Made by a program: the position numbers and the translations under genes. 46,073 bases of DNA, taken from positions 1 through 46,073 of the IMG/VR virus record IMGVR_UViG_3300027763_000090. One strand, 5' to 3'. The notes beneath the pieces were generated by a model that saw nothing but the letters and a program-made list of their open reading frames with translations, made no database searches and was not told where the DNA came from. This document shows positions 1-46,073 of the stretch, piece after piece. Source of the DNA: a virus. Each line of letters starts with the position of its first letter. Within the stretch, counting starts at the first letter, position 1.

Positions 1-168
1 TATAACTTGGGCACAGGACGCTTGCAAACAAGCACGTTAAAGAGGAAAATCAATGCCAATGATTGGGAAGGGGCAAAAGAACAACTGATGCTCTGGACTA
101 AAGGTGGCGGCAAGGTATTGCCGGGCTTGTTAAAACGCCGCACGGCTGAGTGCGCACTGCTGGACTAA
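1..168 (+). CDS. C-terminal end of a phage endolysin (GH24 lysozyme), cut by the window edge
   Basis: Frame 1 is open from the first base and gives 55 residues ending in TAA. It contains the segment NLGTGRLQTSTLKRK and then the block GGGKVLPGLLKRRTAECALL. These match the conserved C-terminus of lambdoid/P22-type lysozymes of glycoside hydrolase family 24, which cut peptidoglycan at the end of infection. The catalytic N-terminal half (Glu-Asp-Thr type) lies outside the window, so activity cannot be judged. The stop is 2 nt before the next start codon, so it is probably co-transcribed with the tail protein gene that follows. Confidence 0.85.
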   Translation, partial: YNLGTGRLQTSTLKRKINANDWEGAKEQLMLWTKGGGKVLPGLLKRRTAECALLD

Positions 169-170
169 AA

Positions 171-2288
171 ATGCCATTACAAAAAATACTGTTCAAACCG
201 GGTGTGAACAAAGAGAACACTCGCTACACCAATGAAGGTGGCTGGTACGAAGCCGACAAGGTTCGTTTTCGTCAGGGTAATCCCGAAGTTGTTGGTGGAT
301 GGGAGCCTTACTCTGCGGCTACGTACCAAGGCGTATGCCGGTCTTTATGGAATTGGGTAACGCTAGGTGGCAATAATTTAATTGGCGTTGGCACAAACCT
401 CAAGTTCTATCTAAACCAAGGCGGGTTGTATAACGACATCACACCTATTCGGGCATCTAGCACAATTAACAACAACCCGTTTGCAGCTACAAATGGCTCT
501 GCCACAATCACAGTAACAGATACAAGTCATGGCGCTATTACAGGTGATTTTGTTACGTTCAGTGGGGCTGTTAGTCTTGGTGGAAACATTACAGCTACGG
601 TGTTAAACGCTGAGTATCAAATAACAGTTCTTACTGCAAACACATACACATTCACAGCGTCAGCTACAGCCAATGCAACGGATGCTTCTGGTTCTCCCGG
701 TGGCGGTGCTTCTGTTGTAGCCGCATATCAGGTCAGTGTTGGCCCCGCTATTCCTGTTGCAATTATAGGTTGGGGCGCTGGTACTTGGGGTCAGACGGCT
801 ACAACGTGGGGCAACGGCGGTACATCTACATCAGCGCTACGTTTGTGGAACCAAATTAACTATGGCCAAGATTTAGTGTACGGCCCCCGCACAGGTGGCA
901 TTTACTACTGGACTGCCAACAACGGCGTCACTACCCGTGGGGTTCTTTTAAACTCGCTTGGCGGTAATGTTTCGTTTACAAGCGCTTCTCCTACAGTTGT
1001 AACCTCAACTGTTCTATATACCGAAGGCGCGGCGCTTCAGTTTGCTGCTACTACATCTTTACCCACAGGTATCTCTGCGGCTACAACATACTACGTGTTT
1101 GAAGTTAATGGGTTGACGTTCAAACTGCTTGATGCAGCGGGGGCAGCAGTTAATACATCTTCCACAGGCACGGGTGTATATGTGTCTTTGATTGTGGATG
1201 TGCCGACTGTGCAAAACAATTTCACGGTGTCTGACAGTTCGCGTTTTGTAATTGCATTTGGCTGTAACGATTATGGCTCAAACGTGCTTGACCCTATGCT
1301 GATCCGCTGGTCAGCGCAAGACGACATCTATAACTGGACACCTGACCCTACCAATCAGGCAGGGTTTATACGTATTTCTCACGGCTCTGAAATTGTAGGC
1401 GTTGTACAAACTCGTCAAGAAATTGTGATGTTTACCGACTCAGCTGTGTACTCACTCCAGTACCTTGGCCCCCCGTACGTGTGGGTACCGCAGTTGCTTG
1501 GCGACAACATCTCTATTATGAGTCCTAACTCGGCTGTGATTGCTTCGGGCGTTGTGTACTGGATGGGCGTAGATAAATTCTACGTCTACGATGGCCGCGT
1601 CAATACGCTTAATTGTGACTTGCGCCGTTACGTATTCCAAGATTTAAACCAAGAGCAGGCATTACAAGTATTCTCTGGCACCAACGAAGGCTTTAATGAG
1701 GTCTGGTGGTTCTACTGCTCGGCTAATAGCACTGCGGTTGACAGGTACGTTATTTACAATTACCAAGAAAAAATCTGGTACTACGGCACTATGTCTCGGA
1801 CTGCTTGGCTTGACTCTGGGTTACAGGATGTTCCTATTGCGGCAAACTACGTCACGGCTTCGCTCACGGGTAACCTGATTAACCACGAAACAGGCTTAAA
1901 TGACAATACGTCCGGCACTGCTACTGCAATTGATGCTTACATTAGCTCGTCTGAGTTTGACATTGGTGACGGCCATAACTTTGGTTTTGTGTGGCGCGTT
2001 TTACCTGACTTAAGTTTTGAGAACGCTACTAACACTCCTGCCGCTGTTGCTCCACGGGTAACCATGACGCTGTACGGTTTGAATAACTCAGGCTCTGGAA
2101 CGACAAGCAGTGCTAACGGCACAGTTGTAAAGGGTAGCACGTACGTGATTACCGAAGAATTTACAGGCCAGATATTTACCCGCATGCGCGGTCGCCAGAT
2201 GATCTTTAAGATTAGCTCAAATCAAGTTAACACTTGTTGGCAACTGGGTGCTCCCCGTATTGACATCAGACCAGACGGCAGACGTTAA
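171..2288 (+). CDS. Virion structural protein, probably tail hub or tube-closing protein (705 aa)
   Basis: The ATG at 171 is preferred to an in-frame GTG at 150, because the latter lies inside the lysozyme gene. The N-terminus (MPLQKILFKPGVN, then GGWYEADKVRFRQG) is a pattern I associate with structural proteins of podovirus-like environmental phages. Residues 100-190 and 270-340 are Thr/Ser/Val-rich beta repeats. The C-terminal half is Trp/Tyr-rich, with a possible beta-propeller look (VWWFYCSANS, WYYGTMSRTAW). It ends in a short basic tail. A role in the tail hub or stopper, comparable to P22 gp10, is inferred from position and general composition only. It overlaps the next gene by 1 nt (TAATG), so the two are translationally coupled. 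Confidence 0.6.
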   Translation: MPLQKILFKPGVNKENTRYTNEGGWYEADKVRFRQGNPEVVGGWEPYSAATYQGVCRSLWNWVTLGGNNLIGVGTNLKFYLNQGGLYNDITPIRASSTINNNPFAATNGSATITVTDTSHGAITGDFVTFSGAVSLGGNITATVLNAEYQITVLTANTYTFTASATANATDASGSPGGGASVVAAYQVSVGPAIPVAIIGWGAGTWGQTATTWGNGGTSTSALRLWNQINYGQDLVYGPRTGGIYYWTANNGVTTRGVLLNSLGGNVSFTSASPTVVTSTVLYTEGAALQFAATTSLPTGISAATTYYVFEVNGLTFKLLDAAGAAVNTSSTGTGVYVSLIVDVPTVQNNFTVSDSSRFVIAFGCNDYGSNVLDPMLIRWSAQDDIYNWTPDPTNQAGFIRISHGSEIVGVVQTRQEIVMFTDSAVYSLQYLGPPYVWVPQLLGDNISIMSPNSAVIASGVVYWMGVDKFYVYDGRVNTLNCDLRRYVFQDLNQEQALQVFSGTNEGFNEVWWFYCSANSTAVDRYVIYNYQEKIWYYGTMSRTAWLDSGLQDVPIAANYVTASLTGNLINHETGLNDNTSGTATAIDAYISSSEFDIGDGHNFGFVWRVLPDLSFENATNTPAAVAPRVTMTLYGLNNSGSGTTSSANGTVVKGSTYVITEEFTGQIFTRMRGRQMIFKISSNQVNTCWQLGAPRIDIRPDGRR

Positions 2289-2938
2289 TGACAACAAACA
2301 ACCGGATTATTAACCCAGCGCCTCCTAACCTGCCGCTGAGCACGGATCAGTATGACCGCCGCTATCAAGATCAGTTTTTAAATATCCTGCGTTTGTACTT
2401 TAACCAGCTACAAAACTCTTTGACAGAACTGCTGGGCAACACAGGCGGCAAATACATTGCGTTTCCTTACGGGGCGTTTCAAGATTCCACAGATCAAACA
2501 GCCGCTAGCACAACTGTTGCCTATCCGGTCACATTTAACACCACAGACTTTTCAAATGGTGTGACTGTAGCCAGCAATAGCAAAATTACTGTGGCTTATG
2601 CTGGAATATGGAACTTACAGTTTTCCATTCAACTGACAAACACTACAAACGCTTCTCAAGACGTAGACATTTGGTTTCGGGTCAATGGCACAAACGTGGC
2701 TAATTCAAACAGCCGTTTTGGTTTAGCCGCAAGAAAATCTCCCGGTGATCCATATCACATTATTGCGGCGCTTAATTATTTTGTAAGTTTAAATGCAACT
2801 GACTATGTTGAGATAGTGTGGAGAACGACTGATACGGGTGTTTCAATTGAGCAATATCCCGCCAGTGCCAGCCCCACACGACCAGCAATTCCATCAGCCA
2901 TTGCCACACTTTCATTTGTGTCTGCGCTCCCACCATGA
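2288..2938 (+). CDS. Putative tail fibre or appendage protein with a C1q/TNF-like jelly-roll (216 aa)
   Basis: The start ATG overlaps the preceding stop (TAATG). Residues 1-55 are a helical leader (QDQFLNILRLYFNQLQNSLTE) that could trimerise or attach to the tail. Residues 60-216 form a beta-rich domain with the spacing of C1q-like folds: VTVASNSKITVAYAGIWNLQ, then DVDIWFRVNG and a closing IATLSFV strand. In phages such domains cap trimeric fibres and contact host surfaces; here that role is inferred. The protein is short for a receptor-binding fibre, so it may instead decorate the tail. No metal-binding or enzymatic motif was seen. Confidence 0.55.
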   Translation: MTTNNRIINPAPPNLPLSTDQYDRRYQDQFLNILRLYFNQLQNSLTELLGNTGGKYIAFPYGAFQDSTDQTAASTTVAYPVTFNTTDFSNGVTVASNSKITVAYAGIWNLQFSIQLTNTTNASQDVDIWFRVNGTNVANSNSRFGLAARKSPGDPYHIIAALNYFVSLNATDYVEIVWRTTDTGVSIEQYPASASPTRPAIPSAIATLSFVSALPP

Positions 2939-2972
2939 TATTATCGACCAACCCCCATTTTGAGAGGCAAAA

Positions 2973-5759
2973 ATGAGCCTTCACGTACTAGCTAATCACA
3001 TGGCATCTAAGGGTCGCAACGGCGATTCAATGCTTGTCCACATGACGCCCGGCGAAGTGCACGGGCTACAGGCTTTGGCCATGAAACATGGCGGATCTCT
3101 GACTACTAACCCAGATACGGGTTTACCCGAAGCTAACTTCTTAAAGTCATTGTTGCCAATGTTGGCAGGTTTTGCCCTTGGCCCAGCCGGTTTTGGCCTT
3201 GTTAGTTCTTCTATGGGAGCAGCCGCGCTGGTTGGCGGTGTTACGGGTATTGCTACTGGTAGTTTGTCTAAGGGACTCATGGCCGGGCTGGGTGCGTATG
3301 GTGGCTTTGGTATTGGTGAGAGTTTAATGAATGCGGGCTCTGCTGGGTTGGCGTCTACTGCCGGGGCTACTGCTGGAGCGGAAGCTACGCAACAAGGTGT
3401 TTCTGAAGCAATTAAAGCTCGTGCAATTGACGATGCCGCTATCTCCCAAGGATTTAATGAGGCAGTCGGTAAGACCGCCACGTCGGACGTATTAAGCGCT
3501 GGCGCTAAATCTGCTATGGCAGACCCCATGGCTTTTGCAAAACAAAACTGGAAACCAATTGCCGCCGCCGCACTACCCGTACTAAGCAATATTGGCACAA
3601 CGACTCCCGGTCAAGCACCGACACCTATGAGTCCCGGCAGAATCCGTGAGAAACGGTGGGATGGCCGTCAGTTTGTAGATGTTGCCAGTACAGATGCGGG
3701 TGTGTACAACACAAGCGGACGAAGCTTTTCTGACCTGTACCGTGGTTATAACGATGGCGGCATTGTTGCTTTGGCTGAAGGCGGCGACGTTAAGCATTTT
3801 GCTATTGGCGATCTTGTTAAAGCAGACATTGATAAAGCCTATGCCGCAGGCGATTACGGCAGAGTTAACGAACTTGCACAGGCAAACAAAATTACTGCCG
3901 CAGATGTGGCTGACACATACAAAGGTTTTGATACCTCTGGTTTGGCTGGTTTGGGTATCAATTTATTTACGCCCCCCGCACAACAAGCTGCACCAGTAGC
4001 TCAAGCTGCCGCAGTACCAGCGTACACAAGCTATACACCAGAGCAGATTGGTAGTTACTTAACAACTAACCCCACAGTAGATATTGGCGCAGCTACAAAA
4101 CAATTTAATGCCGACCCAACCGCAGTTAATGCGTATATTGCCAGTTTAGATAATCCGTTTGTAGGTTCTACTCTTGACACTCGCGGTTCTGGTACGCTTG
4201 GTATTTACAACCAAATGAAAGCGCAGGGTATTGATCCTACCGAGTTGTACAACGCTAGTTTAGCAGTTGATCCTAAGTATGCTGGTTGGTCACTAGCAGA
4301 CATTAAACGTGGATACAAGTTAGATGAAGGCGCATACGCACTTTCTAAACAGTTAAGCGGAAACGTTTCCGACAAAGACTGGGTTAAGTTCATGGATGAG
4401 GGTGGGTATTCCGTGAACGATATGGCGCAAGCGTTTGGTCTTTCTACCAGAGAAGTGCAAGCACGTTACGACGCGGCAAAAACAAAAACAGAAACCAAAA
4501 CAACACTTACTTGTGGCCCCGGAATGGAACCAAACGCGGCGGGCACTGCTTGCGTTCCTATAAAAATAATTGACAAAGGGTTACTACCAATTCCACCGTC
4601 TGGCTATCACTATGAAAACGGTGTGCTGGTCAAGAATATAGACGCTACACAGAACACATCAACAGACGTAACCGTACCCACAGACTTGTTTACAGCGCCA
4701 GCAACAGCGTTGCCCGTAGGCGTGTCTGGCAATACAGGCCCATCTCAAATTGGCGGCGGCGCTACAGTTAACCCCAACGGCACAATTACAACTTCCCCAC
4801 GTATCCCCGGTATTCCCGTTGGCGGCTTTACGGGTATGACAAGTTTGCGCGATGCGTACACCAAGGGTGGCGGCAGTCTGGGCTACACATCGCCTACTTT
4901 TAAATCCATTGAAGACTTCAACGCTAAATACCTCAACCGTATGGGCGGCGATTCTAAGGCGGCTTACGACTATCTCACAGGCAAAGGCGGTGCTGCTTAT
5001 CCTGTTAAATCTGGCGTGGGTCAAATTGCTAGGCCGTACGATGAAGCGGTGCTGGGCTACCCTGCACGGGGCAATTTACCGTACATCTACAACAAAGCCA
5101 CCGGTAAAATGGATGTCAATCCTGATTACGTGGCTCCCGGACGTGATGACAAAGGTAACGTGACGTACAGCATGTCACAGAACGACATTAAGAGTGCGTT
5201 AAAAGATAAACCTTTGGCTGGCCAAGAGTTGTATGAATGGGCAAAATCTAATAATCTAACTGCACAGCAGATCGCTGACGCTACTGGGCAGCCTTTATCA
5301 CAAGTTTACGCACAGTTTAGGGCGGGTTCTAAAGCTAAAGCCGATACGGATAAGAAAACCGCCGATGATAAAGCTGCCGCAGATGCGTCAAGTCCAGAAA
5401 ATGACAAGCGAGAAAGTGGCGGTGCAGCCGCTGGCGGCATGATGGGTTACGCCGTAGGTGGTGGTTTAGGCTCCCTTGGCTCTTACTCTGATGGTGGACG
5501 GTTGCTCAAAGGCCCCGGAGATGGTGTGTCTGACAGCATCCCTGCAACAATTGGCGCTAAACAGCAACCCGCACGCCTTGCCGATGGTGAGTTTGTGGTG
5601 CCCGCACGTATCGTGTCTGAACTAGGCAACGGCTCAACTGAAGCAGGCGCTAAAAAACTTTACGCCATGATGGATCGTGTGCAACGTGCACGGGGTAAGA
5701 CCACAGGCAAAAACAAAATAGCAGCTAACAGCCGCGCTGACAAATATCTTCCCGCTTAA
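2973..5759 (+). CDS. Large glycine/alanine-rich virion protein, probably internal or ejected (928 aa)
   Basis: A GAGAGG Shine-Dalgarno precedes the ATG. Residues 55-145 are hydrophobic and Gly/Ala-rich (AGFALGPAGFGLVSSSMGAA), which would suit membrane insertion. Residues 220-500 and 620-780 are low-complexity, Ala/Thr/Gln-rich linkers. Around residue 260 there is a DGGIVALAEGG segment, and residues about 840-905 carry a conserved-looking block with GPGDGVSDSIPA, ARLADGEFVVPAR and ELGNGSTEAGAKKLYAMM. I recognise this C-terminal block from environmental podovirus virion proteins, but I know no function for it. It is the first of three consecutive genes sharing short Gly-Gly-Gly motifs. A role in DNA ejection is inferred from composition and from the giant polyvalent protein downstream. 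Confidence 0.6.
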   Translation: MSLHVLANHMASKGRNGDSMLVHMTPGEVHGLQALAMKHGGSLTTNPDTGLPEANFLKSLLPMLAGFALGPAGFGLVSSSMGAAALVGGVTGIATGSLSKGLMAGLGAYGGFGIGESLMNAGSAGLASTAGATAGAEATQQGVSEAIKARAIDDAAISQGFNEAVGKTATSDVLSAGAKSAMADPMAFAKQNWKPIAAAALPVLSNIGTTTPGQAPTPMSPGRIREKRWDGRQFVDVASTDAGVYNTSGRSFSDLYRGYNDGGIVALAEGGDVKHFAIGDLVKADIDKAYAAGDYGRVNELAQANKITAADVADTYKGFDTSGLAGLGINLFTPPAQQAAPVAQAAAVPAYTSYTPEQIGSYLTTNPTVDIGAATKQFNADPTAVNAYIASLDNPFVGSTLDTRGSGTLGIYNQMKAQGIDPTELYNASLAVDPKYAGWSLADIKRGYKLDEGAYALSKQLSGNVSDKDWVKFMDEGGYSVNDMAQAFGLSTREVQARYDAAKTKTETKTTLTCGPGMEPNAAGTACVPIKIIDKGLLPIPPSGYHYENGVLVKNIDATQNTSTDVTVPTDLFTAPATALPVGVSGNTGPSQIGGGATVNPNGTITTSPRIPGIPVGGFTGMTSLRDAYTKGGGSLGYTSPTFKSIEDFNAKYLNRMGGDSKAAYDYLTGKGGAAYPVKSGVGQIARPYDEAVLGYPARGNLPYIYNKATGKMDVNPDYVAPGRDDKGNVTYSMSQNDIKSALKDKPLAGQELYEWAKSNNLTAQQIADATGQPLSQVYAQFRAGSKAKADTDKKTADDKAAADASSPENDKRESGGAAAGGMMGYAVGGGLGSLGSYSDGGRLLKGPGDGVSDSIPATIGAKQQPARLADGEFVVPARIVSELGNGSTEAGAKKLYAMMDRVQRARGKTTGKNKIAANSRADKYLPA

Positions 5760-5769
5760 GGAATAGATC

Positions 5770-6804
5770 ATGGCTTTACAAGAATCCTCACAGACAATAT
5801 CGCAAACCTCCATTCCCGACTACGCCAAGCCGTATGTTGAGAACCTGCTGGGGCAAGCGCAAAGCTATACTGATCCTTCTCAGAACCCCTACATGCAGTA
5901 CATGGGGGAGCGTCAGGCGCAGTTCTCTCCTTTACAGCAGATGTCTTACGACAATGCGGCGCTGATGCAAGGTTCTGACCAGTTAAAAGATGCGACTGCT
6001 ATGGCGGGTTCTGCCGGTTTGGGTGCGCTTAATACTGGATATACATACAACCCGTTCCAGACTAAATCGTTTACCAGCCCTGAAATGGCTGAGAGCTACA
6101 TGTCTCCGTACATGGCTAACGTAGTGGCACGCCAGCAACAAGATGCTCAACGTCAATCTCAGATTGCACAGCAAGCTCAAGGCGCTCAAGCGGCTCGTTC
6201 GGGTGCGTTTGGTGGTAGTGGCGATTACTTAATGCGTGCGCAAGCCGCTGGTAACTTAGCCCGTCAAAAGGGCGACATCTTTGCTCAAGGCCAGCAAGCC
6301 GCGTACACCCAAGGTATGGGGCAGTTTAACCAAGAGCAAGGCGCTACACAAGCGGCGGCTAACCTCAATGCACAACAAGGTCAATTTGGTGCAGGTCTGG
6401 GGCTTCAAGGATTGCAAACAGCACTGACAAGTGCTAACGCTTTGGGTAACTTGGGCAACACGCAGTACCAGCAGAACATGGGCATCAACCAGATGCAAAA
6501 TCAGTATGGCTTACAACAACAGCAGCAACAGCAAAACATTCTAAACAATCAGTATCAGGACTTTTTGAACAATCAGAACGCGCCGTACAAGCAGATGGGC
6601 TTCATGTCCGACATCCTGCGCGGTCTGCCATTGACTCAACAATCGTCAACGATGTACCAGACACCGCCATCAGCAGTCTCACAAGCTATTGGTCTTGGCG
6701 GCGCGGCATTAACTGGAGCCAAGATGTTTGCTGGCGGGGGTGCCGTTGACAATCGTCCTTCTGGATTGGCGGACTTGGCTATTTATCAAATGGGTCAGGA
6801 TTAA
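5770..6804 (+). CDS. Gln/Ala-rich helical virion protein, probably internal or DNA-transfer type (344 aa)
   Basis: It starts 11 nt after the previous stop, with an AAGGA site. The N-terminus (IPDYAKPYVENLLGQAQ) is followed by a long helical, Gln/Ala/Gly-rich middle (residues 120-260: QQDAQRQSQIAQQAQG) that resembles phage injection proteins such as the T7 gp14 or P22 gp7 classes in composition, not in sequence. A run of seven glutamines lies near residue 250. The C-terminus has AIGLGGAALTGAKMFAGGGA, a hydrophobic patch ending in the GGG motif also found in its two neighbours. It has no enzyme motif. A chaperone-dependent, channel-forming ejection protein is the favoured but unproven reading. 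Confidence 0.5.
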   Translation: MALQESSQTISQTSIPDYAKPYVENLLGQAQSYTDPSQNPYMQYMGERQAQFSPLQQMSYDNAALMQGSDQLKDATAMAGSAGLGALNTGYTYNPFQTKSFTSPEMAESYMSPYMANVVARQQQDAQRQSQIAQQAQGAQAARSGAFGGSGDYLMRAQAAGNLARQKGDIFAQGQQAAYTQGMGQFNQEQGATQAAANLNAQQGQFGAGLGLQGLQTALTSANALGNLGNTQYQQNMGINQMQNQYGLQQQQQQQNILNNQYQDFLNNQNAPYKQMGFMSDILRGLPLTQQSSTMYQTPPSAVSQAIGLGGAALTGAKMFAGGGAVDNRPSGLADLAIYQMGQD

Positions 6805-6806
6805 AC

Positions 6807-8618
6807 ATGGCTTACACACAACAAACGCCTATCGGCACACCTGACGTTAACCTGATTACAAAGACGTTGGCTAGTTTACAGCCGGATTCAGCGTTGCAGC
6901 AATATGCAATGCTGCATAAAAACAACCCATACATTTTGTCGTTGGCAAAGTCAGAATCAGACCGCCGCAAACAATTGCGAACAGCCGCGCAGGGACAAGT
7001 TGGCCAACAGCCTACTGTTGTAGATCAGAACATTGCTGGTATGGCTCAGCAACAGCTTCCAGAGAACCAAGGTATAGCGCAGATCCCTACTCCCAATATG
7101 CAAAGCATGGCTGATGGCGGTATTGCAGGATACGCAGACGACGAAGAAGGTATGGCCACCGGCGGTATGGGCGGCATGTTTAACTTTGCCCAGCAGAGCG
7201 AGCCTGTGGTGCGCATGTCTGGTGGTGGGTACATCCCCCGCTATCAAGGTAATACAACAGACGGCAGTGTTGTTAATTCAAGCGACCCGCAACTGCTTGC
7301 ACTAAAAGCCAAGTACGAAAAAGAAGCGGCAGAAATGGGTGAAGGTATTAGACGAGAGTTTAGTCCTGATGTTAAGGTTTTTGCACAACAGCTTTACAAG
7401 CCTGAAAAAACAGCACAAGACGCGTATTTAGCAAAAGAACAGAAACAAATGTTAGAAGGAAACCGGTTACGTAATAAAACGCAAGATTCAGCATCAATAG
7501 CTGCACCCACTGCACCCACTGCACCCACTGCACCCACTGCACCCACTGCACCCACTGCACCTACGGCTTCCGCGGCGTACGACCCAACAGAGAATCTTAA
7601 GAAGCTCGCACAGACAAACGCTAGGTACACAACTCCTTCTGAGCCAAAAAATGCGGAAGAAGCCGCAATGCTTAATCGGTATCCGGCCACAATGCCAGCT
7701 GCTGGTAAAGCACCCCCCGCTGCCGCGCCTGCACCTCAAAGTAACTTGCCTACAGGTCTTGCGTCTATTGCGCAAGCTAAGCAAGCGGGCGAAGAGTTGT
7801 ATGGCACCAAGGATTTGGAACGCAAGATTGAACAGAACCGGTTGCAGCAACGCACCGACATCACCAATGAAAAAGAAGAAAGTGCTGCAAAACTAGCCGC
7901 GTTTAACAAAGCGCAAGGCCCTGCTATGGCGGGGTACTCAAAACTGTTGGACTCGCAAGAAAAAGCAGACGTTTCTGACAAAGAAAAAGCTGGTTTGATG
8001 GCACTCTTCAAAGGTTTCTTGGGCATAGCCGCAGGCGAATCTCCAAACGCTGCTGTAAATATTGCCAAAGGTTCAATGGTTGGTTTAGAAGACTACAACA
8101 GTTCGCTAAAAGACCTTAAGAAAGCAGCTAAAGAACGTGACAAAGAGCGTGCCTATATTGAAAATGCCCAGCGTGCCGAAGGCCGTGAGGACTTTAAGTC
8201 TCAGCAGGCGTTTGAGAATAAAGCAAATGACGCCGCTCGTGCAGCGGACAATCACGCTATAGACGCTGTTACAAAAATTACAGGTTTAAAAGGCGAAGGG
8301 TCTGCAAGAGTGTATTCTGAAATGCTTCAGCAACAAGGCGCAAATGCCCGTACCAACGCACAAATTAACGCGCCTTCCGGCATTGAAAGGATTGTTGACC
8401 GCATGGCAAGGGATCCCAAGTTTGCCGAGTCTTATAAAAATTACGCATCTATTGGCCCAGAAGCTAAAGGGTTTGAAGCTGACTTGCAAGCGTACATTAA
8501 AAACCCAATGGTAATTAAAGCAACCAATCCTCCGCTTGCCGCACAGTTTGACGCAATTATTCAACAGCGTATGGGCAGCATGGTTAAACCGCAAGAAGGC
8601 GCGGGTTCACGAAGTTAG
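6807..8618 (+). CDS. Charged, coiled-coil virion-associated protein with an Ala-Pro-Thr repeat (603 aa)
   Basis: The ATG follows the previous stop by 2 nt, so it belongs to the same operon. Residues 95-150 hold three Gly-rich stretches (ADGGIAGYADDEEG, ATGGMGGM, RMSGGGYIPRY) like those in the two preceding proteins. Residues 233-253 are seven Ala-Pro-Thr triplets, probably an extended flexible hinge. Residues 330-560 are Lys/Glu/Ala-rich, strongly helical and likely coiled coil, with one hydrophobic segment (AGLMALFKGFLGIAAGE) near residue 400 that could touch a membrane. No catalytic motif was seen. It is probably packaged with, or assembled beside, the giant protein encoded next. Confidence 0.5.
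   Translation: MAYTQQTPIGTPDVNLITKTLASLQPDSALQQYAMLHKNNPYILSLAKSESDRRKQLRTAAQGQVGQQPTVVDQNIAGMAQQQLPENQGIAQIPTPNMQSMADGGIAGYADDEEGMATGGMGGMFNFAQQSEPVVRMSGGGYIPRYQGNTTDGSVVNSSDPQLLALKAKYEKEAAEMGEGIRREFSPDVKVFAQQLYKPEKTAQDAYLAKEQKQMLEGNRLRNKTQDSASIAAPTAPTAPTAPTAPTAPTAPTASAAYDPTENLKKLAQTNARYTTPSEPKNAEEAAMLNRYPATMPAAGKAPPAAAPAPQSNLPTGLASIAQAKQAGEELYGTKDLERKIEQNRLQQRTDITNEKEESAAKLAAFNKAQGPAMAGYSKLLDSQEKADVSDKEKAGLMALFKGFLGIAAGESPNAAVNIAKGSMVGLEDYNSSLKDLKKAAKERDKERAYIENAQRAEGREDFKSQQAFENKANDAARAADNHAIDAVTKITGLKGEGSARVYSEMLQQQGANARTNAQINAPSGIERIVDRMARDPKFAESYKNYASIGPEAKGFEADLQAYIKNPMVIKATNPPLAAQFDAIIQQRMGSMVKPQEGAGSRS
7503..7565 (+). repeat. 9-bp minisatellite coding for Ala-Pro-Thr
   Basis: There are six identical copies of GCACCCACT (7503-7556), followed by a seventh degenerate copy (GCACCTACG). 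The repeats are in frame, so changes in copy number would not break the 603-residue protein. The identity of six units at the DNA level suggests recent slippage. Confidence 0.95.
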
Positions 8619-8638
8619 TAGTAGAATTTAAGTAGTTG

Positions 8639-8676
8639 CACACGGATCGGCCCGTGTGTAGCTTTAAGTTTTTTTT
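8639..8676 (+). terminator. Hairpin plus T8 tract between the structural genes and the giant gene
   Basis: The arms CACACGG (8639-8645) and CCGTGTG (8652-8658) form a 7-bp stem with a 6-nt loop. A run of eight T residues follows at 8669-8676, about 10 nt beyond the stem. The gap makes it a weak or partial terminator, which could lower expression of the 3140-residue gene relative to its neighbours. It lies in the only non-coding gap of this operon (8619-8697). Confidence 0.45.
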
Positions 8677-8697
8677 GCCGCACAATTAGGACAAAAC

Positions 8698-11600
8698 ATG
8701 GCTCAGAACCTCCCCTTACCTGACGGAACCTCGGTAACTATTCGGGAGGGTGAGACTCCTGCACAGACGTGGGCTCGTGCGCAACGCATGTATCCCGAGG
8801 CGTTCAGGGCTAAAGAACCCGAGAAAAAAGAAGTTACGATTGGCGGTCAAGCCAAAGAGTTTTTTAAAGGTCTAGCCCCCGGCGCTATCAATCTGGTGGA
8901 GAGCGCGGCTATTGGCGCATCAGCACTACTCCCAGAAGAAACTGAAAAAGCCGCACGCTCTGGCATTGCAAGTCTTGCAAGTTCTGCCAAGAAACCGTTT
9001 GAAGCTGCGCCGGGCTACGAAGACACGGTGGCGCGTAAGTTTGGTGAAGCTGCCGGTTCAATCATTCCGTTTGTAGGACTTGGCCCGTTAGGTGCGGTAG
9101 GCCGTGTTGGTATGGGTGCGCTTGGTGCTGGCGCAGGTGCTGGAGAAGCACGTACTCGTGCCGAAGAAGGCGGAGCCACAGAAGGACAACGCGCAGGCGC
9201 AACCGCACTGGGCTCAGTGGTTGGTATCAGCGAGATGTTTGCCCCCGCTCGTATTCTGGGACGCATATCAGAGCCTGTTAAAGATGGCGCTGTATCTTAT
9301 GTCAAACGGGCATTGATGGCTGGCGGTGAAGAAGCCGCACAGGAAGCCGCGTCCCAAGCTGCGCAGAACTTAATCTCTAAAGGCATCTACAAACCTGACC
9401 AAGAAATTATTGAAGGCGTCGGCGAGTCCGCTGCTTATGGTGGCGCGGTTGGTGCGTTAGCGCAGGGCTTGTTTGACTTGGCTCTTGGTCGTCGTGCCAA
9501 AGGTGCGGGTAAACCCCAACAAGAAGAGTTTGCCAAGCTTCGTGCCGAGGAAGAGCAACGCCTTGAAGAAGAGCGTAAGCGTAAAACAACCCCTGAGTAC
9601 GCACAAGAAGTTGTGCAGAAGTATGACGAGTTGGCCAAACAAAGACAAGATTTGGTGGCGCAACTTAAAAAAGTGACAAAGGACTCCCCCACTTTTGATG
9701 CGGACAAAGCGTTCAATACTCAGATTAACGCACAAATTAAAGAGTTAAACAAAAGTATTACGCCGTTGGCTGACGACTACTACAAGTCAAAGAGCATGCT
9801 TGGTCAAATAGCAGAGCAAGAGCGTGTTGCCAAACTTACACCGCAAGAGTACGCGTTCGGTCTAGAGCCAGAGACAGAAGAGCAAAAGAAAGCGCTGGAA
9901 CCTGAGTTGTATGAGCAACAGATTGCTACACCGCCCAAGCCCCCAGTTCAGCTAACTCCTCGACAACAAGTTGCAGAGTACGGCAATCAACGTATTGCTT
10001 TGGCCAATGACCAGATGAATACTGCGGCCAGTTACGCGCCCAAGTACAAGTCGGAAGCTATTAAAGACTACACAGATTATTTGATGCAGGACTTTGCTTC
10101 TGCACAACAGCTTGTACAAACAAGGCCTACGCTAGAAGGTCTGCCAATGACAAAGGACAACAAGCCTTTGTTGCGCAGCGAAGAGATTTACGACTCTTTA
10201 AAAACACGCATAGCAGCAGAAGCCAAAACAGCTATGCAACAACGTTCGCAAGAACAGGCGCTTGACCAACAAAAGCTTACTACGCCAAAAGACCAGTTTG
10301 CTTTGTTGCGTGCGTCGGAAGAACAAGTTGAAGAGCAGAAGAGAACGGCTGAACCTAACTTTGATTATCTTGACCCAATGTTTGAGCAAGCTTTATCTGG
10401 TCAATCCGCAGTCAAAGTCAACGAAAACCTCCGGCCACTGCGCGAAGCGCCTACAGTGCGCAGAACAGTTGAGCAACTGCTTGAGAATGCGGAGAAAGCT
10501 GACAGCGAGTACCGCGCACTCCGTCGTCAAGGCAATAGAGATGCAGCCATGGAGTCATTCCAAAGGCTTAGCGAGGCCAATGACCAGTTAAATGCAATGG
10601 TTAAAGGCGGAGCTGCGGATGAAGACGGTCGAGCCTCTTACGCCCGTGAACTTATCAACGCTCGCCGTGCGCAACAAGAAGCCATGGCAAGAGTGGAAGA
10701 TGCAACGCTTGGCGTAAAGACAGAGCAGACGCTTGGCAGAGATATGACTGGCGCAAATACAGAAGCCGGTCTGGTTAAACGTGCAGAAGACGCTCGTGCT
10801 GATTTTATTAAAGCGGCTCTACAAGAAGCGGCCATTCATCGTCGTGCCTTAAACAAACCTGCACTGACAACAGACGAAGCGCTCGTTGCCGCGTCTAAAC
10901 TTCATGATACCTTTAACAACTGGATTGAGCGTTCTAAAGCCAAGCCCGTTGCTGAGATTACTGAGCGGCCAACATTTGAAACCGTGATTGTTCAACCTGC
11001 GCAAATGCGGGCAAACAAGATTGTGCGTGCGGCAGTTACTGAACGTAGATATAGCGACATAAAACCACCACCACCTGCTGGACAAGGGTTCAATGGTAGT
11101 TGGAAAAAAATAGATACGCCAAAAATAAAAGCGTTGAAAGACCAGATTACTACAGTAGTTGAAGGTTCAGCTACAGCCGATTTAGATAAGCGTTCAAACG
11201 CCGCTATCCAAGACACTATCCGGGAGCTGTCCAAGAAGATGCCCCCGTTTCTTTGGAAGTGGACTCCTACTGAATCAGCAGACACCCGCTTAAATGAAAT
11301 TTCTAAACTTAGCGAAGCTGAAGTTAAACACTTCAAGTCCATCATTGAGTCTGCCAGAAACAAGCTGACAGAAGAAGCCCCAAGCAAAGTTCAGAAACTA
11401 GAAGCCAAACCGCTCAACGTTCAGTTTGCTTCAGAGGAAGCCAAGAAGACTGCTGAAGCCCGTGGCGAGACAGCCACAACGCTTGGCGGAGAATTGCGTC
11501 GCCGTACAGAGTTTGTACGCAACAAGATGTCTAAGATGAGGCGTATGCGCCCCGGTGCCCGTGATGCGCTTAATGCTGCCGTTGATATTATGGACGCAGG

Positions 11601-14600
11601 CAAAGCTACTCGCGAGCTATTGGACAAAGTTGAGCCTGTGGTTGACGCCATCGTTGCAGGACGCGACGTTAAACAGGTAGACATTCAAGCCATCAAGGAC
11701 GCTATCCGCGCTACTGAGACTGTGCCTGAGGGTCAGAAATCGCTGTTCCCCGAGATAGAAAAAGATCTGGGCTACATCCGCGCAACACCAAAGAACTTTG
11801 CTAAGTCACCGCGCATGAAGCCTGTGTGGGAAGCGCTAGATAAAGCTCGTGCTTTGTTTAAAAAATCTGAGCAACAACGTCTTGCCAAAAAAGCAACAGT
11901 GGCCAAGCGCATGCAGTTTCTTGAAAGAGTTAAAGAACGCGGCGACAGCATCATTGCAGACACGCAGTATTTTTGGAAAGACACAAGCCGCTACTCTGAT
12001 GAGGCGTTAGCAAAAGTGTTTGTGGGCATGCCAGAAGCAGGCACAACGCCAGAAGAAAAAGTTATTCTGGAAAAGTATCGCACGTTACAACCCATGTCTG
12101 CGCAAGAACAACAGACCGCTGAGCGTTTGGTAAGAGAATTTAAAACAGAACATTTGCCCAAGTACAGAAAAGAAATTGACGAGGCTATGCAAATGCTAGC
12201 CGACGGACGCCGTCTTGACGATACAGACAATCAGTTGTTGTCATTTATGCAAGACACCAATGTAAACGTCCGCGCAGCAGCAAAAGCTTTAAACGATAGA
12301 TTGCAACCGCTTCGCACAGCTATCAAGCAAGTTAAAGAAGCTATGCGAAAGTCGTCAATCATAGACCCCGCGCAAAAAGCAATTCTTAATTCTGAGATAG
12401 CCATTAAGCAACAACGTTCACAGTACCAAACCGTTGTAGAAGAATCCATTAAACGTGCTCGTAAGGAGATGGATGAAGCGTTGGGCTTCTTGTTAGAACC
12501 TGTTATTGCTAAAACAAGCGACAACCTCAAGGCGGCAGAAGCAACGCTTGCCAAAGAACAGGCAGAATTGGACAAGATTAAGAAACGTTTTGATGCGGTG
12601 CTGGCGCAAAAAAATGGTGCTAACCGTACCGAGCTTGCCACATACGAGTTGTTCCGCTACGAAGAAAAGAAGAGTGCCATTGACGACCTTAAAAAACAAA
12701 TTGACGCGCAAGAGACAGAACTTCAAGATTTGGTGAACGAACTTGCAACAGACTACGACGGCGGCTACGCCGTAGCGCAAGCCATGCTTGACAGCAACGT
12801 TAAGTTTGAACGTCAGTATTTAGAAATGTTGGAAGGCAGCCTTGCCAACATGCGCGGAGAGAGCGTTCTTGACAGACCCGGCTCCTACCCGTTTGCTTAC
12901 CAACAAGCTAAGAAAAACGCTGACGCTCAAAGAGCTACGCTTAAAGCTGCTGAGAAACGTGCAACGGAGTTTGGCGAAGTTGCTAAGTCTGACCAACAGA
13001 AAATGGAAGAGTTCTGGAAAGCCAAGTTGGGCGGAGAAGGTATCAAGCGCGAAGAAGGCAAAGTAGACCGCATTGAGACTTCTGCTGAAAAAGAAGCAGA
13101 GCGTTTGCGCAAAGAAGCGTCGGAAGCATTAGAGCGCGAAGAAGACGCGTTTATGCGCACCGCTCGCAAAGAACAGATATTTAAAACGTACGGCGACCAG
13201 ATTGCTGATTTGTTATTTGAGGCTGAAGGTATTCCCGGCCCTAATACTGAAGCTGAGCTTAAGAAGATCATCAACGATCCAAAGTCTGAGTTCCAAGATG
13301 TTATCAACGCACAGGCAAAAGTTGGTGTGTTGCAAACGATTACATCTATTGAGGCACAAGCAGACGTGCTCCTTGAGGGCAAACCAAAACGCAAACAAAG
13401 CGCCGCAACAACGCTAAGCTCCACTGGACAAGCTAAAGGCAAACCGTTGCGTGCAGGCACATTGTCTGAGAAGAGCATTGAGCGGTTGTTTAAACCTGAA
13501 CCAGCTAAAACAATTGTCGATCGTTTTGACTTTGGTGCAATAGATCGCGAAGAAGCGGACATAGGACGTAGCAGTGAAGGCCGGACACAAGGCAGTTTTG
13601 ACTTTAACGGGGACTTCAACTTCTCACGCGGCAAGCCAGCCAACAGCACAACCGCCAAGGCTTTGAAGGAAGAGCTTGATGAAGCCATGGGCACCGACGT
13701 GACCGCACGCGGCAACGTAAAAATCTATAGCAGCGTTGCTGCTTTTGTAAAAGACAACCCAAAGTACGCAGACAAGATTCCTTCAGACGCCAAAGGCTTT
13801 GCTGAAAACGAACGCGCAGTATTGTTTGCAGACAATATTGGTAAAGGCCAAGGCCTTGGCGTGTTGCTACACGAGATTGGTGTGCACGTTGGCTTCCGCA
13901 ACTTCTTTAACGAAGCGCAGTTCAAACGCTTAGCCGACACAGTCAAAGGTTGGGCTAAACGCACAGACGGTTCTATTGAAGCGCAGATTGGCCGCAAGGC
14001 TATGCAACGCGTTGAGGCAGCGCAGACTCCTGCAAAACAAGTTAACGACGAACTGTTGGCTTACGCGGTTGAAGAAGCGGTACAGGCTGGAGTGTTGGAG
14101 ACTAAGAAAGGTTCTGCTTACGGCTGGTTAAGCTCAATCATTGACGCTTTTAAGAAAGCGCTGAACAAGTTTGGCATTCCGACTAGCCAGTTTACCGCCG
14201 GTGATTTGGTTAACTTTGCTCATGGTTGCGCCCAGCTTGAACTTCGTGGCACATGGCACGGTACACATGCCGGATTTGACATGTTTGACTTTGCTTTTAT
14301 GGGTACCGGAGAAGGGGCGCAGGCTTTTAGTTGGGGCACTTACCGCGCTCAGAAAAAAGGTATTGCTGCAAGCTACAAAGATGTTGGAAAACAAAGGCGA
14401 ATAGAAGAGTGGAACAAGCTTCCTGAAATTATTAAATGGAAAAAGTCGTCGGAGCCAACGTATGAGGGGTATACAGTCGACAATTTTATAGAGTTTGCGC
14501 AATCTTCTAAAAATAAAAACAAAGAGTTGGCAGGTATTCCGCACAAATACGCGTTGGACTTTTCTATGGTGATGTCGTTTACAGACATTAGTAGTGATGA

Positions 14601-17600
14601 TAACTTCTTTTTTGACCCTTACAACGATTCCCCTGCGCAACGTTGGAGTAATGCGCTAGCTCGGTTTGACAATGGTTTGGATGAGGGATTGCTTCCCTTG
14701 GAGGACAACGTTAAACAATTCCTTTTAAAAGTGGACTTGGGCAAATTTCAAACGCCATATAAAGATCCAACATTCCATGGGTACGACTGGGACAACCTCA
14801 GAATGTCGTTTAGAGCAGACGAGAAAAACCAAACCCCAACAAATATGGCGGCTGAAGAAGTGTTGTGGGCGTTGCGACAAAATACGGCTACCGACACTTT
14901 TGAAAAAAAGCTTGATGATGCAATAACCGCTGTAAAAAAAGAAGCAGAGGAAACTGTTCAATCTTTTAAAAAAATTGCACCCGAGTCTGATTACTACAAA
15001 AATGCCAAAGCTGTTTTGGAAGGTTTAGAAATAATAGGCAAAAGCGACTTTGTATTTAATCCTAGAAAACCACCGCCTATACCTGAACCAACAACGGGCG
15101 GTGTGTTGATGCGGACAATACACACGCGTCCAGAAGACACATATTTGCTGTGGGACTCCCCACTTAATAAGCAGCCTGCTCCTGTAAACGAGGCGCTTAA
15201 AAATATCCTTCGTGATATGCGTCCAGACGCTAGACGACAGTTTGATCGCATAGTAAATGCTATAGGTGAAAATACGGGTGCTTCTTTCTACGAAGCGCTT
15301 AAGCTAATTTCGCAGAGCAAACGCCTTGCGTCTGAAATTCTTGCGTCTTATGGTATTTCAGGCAACAAGTTTTTAGACCACAGTTCTAGATATAAACCTG
15401 TTACTTCAAGGTCTACATACAACTTTGTTGATTACGTTGACAAAGAAGAAGGCGCAGAAATTGTTGCAATAGACCTTGAGCCCATTGGTAAAGCCAAAGG
15501 TATCCTGTTGTCACGCAAGCCACAGTTTGCAGACCCTGAGTTTGAAAGAGTAAGCTCAACTGTTACCAGAACAGTGGCGCAGGACAAGACTTGGTGGGAC
15601 AGCATCAAGGTCAACTTAACAGGCCTTGCGTTCGAGACACAGCTTGTTGACCGCTTTGCAGGCTTTGAGCGTTTGGCTAAGTACATGGAGCCGCTCAAAG
15701 GCACGCAGATGTTGTACTACCTCCGTTCGTACGACCAACGCATGAACATTGTGTCTAAGGCCGTGTCTGATGGAGCGCCCTCAATTCGTGAAATAAAGCG
15801 TGATGATGGCCGTGTTGAGCGTCTTGTTGAGACAACAGGCGGTGCCAGTATTGCCGGTGTTGTAAACAAACTAAAGGAAGCCAACCAGTACATTGGTAAC
15901 GGCGAGGCTGTCAACCAAGTGTTTACAACTTACATGGCGGCTATTCGTGCCAAGAACAAAGGCATTGAGACGCTTAACTTTGGTAAGGACAAAAACGGCA
16001 AGCCTGTGTTGACACAGGAAATGCTTGATGAAGTTACTGCTTTAGTTAACAAGAACAAAGCGCTTAAAGACATCTTTGAGGAAGCCCGTACAGAGTACAA
16101 CAAGTACAATCGCGACCTTTTGGACTTTGTAGCCAGCACTGGCGCTTTGTCTAAAGCACTCGTCAAGAAGCTCGTAGCAGAGGACGATTACATCCCGTTC
16201 TATCGTGAGCGCAAAGGTGTCGTCGAGTTGGTGATTGGCAACGAGAGCCCCATCCGCATCGGCAGTATTGCAGATCAACCTTACCTAGACAAGTTGGTGG
16301 GAGGTGACACAGCCATCATTGACTTTATGAATAGCTCGGTGCAGAACACCAACATGTTGGTGGACATGGGCATGCGCAACCTTGCAACCAAGAACGCAGT
16401 CATGGAACTGGTCGACCTAAAAGCTGCTACGTTGGTTAAAAAAGCTGAGGGCACAGACGTTGTCAAATTTAAAGTAGACGGAGATGACCGTTACGCAATC
16501 ATTGCTACAGAGAAGGTAATGATAGGCAACAAGGAGTTTGAGACAGGCGTGCCTGCGGACATCTTGGTCAAGGGCATGGAGGGTATCCCCACGCAGATGC
16601 CGTTCCTGTTCCGTGTCATGGCTATGCCTGCGCAACTCTTACGTAAAGCTATTACGCTAAGCCCTTTGTACATGGCTAAGCAGTTGTTCCGTGACTCGTT
16701 GGCGGCTCCTATCCTGTCAGGCGCGGACTTCATGCCTGTGCTTGGCGCTTTGAAAGAGATCAACGGTGCGGCTAAAGAGAAGCTAGAGAAGCGCGGCATT
16801 GTGGGCGGGCAGTACTTCCGTGGCACAAGTGAAGATTTGTCAATGATTCTGCGCGAGATTACAGACGGTCAGCCCGGATGGATGAAAGCTCTGGGAAGGT
16901 TTGAAGCAATGGGTATGGAGGCGGACGCTCTTACACGTCGTGCCCAGTACAACAGCTACATTGAACAAGGCTTGTCAGAGATGGAAGCTACGCTCATGGC
17001 GCTTGAGTCCATGAACTTTAACAAACGCGGAGCTTCTCCAAGTGTGCACGTAGCCAACGCATTGATACCTTTCTTCAACGCACAGATCCAAGGTCTGAAC
17101 GTGATGTACAAGGCAATGTCCGGCAATATGCCTTTCAACGACCAACTGCGCATCCGTGAAAAAATGTTGACGCGTGGTGGCATGATGGCGGCGGCTACGT
17201 TTGCCTACGCCGTGATGATGGAGGACGACGAAGCCTATAAGAACGCTACGCCAGACCAGAAGTACGGCAACTGGTTCATACGTCTGCCCGGCTTGGATGA
17301 GCCTATCAAAATCCCTGTGCCGTTTGAAATTGGTTACATCTTCAAAGCTATCCCTGAGGCGCTGTACAACAGCATGACCACAGAACATGGCGGAGAAGAA
17401 GCAGTCAAGGCGTTCAAACAGATCTTGTTGCAGACAATTCCCGGCGGCTCATCGTATGGCATACCGCAAGCGGCCAAGCCTTTGATCGAAGTAGGTCTTG
17501 GCAAGTCGTTCTACACAGGCCGCGACCTTTTGTCAGAACGCGAAAAGCAGTTGTTGCCTGAAGAGCAGTACCGCGTCAACACAACCGATGCCGCCAAGTT

Positions 17601-18120
17601 TGTCGGTAGTACCTTGGGCGTGTCGCCAATTAAGATTGAGGCGCTTGTCAACGGCTATACAGGAACGATGGGTCTAGCTTTCTTGCAGGCTATCAGCCTT
17701 GGCGTACCAGTTAAAGAGACCCCAGAGAGGGCGGTCAGGCGTTTGTCTGAGTACCCAATTATCGGCGGTGCGTTCCAACCTAACGACGCAGGCGGCATCA
17801 TCAACTCTGTGTACGAGCGTATGAACGATGTTCTGCAAGTTAAGAACACGGTTAATAAATTGGTGGAAGAGGGCAAGGTGCAAGAAGCTGAAGCCTTGAT
17901 TACCAAGCGCGGCACAGAATATATGCAGTCTGAACTGGCCAACACGTTTAAGACAAACATGAACATGTTGACCAAAGCCGAGCGTGCTATTGCCGCATCT
18001 GATATGACTGGCGAAGCCAAGCGTAAGCAACTTGACGAGATTAGGAAGATGAAGATTGCGATTGCAAATACGACGCGGGAAATTTCCGATAAAACCATAC
18101 GCCTAATTGGTGGTTCTTGA
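8698..18120 (+). CDS. Giant polyvalent virion protein: putative metallopeptidase, ART-PolyVal and LPD38-like domains (3140 aa)
   Basis: It begins with an AGGA site and MAQNLPLPDGTSVTIREGET. Residues about 45-260 are Gly/Ala-rich and partly hydrophobic (AGSIIPFVGLGPLGAVGRVG). Residues 260-1690 are mostly charged coiled coil. At 1725-1730 the motif HEIGVH appears, with possible third ligand E1785 (NDELLAYAVE); this looks like the metallopeptidase of polyvalent proteins, but the spacing is HExxxH, not HExxH. Residues about 1850-2275 match the ADP-ribosyltransferase of polyvalent proteins: WHGT (1853), GEGAQAFSWGTY (from 1871), YLLWDSPL (from 2149) and FLDHSSR (from 2224). Residues about 2400-2700 end in ITLSPLYMAKQLFRDS, the signature I associate with LPD38. 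Polyvalent proteins are thought to enter the host with phage DNA and modify host targets. Domain names are from memory, not from a search. Confidence 0.75.
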   Translation: MAQNLPLPDGTSVTIREGETPAQTWARAQRMYPEAFRAKEPEKKEVTIGGQAKEFFKGLAPGAINLVESAAIGASALLPEETEKAARSGIASLASSAKKPFEAAPGYEDTVARKFGEAAGSIIPFVGLGPLGAVGRVGMGALGAGAGAGEARTRAEEGGATEGQRAGATALGSVVGISEMFAPARILGRISEPVKDGAVSYVKRALMAGGEEAAQEAASQAAQNLISKGIYKPDQEIIEGVGESAAYGGAVGALAQGLFDLALGRRAKGAGKPQQEEFAKLRAEEEQRLEEERKRKTTPEYAQEVVQKYDELAKQRQDLVAQLKKVTKDSPTFDADKAFNTQINAQIKELNKSITPLADDYYKSKSMLGQIAEQERVAKLTPQEYAFGLEPETEEQKKALEPELYEQQIATPPKPPVQLTPRQQVAEYGNQRIALANDQMNTAASYAPKYKSEAIKDYTDYLMQDFASAQQLVQTRPTLEGLPMTKDNKPLLRSEEIYDSLKTRIAAEAKTAMQQRSQEQALDQQKLTTPKDQFALLRASEEQVEEQKRTAEPNFDYLDPMFEQALSGQSAVKVNENLRPLREAPTVRRTVEQLLENAEKADSEYRALRRQGNRDAAMESFQRLSEANDQLNAMVKGGAADEDGRASYARELINARRAQQEAMARVEDATLGVKTEQTLGRDMTGANTEAGLVKRAEDARADFIKAALQEAAIHRRALNKPALTTDEALVAASKLHDTFNNWIERSKAKPVAEITERPTFETVIVQPAQMRANKIVRAAVTERRYSDIKPPPPAGQGFNGSWKKIDTPKIKALKDQITTVVEGSATADLDKRSNAAIQDTIRELSKKMPPFLWKWTPTESADTRLNEISKLSEAEVKHFKSIIESARNKLTEEAPSKVQKLEAKPLNVQFASEEAKKTAEARGETATTLGGELRRRTEFVRNKMSKMRRMRPGARDALNAAVDIMDAGKATRELLDKVEPVVDAIVAGRDVKQVDIQAIKDAIRATETVPEGQKSLFPEIEKDLGYIRATPKNFAKSPRMKPVWEALDKARALFKKSEQQRLAKKATVAKRMQFLERVKERGDSIIADTQYFWKDTSRYSDEALAKVFVGMPEAGTTPEEKVILEKYRTLQPMSAQEQQTAERLVREFKTEHLPKYRKEIDEAMQMLADGRRLDDTDNQLLSFMQDTNVNVRAAAKALNDRLQPLRTAIKQVKEAMRKSSIIDPAQKAILNSEIAIKQQRSQYQTVVEESIKRARKEMDEALGFLLEPVIAKTSDNLKAAEATLAKEQAELDKIKKRFDAVLAQKNGANRTELATYELFRYEEKKSAIDDLKKQIDAQETELQDLVNELATDYDGGYAVAQAMLDSNVKFERQYLEMLEGSLANMRGESVLDRPGSYPFAYQQAKKNADAQRATLKAAEKRATEFGEVAKSDQQKMEEFWKAKLGGEGIKREEGKVDRIETSAEKEAERLRKEASEALEREEDAFMRTARKEQIFKTYGDQIADLLFEAEGIPGPNTEAELKKIINDPKSEFQDVINAQAKVGVLQTITSIEAQADVLLEGKPKRKQSAATTLSSTGQAKGKPLRAGTLSEKSIERLFKPEPAKTIVDRFDFGAIDREEADIGRSSEGRTQGSFDFNGDFNFSRGKPANSTTAKALKEELDEAMGTDVTARGNVKIYSSVAAFVKDNPKYADKIPSDAKGFAENERAVLFADNIGKGQGLGVLLHEIGVHVGFRNFFNEAQFKRLADTVKGWAKRTDGSIEAQIGRKAMQRVEAAQTPAKQVNDELLAYAVEEAVQAGVLETKKGSAYGWLSSIIDAFKKALNKFGIPTSQFTAGDLVNFAHGCAQLELRGTWHGTHAGFDMFDFAFMGTGEGAQAFSWGTYRAQKKGIAASYKDVGKQRRIEEWNKLPEIIKWKKSSEPTYEGYTVDNFIEFAQSSKNKNKELAGIPHKYALDFSMVMSFTDISSDDNFFFDPYNDSPAQRWSNALARFDNGLDEGLLPLEDNVKQFLLKVDLGKFQTPYKDPTFHGYDWDNLRMSFRADEKNQTPTNMAAEEVLWALRQNTATDTFEKKLDDAITAVKKEAEETVQSFKKIAPESDYYKNAKAVLEGLEIIGKSDFVFNPRKPPPIPEPTTGGVLMRTIHTRPEDTYLLWDSPLNKQPAPVNEALKNILRDMRPDARRQFDRIVNAIGENTGASFYEALKLISQSKRLASEILASYGISGNKFLDHSSRYKPVTSRSTYNFVDYVDKEEGAEIVAIDLEPIGKAKGILLSRKPQFADPEFERVSSTVTRTVAQDKTWWDSIKVNLTGLAFETQLVDRFAGFERLAKYMEPLKGTQMLYYLRSYDQRMNIVSKAVSDGAPSIREIKRDDGRVERLVETTGGASIAGVVNKLKEANQYIGNGEAVNQVFTTYMAAIRAKNKGIETLNFGKDKNGKPVLTQEMLDEVTALVNKNKALKDIFEEARTEYNKYNRDLLDFVASTGALSKALVKKLVAEDDYIPFYRERKGVVELVIGNESPIRIGSIADQPYLDKLVGGDTAIIDFMNSSVQNTNMLVDMGMRNLATKNAVMELVDLKAATLVKKAEGTDVVKFKVDGDDRYAIIATEKVMIGNKEFETGVPADILVKGMEGIPTQMPFLFRVMAMPAQLLRKAITLSPLYMAKQLFRDSLAAPILSGADFMPVLGALKEINGAAKEKLEKRGIVGGQYFRGTSEDLSMILREITDGQPGWMKALGRFEAMGMEADALTRRAQYNSYIEQGLSEMEATLMALESMNFNKRGASPSVHVANALIPFFNAQIQGLNVMYKAMSGNMPFNDQLRIREKMLTRGGMMAAATFAYAVMMEDDEAYKNATPDQKYGNWFIRLPGLDEPIKIPVPFEIGYIFKAIPEALYNSMTTEHGGEEAVKAFKQILLQTIPGGSSYGIPQAAKPLIEVGLGKSFYTGRDLLSEREKQLLPEEQYRVNTTDAAKFVGSTLGVSPIKIEALVNGYTGTMGLAFLQAISLGVPVKETPERAVRRLSEYPIIGGAFQPNDAGGIINSVYERMNDVLQVKNTVNKLVEEGKVQEAEALITKRGTEYMQSELANTFKTNMNMLTKAERAIAASDMTGEAKRKQLDEIRKMKIAIANTTREISDKTIRLIGGS

Positions 18121-18147
18121 TACCTACGACAGCACGCGCTTGGATGC

Positions 18148-18190
18148 GGTGAGGGAGAGCGGCACGTAAGCCCAACTCCCTCACCCTTTC
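18148..18190 (+). terminator. Rho-independent-like terminator ending the rightward virion operon
   Basis: A perfect 10-bp inverted repeat, GGTGAGGGAG (18148-18157) with CTCCCTCACC (18176-18185), has an 18-nt loop and is followed by CTTTC. It sits 27 nt after the stop of the giant gene and faces an oppositely oriented terminator. The T tract is short, so it may be factor-assisted. Confidence 0.6.
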
Positions 18191-18209
18191 CACGTCTAGC
18201 CCCGGTACG

Positions 18210-18230
18210 AAAAAGCCCTCACCCGGCTTT
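18210..18230 (-). terminator. Leftward terminator whose loop holds the primase-helicase stop codon
   Basis: On the minus strand AAAGCC and GGCTTT (18225-18230 and 18212-18217) flank a 7-nt loop GGGTGAG, followed by a U-run (18210-18214 on the plus strand are A). The TGA stop of the primase-helicase gene (18219-18221) lies inside the loop. This ends the leftward replication operon head-to-head with the rightward terminator at 18148. Confidence 0.65.
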
Positions 18231-21140
18231 AGCTTCGCCCACGGATAAATTATTACCATCAAAGACTTCGTCCCTAAAAGTTATGTGCATGGTGTTCACA
18301 CGCATGGCAGGGCCGTTGGTACGGGACAGCATATCTTTCTTGACGTACTTGCAGGTAAACAACTCCTCCATCTGCGCCTTGAACTCGTCGTAGCCAAAGC
18401 TCATGCTCACGCAATGCTTTTTGAGTAACTGCTCTTCAATGTAGAACTCTCTGTAACCCGGTGTCAAAAGCCCGTGCTCCACTCTGCCGAGCACCTTGCT
18501 CTTGGTGGTCGAGCGGTCAACTATGTCGCCGTTATCGCCCCACGCTGCCAAGATTTTGCCCTCGACTTTCTTCAGAACAATAAAGCTTCCGTAGTTGTCA
18601 CCGATGTAGGCGTTGAGCACATCTTCAGCAGAACGCACACTGGTCTTAATGACGCCACGAGCTTTCTCCACAAGTCCTTTTAGAGCGTTGATGACCTTGT
18701 TGATCTCCACGTCTAGGATGCCAGAGTATTCCTTACGCAAAAGAATCGCCGCCGCTACAGTTGTAGTACACCCTGTGTGCCAATAACGCTCATCGTCGTT
18801 AAAATTAAAAACTTTCTTCAGATGCACATGTACCTTGCGAACAATTTCCTCGGCAGTCTTCTGATTGACAGCTAACCACCGCACCCAAGCCTCACCCGCT
18901 ATGCCGTAGTTGCGTTTAATATCGAGCAAAGTCTTGCGCTCTTCAGTTGTAAACTTAAGCTTTACATGGGGCGTCCACTCAAGCATACGCAGAAGCTCGC
19001 CGTTGGAACTGTGAGCCCTAGCCCCCGCCATGTAGTCGGTTAGCTTCGTGTTGGACGTCATCGTGCAGGTAGCTGTCCACGTACTGTTATTGATACGTTC
19101 CTTGTTGGAGCCGGACTCCATACGCTCCTTGCCCTGACCCTCTGCGTAGTCAAAAATAAAGGCGGGTGCCCACTCCATGTCCTTGCGTTGGGTGTTGGTG
19201 ATCTCGTCGATCAGAAGCGGCATGCTGTTAAGCAAACCCGCCCGTTGTTGCATTGCAACAGGAGAAGTACTCTTGCCTGTGCGGTAGCGCAGAGGGTGAC
19301 CCCATACGCCTGCTTTGGCGCTAAGTACTAGGGATTTACCCGTACCTGACCATTGTGAACCGATGTGCCAGACAAATCCTTCGTACTCAGTAAAGCGCAT
19401 AAGCGGTGATCCAAAGGAATCCAGAGCTACAGCCAAGGCTGTCTCCATACCCTCTTTCTCTACAAAAATTGTCTTCCACAGATTCCGCCACGTATCAAGG
19501 TCGCCCTTGCCGTTGGTGTTACGGTTAATGTTTTCGAGCCCCGGCATTGGAATTCGAGTCTCGCGACCATCTCTACTGAACACGCGGTTGTTGTATACAA
19601 ACGACTGATCTGCCTGCCACCCACACTGGAACGGCACCTCGACTGGCTTGCGGTTCTGAGAAGCCTCGCCCACACATGAACGCACATACTCAAACAGCGT
19701 CTTGTCGTGACCCGCAAAGGTTGACACGATGTTCTGACTGGCTAACCACTTGAGTGTCTCGTCCTTGCTGACAATAGATTTCTGTGGGAAGTTAAGCGTC
19801 TGCACGCCTTCGGGACGCACAGCGGCCATGTGAACCAAGTGGTCGTTCTCCATCTTCAAGAGGTCAACCACAAACAAGTCGTAAGGAATCAACTGAATGT
19901 TTTTCTTTATCTTCTTGCCCTCTTCATCTTCCTCAGTGCGTGTGCAGTACACGCCGCCATGCTCGCCATAGCTGTAACCACGAGGGGGCACAGGCCGCAC
20001 AATGCTAGGTGCTAAGGGTAAACCCGTATCTTCTGGCTCGTAGGATTCCTCAGAGTCAAGCTCAGCTTCGTCAAAGTCTTCCTCGGCAGGCGCTGTCAGC
20101 ATGATTTCTTTGGCGGTGTTGTCCACCTTGATCTCACGCCCCAGTATCAGTGGGTTGGTGATCTTGCCCCAGTGCTTACACTTATTACAGATGCCGGGGT
20201 TCTCGCTGTCCATTTTCATGCACGCGTATGGCCCTTTGATCTCGTTAAGCTTCTGGTGCATCCGCTCGTGTGGGTACGGGTGCATGTCCGACAACCAGAT
20301 GGCCTTCTCTGCGCCATCCTCGCAAACCTTTGCCCAAGACAGAATCCCACGCCAAACAGGTTCCTTGCCATCCTCCGTAGCTGTGGCAATGTAGTCCTGA
20401 ATCTGACCGCACTGGTTCTCAAAGTTCCCAAACAAAGTGTAGCTATCTTGCAACAGCTTAACCTGACTGCGTGTTGGCGCAGTGGGACGTTGGCCGGGCA
20501 GGTCTATCTTAGGTGTAGGAGGTATAGACACTTCCTCCAACTTTTCGTAAACAAGCGGGGAGAATGTCGAGAAGTCAAAAATGTCGCCCTCCTGCACTAT
20601 GCGCACAGGGCGCGGCGTCGCATACTTCTTCTTGTTGTTGGCAGTTCCGGGCACACGCAAGATACGCGCAGTGTCCGCTGTCACCGACATGTCGATGTTA
20701 AAGCCTTCCTGTTTGCACAGACGCTTTAGATTCTCAGCAACAGGTTTCCATATAGTCGCAGGGATCTCGTCCTTCAACGGCCAGTAGCAATGCAAGCCTC
20801 CGCCTGAGTCAACCACCCATGGCGTACCAAGCGCGTCAAGTCCAGAATCTTGTAGAAACTGAACCAGTGCATCAGCCGCCGCTTTCTTGGATGCGTAACC
20901 ATCCAAGTCCACAAAGAACGACTTAAGATACTGCGCTTCACTGGCGTTGCGCTTAGTGTCAAAGGTAGCTAGCCCATAGAAGACGTCATAGTTGTTGGCG
21001 TGCCACTGCTCGATTGTCGGGATGAGGTCTTCAATCTTGTCCGCATATACATGCTCTTTTTCTTTTGTGAGTTCTACCGCGCAATACAGGCCAAAACCTT
21101 CGGACGGCAAAACCACCGCTAAAAACTCAGCGGATGTCAT
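18219..21140 (-). CDS. Primase-helicase: AEP/PrimPol-type primase fused to a P-loop helicase (973 aa)
   Basis: The N-terminal domain has the archaeo-eukaryotic primase signatures: FFVDLDG with metal ligands D78 and D80, SGGGLHCYW with H117, and NIDMSVTADTARILRVPGT (149-167). A possible zinc cluster follows (C307, C318, C321). After an acidic linker (350-375), residues 385-900 resemble DUF927/superfamily-3-like phage and plasmid helicases, with a Walker A (GSQWSGTGKS, 594-603) and Walker B (LLIDEI, 642-647). The protein would make primers and unwind DNA at the replication fork, replacing the T7 gp4 type. The AAAGGA site fixes the ATG at 21140. Together with DNA polymerase A and the SSB-like protein it completes a replisome. 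It is the last gene of the leftward operon. Confidence 0.85.
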   Translation of the reverse strand: MTSAEFLAVVLPSEGFGLYCAVELTKEKEHVYADKIEDLIPTIEQWHANNYDVFYGLATFDTKRNASEAQYLKSFFVDLDGYASKKAAADALVQFLQDSGLDALGTPWVVDSGGGLHCYWPLKDEIPATIWKPVAENLKRLCKQEGFNIDMSVTADTARILRVPGTANNKKKYATPRPVRIVQEGDIFDFSTFSPLVYEKLEEVSIPPTPKIDLPGQRPTAPTRSQVKLLQDSYTLFGNFENQCGQIQDYIATATEDGKEPVWRGILSWAKVCEDGAEKAIWLSDMHPYPHERMHQKLNEIKGPYACMKMDSENPGICNKCKHWGKITNPLILGREIKVDNTAKEIMLTAPAEEDFDEAELDSEESYEPEDTGLPLAPSIVRPVPPRGYSYGEHGGVYCTRTEEDEEGKKIKKNIQLIPYDLFVVDLLKMENDHLVHMAAVRPEGVQTLNFPQKSIVSKDETLKWLASQNIVSTFAGHDKTLFEYVRSCVGEASQNRKPVEVPFQCGWQADQSFVYNNRVFSRDGRETRIPMPGLENINRNTNGKGDLDTWRNLWKTIFVEKEGMETALAVALDSFGSPLMRFTEYEGFVWHIGSQWSGTGKSLVLSAKAGVWGHPLRYRTGKSTSPVAMQQRAGLLNSMPLLIDEITNTQRKDMEWAPAFIFDYAEGQGKERMESGSNKERINNSTWTATCTMTSNTKLTDYMAGARAHSSNGELLRMLEWTPHVKLKFTTEERKTLLDIKRNYGIAGEAWVRWLAVNQKTAEEIVRKVHVHLKKVFNFNDDERYWHTGCTTTVAAAILLRKEYSGILDVEINKVINALKGLVEKARGVIKTSVRSAEDVLNAYIGDNYGSFIVLKKVEGKILAAWGDNGDIVDRSTTKSKVLGRVEHGLLTPGYREFYIEEQLLKKHCVSMSFGYDEFKAQMEELFTCKYVKKDMLSRTNGPAMRVNTMHITFRDEVFDGNNLSVGEAKAG

Positions 21141-21153
21141 GTGTATCCTTTGG

Positions 21154-21414
21154 TTACTTTAATTCGGGGTCGTTCGCGTGATCTACGCCTGCGGCAAAAC
21201 CTTCTTCAAAGCCACGCTTGTATCCGTGTTCTAAGCCGTTGCCACTGCCGTCAGCAAAGCCTTCATCGTATCTGTCCTGATACCAATCAAGTGTCTTGGC
21301 AAAGCGTTCGCATAGAACCTCCACCCATTCTTTTGGAAGCATCTCATGCCCCATCAGGTACACCTGACGCAGTATCTCTTCATCGTTTAAGTTTTTAGGT
21401 TGAATGCTTTGCAT
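21154..21414 (-). CDS. Small phage protein of unknown function (86 aa)
   Basis: The chosen start is the ATG at 21414, because GGAG lies 6 nt upstream; the longer reading would start with a TTG inside that ribosome site. The sequence is acidic with a helical, Trp/Tyr-containing core (LPKEWVEVLCERFAKTLDWY) and a Gly/Phe/Glu repeat at the end (YDEGFADGSGNG, YKRGFEEGFAAG). I do not recognise a family. It overlaps the regulator gene upstream by 28 nt and is followed by the primase-helicase gene, so it may serve replication. Confidence 0.65.
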   Translation of the reverse strand: MQSIQPKNLNDEEILRQVYLMGHEMLPKEWVEVLCERFAKTLDWYQDRYDEGFADGSGNGLEHGYKRGFEEGFAAGVDHANDPELK

Positions 21415-21665
21415 GTTCGTCTCCAAGCTTCGTCGCCCGTACTGGACGCTTGTAAAATTTTAAGAATAGCTTCGACCGAGGGTCGGTAAGCCACGAATAC
21501 TTCTCCACCATTGAACCAGTTGTAAACAGATTGCCGAGAGGCTCCTGTCACTTTGGCTATCTTAATGGCAGAGAAGTCATGATGCACAGCCCAACGCCCG
21601 AGTTGGTTACCCAACGTCTTAGGCGCTTTCTTGACTGCGTTAATTACTTGTTGTGAGTAGGCCAT
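21387..21665 (-). CDS. Helix-turn-helix DNA-binding protein, Xre/Cro-like (92 aa)
   Basis: Residues 32-70 read as a helix-turn-helix: FSAIKIAKVTGASRQSVYNW, then FNGGEVFVAYRPSVEAILKIL. The TGASRQSVYNW segment is the recognition helix. The size and layout fit a phage Cro-like or Xre-family regulator that binds palindromic operators. Candidate operators in the window are the palindromes at 34322-34347 and at 36.9-39.6 kb; that link is only a guess. The Shine-Dalgarno is weak and a UUCG hairpin lies just upstream, so translation may be limited. Its 3' end overlaps the next gene. Confidence 0.75.
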   Translation of the reverse strand: MAYSQQVINAVKKAPKTLGNQLGRWAVHHDFSAIKIAKVTGASRQSVYNWFNGGEVFVAYRPSVEAILKILQASSTGDEAWRRTCKAFNLKT

Positions 21666-21675
21666 TTTGTAGGTG

Positions 21676-21689
21676 GGGGCCGAAGCCCC
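21676..21689 (-). promoter_or_regulatory. UUCG-capped hairpin between the SSB-like gene and the regulator gene
   Basis: The minus-strand transcript contains GGGGC-UUCG-GCCCC, a 5-bp GC stem closed by the very stable UUCG tetraloop, in a 32-nt gap. There is no U-run after it, so RNA stabilisation or partial blocking of the regulator's translation start is more likely than termination. Confidence 0.5.
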
Positions 21690-21697
21690 TTGTTCCT

Positions 21698-22648
21698 TTA
21701 TTCGGCTTCGTCCCAGTCGTCCACCATGGCAGACAAGTCAGCCTTGGCCTTGGGCACAGCGTTGGGCTTCTTCTCATCCTTACGAACTACGGGTTCCTCG
21801 TCATCCTCTGCGGGCAGGGGCGCGGGCTTGGCTTTGGCCTTAGCCTTGGGTGCGGGCGCTTCCTCTTCCTCAACCACAGGGGCGGGGCGCTTGCCTTCAA
21901 TCTTCAAAGGCGCGGGAACAGAAACGCTTTCAGACTTAGAGAAAGACATTGTGACAGCCTTAACAGCTATGTCTGTCTTACCTTGTTGCTGAATAGTTGG
22001 GAACTCGTCGTCAGTCAACCAACGCATAGCCTTGAAGAACAGCTTGGGCGCTTCAGACTTGGTATCAAACTTCATACGCGTGATGACCTCAGACGGGTCA
22101 ATGTTCTGTGCGCCCAAGTGACGAGCATACGCCTGTAGTGCGCGGTTCTCGCCTTCTTCTTTACCGAAGATAGACTTAGCAGGCACAGTCATTTGCAAGA
22201 CAGAACCGCTCATGTCATTAGCCAACACCACAGCAATCTGTTGTTGGAAGCGGCAAGCGCGGCTGTTGTTCTGACCAGAACCCGCAATGTTTTGTTCGCA
22301 CCCATCGCACTTAGTGTGTTGTGGGTTACGTGCATCGGGGCTAGGCACCTTGCCGCTTTGTGACCAGCAGTCGGGAGCGCTGGCTTCACCATCGTAAGAC
22401 TTGGCATAAAACACGCGTGAAACATCAGGCGCGGCATTGACAATCACTACGTCGAGGTAACGCTCTTCAATAGCGGCGATCTCTTTGCCACCTTCGTTGA
22501 GACGGAATACACCACCTTTGATGGAGATGCGCTTTGTACCGCCACCGACTACACCACCGGCTAAGGCTTTGGCAATAGGTGACAACGATGTGCGGTTCTT
22601 TGCGAACGCGGGGGCTTGGGATGGGTTGAATAGAGCTACATTGCTCAT
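21698..22648 (-). CDS. Single-stranded DNA-binding-like protein with a four-cysteine site and acidic tail (316 aa)
   Basis: It has no assigned OB-fold, but the architecture fits a phage SSB. A beta-rich N-terminal body is interrupted by a cysteine cluster (C94, C114, C117, C132) that could bind zinc, as T4 gp32 does. The Pro/Ala/Lys-rich linker (residues 240-300) ends in an acidic tip, MVDDWDEAE, like the protein-recruiting tails of SSB and T7 gp2.5. It lies between helicase and primase genes, as expected for a replisome part. The start has a strong AGGAGAA site. A recombination mediator or annealing protein is an alternative. Confidence 0.6.
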   Translation of the reverse strand: MSNVALFNPSQAPAFAKNRTSLSPIAKALAGGVVGGGTKRISIKGGVFRLNEGGKEIAAIEERYLDVVIVNAAPDVSRVFYAKSYDGEASAPDCWSQSGKVPSPDARNPQHTKCDGCEQNIAGSGQNNSRACRFQQQIAVVLANDMSGSVLQMTVPAKSIFGKEEGENRALQAYARHLGAQNIDPSEVITRMKFDTKSEAPKLFFKAMRWLTDDEFPTIQQQGKTDIAVKAVTMSFSKSESVSVPAPLKIEGKRPAPVVEEEEAPAPKAKAKAKPAPLPAEDDEEPVVRKDEKKPNAVPKAKADLSAMVDDWDEAE

Positions 22649-22661
22649 AATTTTCTCCTGA

Positions 22662-23108
22662 TTACTTAGTTGGTTTACGAACTGAAATGGCGTACTCTGT
22701 TGTAGAGTTAAGCCCTGCGGGAACTAGACGTGGGTTCTCGGACAAAAAGGTTGCCATGTTGGTCTGCGCAATACGCTTCTCCAACAAATCCAACGCATCG
22801 TGTTCCTTGATGAACTCTTTAAAAGAGTCCCAGTCTTGTGTGTTGTAGCGTGTCTTGGTAGACAGCACTACGGTGCCTTGGTCTGTGCGTACACTGGATA
22901 CACCGAGCTTGAGCATCTGATCTTTAAGCGCGATCTTCACCGCTTCTTGCTGATGTTTAATGTCTTCAACCTCGTTCTCATACTGAGTTGTCAACTCTTG
23001 TATGCGTGTCTGCATCCTGCGATACACCTTGGCCAACTTGTCCATTGGGACAATGACCTCTGTCGATACTTCCTGAGGAGTAGGTTCCTCATCATCTATG
23101 CTTAACAT
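22662..23108 (-). CDS. Coiled-coil phage protein of the recombination/replication cluster (148 aa)
   Basis: Residues 20-68 form a clear coiled coil (VYRRMQTRIQELTTQYENEV). The second half is alpha/beta (VRTDQGTVVLSTKTRY, then WDSFKEFIKEHDALDLLEKR). I recognise the shape from phage gene clusters next to SSB and nuclease genes, comparable in style to Gp157 or Gam-like nuclease-modulating proteins, but no family is certain. It lies 13 nt upstream of the SSB-like gene with a good AGGAGAA site, so co-expression and a shared role are likely. Confidence 0.6.
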   Translation of the reverse strand: MLSIDDEEPTPQEVSTEVIVPMDKLAKVYRRMQTRIQELTTQYENEVEDIKHQQEAVKIALKDQMLKLGVSSVRTDQGTVVLSTKTRYNTQDWDSFKEFIKEHDALDLLEKRIAQTNMATFLSENPRLVPAGLNSTTEYAISVRKPTK

Positions 23109-23140
23109 TTGCTTCTCCTGTTTTATGTCTAAGGTTTAAC

Positions 23141-23168
23141 ATCATACACGGCATTTATTCTTGTGCAA
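23141..23168 (-). promoter_or_regulatory. Candidate leftward promoter before the coiled-coil and SSB-like genes
   Basis: On the minus strand TTGCAC (23163-23168) is followed after 16 nt by TATGAT (23141-23146), 33 nt before the ATG at 23108. The -10 matches consensus in 5 of 6 positions, the -35 only in 3. It lies in one of the few gaps of the operon, an AT-rich 68-nt stretch. Confidence 0.35.
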
Positions 23169-23176
23169 CTCCTTTC

Positions 23177-24739
23177 TTAAATATTTTTTACTTCACTGTC
23201 GAACATGCTGACAAGCATTGCGTGATCTGAAACTTTTGTATTCATTGCTTTAAAAAGCTTCTTCTCTATCGGGCTTGATTCAATGTGTACCACAGTGACT
23301 TTGTCAGAGTCCTGACCCTTGCGGTCAGCGCGGGCTATACATTGTGTATACATTTCTACTGACATAAGGGGGCCGAAGAAAACAACGGTGTCAGCGGCAG
23401 TTAGGGTAATCCCGTGGGCTGTTGCTTGTGGTTGCAAAACCAACACGCGTATGTTATCTGTAGTCTGAAAGTCGTTAATGATTTGTCCGCGTTTTGTAGC
23501 AGACACGTCGCCATGAATTTGGTCAACGGCATAGCCGTGATTAGTAAGATACTTAACAATGGTGCTGATGCTTGAGCGGAACAGAGCAAAGATGATTACC
23601 TTGCGGCTTGTCTCTTCTAGCACTTCTTCCAAAACATTTAAGCGCGGTGCGGCATCAAACTCCACAACTTCTTTTTCATCGGTGTATGCGGCACCACAAC
23701 TTATCTGTAGCAGTTTGTTTACAGCAACGCCTGCATTGACTGCGCTGATTGTTTCTCCGGCAGCTTGGAAAAGCATCTGCTCTTTGAGTAGCTTGTAGTA
23801 CTTAGCTTGCTGTGGTGTCATTGGTACTTCGCGTGTGACTGTGATGACTGGTGGTAAGTCAAGGCACTGGTCTTTGGTAAAACGTATTGCGGGTTGTAGC
23901 GCCTCGTATACAAGTTCTTTAGCGTTGGGCTTTGGAGCCCACTTGAACACAGTCAGCTTGTTCATTACTTTGTCGCGCCACGATGTTTGAAACTTAGGAA
24001 CACCGCTAGGGTTAACCAACTTTGCTAGTCCGTATGCGTCCACTGGAGACTGCGATGCGGGTGTGCCCGTCATCATCCACAGATACGTCTCAGGCTTGAT
24101 GATTGATGCAAGTGTTTTCCATCTGCGTGTTGATGGGTTTTTATATGCGTTAGCTTCGTCAACAATCACCAAGTCAAACCTACCATCGGCATTGACTTCA
24201 GAAGCGATTAAGTTCAGGCCGTCATAGTTGGCAATCACAATCTCGTAGTCCTGCTGAATCATTTCAATACGCCGACTAGCTTGAGCATGGTGCGCGACAA
24301 CGACACTTCTATGTATTACGCTTCGGTTGATGTCGCCTACCCATGCGCTGTGCATGATAGACAGAGGGCACAGAACCAACACACGCCTTACTTCACCACG
24401 CTTCATCAAGAAGTCAGCCGCCCATAGCGCAGACAAAGTCTTGCCAGTTCCGGGGTCGTTAAAGCAGAACGCTCTGCGGTGTAGTGTGAGGAAAGCAGAC
24501 GTCTCTATTTGGTGAGCCATTGGTATAAACTTTCCCGGCCAGTCGTAGCGCCTAGTGATAGGCGACGGCACATCTTTCACACCAAGATTGCGTAGCACGC
24601 GTGCTTCATCAAGCCCCCAGTACACAGCAACTTCATAGATGCCATTCTCTTCAGACAGCACCTTATGCTTTGGAATGATTGCATACTTACTTGGGTTGCG
24701 TGTGCGCAATACGAGCGCTTTGTCGTCAACTATTTGCAT
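23177..24739 (-). CDS. SNF2-like superfamily 2 DNA helicase/ATPase (520 aa)
   Basis: It has the ordered SF2/SNF2 motifs: MAHQIET (74-80), Walker A DPGTGKT (95-101), Walker B VDEANAYKN (193-201), TGTPASQ (224-230), a second RecA lobe with VIIFALFRSS and HGDVSATKRG, and motif VI as IARADRKGQ near residue 465. The Walker B ends in DEAN rather than DEAH or DEAQ. Such phage proteins remodel DNA-protein complexes or help recombination and replication restart. It is at full size for a compact phage SNF2 protein. It overlaps the upstream small gene by 14 nt, which suggests coupled translation. Confidence 0.88.
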   Translation of the reverse strand: MQIVDDKALVLRTRNPSKYAIIPKHKVLSEENGIYEVAVYWGLDEARVLRNLGVKDVPSPITRRYDWPGKFIPMAHQIETSAFLTLHRRAFCFNDPGTGKTLSALWAADFLMKRGEVRRVLVLCPLSIMHSAWVGDINRSVIHRSVVVAHHAQASRRIEMIQQDYEIVIANYDGLNLIASEVNADGRFDLVIVDEANAYKNPSTRRWKTLASIIKPETYLWMMTGTPASQSPVDAYGLAKLVNPSGVPKFQTSWRDKVMNKLTVFKWAPKPNAKELVYEALQPAIRFTKDQCLDLPPVITVTREVPMTPQQAKYYKLLKEQMLFQAAGETISAVNAGVAVNKLLQISCGAAYTDEKEVVEFDAAPRLNVLEEVLEETSRKVIIFALFRSSISTIVKYLTNHGYAVDQIHGDVSATKRGQIINDFQTTDNIRVLVLQPQATAHGITLTAADTVVFFGPLMSVEMYTQCIARADRKGQDSDKVTVVHIESSPIEKKLFKAMNTKVSDHAMLVSMFDSEVKNI

Positions 24740-24980
24740 CTTCTTCTTCCAATACGTAATGGAACTCTCTAGCTTTTTTAGATGTGGCAGTAGTAGTGTT
24801 TACAGACCTTGCTTGCTGTCTTCGGCACACTTCTAAGCCAATCATGCCCAGTTCAGTTTTTTGTCTTATTAAAGACTCAAGCTCGTCGCACAAAACTTTA
24901 TTGTCGCCAAACCCTATTAACCATAAGTTGCGCAGTGTCTGCGTGTCCGCATTTTCAAAGCCTGTTGTTTCCGTTACCAT
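24726..24980 (-). CDS. Small helical phage protein of unknown function (84 aa)
   Basis: The start overlaps the stop of the upstream gene (TAATG) and is served by a strong AAGGAGG site. The sequence has one helical stretch (NKVLCDELESLIRQKTELGMIGLEVCRRQQ) broken by a Ser/Thr-rich segment and an acidic end. No known domain was recognised. It overlaps the helicase start by 14 nt, so it is probably expressed with it. Confidence 0.65.
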   Translation of the reverse strand: MVTETTGFENADTQTLRNLWLIGFGDNKVLCDELESLIRQKTELGMIGLEVCRRQQARSVNTTTATSKKAREFHYVLEEEDANS

Positions 24981-25336
24981 TACGCGTCCTCCTTCAGCCT
25001 AGCCCAAGGCGAGTTGTCTGAGTGATGATTTAGTTCTTCCATCTTTTTGTTTGTGTGTAAACGTGCGGATGCGTCAGACCAAAAGTCTTCTTCTATCTCC
25101 GACACATCTACCCATGTATCTCCATAACGTGCACGCCACAAGTTGACTAACTCTGATAAAGGTATCGAGTACACAGGGTCATTGTTAGGATTGAACTCCG
25201 TCATGGTTACGTGTTGTTGCCCCATAGCCTGTGCTTGCCCCATAGCCTGTGCGTACACTTGAGCGCTTATTCCTAATTTTTTAGCAAGCGCGGCCTCAGT
25301 TGCGGTAAGCGTTACCGTATTCTTTACTTTTCCCAT
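24980..25336 (-). CDS. Small early protein with a scaffold-like N-terminal motif and a WVDV domain (118 aa)
   Basis: Residues 10-29 match the end of the scaffold-like protein at the right edge of the window: LTATEAALAKKLGISAQVYA here, LTQTQVALAKKFGLTPQQYA there. Residues 31-42 are a tandem AQAMGQ duplication. Residues 58-90 (PLSELVNLWRARYGDTWVDV, then EIEEDFWSDASARL) are paralogous to the domain in the next upstream gene. The protein is thus a fusion of two short modules. No function is known to me; it could bind scaffold or capsid early, or regulate. AAGGAGAA supports the ATG at 25336. Confidence 0.75.
   Translation of the reverse strand: MGKVKNTVTLTATEAALAKKLGISAQVYAQAMGQAQAMGQQHVTMTEFNPNNDPVYSIPLSELVNLWRARYGDTWVDVSEIEEDFWSDASARLHTNKKMEELNHHSDNSPWARLKEDA
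25217..25252 (-). repeat. Perfect tandem 18-bp duplication inside the 118-aa gene
   Basis: Plus-strand 25217-25234 and 25235-25252 are identical (TTGCCCCATAGCCTGTGC). They code for the doubled AQAMGQ and keep the frame, which suggests a recent slippage event. Confidence 0.95.
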
Positions 25337-25351
25337 TTGCTTCTCCTTTAT

Positions 25352-25654
25352 TTATTTTGGATTACGACACACATACTTAGAGCGATCTGTTAAGAAGTGA
25401 ATCTCAAGTTCACCTTCTCTTCTCATTCTGTCGTACGCGTCTTTGTAAAACTGGTCTTCTATTACTTCCACCAGATCAACCCAGTCATGTCCCCAACGCG
25501 CTACCCAGAGATCGATAAGTCTTGCAGTCGGTATGTCACTTAATAGAGTGGTCTGACTTTCTTGCATACGAACGGTTTGCGCTCGCGTCTTTGACGCGGA
25601 GATTCGAACGTACGGTTTTTCCTCCTTTTGAAAGCGCTCTTTTGTGGTCGACAT
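25352..25654 (-). CDS. Small early protein, tandem paralogue of the 118-aa protein (100 aa)
   Basis: The ATG at 25654 is chosen: AAAGGAG lies 9 nt upstream, whereas it abuts the other in-frame ATG at 25663. Residues 38-75 (DIPTARLIDLWVARWGHDWV, then EVIEDQFYKDAYDRM) align with the downstream neighbour's IPLSELVNLWRARYGDTWV domain. The first 38 residues are encoded in a different frame over the end of the HNH gene (25536-25654). A short form starting at the ATG at 25567 would avoid most of the overlap but has no ribosome site. Function unknown. Confidence 0.7.
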   Translation of the reverse strand: MSTTKERFQKEEKPYVRISASKTRAQTVRMQESQTTLLSDIPTARLIDLWVARWGHDWVDLVEVIEDQFYKDAYDRMRREGELEIHFLTDRSKYVCRNPK

Positions 25655-25802
25655 CTTTTCCATCTCCTTTATGTACTAGTCCTTCCTTCTCCATGATTGC
25701 TCGTGCTTTGTTTCGTGCGGCACGTTTTTTCTTGACCATCGGTGTGCCGTCATATTGCTCATATTCTTTTGCGTATGGGCGTGGTTTGTTTACGTAAGGC
25801 AT
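25536..25802 (-). CDS. Small HNH-type endonuclease-like protein (88 aa)
   Basis: The core DVDHKRALSKGGKTVRSNLR (50-69), followed by ASANRSYARK, matches compact phage HNH proteins: D52-H53 for the first motif, N67 in the middle and N76-R77 at the end. The N-terminus is basic (VKKKRAARNKARAIMEKEG). HNH proteins nick or cut DNA and may act in packaging, homing or host-DNA degradation; here it sits in the replication cluster. It overlaps the next gene by 119 nt in another frame, which is unusual. An AAAGGAA site supports the ATG. Confidence 0.75.
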   Translation of the reverse strand: MPYVNKPRPYAKEYEQYDGTPMVKKKRAARNKARAIMEKEGLVHKGDGKDVDHKRALSKGGKTVRSNLRVKDASANRSYARKSDHSIK

Positions 25803-25812
25803 GTGTTTCCTT

Positions 25813-26478
25813 TCAGTGTTTCTTGTTGAACTCGCAAGTCTTTACTGGGCACCAACCGCACAGTGGCGTTTGGTTTGGGTTCCACACGTTGTTGGCGTAG
25901 CTGGCTTCAAGCCGCGCTGTACGCTCACGATAGTCCCACCAGTGTTTGTCGGCGTCATCTCGTGCCATTGACATCTTGACCATATCATTTTTCACAATGA
26001 ACAGCAATGCTGAGTTGACCTTGCGGATGTGTGGAAAGTGGGCAAACACCATGAGCGACATGAGAACTAACTGATCTCTATCGGGATACTTGTTGTTGCC
26101 AGTTTTCCAGTCACCCACCCACGCCGTAAGGTTGTCGTCATTAACAACAAGGATGTCAGCAATGCCGCGCACCCATACGTCTTTGTCTTTCCAACCAGTA
26201 GGCTTGAGGTCGACAGTCAGCGCCATCTCATACTCTGCAAGCTTGCGTCCGTTCTTCTTCAGCATGGCGTCCACTACAGGCTTGAACTGCTCGTACTCAG
26301 GAGGGATTGGTTTATCCTCTGCGATGTAGTCCTCAATAGCCTTGTGTACCTGATTGCCGTAACGTGTTGCCTCAGTCTCAGTGAACGGGTAGTTCTTCAA
26401 GACCTTGATTTCATGATAGCGGCGTTGGCACCCCTCAAAATCTTTGAGGGCTGAGTGTGACCATGCGGGTTGTTTCAT
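25813..26478 (-). CDS. PD-(D/E)XK exonuclease of RecB/Cas4 type with Fe-S-like cysteines (221 aa)
   Basis: It has the RecB-family order: WSHSALKDFEGCQRRYHE (6-23), YGNQVHKAIEDYI with H45, GIADILVV with D108, and the DWK catalytic pair D123/K125. Cysteines C17, C207, C210 and C215 (C-x2-C-x4-C at the end) match the iron-sulfur staple of Cas4 and AddB nucleases. It would degrade or resect DNA ends during recombination or host-genome breakdown. The start overlaps the stop of the HExxH gene (ATGA). No CRISPR array or cas1/cas2 is present, so a CRISPR role is not suggested. Confidence 0.85.
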   Translation of the reverse strand: MKQPAWSHSALKDFEGCQRRYHEIKVLKNYPFTETEATRYGNQVHKAIEDYIAEDKPIPPEYEQFKPVVDAMLKKNGRKLAEYEMALTVDLKPTGWKDKDVWVRGIADILVVNDDNLTAWVGDWKTGNNKYPDRDQLVLMSLMVFAHFPHIRKVNSALLFIVKNDMVKMSMARDDADKHWWDYRERTARLEASYANNVWNPNQTPLCGWCPVKTCEFNKKH

Positions 26479-26771
26479 AGTTTGGCTGAGTTGATTGCAC
26501 TTGATAGGCGGTTGGCGAAAGCACTGACAAACTTCTCGTCACTACATAGCTCGTGCTTCATGTCGTGTAGTACAGCGTGAGTCATCTCATGCCAGAACGA
26601 GTCGGCCAGTTCTTCTTTATCTAACTTGTTGCCGTAAGCATCTCTCTTGGCAAGCCAGATGATGCCGTGTGTGTAGTCGATTGTGCCTAGCGTGTCTTGT
26701 CGTTTGGCTTTGTCGACCATGATTGTGGCGTACTCAATACTGCCCACTCTGATGCGTTTTGGTATCTGCAT
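26475..26771 (-). CDS. Small HExxH zinc metalloprotease-like protein (98 aa)
   Basis: The helix FWHEMTHAVLHDM carries H61, E62 and H65, a canonical HExxH zinc site. The preceding beta strands (RIRVGSIEYATIMV and TIDYTHGIIWLAKR) give the fold expected of minimal SprT/ImmA-like metallopeptidases. The third ligand may be E74 or D78 in KHELCSDEKFV. Its target is unknown; similar phage proteins are common next to polymerase genes. AGGAGAA precedes the ATG and the gene is coupled to the downstream nuclease by a 4-nt overlap. Confidence 0.8.
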   Translation of the reverse strand: MQIPKRIRVGSIEYATIMVDKAKRQDTLGTIDYTHGIIWLAKRDAYGNKLDKEELADSFWHEMTHAVLHDMKHELCSDEKFVSAFANRLSSAINSAKL

Positions 26772-26779
26772 TGCTTCTC

Positions 26780-28747
26780 CTAGCTTTTTGCTAATCCATA
26801 TCTCCGGTGAGCGCCACCGTCAGCGTCCAATGGAATACCCTTCATGTAGGGCGGCTCCATAGTCATTTGCGCTAAGACCCATGTCTTAGCGTCAACCACT
26901 TCATCGTCAGGTACAACAGCAATCAACTCATCATGCACTGTGCCTGCGATCGGGTATTTCTTTGCTACCCTCAACATACCATCCGTCATAACAATACGTG
27001 CTAATGCCTGCGTAATGTTGTTCGTTATCTTTCCTGCATACAACTTGGTAGCGTGTGGCCCATAGACTGCTTGGCTCCTACCTTTGTCGTCCGTCTCATA
27101 GCGAAGATCAGGGTACAACAACTTCATCCCATTTGGTAATTCTATCTCACCTTTGCGGAACGTGATGCATTTATACACCAGTTCTTCGCCCTTTACAAGC
27201 GCCCTGTGTAAAGCTGTTTCACAGAGACTCCAGAACGCTACAACAGGGTACGCAGTCCTCCTGTATGTATCTATGATTGCCTTGGACGCAAGTACGTGGT
27301 TCAGCAAGTCTTCTGTAGAACACGTGTGTGGTATGTCGAACAGCTTGTCATCAATGTCAGTTATCTTTACGAACGATTGCGCATACTCCGAATCGACGCC
27401 TAATCGCTTTGCGAAGTCCCGCGAATACCGCACAGGCGGCGCACCTAGAAAGCCTACCAACAACTGCGACGCAAAGGACGCCCACCCGAGCCCGTAACCA
27501 CACCCAAGCAACGCGCTCTTTGCAGACTGCCGTAAATCGGGGTGAGAGTCCTTAGTGAGTCCGGGTATGTTAAACATCTGCGCACCGAACGCGGCATAAG
27601 GGTCACCACCTGACCTGAAGATGTTGAGCATGTCTTCGTAATCTGAAAGCCACGCGAGTACTCGCGGTTCAATCTGCGAAAGATCCCCCACAACGAGTTG
27701 GTGTCCTTCCGGAGCCATAATTGCTTTGCGTAGGAATGAGCCTCGCTTGAGGTTTTGCATGTTGATTGCCGAGCCTTTGGCCGCTGTCCACCGCCCTGTC
27801 TGCGCCCCGTAGTACGAGAGCGGAACTGGAAGCGTGCCGCGTTTGCCGATGTCAAGGAATCTTTGAGCACGCGTTCTCTCAGTGGTTGATTTAACTTTAA
27901 GACGCGCTTGACAAAGTAGGGCAACGTCTTCACGTTCACTATTAAGTAGCGTTTGAAATAGGGCATCGTTCTTGGCAAGAGCGAGCGTGGTCTTCCCCGT
28001 TGTCTTGCTTGTCTTTGTGGGCGGAACCACACCGAGTTTTGTAAGTAGTTCAGCAAACTTTGGGTTCGATGCCAACTCAGCATCTTCCACGCCGAGCCTC
28101 TGTAATAGTTGTTCACGAGCGGTTTCCTCCTCGGCTAATGCCTTTGCTAACATTGGTTGATCTAACTGCAACAGCGGACGCGTATACATCTTGAGCGTCA
28201 TGTCGATGAGCCTTAACTCTTTGGATGGGTAAGCAACAACAAGTCTCTTGAATATTTCCTCGCACAGATACACATCATGTTTGCAGTAGTTCGCAAGTTC
28301 TTCCTCAACAACAGGGGTAAGTTCGGACAATCCGTTTGTCGAGTAAACAGCGTTACCCTTTGGGGCAAGTCCAAAGTCGTTGGAAAGCTTGGCAAGACTG
28401 TTACCAACTTCCACGCCACGTAAAGCTCGCGCCATCGATAACGTGTCGAAGATGAAACATGGTCGGGCGTTGTACTTCCACTCCATAATTGATACATCGA
28501 ACTGTGCGTTGTGGGCAAGCACTGCGGTTCGTCCCCAGTCAACCCCATCAAGGTACTGACGTAGCTCTGCGTCTCCAAACCATCTAATTGGTTCATCGCT
28601 TCCGTATACATGGACGCAAGCTCCGAACGCTCTAAATTTATCATGGCGTATGTACTCCTCGGTTGTCATCTTAGAGAGCGTGTACTCTTTGCTGTCCCAG
28701 TACGTCTCAAAGTCGATGGTTATTATTCTGTCGTATGGTTTGCTCAA
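26780..28747 (-). CDS. polA-like: Family-A DNA polymerase with 3'-5' proofreading exonuclease (655 aa)
   Basis: Exonuclease motifs are DFETYWD (D12, E14), AHNAQFD (D84) and YCKHD (D158). Polymerase motif A is GDLSQIEPR (D355), motif B runs from R406 through K410 to Y418, and motif C is VHDEL (H605-E607). There is no 5'-nuclease domain. At the position equivalent to E. coli Pol I Phe762 (K410+4) the residue is Leu414. The start is a TTG at 28747 with AAGGAG 8 nt upstream; the next Met, at residue 27, would delete exonuclease motif I. The TTGA overlap couples it to the upstream gene. It is the replicative polymerase, acting with the primase-helicase. Confidence 0.95.
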   Translation of the reverse strand: MSKPYDRIITIDFETYWDSKEYTLSKMTTEEYIRHDKFRAFGACVHVYGSDEPIRWFGDAELRQYLDGVDWGRTAVLAHNAQFDVSIMEWKYNARPCFIFDTLSMARALRGVEVGNSLAKLSNDFGLAPKGNAVYSTNGLSELTPVVEEELANYCKHDVYLCEEIFKRLVVAYPSKELRLIDMTLKMYTRPLLQLDQPMLAKALAEEETAREQLLQRLGVEDAELASNPKFAELLTKLGVVPPTKTSKTTGKTTLALAKNDALFQTLLNSEREDVALLCQARLKVKSTTERTRAQRFLDIGKRGTLPVPLSYYGAQTGRWTAAKGSAINMQNLKRGSFLRKAIMAPEGHQLVVGDLSQIEPRVLAWLSDYEDMLNIFRSGGDPYAAFGAQMFNIPGLTKDSHPDLRQSAKSALLGCGYGLGWASFASQLLVGFLGAPPVRYSRDFAKRLGVDSEYAQSFVKITDIDDKLFDIPHTCSTEDLLNHVLASKAIIDTYRRTAYPVVAFWSLCETALHRALVKGEELVYKCITFRKGEIELPNGMKLLYPDLRYETDDKGRSQAVYGPHATKLYAGKITNNITQALARIVMTDGMLRVAKKYPIAGTVHDELIAVVPDDEVVDAKTWVLAQMTMEPPYMKGIPLDADGGAHRRYGLAKS

Positions 28748-29016
28748 TTAAAGTTCTCCTTGGGTGGTGCGCCGAGGACGTTTAAAAAGCCGAAAAAATC
28801 GTTTGCCGCCAACATAAGTTGCGACGCCTCCATCTCATCACAGTTTAGGGTGACGACTCCTGCAACCGCGTCTTCAGCGCGGCCAACAATGACAACAGCT
28901 TGCGCCTTGCCTTCTCCATAACACATCACCAACTTGTGTATCAACAACTTGAAATGCGCTTGCTCTTCATCCGACATCTTCATAACTCGATGCTCTAGCT
29001 CTTCCTGTGACATCAT
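28744..29016 (-). CDS. Small phage protein of unknown function upstream of polA (90 aa)
   Basis: It is a mixed alpha/beta protein with an N-terminal acidic helix (EELEHRVMKMSDEEQAHFKL) and a strand-helix part (AQAVVIVGRAEDAVAGVVTL). No family was recognised. It has two adjacent ATG codons (29016 and 29013), the first overlapping the upstream stop. The stop overlaps the polymerase start, so expression is coupled to polA. Confidence 0.65.
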   Translation of the reverse strand: MMSQEELEHRVMKMSDEEQAHFKLLIHKLVMCYGEGKAQAVVIVGRAEDAVAGVVTLNCDEMEASQLMLAANDFFGFLNVLGAPPKENFN

Positions 29017-29240
29017 GATTTTTTCTTCTCATGCATTTCGTAGAGCGTGGTGATGTACGCGATTAACTTATCGCGGGGGTAGCCCGTCTTGTATGCAAGC
29101 GTACACAGGTAGCTTAAAAGTGCAGAGATGCCTATGTTCACCTCTTTATCACCCATCAGTTCCATCAATTCGTCTACTGCGGCTTCCACTTTCTGCTGTT
29201 GAGCCCGACGTTCGCGTGTTTCTTCTATGTCTTTGGTCAT
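29013..29240 (-). CDS. Small helical phage protein of unknown function (75 aa)
   Basis: An ideal AAAGGAGGT site precedes the ATG at 29240. The N-terminus is charged (EETRERRAQQQKVEAAVDEL); the middle is a helix with a hydrophobic face (VNIGISALLSYLCTLAYKTG). The end is basic. No known domain was recognised. It overlaps both neighbours by 4 nt, in the nuclease-to-polymerase block. Confidence 0.65.
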   Translation of the reverse strand: MTKDIEETRERRAQQQKVEAAVDELMELMGDKEVNIGISALLSYLCTLAYKTGYPRDKLIAYITTLYEMHEKKKS

Positions 29241-29518
29241 GATAAGACCTCCTTTAAAGTTTGTATGTTGTCCTCGTTGATGACAACGGCTATCCCTCCT
29301 GCGCCACGTATGCGGCTTAGATGGGCTTCTTGTAACGCGGTGGTTTTACCCTTACCCGCTTTCGCTTCGATGCCAACGAACTTGCCGTTAGCACATACAA
29401 GGAAGTCAGGCACCCCTGAGTTCCCGTATCCTGTCCCGATGGGCATGGCATAGTACACGCCCAACTCATCTAGTATTTTACGTATTTGCTTCTTGACTTT
29501 TACTTCTGGCGTTGACAT
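29237..29518 (-). CDS. VRR-NUC domain nuclease (93 aa)
   Basis: The sequence is a minimal VRR-NUC (PD-(D/E)XK superfamily) domain: SGVPDFLV with D38, VGIEAKAGKGKTTALQ with E51, K53 and Q63. Stand-alone phage VRR-NUC proteins are structure-specific nucleases thought to resolve or nick branched DNA, a role filled by endonuclease I in T7. Size is full for this family. An AGGAGG site precedes the ATG. It is the first gene after the 168-nt gap holding the inverted repeats at 29588-29695. Confidence 0.9.
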   Translation of the reverse strand: MSTPEVKVKKQIRKILDELGVYYAMPIGTGYGNSGVPDFLVCANGKFVGIEAKAGKGKTTALQEAHLSRIRGAGGIAVVINEDNIQTLKEVLS

Positions 29519-29587
29519 GTCAACCTCCTGTTAATTAGGTGAGGGGGTGAAGTAGATTACGCGCCCCCTCGTATCGCGTTGTGGAAT

Positions 29588-29695
29588 AGCAACAAGAGGT
29601 CATTCTTTAAAGGACTGACGCCCCTTGTTGCTGACAAAGTGTGGTCGCATCTACTAGGCTTGCACAAATCGCCTTATCTAAACACGTCAGTCCTT
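29588..29695. promoter_or_regulatory. Nested inverted repeats in the gap upstream of the VRR-NUC gene
   Basis: Two perfect inverted repeats interlock. AGCAACAAG (29588-29596) pairs with CTTGTTGCT (29624-29632), and AAGGACTGACG (29610-29620) pairs with CGTCAGTCCTT (29685-29695). An arm of the second lies in the loop of the first, so only one fold can form at a time, or a pseudoknot. The last arm overlaps the end of the upstream gene. It looks like a switching leader, attenuator or origin element. The rest of the gap (29519-29587) holds only the Shine-Dalgarno. Confidence 0.55.
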
Positions 29696-29953
29696 GGATT
29701 CTTTTACGCTTCTTCTGCCAGTGTAGTTTGGTTTTGGGCAGTTCTCAGGCACGTCAACGACTACCCAAATTGCGGCTAGTGTATTGCGGTGAGTTGACTT
29801 CTCCCACCGATCGACGTATACGCCAAACACACTCTCCAATGATTTGTTGACAGAACGAACGTCTATGCCAGTTAGCTTAGAAATATCGCTTGACTTCAAA
29901 CCATCGGGGTGTTGTTTGAGTAACGCACGAATAGTATTGTGGTTACTCTTCAC
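29687..29953 (-). CDS. Winged-helix-like small DNA-binding protein (88 aa)
   Basis: Residues 6-40 (IRALLKQHPDGLKSSDISKL, then TGIDVRSVNKSLESVFGVYV) read as a winged helix: LKSSDISKLTGIDVRSVNKSL is the helix-turn-helix part. The remaining residues form a strand (TLAAIWVVVD) and a basic tail. It may be a phage transcription regulator. It starts with GTG at 29953, 1 nt after the upstream stop; no ATG is available. Its 3' end lies within the nested inverted repeats, so it could be autoregulated. Confidence 0.65.
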   Translation of the reverse strand: MKSNHNTIRALLKQHPDGLKSSDISKLTGIDVRSVNKSLESVFGVYVDRWEKSTHRNTLAAIWVVVDVPENCPKPNYTGRRSVKESKD

Positions 29954-29954
29954 G

Positions 29955-30152
29955 TTACGCTTCTCGCGCTCTCAGCATAGCGTCTGCCATTCTGTACGCT
30001 ATCTCTGCAAACTGGTCGTGTGAATTTATCACTGTCGTTAGCTCGTTGTTACTGAGCATACCTTGCATAGCTCGCACCGCAAAGTAGTCGCGCATGCTGA
30101 TGCCGAAATTGCCGTCGTCCGGAAACGCTTGTTGTCTTAGATCTTCTCTCAT
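29955..30152 (-). CDS. Conserved small phage protein of unknown function (65 aa)
   Basis: The start is the ATG at 30152 with GGAGG 5 nt upstream. The sequence (MREDLRQQAFPDDGNFGISM, then RDYFAVRAMQGML and YRMADAMLRARE) is of a type I have seen in many phages, often as an uncharacterised protein in the replication or accessory region. It is mostly helical, and the GISMRDYFAVRAMQG block is the conserved core. Function unknown. Confidence 0.75.
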   Translation of the reverse strand: MREDLRQQAFPDDGNFGISMRDYFAVRAMQGMLSNNELTTVINSHDQFAEIAYRMADAMLRAREA

Positions 30153-30153
30153 A

Positions 30154-30867
30154 TTAACCTCCAAACATTTTCTTCAAGTAATCATACAACTCGCGTGCTT
30201 GTATTACGTTCATGTGTTTAACAACTTCTTCTGGAGGCTTACCAAACACGATCGTATTCACCACGCGCTTGCTTGTAGCTTCGGGATGTAGCGCGGCAAT
30301 GCCATCGTTCTGTGGCTCACGCGCCTTAGGCGCAGGCTTCGCCTTGACCGCATCTTTCTTTGTGTACTTAGCGCTCGCCTTCATAGGTACGTATTCGTCC
30401 ACAGTCACGCGATAGCCATGGTTGTTATCCCGAGTAGCCAGACCAGCGCGGACAAATTGCGCCATGAGAGCCGTAACTGATGATTCTTTGAAGCCATTCT
30501 TGACAAGATCTTTGCTTGCGGCGGCGGCGGTCGTGCCCGGGTGTGACTTTATATAATCAAAGGTGACTCGGGTTACGTTGTTCTGAATTGCAAATGGGGT
30601 TTTAGACATAAGTTTCTCCTTGAGTTGTTGTCCTGTGGGGGTGGGTTCCCACGCATCGATTGCGGTTTGAAGTGCAGACTGAATATCAGGCATGACCGTT
30701 TCCTTTCTGTGTAATAGGTTGTTGAGAATCTCTTTAGCTTCCAACGCACCCTCACTCAAGGGGCGCGTGTTCTTATGTAGATCAGGCAGAGGTGCGCCAT
30801 ACAGACGACTCTCTACCTCTGCCTGCGTCAGATATTTCTTTGGTGTAGCGGATCTGCGAAATCTCAT
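30154..30867 (-). CDS. Helix-turn-helix-containing phage protein (237 aa)
   Basis: The ATG at 30867 overlaps the upstream stop (TAATG) and has GGAG 7 nt before it; the longer GTG-started frame lies inside the upstream gene. Residues about 95-160 (TRVTFDYIKSHPGTTAAAAS, KDLVKNGFKESSVTALMAQF, then VRAGLATRDNNHGYRV) look like a winged helix-turn-helix. A Lys/Ala/Pro-rich linker and a helical end (VIQARELYDYLKKMFGG) follow. It is a likely DNA-binding regulator or replication accessory protein. The 5' part (YLTQAEVESRLYGAPLP) may be a separate small domain. Confidence 0.65.
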   Translation of the reverse strand: MRFRRSATPKKYLTQAEVESRLYGAPLPDLHKNTRPLSEGALEAKEILNNLLHRKETVMPDIQSALQTAIDAWEPTPTGQQLKEKLMSKTPFAIQNNVTRVTFDYIKSHPGTTAAAASKDLVKNGFKESSVTALMAQFVRAGLATRDNNHGYRVTVDEYVPMKASAKYTKKDAVKAKPAPKAREPQNDGIAALHPEATSKRVVNTIVFGKPPEEVVKHMNVIQARELYDYLKKMFGG

Positions 30868-31025
30868 TACGACTCCAAGCGTTGTACCTGACGTGCAACC
30901 AACCACTTGTCACCAAGCCTACGGATAGAGCGTACCCATTGGCGTTGATAACTGCGGATGGTTTCGGGGGGCGCATCGTATGTAGCAAATATGCGACGAA
31001 CGTGTGTTAAGTATTTAGTTTTCAT
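30867..31025 (-). CDS. Short conserved phage protein (52 aa)
   Basis: An ATG at 31025, with an AAAGG site, opens 52 codons to a TAA that overlaps the next start. The peptide begins MKTKYLTHVRRIFATYDAPP and ends WVRSIRRLGDKWLVARQVQR. I have seen similar short proteins with a YLTHVRRLF start and a WVRSVRxLGxxWLLA end in other phages. It is strongly basic (many Arg, Lys), so nucleic-acid binding is plausible. It fills a gap that otherwise looks non-coding. Confidence 0.7.
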   Translation of the reverse strand: MKTKYLTHVRRIFATYDAPPETIRSYQRQWVRSIRRLGDKWLVARQVQRLES

Positions 31026-31034
31026 GGTTACCTT

Positions 31035-31916
31035 TCAGAAGTTGAACTTGTCGAGGATGGCATCGACGTTTCTCTTGACGTCTTGACGGATAGCCTCGTT
31101 CTTACGTAAGTCTGTTGGTGTAACCCCCACGAGTAGTTGTTCCAACTGACTGCGTGCAGTCTCAAGAGCCAAGTCATTGGTTACGTTCAATGCCTTAGTG
31201 AGATCACACAACTCTAACGCACCATCGACAAGCGTGTCGTGAAAGCGCCTTTGCTTAGCCTCACCGCCCACATAGTCAGTAGTCAATCTGTCTGACATAC
31301 GTTTGAGGTGGGTGCTAAGTCTCTCACGCACATCTGCCATAGCAGAGTCGATGCGTTCCTGTGTCAGAGATTCAAGGCGAGCCTTGAGTTCTGCCTGTGC
31401 TTGGTTGCCCACGTCTACGCGGAAGTCACCCGATGATGGGACTGGCATGTAGTTAACGCGGAATGAGAACTTAGTCATCATCTCGTTAGCGGTGGGGTAG
31501 TCATCTCTCTTGAACATATCACCGAGAGCCAATGCCTGCGCCGTGATAAGCGTAGGGTAGATAACAACGAAAGCCTTGACCAGTGCCTCCATCTCTTCCT
31601 CGAAGTCATTCATGCGCTCAGTGAACTTCATGAAGTTGACAGTAGGTAAGAGGCGCAGACCTGAGTCAGACCAAGGTGCTGTGTTGTCGTACACGAATTG
31701 ACGTGCGCGACCGACCGCTTGTTGGATGATGTCCAACTCGGTGCGACCTGCGAGCAGGTGCTTGTTGACACGGGCGGCATCTTTAGCCCCCGCGTTCTTG
31801 CTTGCCACCACTTCGTTGGTGGTAGTCTTGTCTAGCTTGCGTGCTGTCCACACAGAAGCGTTGAACTCCACAAGCATTGCGCATGTGTCGATGTTGAGGC
31901 GAGGTGTAGTTGTCAT
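31035..31916 (-). CDS. DUF3150-like protein, third member of the AAA/VWA gene set (293 aa)
   Basis: Residues 10-170 fit the DUF3150 pattern: VEFNASVWTARKLDK, NKHLLAGRTELDIIQQAVGR, then APWSDSGLRLLP and RDDYPTANEMMTKFSF. The second half is helical with regular Arg/Glu spacing (TQERIDSAMADVRERLSTHL). DUF3150 genes usually sit beside a MoxR/CobS-like AAA ATPase and a VWA protein, as here. The likely job is an adaptor or substrate of that ATPase complex; what it acts on is unknown. AAGGAG precedes the ATG. Confidence 0.7.
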   Translation of the reverse strand: MTTTPRLNIDTCAMLVEFNASVWTARKLDKTTTNEVVASKNAGAKDAARVNKHLLAGRTELDIIQQAVGRARQFVYDNTAPWSDSGLRLLPTVNFMKFTERMNDFEEEMEALVKAFVVIYPTLITAQALALGDMFKRDDYPTANEMMTKFSFRVNYMPVPSSGDFRVDVGNQAQAELKARLESLTQERIDSAMADVRERLSTHLKRMSDRLTTDYVGGEAKQRRFHDTLVDGALELCDLTKALNVTNDLALETARSQLEQLLVGVTPTDLRKNEAIRQDVKRNVDAILDKFNF

Positions 31917-31934
31917 GATAAGAACTCCTTGTGA

Positions 31935-33059
31935 TTACTTGGTTGAGAAAAAGATTTTGTGCTCGGCTAACATGCGACCGAACTCATTGATCGTAGCGAA
32001 CATAGCCACACGCTGACTTGTTGCCACTGTGTTGCAGAAGATCGACTGCATCTCTGCACGCATACGCCACACGTACTTGACGATGGCTTCTGCTTCTGTC
32101 CTGTCCGCTACGCGAGTAACGAACTGGAATACCTGAATCAACTGCGCCGTAGGGTTGTCGGACAGCGGTGCTGTATCAGGTGACTTGATAACGCGAGAGT
32201 ACTCGCAGATCTCACGACCGAAGCGAATGAACGATGACAATGCCTGTGCAGTAGTAGCACCGACAGTACCAACGAGAGCCGCCTCAAGTGTGTCGTCATC
32301 GAGAACACCAAGACCCGCATCGAGAATGTCGCTAGCCGCAACCAATGAGCGAGGCGTAGCGTATGCAAGTTGCATAGACTTGGGGTTGAAGATGAAGCCG
32401 TTGTCCTTGGACAAGTCCTTGCCCTCGAACATACCGCCCTTCTCATAGTCAAGGAACGATTGCATAACGCGTGGCTCGTTGCTGACGAAAGCAATAATCA
32501 TTGGGTTGACACGATTGTCAGTAGCCCACTTGACCCACTCGTCAGCGCTAGGCTTACGCATCTTGACGAACACAAGACGATTGCGTAAGTGAGCTTGAAT
32601 GGAATCACCAAGACCCTCGATGGATAGATTGGTGAAGCACACGACAACGCTACCCTCAGGCATGTGATAGTTGCCGACCCTGCGCTCATAGATGATCGGG
32701 GCTAGTACGTTCTTGATGAACTGCGGTGCCTTGGCGATCTCATCAAGACCCACGAGGATAGGCTTGGAGTTGTTGACACCGAGTTGATTGAACGCGCTGA
32801 CACCGAAGCGCTCGTTGGGTAACTCACGAGACACGCCATTCTCACGATCGAGGTCAGGCATCCACACAGAGCCGTCAGACAACTGAGTGCAGTCAATAGG
32901 TTGCACAGCGATGTGGTTAGCAAACTTGGGTAGCTTGCGTAGTGCATGGAAGAGGGCAGTCTTGCCGATGCCGTTCTCGCCCTCCACGATTACTGTGCGC
33001 TTGTCACCGATAGCGGCAACGAGGGAAACAACTTGTGATGCAGATAAGAATTGATTCAT
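31935..33059 (-). CDS. MoxR/CobS-like AAA+ ATPase (374 aa)
   Basis: The ATG at 33059 is used; a longer TTG-started frame begins inside the Shine-Dalgarno. Motifs are Walker A GENGIGKT (27-34), Walker B ILVGLDEI (101-108), sensor 1 CFTNLSIEG (141-149) and an arginine finger in HLRNRLVFVKM. These are MoxR/CobS features. Phage homologues are often called cobS but are not thought to make cobalamin. With the VWA protein it probably forms a chaperone-like machine that remodels a phage or host complex. It lies 23 nt after the VWA gene. Confidence 0.85.
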   Translation of the reverse strand: MNQFLSASQVVSLVAAIGDKRTVIVEGENGIGKTALFHALRKLPKFANHIAVQPIDCTQLSDGSVWMPDLDRENGVSRELPNERFGVSAFNQLGVNNSKPILVGLDEIAKAPQFIKNVLAPIIYERRVGNYHMPEGSVVVCFTNLSIEGLGDSIQAHLRNRLVFVKMRKPSADEWVKWATDNRVNPMIIAFVSNEPRVMQSFLDYEKGGMFEGKDLSKDNGFIFNPKSMQLAYATPRSLVAASDILDAGLGVLDDDTLEAALVGTVGATTAQALSSFIRFGREICEYSRVIKSPDTAPLSDNPTAQLIQVFQFVTRVADRTEAEAIVKYVWRMRAEMQSIFCNTVATSQRVAMFATINEFGRMLAEHKIFFSTK

Positions 33060-33082
33060 GATAAGGTTCTCCAAAGATTAAG

Positions 33083-34285
33083 TTAAACAGAAATACGCAG
33101 GACTTTGCCATGAGTAGGAACGAATGACTCGTTCTCTACCACACCCCACAGAGATGGCATTGGGGTATTCGGGGTATCGCAACCAAGGTAACCATCTGTC
33201 AACCAGACGATTGCCCGAGCGTCGATCTTGTGTTCCCTGATGTAGTGGACAACAACATCAGGAGTAGTACCGCCACCGCCCTTGGGGTTCATGAGCGAAG
33301 CGATCTGTTCGTAGTCAGCAGGCTTGAATGATTGGTCACCACATACACTGGTGTCCCACCACAACACACGCACACCCGCAGGCTTGGTGATGTTGCAGAT
33401 GCGAGCGATCTCACCGAACAGCAGACGATAGTAAGGATACATAGAGCCCGATGTATCAACAGCAAGGATAAGCTCACCGACAGACTCAGTGAAGTGTGAT
33501 GGCATAACGAAGCCCGAAGCGAGCAAGCGTTTGTTGGGAGGACAGAAGCGTGAGTTGTCATCGCCCGCAGAGATAGAGCTAATCCATTCCTGCAATGCTT
33601 CCTTCCAGTCAGTCGTGCGTTCCTTGGCAGTGCCTAAGATGTCACGACCACCACCCTCTTTGCCTGCGAGCTTGCGTGCAAGTATCTCGCCCTGACGATT
33701 GGCATCGTCGATCTGCTTGCCTAGCTTGTCTTGCTCGACTGGGTTGTCATCGAACTCGCCATCCTCATGCGCATCGAGGGGCTCATCGAAGTCACCGCCA
33801 CCACCATCGCCCTTGTCACCCTTGTCAGGTTCCTTCTTGCCCTGCTTGAGTAGATCGTTGAGTACCTGAGGGAATGACCAACCGAAGTACTTACGATCAA
33901 TGAGCAACGACTCAGTAGGACGCTCGACAAACTTGAAGTCAGGGTCAAGTTCCTCGATGAGTGCGTTGACCACATAGTCCTGTGCGATGTTGGTAAGCTT
34001 AGGCATCTTGCGTGTGTACTCTTTGAACAAGATGCAATGCTTGAGTGCAACGTGAAAGTTCTCGTGCAGTACAAGGTAGCGCATCTGCTTGCGGTTGAGT
34101 ACAGCAATGAAGTCAGCACCATACTTCTTGTCACGACCATTGGTAGCGGCAGTAGGTATCTTGTCTGACACTTCGCTCTTGCCTAGCATGATGACGCCAG
34201 ACAGCAAAGCGAATTTAGGGTGACGCATACAGTCAATGTTTGCGGCTTGGACTCTCTGATTGAGAGTCATCTTCTCATAGCTCAT
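33083..34285 (-). CDS. VWA-domain protein with N-terminal metallopeptidase-like motif, DUF2201 type (400 aa)
   Basis: Residues 60-85 contain LVLHENFHVALKH, an HExxH zinc motif (H74, E75, H78) as in DUF2201 N-terminal domains. A Gly/Asp-rich linker covers 150-185. The C-terminal von Willebrand A domain has the MIDAS motif DTSGS (277-281), a GGGGT threonine (T340) and WLTDG (D364). It is the partner type expected for MoxR/CobS-like ATPases. The extended -10 promoter and palindrome at 34313-34347 lie just upstream, so this gene heads a separately regulated unit. The AGGAG site is 8 nt before the ATG. Confidence 0.85.
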   Translation of the reverse strand: MSYEKMTLNQRVQAANIDCMRHPKFALLSGVIMLGKSEVSDKIPTAATNGRDKKYGADFIAVLNRKQMRYLVLHENFHVALKHCILFKEYTRKMPKLTNIAQDYVVNALIEELDPDFKFVERPTESLLIDRKYFGWSFPQVLNDLLKQGKKEPDKGDKGDGGGGDFDEPLDAHEDGEFDDNPVEQDKLGKQIDDANRQGEILARKLAGKEGGGRDILGTAKERTTDWKEALQEWISSISAGDDNSRFCPPNKRLLASGFVMPSHFTESVGELILAVDTSGSMYPYYRLLFGEIARICNITKPAGVRVLWWDTSVCGDQSFKPADYEQIASLMNPKGGGGTTPDVVVHYIREHKIDARAIVWLTDGYLGCDTPNTPMPSLWGVVENESFVPTHGKVLRISV

Positions 34286-34312
34286 AGTGCTTCTCCTGTT
34301 TTGTTTGAAAGA

Positions 34313-34321
34313 ATTATAGCA
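34313..34321 (-). promoter_or_regulatory. Extended -10 promoter for the VWA-AAA-DUF3150 genes
   Basis: The minus strand reads TGCTATAAT, a perfect extended -10. The predicted start near 34306 leaves a leader of about 20 nt before the ATG at 34285. The -35 region is occupied by the palindrome at 34322-34347, so promoter use is probably controlled there. Confidence 0.65.
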
Positions 34322-34347
34322 TAGGTTGTCAAAGACTTGACAACCTA
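34322..34347. promoter_or_regulatory. Operator-like palindrome overlapping the -35 region
   Basis: A perfect 11-bp inverted repeat, TAGGTTGTCAA then TTGACAACCTA, has a 4-nt centre and directly abuts the extended -10. A second, 6-bp hairpin, CCTGAG-GTAA-CTCAGG (34356-34371), overlaps the end of the 326-aa gene. Together they could terminate the upstream transcript and bind a repressor or activator. This is the whole of the 34286-34366 gap apart from the promoter. Confidence 0.6.
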
Positions 34348-34366
34348 GCGGAAACCCTGAGGTAAC

Positions 34367-35347
34367 TCAGGTGTGAATATTAGAACGTGGGTATTCAGAA
34401 TGTTTCGGGAATTGTTTCACCTCCTCTGGTTTCTTCATTGTGTTGCTACCAACGTATTTGTGTATCCTGTCAAGGATGGCACGCCTGAACTCAGTCGTCT
34501 CGATAGGCTTAGCTAGCTCGTCGACTGTGCTATTTTGATTACCATTCTGTCGGCTATACCAAGAGCCCCCTACCTGAAAGTCGGCCTGTTGCATACCGCG
34601 CTTGGATGCGATGATGTCGTAGGCTTTCTGACACATCGCAAAGAACACATCGATGTCCCCTTGTCGTGGCTCGGGGTCAGTCCACATCTCTTGTATCGCC
34701 ATGTAGTAGGCACGATTGAATCCCTCACCACCGAACTTCTGTCCGAGGCGATAGTTGATGTCGCACGAAGCTTTGAACTCTGGCATACGCATCTGTGCAA
34801 GCATGATGTATGGCTCGAAGTGTGCGGCAACCTTTGCCTTGTACTTGCGGACATCGGTGTCCGCGACTAGTCGGTAGTGTGGTGTGTGGCGTGAGCGTGT
34901 GGGGTCTAGCACGCCGTCAACCCAATAAGAATCTAAGCTGAACGGCACACCCTCATCTTTCATGAAGTGCTCGGTGTAGATGGGCATGATGATTGACTCG
35001 TCGCTGTACATGTCGTCGCTATCACGTTGTCTGTTCGCACCAACGTCAACGCGTAGTGTGTAGTACATGAACTGCTTACTGGTCTGCGATGAGTGACCCA
35101 TGTACAACCTACGTTCGACACGCTTGCCGTCTTCTACCTTGGGCTCGTAAAACCGCGCCATGATAGTCTGATATAGCTTGACGTCGAAGTACTTGCCATA
35201 CTCATTACTGCCCTCGATAAGTCTGTGATGCGCCACAGGCTTGGGGTCAAGAGGTCGCTCGTTGGGTTGCCATTTAATACTGCGTACTGCACCTCGCATT
35301 GCGAATGTGCCTACTGCTTCGTCATAGTTTTTACATACGTATGCCAT
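34367..35347 (-). CDS. Phage protein of unknown function (326 aa)
   Basis: No known domain was recognised. The N-terminal half is beta-rich with many Tyr and Arg residues (LYQTIMARFYEPKVEDGKRV, RRLYMGHSSQTSKQFMYYTL). The second half is helical (YKAKVAAHFEPYIMLAQMRM, then FNRAYYMAIQEMW). The end is rich in Lys and Pro. AGGAG precedes the ATG at 35347. It is upstream of the AAA/VWA set but separated from it by the promoter and palindrome, so it may be controlled separately. Confidence 0.7.
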   Translation of the reverse strand: MAYVCKNYDEAVGTFAMRGAVRSIKWQPNERPLDPKPVAHHRLIEGSNEYGKYFDVKLYQTIMARFYEPKVEDGKRVERRLYMGHSSQTSKQFMYYTLRVDVGANRQRDSDDMYSDESIIMPIYTEHFMKDEGVPFSLDSYWVDGVLDPTRSRHTPHYRLVADTDVRKYKAKVAAHFEPYIMLAQMRMPEFKASCDINYRLGQKFGGEGFNRAYYMAIQEMWTDPEPRQGDIDVFFAMCQKAYDIIASKRGMQQADFQVGGSWYSRQNGNQNSTVDELAKPIETTEFRRAILDRIHKYVGSNTMKKPEEVKQFPKHSEYPRSNIHT

Positions 35348-35352
35348 GATAA

Positions 35353-35772
35353 TTACTCCTGTGTTGTGGTTACTGTTGATTCCCCTGTGGGGATGCGTGG
35401 GAAACTTGTCTCTATTGCATGAACTGTTGTGATGTAGTCATACAAATCATTCTCGTTATCGTCTTCGTCAAACTGCTCAGCGCCGTCTTCTCCAACGCTG
35501 ATGAATCTATACCTCCCTCCCTTGTGTTGATAAATTTCTACTGCGTACTTCATTAGATTGTGGTGAGCTTTCACATCTTCGAAGCTGTCGTACCACTTCA
35601 AGTCTGTTTCATTGAACGTGATGATCGGGTCGTCCTTGTACCCATACTCACACTCATTGATTGCTTGTGTAATCTGCGGTTCGTTCTTCGCAAGCATCAG
35701 CGTTACGAAGTTGTCGCGTGTCTCGATGTCATTGAACTTAATGATGTACGCTACGTCTGATCTATACCCCAT
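35353..35772 (-). CDS. Conserved phage protein of unknown function, MGYRSDV type (139 aa)
   Basis: The N-terminus MGYRSDVAYIIKFNDIETRD is a pattern I recognise from uncharacterised phage proteins of about this size. It reads as alpha/beta, with a WYDSFEDVKAHHNLMKYAVE helix and a KGGRYRFISVGEDG strand-turn. An acidic stretch (DEDDNENDLYDY) follows. It might mimic DNA or bind a host protein, but nothing proves that. The start overlaps the end of the upstream gene by 11 nt. Confidence 0.7.
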   Translation of the reverse strand: MGYRSDVAYIIKFNDIETRDNFVTLMLAKNEPQITQAINECEYGYKDDPIITFNETDLKWYDSFEDVKAHHNLMKYAVEIYQHKGGRYRFISVGEDGAEQFDEDDNENDLYDYITTVHAIETSFPRIPTGESTVTTTQE

Positions 35773-36436
35773 GATGATCTCCCTCTACTATGTTGCCGTT
35801 GTTATCGAAGCGCCATCCGTTGATGTCGCACAAGTCTATGAAGTACTCTTCGCTTGTGTATGCGTCGTACTCTTCTCGTAGTTGTTTGTATATGTCATCG
35901 GCAAAGTCTTTTGCTCTGCTTAATATCCATTCGTCAAGCTCATTGAATAGATAGTCGGTATTGATGGAGTTGGCTAGCTCTTTCACATTAGCGCCCTCCA
36001 AGATACCTCTGTCCATAACCGAATCTTCGTCTACGTAGTGGATGCGATCGTCTACGCCACCGCTACGCATCGTGCCGCTGTGACTGTAATAGTAGGCGTG
36101 CTGACTGATGCTGACTTGTTCTTCGCACCATCCATCTTTGATTAACTCTCTCAGTACAACGTACTGTGCAAAGTCTTTCGCGTCTGGTTTGTTGTGGTAC
36201 TCGATGAAGTCAGGCAGATCAACGTAGCCAGTCCACGATGCGCCGTCACCTTGTGAGTGAAAACCATTGAACGCCACGTTGTCTATTACGAAGCCCCTTG
36301 CGGGGCCGTCCTCTTTTGCGCGGTTGATGATCTCGTCATGCCAGTCATCGGGCGGGTCACCATACTTGCTGATTGCCTGTTGCTTGGCATAGTTAGAGAG
36401 TTGTTGAAACGCAAGGGATTGCGTAGTTGTTTCCAT
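35762..36436 (-). CDS. Conserved phage protein with a GFHSQGDGASW motif (224 aa)
   Basis: The motif VAFNGFHSQGDGASWTGYVD (54-73) is the hallmark of a family common in phage genomes, usually with an N-terminal helical leader (FQQLSNYAKQQAISKY). Some databases have called such proteins antitoxin-like, but I know no proven function. The C-terminal half is acidic and helical (ELDEWILSRAKDFADDIYKQ). GGAGG lies before the ATG. It overlaps the MGYRSDV gene, so the two are co-expressed. Confidence 0.7.
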   Translation of the reverse strand: METTTQSLAFQQLSNYAKQQAISKYGDPPDDWHDEIINRAKEDGPARGFVIDNVAFNGFHSQGDGASWTGYVDLPDFIEYHNKPDAKDFAQYVVLRELIKDGWCEEQVSISQHAYYYSHSGTMRSGGVDDRIHYVDEDSVMDRGILEGANVKELANSINTDYLFNELDEWILSRAKDFADDIYKQLREEYDAYTSEEYFIDLCDINGWRFDNNGNIVEGDHHGV

Positions 36437-36446
36437 GGTTCCTCCA

Positions 36447-36866
36447 TTAGTCTACTGTGACGCTGAACGTGATGTTGTCCTTGATGGATGCCGTAATGAC
36501 ATCTGTGAAGTCCCAATCGTTGATCGCATCGTGAACCGCGTCGTTGATCTTGCTGTCGAAGTCGTGATCTTCCACCGCGCTTGTTGCCATGTCATTGATG
36601 GCATCCTCACTGACGTGATACTCGTCGTCGTTGTGCGTACTGATCGCTTCGCTTGCAACCTCTTCGGCTATGTCGCGTATCTTCTTCTCAAAGCCATCGT
36701 CAATAACTCGCATGGCTTGGTGGTTGGTCATGATCTCTATGACCTGTGCTTGCACAATGTCTTTGATGTAGTTCTCAACGAGCGCCATGAGCGTGGTGAA
36801 CAGCGCCGTAGTAGGCATTGATGGTTGAGTGGTTTGCGTTGTTTCTGTTTGAACTGTTTGTTCCAT
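36447..36866 (-). CDS. Acidic helical phage protein of unknown function (139 aa)
   Basis: The ATG at 36866 is chosen because GGAG lies 7 nt upstream; a longer frame would run through the palindrome at 36902. The N-terminus is Thr/Gln-rich (EQTVQTETTQTTQPSMP). Residues 30-130 are helical and acidic (YIKDIVQAQVIEIM, EEVASEAISTHNDDEYHVSE) with repeated Asp-Ile/Ala-Asn-Asp turns (AINDMATSAVEDHDFDSKIN). No family was recognised. It could form an elongated coiled structure. Confidence 0.65.
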   Translation of the reverse strand: MEQTVQTETTQTTQPSMPTTALFTTLMALVENYIKDIVQAQVIEIMTNHQAMRVIDDGFEKKIRDIAEEVASEAISTHNDDEYHVSEDAINDMATSAVEDHDFDSKINDAVHDAINDWDFTDVITASIKDNITFSVTVD

Positions 36867-36901
36867 GATAAATCTCCAAAAAATTAAATTGATAAACGAA
36901 A

Positions 36902-36919
36902 TGTGGAGAATTCTCCACA
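36902..36919. repeat. 18-bp palindrome, copy 1 (TGTGGAGAATTCTCCACA)
   Basis: A perfect 18-bp palindrome, 36 nt upstream of the ATG at 36866 and 24 nt after the stop of the 30-aa peptide gene. As RNA it could form a 7-bp stem with an AAUU loop. Four further copies lie at 37497, 38544, 39033 and 39548. Confidence 0.95.
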
Positions 36920-36943
36920 AAGCAAGGATGACCGATTTTTTTG

Positions 36944-37036
36944 TTAGCCCCCTCTCCAATAGAACAGGTCAAGGATTAAGACAATGATGGCTACGAGTAG
37001 CATCACACGTTCGAATTTTTCCCATTTAGTTAGCAT
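36944..37036 (-). CDS. 30-residue single-pass membrane peptide
   Basis: An ATG at 37036, overlapping the upstream stop (TAATG) and preceded by GGGGAG, opens 30 codons: a basic start (MLTKWEKFER), a hydrophobic span (VMLLVAIIVLILDLFYW) and an RGG end. The positive N-terminus suggests it stays on the cytoplasmic side. It could modify the host membrane, block superinfection or regulate lysis. It is too short for a homology-based call, but the ribosome site and tight coupling make it credible. Confidence 0.65.
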   Translation of the reverse strand: MLTKWEKFERVMLLVAIIVLILDLFYWRGG

Positions 37037-37293
37037 TACTTCTCCCCTTGTTTAAGCCATGCCATCCACTCCGATAGCGTTGGCTTTTGCGCCTTGGTCA
37101 GCGAGATCGGCGGTACGAACTTGCCGTCTTTGTTCACCTCTGTGAAAGCCTTCTGCGCTATCTCGTTGGCTACCTTGTTGTCCGTCACTAGGTTGTCGTA
37201 CTCACGCCATGCGTCACACACTACGCACCCCTCTTCGTAGTCATCGCATCGCTCACCCCAGTATTCCTCGATTGCTTGTTCAATTAAGTTCAT
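37036..37293 (-). CDS. Small phage protein with a Cys/His-rich N-terminus (85 aa)
   Basis: Residues 10-30 (EYWGERCDDYEEGCVVCDAW) hold three cysteines spaced C-x6-C-x2-C, which could bind a metal. The second half is helical, with a Trp-containing end (KPTLSEWMAWLKQG). No known family was recognised. The start overlaps the stop of the upstream 54-aa gene (ATGA) and its stop overlaps the 30-aa peptide, so the three form a coupled unit. Confidence 0.65.
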   Translation of the reverse strand: MNLIEQAIEEYWGERCDDYEEGCVVCDAWREYDNLVTDNKVANEIAQKAFTEVNKDGKFVPPISLTKAQKPTLSEWMAWLKQGEK

Positions 37294-37454
37294 TTTGTTT
37301 CTCCCTTTTTATCTCTGATTGCTATTGCCATTGCCGTAAGTTTCTTGTGCAATGCCTCGAACTTGTCGTAATACTCGGGGTCTTCGTCGTTGTGTTGAGC
37401 GTGAGCCCAAGCAATCTCGGACAAATCCCATAGTTCGTCTTGTGTTAGTTTCAT
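37290..37454 (-). CDS. Short acidic phage protein (54 aa)
   Basis: An ATG at 37454 with GGAGAA upstream opens 54 codons, ending in a TGA that overlaps the next start. The sequence begins MKLTQDELWDLSEIAWAHAQ and continues with NDEDPEYYDKFEALHKKL, reading as two amphipathic helices. Function unknown. The tight coupling on both sides supports it being real. The 40-nt leader before it includes a 6-bp hairpin (GCCAGT-AATG-ACTGGC, 37476-37491) just below the palindrome. Confidence 0.65.
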   Translation of the reverse strand: MKLTQDELWDLSEIAWAHAQHNDEDPEYYDKFEALHKKLTAMAIAIRDKKGETK

Positions 37455-37496
37455 TTACTTCTCCCTAAGTTGTTTGCCAGTAATGACTGGCGGCAT

Positions 37497-37514
37497 TGTG
37501 GAGAATTCTCCACA
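37497..37514. repeat. 18-bp palindrome, copy 2
   Basis: A perfect copy of TGTGGAGAATTCTCCACA that starts 1 nt after the stop codon (37516-37518) of the zinc-ribbon protein gene, read on the minus strand, and lies 43 nt upstream of the ATG at 37454. Confidence 0.95.
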
Positions 37515-37515
37515 T

Positions 37516-38151
37516 TCAGTTGTCCCCATCGGGGCGGTACGTAATCAGCAGGGGTATCTTCCCTGCCTTGTGTATCGGGGGCAGTGCCGCCCACATCTCT
37601 CTGACCCGAGTGAATACTGCGGGGCTTATGTAGTACGCCCACCTTGAGGATAGGGGGCGGCTTGGCTTGAGCATGTGGCTCATCTCAGCGTGGGTTTTCT
37701 CATGCTTGAGCATCGCGCAGTACTCGAAGTAGAACTCTGCCTTGTCGACGTAGCCCTTGTCTCTGGCGTATAGCCATGTATTGCGTGCGCTGATGATTTC
37801 CTTGGCGATGGGCTTGAGTATCTCTTTGAGTTCAGCTTTCCATGCCTTGAGCCACCGCTTGCGGGATGCGATAGCTTGCTTGTTGTGCTCTGCCTGCTTC
37901 TGTTTGGAACGAAGAATCTTGGCGGTGAATATGCTCATCTCGCCCGATCGCACCTTGTTGAGTATCTCTTTCTTGGTCAGTTGACTGACTGACTTGCGCT
38001 TGGGACGACAAGCTTTGCAGTTCTTTGACTCGAGCGTCATGCGTACATTGCCTGCTCGACCCCATGCTTTTGACTGTGCATACGTTGCGAGGTACGAGAA
38101 CTCTTTGAGGGGGCGCGACTCCCCACATTTAGCGCAAGTTTTGATTTGCAT
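37516..38151 (-). CDS. Zinc-ribbon phage protein, basic (211 aa)
   Basis: The N-terminus holds CAKCGESRPLKEFSY and, 35 residues on, CKAC (C6, C9, C45, C48), a two-knuckle zinc ribbon as in HNH-like and transcription-associated phage proteins. Residues 55-140 are strongly basic and helical (KSVSQLTKKEILNKVRSGEM, then KRWLKAWKAELKEIL). It may bind DNA or RNA polymerase. No His-Asn-His motif was seen, so nuclease activity is not claimed. An AAGGAA site precedes the ATG; the palindrome follows its stop by 1 nt. Confidence 0.65.
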   Translation of the reverse strand: MQIKTCAKCGESRPLKEFSYLATYAQSKAWGRAGNVRMTLESKNCKACRPKRKSVSQLTKKEILNKVRSGEMSIFTAKILRSKQKQAEHNKQAIASRKRWLKAWKAELKEILKPIAKEIISARNTWLYARDKGYVDKAEFYFEYCAMLKHEKTHAEMSHMLKPSRPLSSRWAYYISPAVFTRVREMWAALPPIHKAGKIPLLITYRPDGDN

Positions 38152-38217
38152 ACTATTTCCTTACAGGTTGGGGCTAACTGGCCCACTTGGTTTTGTAACT
38201 GGCCCACCATTCTGCGA

Positions 38218-38242
38218 GCTTACCCACTATATGTGGGTAAGC
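38218..38242 (-). promoter_or_regulatory. 10-bp hairpin in the leader of the zinc-ribbon gene
   Basis: GCTTACCCAC (38218-38227) and GTGGGTAAGC (38233-38242) pair perfectly around a 5-nt TATAT loop. If transcription starts near 38258, the hairpin opens the leader of the 38151 gene and would protect its 5' end. The Shine-Dalgarno (AAGGAA) is about 60 nt farther down and stays free. Confidence 0.55.
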
Positions 38243-38264
38243 GGAGAGCCGCATAAACACTGGT

Positions 38265-38273
38265 GTTATACCA
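38265..38273 (-). promoter_or_regulatory. Extended -10 promoter candidate for the zinc-ribbon gene
   Basis: The minus strand reads TGGTATAAC, an extended -10 with 5 of 6 consensus bases. No -35 is evident. It lies 114 nt upstream of the ATG at 38151, giving a leader that begins with the hairpin at 38218-38242 and contains the direct repeats. Confidence 0.45.
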
Positions 38274-38515
38274 TGTCTGACCAAAATACCTACCATTTTT
38301 CAAGAACACTTAAACAAACTTGAAAACATGAACAACAGGACACCCAGCAATACACAAATATATATATCTAAATGAAAATTGTATTTATATATATAGGTAT
38401 TGTGGACGTGGACATCGCAATCGCTAGCATCCATGCGGGTTACGCGATACCCTCGTGTGTGTCCAGTTGTGTCAAGTGGTGGGTATGTGCGAAAATACAA
38501 CACTTTTACCCTACT

Positions 38516-38537
38516 TCTCCACAATACGTTGTGGAGA
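38516..38537. repeat. Everted partner of the 18-bp palindrome
   Basis: TCTCCACAA (38516-38524) and TTGTGGAGA (38529-38537) pair around a TACG centre. The GTGGAG half-sites face outward, opposite to the arrangement in the neighbouring 18-bp palindrome 6 nt away. As RNA it would be a 9-bp stem. Confidence 0.85.
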
Positions 38538-38543
38538 GATGAA

Positions 38544-38561
38544 TGTGGAGAATTCTCCACA
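38544..38561. repeat. 18-bp palindrome, copy 3
   Basis: A perfect copy of TGTGGAGAATTCTCCACA that starts 1 nt after the TAA (38563-38565) of the 78-aa gene, read on the minus strand, and is paired with the everted repeat. Confidence 0.95.
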
Positions 38562-38562
38562 C

Positions 38563-38799
38563 TTAGAACAGTCGTGATTGCTTACCTGCTTGTCGTGCGC
38601 TACGCAGTTGTTTGGACTCACGCTTGATGGTGTCCCACTCTTGTCGTGCCTCGTAGTTGTATTGCTCTTTGAGCTTGGCTTTGTGTGCGATGACTGCTCG
38701 TGGGTCTTTCTCCCACTGGTCACGCATGGCTACGAACTCTGCTCGTAGTTCGCGCATCTGTGAGAGGGCGTAGTGTTTGTTCTTGCTGTTCTTGCTCAT
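38563..38799 (-). CDS. Small basic helical phage protein (78 aa)
   Basis: It is a Lys/Arg/Gln-rich single long helix (LSQMRELRAEFVAMRDQWEK, then HKAKLKEQYNYEARQEWDTI) with a basic tail (SARQAGKQSRLF). The composition suits a nucleic-acid or polymerase-binding factor. No family was recognised. An AAAGGA site lies about 9 nt before the ATG at 38799. It follows the 52-aa membrane protein gene by 5 nt and ends at the palindrome. Confidence 0.6.
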   Translation of the reverse strand: MSKNSKNKHYALSQMRELRAEFVAMRDQWEKDPRAVIAHKAKLKEQYNYEARQEWDTIKRESKQLRSARQAGKQSRLF

Positions 38800-38804
38800 G
38801 ATGA

Positions 38805-38963
38805 TTATTCCTTTGAGTTGATGATGAATAAGACACCTGCAATGGTGTAGCCTGCAAGCACGAGTAGTGCTTGGCGTAAGTAGTAACCGCTTGTATCAAA
38901 GCCGTAGCCAAGAGCTACGCAAGCACAGATGGTTAAGCAGAATATGAATAGCTTGTCGTTCAT
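38805..38963 (-). CDS. 52-residue membrane protein with two hydrophobic spans
   Basis: An ATG at 38963 with AAGGA upstream opens 52 codons ending 5 nt before the next start. The first span is LFIFCLTICACVALGY (residues 5-20), the second ALLVLAGYTIAGVLFII (32-48), joined by a short loop (GFDTSGYYLRQ). Size and layout resemble small holins or superinfection-exclusion peptides, but its place among early-strand genes speaks for host-membrane modification rather than lysis. Three cysteines are not obviously significant. Confidence 0.65.
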   Translation of the reverse strand: MNDKLFIFCLTICACVALGYGFDTSGYYLRQALLVLAGYTIAGVLFIINSKE

Positions 38964-38984
38964 GATGATTCCTTGGTTGGACAT

Positions 38985-39017
38985 TAAATGAAACAGCGGG
39001 CAGACCTCGCCCGCTGT
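38985..39017 (-). terminator. Leftward terminator after the 126-aa gene
   Basis: On the minus strand ACAGCGGG and CCCGCTGT (39010-39017 and 38993-39000) form an 8-bp GC-rich stem with a 9-nt loop, followed by TTCATTT. It lies 35 nt beyond the stop at 39052, after palindrome copy 4, so genes to the left would need another promoter or readthrough. Confidence 0.6.
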
Positions 39018-39032
39018 GCTCTCCGAAAAAAC

Positions 39033-39050
39033 TGTGGAGAATTCTCCACA
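39033..39050. repeat. 18-bp palindrome, copy 4
   Basis: A perfect copy of TGTGGAGAATTCTCCACA that starts 1 nt after the TAA (39052-39054) of the 126-aa gene, read on the minus strand, and is followed by the terminator at 38985-39017. Confidence 0.95.
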
Positions 39051-39051
39051 C

Positions 39052-39432
39052 TTAGATTGCTTTGAGGAATCTACGCTTCTCGCCTGCGCTGAGTGCGTTG
39101 AACTTCTTGAGCAATTCGGCTACTGGGTCTGTCTTGTTGTCAGTAGCTTTGCGTGGCTTGAGTGGGAAGTAATACTTCATTGCCGCCCTTGCCAACTCTT
39201 TGTTGTCGCCATCCCATGCGACAGTCTTTTCATTACGATAGACAGACTCACGAGTCTCGCACTCGTAGTGCTTACCAATGAGTGTGCCAACAGCCAAGCG
39301 ATACTCGAACTGTTTCTCTGGCGTAGCTTTATCGTAGATAGGCTTGAAGGCTTTGAGTGCTGTGCCTACCTTGGCGTTTGCTTCCAATGCCTTACCGACG
39401 GCGACGATGTAACGATCGAACTGAATGTTCAT
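39052..39432 (-). CDS. First gene of the leftward strand, unknown function (126 aa)
   Basis: The ATG at 39432 has GGAG 8 nt upstream; the longer frame to 39591 would cross the promoter and palindrome. The sequence (MNIQFDRYIVAVGKALEANA, then FEYRLAVGTLIGKHYECETR) is alpha-helical with a Trp/Asp segment (TVAWDGDNKELARAAMKYYF) and a Lys/Arg-rich end. No family was recognised. As the first leftward gene behind an attenuator-like hairpin and terminator it is a candidate immediate-early host-takeover protein. Confidence 0.65.
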   Translation of the reverse strand: MNIQFDRYIVAVGKALEANAKVGTALKAFKPIYDKATPEKQFEYRLAVGTLIGKHYECETRESVYRNEKTVAWDGDNKELARAAMKYYFPLKPRKATDNKTDPVAELLKKFNALSAGEKRRFLKAI

Positions 39433-39445
39433 GATTGAATCTCCA

Positions 39446-39473
39446 AAAGAAAAAACCTCGCAGACGGGCGAGG
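39446..39473 (-). terminator. Leader terminator or attenuator before the 126-aa gene
   Basis: The minus strand reads CCTCGC-CCGTCT-GCGAGG followed by TTTTTTCTTTT, with the Shine-Dalgarno GGAG directly after the T-run. From the promoter at 39512 the hairpin lies about 35 nt into the leader. This is the layout of an intrinsic terminator that gates a downstream gene (attenuation or antitermination). Confidence 0.6.
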
Positions 39474-39511
39474 CAAACCGAACCGACTGAGTTCCCCCAA
39501 TCGATGCATCT

Positions 39512-39520
39512 AGTATACCA
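39512..39520 (-). promoter_or_regulatory. Extended -10 promoter candidate for leftward early transcription
   Basis: The minus strand reads TGGTATACT, an extended -10 with 5 of 6 consensus bases; the start would be near 39505. A TTGTCAA half-site (39541-39547), as in the 34322 palindrome, and the variant 18-bp palindrome (39548-39565) lie just upstream, where a regulator would act. Confidence 0.5.
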
Positions 39521-39547
39521 CAAGTTGTTGCCGTATCCCCTTGACAA

Positions 39548-39565
39548 TGTGGAGAGTTCTCCACT
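39548..39565. repeat. 18-bp palindrome, copy 5 (variant)
   Basis: TGTGGAGAGTTCTCCACT keeps both 7-bp arms (GTGGAGA and TCTCCAC) but has a changed centre and end base. It marks the upstream edge of the leftward block, about 45 nt upstream of the predicted start. Confidence 0.85.
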
Positions 39566-39736
39566 CTTGACCCCCACCATACCCCCACCAAGCCCTATTG
39601 GGGTGTGCCGTGCCGTCATGGTGTGAACACTGTTTCGTAACCACGATTCAATTTCTAAAAAATCCGGAATCACAATACTGTACAAAAACACAGTGCCCCC
39701 AAAAAATTTTATAAAAATTGGAAAAACCTCGAGGCG

Positions 39737-39766
39737 AAAAAAAGCCCCGGGTGTTTAGTCCGGGGC
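39737..39766 (-). terminator. Leftward terminator in the divergent region
   Basis: On the minus strand GCCCCGG and CCGGGGC form a 7-bp all-GC stem with a 9-nt loop, followed by seven T. It is a textbook intrinsic terminator, but no leftward gene lies upstream of it in this gap. It may stop antisense transcription from the rightward genes or end a short leftward RNA. Confidence 0.65.
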
Positions 39767-39805
39767 AAAGATGGCAACTGGAAACCATCAAGGAGAAGCA
39801 AGGAC

Positions 39806-39833
39806 TTGCGTCGATGCCGAAAAGGAGTATACA
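39806..39833 (+). promoter_or_regulatory. Candidate rightward promoter for the packaging and capsid genes
   Basis: TTGCGT (39806-39811), 16 nt, then TATACA (39828-39833), ending 40 nt before the ATG at 39874. Both boxes are weak matches, so a phage-specific or activated promoter is as likely. Confidence 0.3.
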
Positions 39834-39873
39834 CTAGCGCCAACGAGGAAGCAACTGAAAAGGATTCCTACGC

Positions 39874-40476
39874 ATGTTAGATCACTTGGTGCATTTTGAA
39901 CCTGAGGTCACCGCTCGGGGAAACTTTGAAAAACTGGACGACGCGACGCCCAGTGATATTCTGTCGGCGCAAGTTGCTACAGAGCAGTGGTTAGCAGAGT
40001 TAGGTGTGGATGACGACGAAGTGGTTGCTAACCAACAGCAGACACAGGCGGCGCGAAAAGCGTTTAATGCCGTGACCACCAACACGGACAGCGCCGATCA
40101 AAAAGCATCTCTTGCGGAACTAAAAACCCCAGCGGCTGTAAGACATCTAACAGGTATGTTGGCTGCGTACGACTGGCAGTTTATAGACATGGCGCAGGAG
40201 ATCCGGGGCTACACGGTAGCTAAACTGGTTGAAGAGACAAAGTCCCCCAACGCCAACATCCGCTTGAAAGCTTTAATCGCGCTAGGCAAGGTCACGGAAG
40301 TGGGGCTCTTTACTGAGCAGATTGAGGTCAAAAAGATTGAGATGTCTGATGCTGAAGTTGAGCAACGCATCAAAGATAAGTTGGCCAAGTTCATGGGGGT
40401 GATAGACGTGGTGGACGTTTCCGAGCGCCCAGATGATAGTCCAGTGGAGAAGAATGATGGGCCAGATGGACTTTGA
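39874..40476 (+). CDS. terS: Terminase small subunit (200 aa)
   Basis: It is immediately upstream of, and overlaps, the large terminase. The sequence is helical with an acidic start (EQWLAELGVDDDEVVANQQQ) and a helix-turn-helix-like middle (AAYDWQFIDMAQEIRGYTVA, then KSPNANIRLKALIALGKVTE). The helical end (VKKIEMSDAEVEQRIKDKLA) would oligomerise. Small terminases bind the packaging site and recruit the large subunit; that role is inferred mainly from position. It is the first gene of the rightward unit. Confidence 0.75.
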   Translation: MLDHLVHFEPEVTARGNFEKLDDATPSDILSAQVATEQWLAELGVDDDEVVANQQQTQAARKAFNAVTTNTDSADQKASLAELKTPAAVRHLTGMLAAYDWQFIDMAQEIRGYTVAKLVEETKSPNANIRLKALIALGKVTEVGLFTEQIEVKKIEMSDAEVEQRIKDKLAKFMGVIDVVDVSERPDDSPVEKNDGPDGL

Positions 40477-42007
40477 GCAGTTCACTTCTATCAGCAAGGT
40501 AGAGCTTGAGGCCATCCAGAAGGCGCTTCCGTTCATGAGTCTTAAAGACAAGATTGAATTGCTGGATGATATTGAGATTAGAGAGCGCCGCGCTAGCCTT
40601 ACGGCTGCTAAAACAAACATGTTGGGCTTTGCTACATCTGTTTATCCCGGGTTTAAGATTGGCCCACACCACAGGAAGCTAGCTAAGATATTCTCGGACG
40701 TGGTTGAGGGTAAGAAAAAGCGTGTGATTATCAACATCGCGCCACGTATGGGTAAGTCTGAGTTCTCATCTTACCTATTTCCCGCGTACTTCCTTGGCAA
40801 GTATCCCAACAAGAAGATCATCATGGGCACGCACACTGCGGGTCTATCTGAAGACTTTGGTCGGCGCGTACGTAACTTGATTGATTCAGATGAATATCGA
40901 GATGTTTTTCCGCAAACTTTGGTGGCAGACGATCAGAAGGCTGCCGGTAAGTGGTCTACAAGCGCTGGCGGTCAGTATTATGCTGCTGGTGTCGGGGGCG
41001 CTCTTGCTGGTCGTGGTGCTGATCTGTTCGTTATTGATGATCCTCACTCAGAGCAGGACGTTAAAATCAATAGTCGGTTGGCTTTTGATACCGCATGGTC
41101 GTGGTTCCAGACGGGGCCGCTCCAACGTCTGATGCCGGGCGGTGCGATCATAATTGTGATGACGCGTTGGTCACTATTAGACCTGACTGGGCGTTTAATT
41201 GACTATCAGTCTAAGAATCCCGATGCAATTCCGTGGGAGATTGTGGAGCTTCCGGCCATTTTGAACGAAGACGAGGACAACGAGAAGTCTCTTTGGCCCG
41301 AGCAGTGGCCACTTGATAGCTTAAAAGCTACAAAAGCGTCGATTGACCCCCGATATTGGAACGCGCAGTATATGCAGCAGCCCACATCTGAGAACTCGGC
41401 CATCGTCAGCCGTAAAATGTGGCGTATTTGGGAACCAGATGACCCGCCAAGGTGTGAGTACATCATTCAGTCTTGGGATACGGCGTTTGAAACCAAGAAC
41501 AACTCCGACTATTCTGCTTGTACGACGTGGGGGATTTTTTACAATGAGGAAGAAAACGATACGCCTCAGCTTATGTTGTTGGATGCTTTCAAAGACAGGA
41601 TGGCTTTCCCTGAACTCAAGGTTGTTGCGCTCAAACACTACAAAGAGTGGGAACCAGACGCGTTCATTGTGGAGAAAAAGGCAGCTGGCGCACCACTGAT
41701 TCAGGAACTCCGGGCGTTGGGAATCCCAGTCCAAGAGTTCTCTCCCAGTCGCGGTAACGACAAGATGGTGCGTGTCAACGCTGTTGCAGATTTGTTCAGC
41801 AGTGGTAAAGTCTGGGCACCCGACACACGCTGGGCACGAGAAGTGATTGAAGAGATGGCCGCGTTCCCAGTTGGGGAGCACGACGACTACGTGGATACGA
41901 CAACACAGGCGCTGCTACGCTTTAGGCAAGGCGGCTTTATCAGTTTAGACACAGACGAGAAAGATGACCTTGAAATCTTTCGCCGTAGGAAACACGAATA
42001 CTACTAG
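40457..42007 (+). CDS. terL: Terminase large subunit (516 aa)
   Basis: The ATG at 40457 is preferred (GGAG 7 nt upstream; 40454 is also possible). The ATPase has Walker A APRMGKSE (95-102), Walker B FVIDDP (191-196) and motif III IIIVMTRWSLLD. The RNase H-like nuclease has SWDTAF with D341, VEKKAAG with E406 and EHDDYVD with D476, D477 and D480. All catalytic residues are present and the length is normal. It translocates DNA into the procapsid and cuts it. It overlaps the small subunit by 20 nt. Confidence 0.95.
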   Translation: MGQMDFEQFTSISKVELEAIQKALPFMSLKDKIELLDDIEIRERRASLTAAKTNMLGFATSVYPGFKIGPHHRKLAKIFSDVVEGKKKRVIINIAPRMGKSEFSSYLFPAYFLGKYPNKKIIMGTHTAGLSEDFGRRVRNLIDSDEYRDVFPQTLVADDQKAAGKWSTSAGGQYYAAGVGGALAGRGADLFVIDDPHSEQDVKINSRLAFDTAWSWFQTGPLQRLMPGGAIIIVMTRWSLLDLTGRLIDYQSKNPDAIPWEIVELPAILNEDEDNEKSLWPEQWPLDSLKATKASIDPRYWNAQYMQQPTSENSAIVSRKMWRIWEPDDPPRCEYIIQSWDTAFETKNNSDYSACTTWGIFYNEEENDTPQLMLLDAFKDRMAFPELKVVALKHYKEWEPDAFIVEKKAAGAPLIQELRALGIPVQEFSPSRGNDKMVRVNAVADLFSSGKVWAPDTRWAREVIEEMAAFPVGEHDDYVDTTTQALLRFRQGGFISLDTDEKDDLEIFRRRKHEYY

Positions 42008-42015
42008 GAACACAC

Positions 42016-44511
42016 ATGGCAACGAACATCGACAAAGCTCTTTACCAACAACCCATGGGCATCGACGCGCTGGGCGAGCAAGAATCACCCATTGAGATTG
42101 AAATTGTTGATCCAGAAGAAGTCACCATTGGTATGGATGGATTAGAAATCACCATCGGCAAAGAAGATGACAATGAAGAAGGCTTTGATGATAACTTGGC
42201 CGAGTACATAAAAGATGGTGCCTTGCAGTCGCTGGCTGGTGACTTGGTGTCTGATATTGACAATGACAAAAATGGCCGCAAGGATTGGGAGAAGACATAC
42301 GTTGATGGTCTGAAGCTGCTGGGATTGCAGATAGAAGAACGCACAGAACCTTGGAATGGCGCATGCGGTGTGTTCCACCCTATGATTACAGAAGCTGTTG
42401 TGCGTTTCCAAGCAGAGACAATTACAGAGACGTTCCCAGCCCAAGGGCCTGTGCGTAGCAAACTCATTGGTAAAGAAACGCCAGAGATGAAAGAAGTCGC
42501 GTCTAACGTTGAAGACGACATGAACTACGAGTTGACGGAAGTCATGACGGAGTACCGCGCTGAACACGAGCGCATGCTCTGGTCACTGCCAGCCACAGGC
42601 TCAGCATTTAAGAAGGTGTACTACGATCCCAATCTAGGCCGTCAGGTGTCGATGTTTATTCCTGCGGAAGATATGTATCTGCCGTACGGTACAACGGATT
42701 TAGATACTTGCTACCGCATCACGCACGTCATGCGTAAGACCAAAAATGAGATCATCAAGCTTCAGCAAGCAGGCTTCTACATTGACGTTGATCTGCCTGA
42801 CGCACCAAAAGATCTGACAGACATTCAGAAAGCCAAGGACAAAGAGACAGGCTTTAGTGATTTGAATGACGACCGCTACACGCTTTATGAGTGCCATGTA
42901 GATTTGAACCTTGAAGGTTACGAGGACAAGGACGACTCTGGTGAAGAGACCGGCATCATGCTGCCGTACGTTGTCACGTTGATTAAAGGCTCCAACGACA
43001 TTCTGTCGATCCGCCGCAACTGGAAAGAAGAAGATGACCTCAGACTCAAACGCCAACACTTTGTGCACTACCAATATATCCCGGGTTTTGGAGCTTACGG
43101 CTTCGGGCTTTTCCATCTTATCGGAGGCTTTGCTAAATCCGCTACCTCCCTCATGCGACAACTCGTCGATGCAGGAACACTCAGCAACTTGCCCGGTGGA
43201 CTCAAGACACGCGGATTGCGAATCAAGGGCGACGATACACCAATCGCACCCGGAGAGTTCCGTGATGTAGACGTTGGCTCGGGCACGATTCGCGACAACA
43301 TCCTGCCGCTGCCATACAAAGAGCCAAGCGCTACTCTGTTTAACTTAATGCAGACAATTGTTGATGAAGGTCGTCGTTTTGCCGCGACTGCTGACATGAA
43401 GGTGTCTGACATGTCTGCGCAGGCTCCTGTTGGAACCACACTTGCGCTGTTAGAGAGACAACTGAAAGTAATGACTGCGGTGCAGGCTCGTGTGCACTTT
43501 GCGCTGAAGCAAGAGTTCAAGCTCTTGAAGAACATCATCCGCGACTACACTGACGCGGACTACACATACACACCCGAGTACGGCACTCGCAAAGCTAAGA
43601 AAGCCGACTATGACTTGGTGGATGTTATCCCCGTGTCAGACCCCAACGCTGCGACCATGTCTCAGCGCGTTGTCCAATATCAAGCCGTCATTCAAATGGC
43701 GCAGATGGCTCCGGACATTTACAACTTGCCAGAGTTACACCGCGGTATGTTGAACGTGCTGGGTATCAAAAACGCTGAGAAACTTGTACCGATTGAGGAC
43801 GATCAGAAGCCAATCGACCCAGTGCAGGAAAACCAGAATGCACTCAAAGGTAAACCGCTTAAGGCCTTCTTACATCAGGATCACGATTCTCACATTCAAG
43901 TGCACATGATGTTGATGCAAGACCCAATGATGCAGCAGTTCATTGGCCAAAACCCACAGGCTCCTAGAATCATGGGCGCAATCACGGCTCACATTGCAGA
44001 ACACGTTGGTTACAAAATGCGTCAGCAAATTGAGCAACAGTTGGGCATGCCGCTGCCGCCCGAAGATGAGAAGTTGCCACCGCAGATTGAGATTGCGTTG
44101 TCCGGCATGATGGCTCAAGCGGCTCAGCAAGTGTTGATGCAGAATCAAGCCAAGGCTGCGCAGATGCAGGCACAGCAACAGATGCAAGACCCCGTCATGC
44201 AGTTGCAAATGCAAGAACTACAACTCAAAGGCCAAGAGTTAGAGTTAAAGAAACAAAAAATGATGATGGATGCCGCTGCCAAGGCCGACGCACAAGAGTT
44301 GAAAGAGCAAGAAGTCAGTGGCAGGTTGGAACTAGATGCTCTTAAAGTTGGTGCACAAATCAACGAGAGCAAAAACAAAGCTCAGTTTGAGCAAGAACGT
44401 GCCGGTATCCAAATGGGTTCCGACATCGCAAAGAGTAAAGCCCAGATGGATTTACAAGCGCGTACTGCTGCGCTCTCAAATAGTAGAAATCAACGTGAGC
44501 CCAAATCATGA
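42016..44511 (+). CDS. Portal protein (831 aa)
   Basis: It follows terL by 8 nt, with an AGGAA site. The core contains EPWNGACGVFHPMITEAVVR, ATGSAFKKVYYDPNLGRQVS and VHYQYIPGFGAYGFGLFHL, which match portal proteins of podovirus-like environmental phages. Twelve copies would form the DNA entry vertex. The acidic N-terminus (residues 20-60) and a Gln/Met/Lys-rich helical tail (690-831, such as QLQMQELQLKGQELELKKQK) make it longer than most portals; the tail may form the internal barrel. It overlaps the next gene by 4 nt. Confidence 0.9.
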   Translation: MATNIDKALYQQPMGIDALGEQESPIEIEIVDPEEVTIGMDGLEITIGKEDDNEEGFDDNLAEYIKDGALQSLAGDLVSDIDNDKNGRKDWEKTYVDGLKLLGLQIEERTEPWNGACGVFHPMITEAVVRFQAETITETFPAQGPVRSKLIGKETPEMKEVASNVEDDMNYELTEVMTEYRAEHERMLWSLPATGSAFKKVYYDPNLGRQVSMFIPAEDMYLPYGTTDLDTCYRITHVMRKTKNEIIKLQQAGFYIDVDLPDAPKDLTDIQKAKDKETGFSDLNDDRYTLYECHVDLNLEGYEDKDDSGEETGIMLPYVVTLIKGSNDILSIRRNWKEEDDLRLKRQHFVHYQYIPGFGAYGFGLFHLIGGFAKSATSLMRQLVDAGTLSNLPGGLKTRGLRIKGDDTPIAPGEFRDVDVGSGTIRDNILPLPYKEPSATLFNLMQTIVDEGRRFAATADMKVSDMSAQAPVGTTLALLERQLKVMTAVQARVHFALKQEFKLLKNIIRDYTDADYTYTPEYGTRKAKKADYDLVDVIPVSDPNAATMSQRVVQYQAVIQMAQMAPDIYNLPELHRGMLNVLGIKNAEKLVPIEDDQKPIDPVQENQNALKGKPLKAFLHQDHDSHIQVHMMLMQDPMMQQFIGQNPQAPRIMGAITAHIAEHVGYKMRQQIEQQLGMPLPPEDEKLPPQIEIALSGMMAQAAQQVLMQNQAKAAQMQAQQQMQDPVMQLQMQELQLKGQELELKKQKMMMDAAAKADAQELKEQEVSGRLELDALKVGAQINESKNKAQFEQERAGIQMGSDIAKSKAQMDLQARTAALSNSRNQREPKS

Positions 44512-44702
44512 TCCAAGACTTCGTACGCGTATTACGTGAAAAAATACGCACTGACATGAACAACTATGCCGATGACTTGGCTGGGGGTTCGTGCCGTACT
44601 TTTGAAGAGTACCAAAAACTCTGCGGGATTATTCAGGGTCTAGCCCTTGCAGAGCGTTATCTACTTGACCTTGCACAGAAAGTTGAAGAATCTAATGAGT
44701 GA
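44508..44702 (+). CDS. Small conserved protein between portal and co-chaperonin (64 aa)
   Basis: The start overlaps the portal stop (ATGA). The sequence (MNNYADDLAGGSCRTFEEYQ, then GIIQGLALAERYLLDLAQKV) is two helices with a conserved look I have met in other phages next to portal genes. It may aid portal or capsid assembly; no function is established. It overlaps the GroES-like gene by 8 nt. Confidence 0.75.
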   Translation: MIQDFVRVLREKIRTDMNNYADDLAGGSCRTFEEYQKLCGIIQGLALAERYLLDLAQKVEESNE

Positions 44703-45126
44703 TCTTGATCTCTCCCCCGGTGCTTTTGCACTGCCTGAACCCATCCAATCTTTGGATGCACCCGAGCCTGATGCTTCAGACGAAATGAAAGCCACGCAAC
44801 TTCCCACCCCAACAGGTTGGAAGATTCTTTGCGCTGTGCCAGATGTCGACGAGAAGATTGCAGGGTCAAACCTGTATAAACCAATTGAGTTTATGCGCCA
44901 AGAAGAAACAGCAACCACTGTGTTGTTTGTTTTGAAAGTAGGCCCTGATGCGTACAACGACACCGCCAAGTTTCCTAACGGGGCATGGTGTAAAGAGGGC
45001 GACTTTGTGTTAGTACGTACTTACTCCGGTACAAGATTTAAGATCTTTGGCAAGGAGTTTCGTCTCATCAACGATGACCAAGTTGATGCTGTTGTGCAAG
45101 ACCCTCGCGGCCTGACCCGCGCTTGA
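44695..45126 (+). CDS. GroES-like phage co-chaperonin (143 aa)
   Basis: The ATG at 44695 lies within the end of the preceding gene. Residues 35-143 read as a Cpn10 fold: PTPTGWKILCAVPDVDEKI, then the mobile-loop-like region with ETATTVLFVLKVGPDAY, and GDFVLVRTYSGTRFKIFGKE with FRLINDDQVDAVV at the end. The first 34 residues are an acidic, Pro-rich extension. Like T4 gp31, it would replace host GroES so that GroEL can fold the large capsid protein, which fits its place just before the scaffold gene. Confidence 0.85.
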   Translation: MSDLDLSPGAFALPEPIQSLDAPEPDASDEMKATQLPTPTGWKILCAVPDVDEKIAGSNLYKPIEFMRQEETATTVLFVLKVGPDAYNDTAKFPNGAWCKEGDFVLVRTYSGTRFKIFGKEFRLINDDQVDAVVQDPRGLTRA

Positions 45127-45136
45127 AAGGAAGAAT

Positions 45137-46073
45137 ATGGCTGAACCGTACAAGTTCCCCGACGAAGTCGAAGACAAGAAGACCAACGAGGTTGAGTTTG
45201 AGATTGAAGGGGCTGATGAAGTAGAGATTGAAATTGAAGACGACACGCCTGAGCGCGACAGAGGCCGCAAGCCCCTAGACCGTGAAGTGCTTGATCCAAC
45301 CGATGAAGAGATCGAGTCCTATTCTGACAAAGTCAAAGGACGCATTAAAGAGCTGACCCACGCCCGTCACGACGAGCGCCGTGTCAAAGAAGCCACGATG
45401 CGTGAAAAGCAAGAGCTTGAGCGTCTTGCACAGCAGTTGATTGAGGAGAACAAACGCCTCAAGCAAAACGTTTACACAGGACAAGAAGCCATCATTGAGG
45501 GCGCTAAGTCAAAAGCCGATACTGAGTTGGCTATGGCAAGGCGTAAACTCAAGGAAGCCCAAGAGTCCTATGACACGGATGCCATCATTGAAGCCCAAGA
45601 AGCTGTGATGGACGCAAAGATTCGTGCAGAACAAGTAAAAAATTATCGTCCAACCCCTTTACAAGACGAAAATTTTGAGGTACAAACGCAACAAGCCCAA
45701 CCTTCAAGGGCTGAACCGGACGAAAAAACTCTGCGCTGGCAGGCTAAAAACCAGTGGTTCGGACAGCAAGGGTTTGAGGAATACACCAGCTACGCACTAG
45801 GGCTGCATCAAAAACTAGTCACAAACGGAGTGGATCCCCGCTCTGCTGAATATTTCGACCAAATTGATGGTCGCATGAAGTCAACTTTTCCGGATTTATT
45901 CGGGCAAGCAAATGACAAGCCAAGGTCTGGTGAGGTTCAAAAACGACCTACGACAGTGGTTGCCTCTGTATCTCGTTCTACGAGTGCAGGAAAAATTAAG
46001 CTAACTCAAACGCAAGTAGCGTTAGCGAAAAAATTTGGTTTAACCCCACAGCAGTATGCTGTTCAAGTAGCAA
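45137..46073 (+). CDS. Capsid scaffold-like protein, cut by the window edge (312 aa seen)
   Basis: An AAAGGAAG site precedes the ATG at 45137; the frame stays open to the last base. The N-terminus is very acidic (ADEVEIEIEDDTPERDR), the middle (about residues 60-180) is coiled coil (KGRIKELTHARHDERRVKEA), and the visible end carries KLTQTQVALAKKFGLTPQQY. Position before the expected major capsid gene, acidic start and coiled coil fit a scaffold that shapes the procapsid. The last motif also occurs in the 118-aa early protein at 24980-25336. Confidence 0.75.
   Translation, partial: MAEPYKFPDEVEDKKTNEVEFEIEGADEVEIEIEDDTPERDRGRKPLDREVLDPTDEEIESYSDKVKGRIKELTHARHDERRVKEATMREKQELERLAQQLIEENKRLKQNVYTGQEAIIEGAKSKADTELAMARRKLKEAQESYDTDAIIEAQEAVMDAKIRAEQVKNYRPTPLQDENFEVQTQQAQPSRAEPDEKTLRWQAKNQWFGQQGFEEYTSYALGLHQKLVTNGVDPRSAEYFDQIDGRMKSTFPDLFGQANDKPRSGEVQKRPTTVVASVSRSTSAGKIKLTQTQVALAKKFGLTPQQYAVQVA

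What the first reader, a model, noticed from the sequence alone, without database searches (positions are those of the whole stretch)
8698..18120. 3140-residue protein uniting a metallopeptidase-like, an ADP-ribosyltransferase-like and an LPD38-like domain
One gene takes up a fifth of the window. It holds a hydrophobic Gly-rich N-terminus, about 1400 residues of coiled coil, HEIGVH, a WHGT...GEGAQAFSWGTY...YLLWDSPL domain, and an LPD38-like end. If ejected with the DNA it would deliver two enzyme activities to the host before any phage gene is expressed, possibly against host defence. The targets are unknown.
Basis: partly seen in the sequence, partly recalled or inferred. Interest (0 to 1): 0.75.

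Follow-up and report, generated by a model that had tools for sequence, protein, structure and literature searches.

The report
Giant phage ejection protein carrying enzymes
This is a 3140-residue phage protein that is probably squirted into the bacterium with the viral DNA: an ejection-type body carrying an exchangeable cargo (a peptidase-like and an ADP-ribosyltransferase-like domain) bracketed by a short repeated motif that may be where the cargo is cut free.

Summary
The ORF and all quoted motifs are real. It is a polyvalent protein (known class, Iyer 2017). LPD38 is certain (E 3e-30). The ART is supported by a sub-threshold Pfam hit in 18 of 34 relatives, structural matches to ART-PolyVal proteins (E ~1e-8) and an invariant H1854/Y1882/D2227. 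The peptidase-like domain is a HExxxH zincin variant (HEIGVH), conserved in dozens of relatives; no family model detects it. New here: (1) the MPT-ART region is a cassette, replaced at least ten times on a tree of the conserved C-terminal core, even between phages with 91% identical cores. (2) The cassette is bracketed by an F/L-S-R motif in low-confidence linkers; the C-side copy occurs in 31/34 relatives with the HExGxH module and 0/25 without it (8 independent pairs, p = 0.008). Self-excision at these sites is my inference, untested. (3) The protein has one cysteine in 3140 residues, like ejected proteins of T7, P22 and N4, and follows a DNA-ejection-protein gene; this supports ejection. 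A core homologue in E. coli phage PTXU04 is essential (PMC11879866), so the core is probably not merely anti-defence. ART targets, peptidase activity and virion presence remain unproven.

The parts
8698..18120 (+). whole polyvalent ejection-type protein, 3140 aa, one Cys (C1844)
8698..13467 (+). N-terminal scaffold, residues 1-1590; Gly-rich hydrophobic stretch about residues 110-200, then charged helical-type sequence
   Evidence: composition; largely conserved (66-84% identity in several close relatives) while the cassette differs
13621..13632 (+). upstream border motif FSRG, residues 1642-1645
   Evidence: 88/94/94/100% conserved in a linker with pLDDT < 50; motif in 41 of 48 HExGxH proteins at this distance, 3.1 expected
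13633..14253 (+). HExxxH zincin-like (MPT) module, residues 1646-1852; HEIGVH 1725-1730 at 13870-13887; second-helix Glu E1785/E1792/E1793
   Evidence: alignment of 18 diverse modules with invariant H, E, G, H, E; AF2 secondary structure
14254..15474 (+). ADP-ribosyltransferase-like domain, residues 1853-2259; H1854 (14257), Y1882 (14341), D2227 (15376) invariant; 345 residues between Y and D
15505..15516 (+). downstream border motif LLSR, residues 2270-2273
15541..18102 (+). conserved core, residues 2282-3135, the part shared by all relatives
17227..17760 (+). LPD38 (PF18857), residues 2844-3021
   Evidence: E 3.1e-30
5770..6804 (+). DNA ejection protein (phrog_4287), 344 aa, no Cys
   Evidence: E 6.7e-15; found upstream of the giant in most relatives whose flank is held; Cys count
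6807..8618 (+). 603-aa protein between ejection protein and giant, no Cys, order conserved in most relatives

Best explanation
The protein is the largest of three adjacent ejection-type proteins of a tailed phage, probably a podovirus (344 aa, 603 aa, 3140 aa). Its C-terminal LPD38 core is the conserved part, probably needed for ejection or DNA entry. Upstream sits an exchangeable enzyme cassette: a HExxxH zincin-like peptidase followed by an ADP-ribosyltransferase of the polyvalent-protein (H-Y-D) type. I propose that the chain leaves the virion through the tail, that the peptidase then (or during assembly) cleaves at the two F/L-S-R borders and frees the ART unit from scaffold and core, and that the ART modifies a host macromolecule at the start of infection. 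Shown by computation: domain identities, cassette exchange, border motifs, cysteine exclusion, synteny. Inferred: virion location and ejection. Speculative: cleavage at F/L-S-R, the enzyme activities, the host target.
For: LPD38 E 3.1e-30. ART-PolyVal sub-threshold in the window (E 0.0047, 18.1 bits, cut-off 31.2) and in 18 of 34 relatives, next family 2 of 34; Foldseek BFVD prob 1.0, E 3.9e-8 and 8.7e-8 to ART-PolyVal-like proteins; H, Y, D invariant in six close relatives, the configuration Iyer et al. give for this ART family (PMC5512222). MPT: invariant H-E-G-H and Glu in 18 diverse modules; N-helix, strands, HExxxH helix, Glu helix in the model; the same paper reports a polyvalent MPTase set with HEXXXH. 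Ejection: 1 Cys in 3140, 135 relatives median 0%; T7 gp15 and gp16, P22 gp7/gp20/gp16 and N4 gp50/gp51/gp52 have none, the other listed proteins of these phages 0.7-1.2%; gene order. JC1 gp69, a distantly related giant, is in CsCl-purified virions with 51 unique peptides (PMC9144972). PTXU04_00025, a core homologue (tblastn E 1e-32), is essential by knockdown (PMC11879866). Cassette swaps. Border motifs.
Against: No protein data for this phage. No model passes a cut-off for the ART or detects the MPT. No PDB structure matches either predicted model, and VIA-align gave nothing above Z 5. N4 vRNAP, with a canonical HExxH domain, is packaged unprocessed (PMC5512222), so these domains need not cleave. 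F/L-S-R is absent from most prophage ART-PolyVal proteins sampled and from a HEIGVH protein in L170, so it is not universal. Relatives with other HExxxH forms (HEIAGH, HEVTGH, HEVVGH) lack it. The link to JC1 gp69 is weak (tblastn E 0.02, MPT module only).
Confidence: 0.6

Rival explanations
1. The HExxxH domain is a host-directed effector protease, not a processing enzyme; the F/L-S-R motifs are only linker or docking peptides that travel with the cassette.
For: Iyer et al. consider effector roles possible (PMC5512222). The motifs lie inside the exchanged block, so physical linkage alone could explain part of the co-occurrence with the MPT module.
Against: Both motifs stay when the ART between them is replaced by another subtype or is absent (L120, L121, L126), are conserved while most neighbouring linker positions are not, and their codons vary, so the constraint is on protein.
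Confidence: 0.25
2. The cassette is a degenerate, inactive remnant and the protein is purely structural (ejection conduit).
For: HMM scores for ART are weak; the canonical HExxH is not present; the core alone is shared by all relatives; the core homologue in PTXU04 is essential although no WHGT-type ART motif was found in it.
Against: Catalytic-type residues of both domains are invariant among divergent relatives, and the cassette is repeatedly replaced as a block rather than eroded.
Confidence: 0.12
3. The protein is made early in the infected cell and is not packaged; the position among structural genes and the low Cys content are coincidental.
For: No virion proteomics of this phage exists.
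Against: Cys count P about 6e-15 under an assumed background of 1.16%; synteny with an ejection protein and structural genes; JC1 gp69 in virions.
Confidence: 0.06
4. The F/L-S-R borders are DNA recombination sites that promote cassette exchange.
For: They lie close to the borders of exchanged segments.
Against: All four TCN serine codons and CGC/CGT/AGA arginine codons are used at the motif; conservation is of amino acids, not bases.
Confidence: 0.04

Closest known systems
Phage polyvalent proteins (Iyer et al. 2017, PMC5512222)
   Same: Very large phage protein near virion genes, with MPTase, ART and LPD38 domains; the HEXXXH MPTase variant and the H-Y-D ART are described there
   Different: Divergent ART with 345 residues between Y and D; the bracketing F/L-S-R motif is not mentioned in that paper (text search); cassette exchange between near-identical cores is documented here
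N4 virion RNA polymerase gp50 and ejectosome
   Same: Giant Cys-free ejected protein with a zincin-type domain before a large helical C-terminal region, encoded beside two smaller Cys-free proteins
   Different: Carries an RNA polymerase, has canonical HExxH, is packaged unprocessed; homology of its C-terminal region to LPD38 was not tested
Burkholderia phage JC1 gp69 (DarB-like)
   Same: Giant (4515 aa) protein encoded last in the virion module, no Cys in the 4128 residues read, weakly similar MPT region, found in virions by mass spectrometry
   Different: HEAFH (canonical form), no bracketing F-S-R, different body
Escherichia phage PTXU04_00025
   Same: Matches about 85% of the C-terminal query, no Cys, HEIIVH (a HExxxH form), encoded after two smaller proteins; essential
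   Different: 2197 aa, 22% identity, no WHGT-type ART motif found
T4 Alt
   Same: Virion-carried ADP-ribosyltransferase delivered with DNA
   Different: R-S-E ART clade, not part of a polyvalent protein (PMC5512222)

Membership tests
LPD38 (PF18857) | score above the gathering cut-off over the model | tested here: met
   106 bits vs 27, positions 1-188 of 189
ART-PolyVal (PF18760, Tox-ART-HYD2 clade) | score above gathering cut-off 31.2 | tested here: not met
   18.1 bits, E 0.0047, profile 10-50 only; 18 of 34 relatives hit below E 1, best E 0.0024. Membership of the curated Pfam family is therefore not claimed, only of the wider ART kind
ART-PolyVal (PF18760, Tox-ART-HYD2 clade) | active site H (strand 1), Y (strand 2), D (strand 5) | tested here: met
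ART-PolyVal (PF18760, Tox-ART-HYD2 clade) | fold like known ART-PolyVal proteins | tested here: met
   Foldseek BFVD, several ART-PolyVal-like proteins, prob 1.0, E down to 3.9e-8; long gapped alignments with low TM, so recognised rather than well superposed
ART-PolyVal (PF18760, Tox-ART-HYD2 clade) | NAD+-dependent transferase activity | not testable with these tools
   needs biochemistry
Polyvalent zincin-like MPTase | HEXXH motif, or the HEXXXH variant reported for one set | tested here: met
   HEIGVH = HEXXXH; canonical HEXXH itself is not present; H, E, G, H invariant in 18 modules
Polyvalent zincin-like MPTase | N-helix, three-stranded sheet, HEXXH helix, second helix with Glu | tested here: met
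   H54-65, E75-78, E101-104, E107-111, H120-132, H180-197 of the model, with E1785, E1792 and E1793 invariant; local pLDDT about 55-85
Polyvalent zincin-like MPTase | detected by a curated family model | tested here: not met
   no Pfam match in window or relatives; membership in a Pfam MPTase family is therefore not claimed
Polyvalent protein | several unrelated biochemical domains in one polypeptide encoded near virion genes | tested here: met
Phage ejection protein | packaged in the virion and released into the cell | not testable with these tools
   indirect support only: Cys exclusion, synteny, distant virion protein JC1 gp69

The most novel reading that the evidence does not exclude
A plug-in delivery protein: the HExGxH peptidase recognises its own F/L-S-R border motifs and cuts the effector cassette out of an ejected carrier, and phages exchange whole peptidase-effector cassettes between nearly identical carriers, so each cassette brings both its cutter and its cut sites.
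Probability: 0.33. Interest if true: 0.82.

Novelty: new variant of a known kind. Interest (0 to 1): 0.57.

Why it matters
The idea that polyvalent proteins are cut into working units by an embedded peptidase was proposed in 2017, but no cut site was named in the passages read. The bracketing F/L-S-R motif gives a specific site that one mass-spectrometry or mutation experiment can test, and a core homologue exists in an E. coli laboratory phage. If right, it would explain how a phage delivers several enzymes on one ejected chain, with exchangeable cargo. The cysteine-free signature, noted before for N4-like polymerases, may serve as a simple screen for other ejected proteins.

Tried and rejected
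PDB searches: sequence profiles of the cassette and the core gave no credible match; Foldseek no match below E 0.001 for either model; the VIA-align second look gave no Z above 5. DNA-level search in phage records: no match. Pfam on other relatives' cassettes: no family above cut-off, so what replaces the ART in L005, L013 or L015 is not identified. The idea that F-S-R is universal for ART-PolyVal proteins was tested on bacterial-genome loci and rejected: only L181 showed it around the ART. The idea that F-S-R goes with every HExxxH domain was rejected: L010, L015, L026, L028 and L031 have other HExxxH forms without it at the junction. DNA recombination site: rejected on codon variability. YLLWDSPL as catalytic acid: rejected, D/N variable. 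Gene-by-gene homology with JC1 structural proteins: none by BLASTP. A genome-contig scan with the MPT alignment found only five weak loci. One literature search for the motif found nothing relevant, but the library holds only open-licence papers.

Full report
What is there. ORF 8698-18120 (+) encodes 3140 residues in a 46,073-base IMG/VR virus record. Full-length Pfam search finds LPD38 only (residues 2844-3021, E 3.1e-30). A slice covering 1845-2290 gives ART-PolyVal at E 0.0047, below its cut-off. The peptidase slice matches no family.

Relatives. Pairwise mapping shows a sharp pattern. In the nearest relatives almost the whole chain aligns. In the L005-L008/L022 group, residues 1-784 and 868-1679 are 66-70% identical and 2277-3140 are 91% identical, but 1680-2276 is replaced by about 340 residues with no BLASTP match to the window protein, containing HELVH. 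L010, L013, L014, L015, L017 and L026 carry other arrangements. On a tree of 72 cores the HExGxH module changes state at least 10 times. The middle is thus an exchangeable cassette on a conserved body.

The ART. In 34 relatives scanned one by one, 18 hit ART-PolyVal and no other family is hit by more than two. The AlphaFold model of residues 1600-2330 (mean pLDDT 72.5) matches viral ART-PolyVal-like predictions in Foldseek with probability 1.0. H1854, Y1882 and D2227 are invariant in the six closest relatives; the published active site of this ART family is H, Y, D on strands 1, 2 and 5 (PMC5512222). The D of YLLWDSPL is not conserved. A second ART-like subtype (GAGEGAFDRRFD...LGxGPYTTP) follows the same peptidase module in other relatives, and in L120, L121 and L126 the module runs almost straight into the core. 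I therefore read the ART as real and divergent, with a long insertion.

The peptidase-like module. HEIGVH is HExxxH. In 18 modules down to 33% identity H, E, G and H, a second-helix Glu and an E-E pair are invariant, and the model has the helix, three strands, HExxxH helix and Glu helix order described for polyvalent MPTases. The 2017 paper explicitly reports a set with HEXXXH. No curated model detects it, so I call it a zincin-like domain by motif, conservation and predicted topology, not a member of a Pfam family.

Border motifs. F-S-R-G lies just before the module (residues 1642-1645) and L-L-S-R just before the core (2270-2273). In 34 aligned cassettes these positions are 88/94/94/100% and 91/74/100/94% conserved, whereas most flanking linker positions are well below that; F-S-R-G and L-L-S-R both lie in segments with pLDDT below 50. 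At the core junction the motif is present in 31 of 34 non-redundant proteins with the HExGxH module and in none of 25 without. Corrected for descent, 7-8 of 8 independent pairs agree and none disagree, p = 0.008. The upstream copy is found in 41 of 48 HExGxH proteins at the expected distance, 3.1 expected after shuffling. Synonymous codons vary freely, so the constraint is on protein. Distant relatives of the module in Pseudoalteromonas phage Y7, Shewanella phage Y11, L176 and L177 also carry F/Y-S-R 76-98 residues before a HELGGH motif; in L177 and L178 it begins eight residues after a Pfam-scored ART. Limits: it is absent from most ART proteins of bacterial genomes, from L170, and from the junction of relatives with other HExxxH forms; and because the motifs travel inside the cassette, part of the association is linkage. 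I infer, but have not shown, that they are cut sites for the adjacent peptidase. The patterns were written after seeing the motif, so the p-values are exploratory.

Ejection. The protein contains one cysteine; 135 giant relatives have a median of zero. As a check I counted known ejected proteins: T7 gp15 and gp16 (2065 aa), P22 gp7, gp20, gp16 (1309 aa) and N4 gp50, gp51, gp52 (4294 aa) contain none, while the other listed proteins of these phages have 0.7-1.2%. T7 gp14 has one, and some scaffolding and capsid proteins are Cys-free too, so the signature is neither absolute nor exclusive. Others noted the lack of cysteine in N4-like vRNAPs and proposed the same reason, passage through tail or periplasm (PMC3715699, PMC3915230). 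The gene follows a DNA-ejection protein (phrog_4287) and a 603-aa protein, an order kept in most relatives with enough flank. A distantly related giant, JC1 gp69, is a virion protein (PMC9144972). In E. coli phage PTXU04 the core homologue gp25 is needed for efficient plaque formation (PMC11879866). That argues that the carrier has a basic infection role beyond delivering anti-defence enzymes.

Conclusion. New are the cassette exchange on near-identical carriers, the bracketing motif and the cysteine evidence. What the ART modifies, whether the peptidase is active, and whether it cuts the protein itself remain open.

Noticed in passing
L106 (giant ORF, residue 2098), L111 (1733), L053 (2052); also L123 and L127 after the MPT module: A twin-arginine-signal-like stretch (SRRAFLRGAVAAVGG, TRRQFLQGAGAV) follows the peptidase module inside the giant protein; L053 also has a weak Pfam TAT_signal hit. 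If the chain were cut upstream, it could become an N-terminal export signal.
   Followed up: partly
junctions of L010, L015, L026, L028-L051: Relatives without the HExGxH module show other short motifs ending in Arg at the same core junction (LVYR, LLYR, ALYR; AFR, QYR), as if each cassette class had its own border motif.
   Followed up: no
window 45137-46073 and 1-150: The ORF after the GroES-like gene runs off the end and no capsid gene was found among the proteins scanned, so the contig seems to break inside the structural module.
   Followed up: no
window 44647-45126: GroES-like co-chaperonin domain (phrog_3188) next to the portal gene; Pelagibacter phage HTVC027P has one annotated in its structural module too.
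   Followed up: no
window 2288-2938: 216-aa protein with a weak BclA C-terminal domain match (E 1.7e-5, below cut-off) among the structural genes.
   Followed up: no
L180, L182, L183 (one open frame of 4850 aa in a gammaproteobacterial MAG): Three ART-PolyVal domains in tandem in one protein.
   Followed up: no
window 40433-42007: The terminase is about 50% identical to those of Pelagibacter phages HTVC027P/HTVC023P and 45% to Planktothrix phage Pag-Yong1, which also has a giant protein annotated 'large polyvalent protein'.
   Followed up: partly
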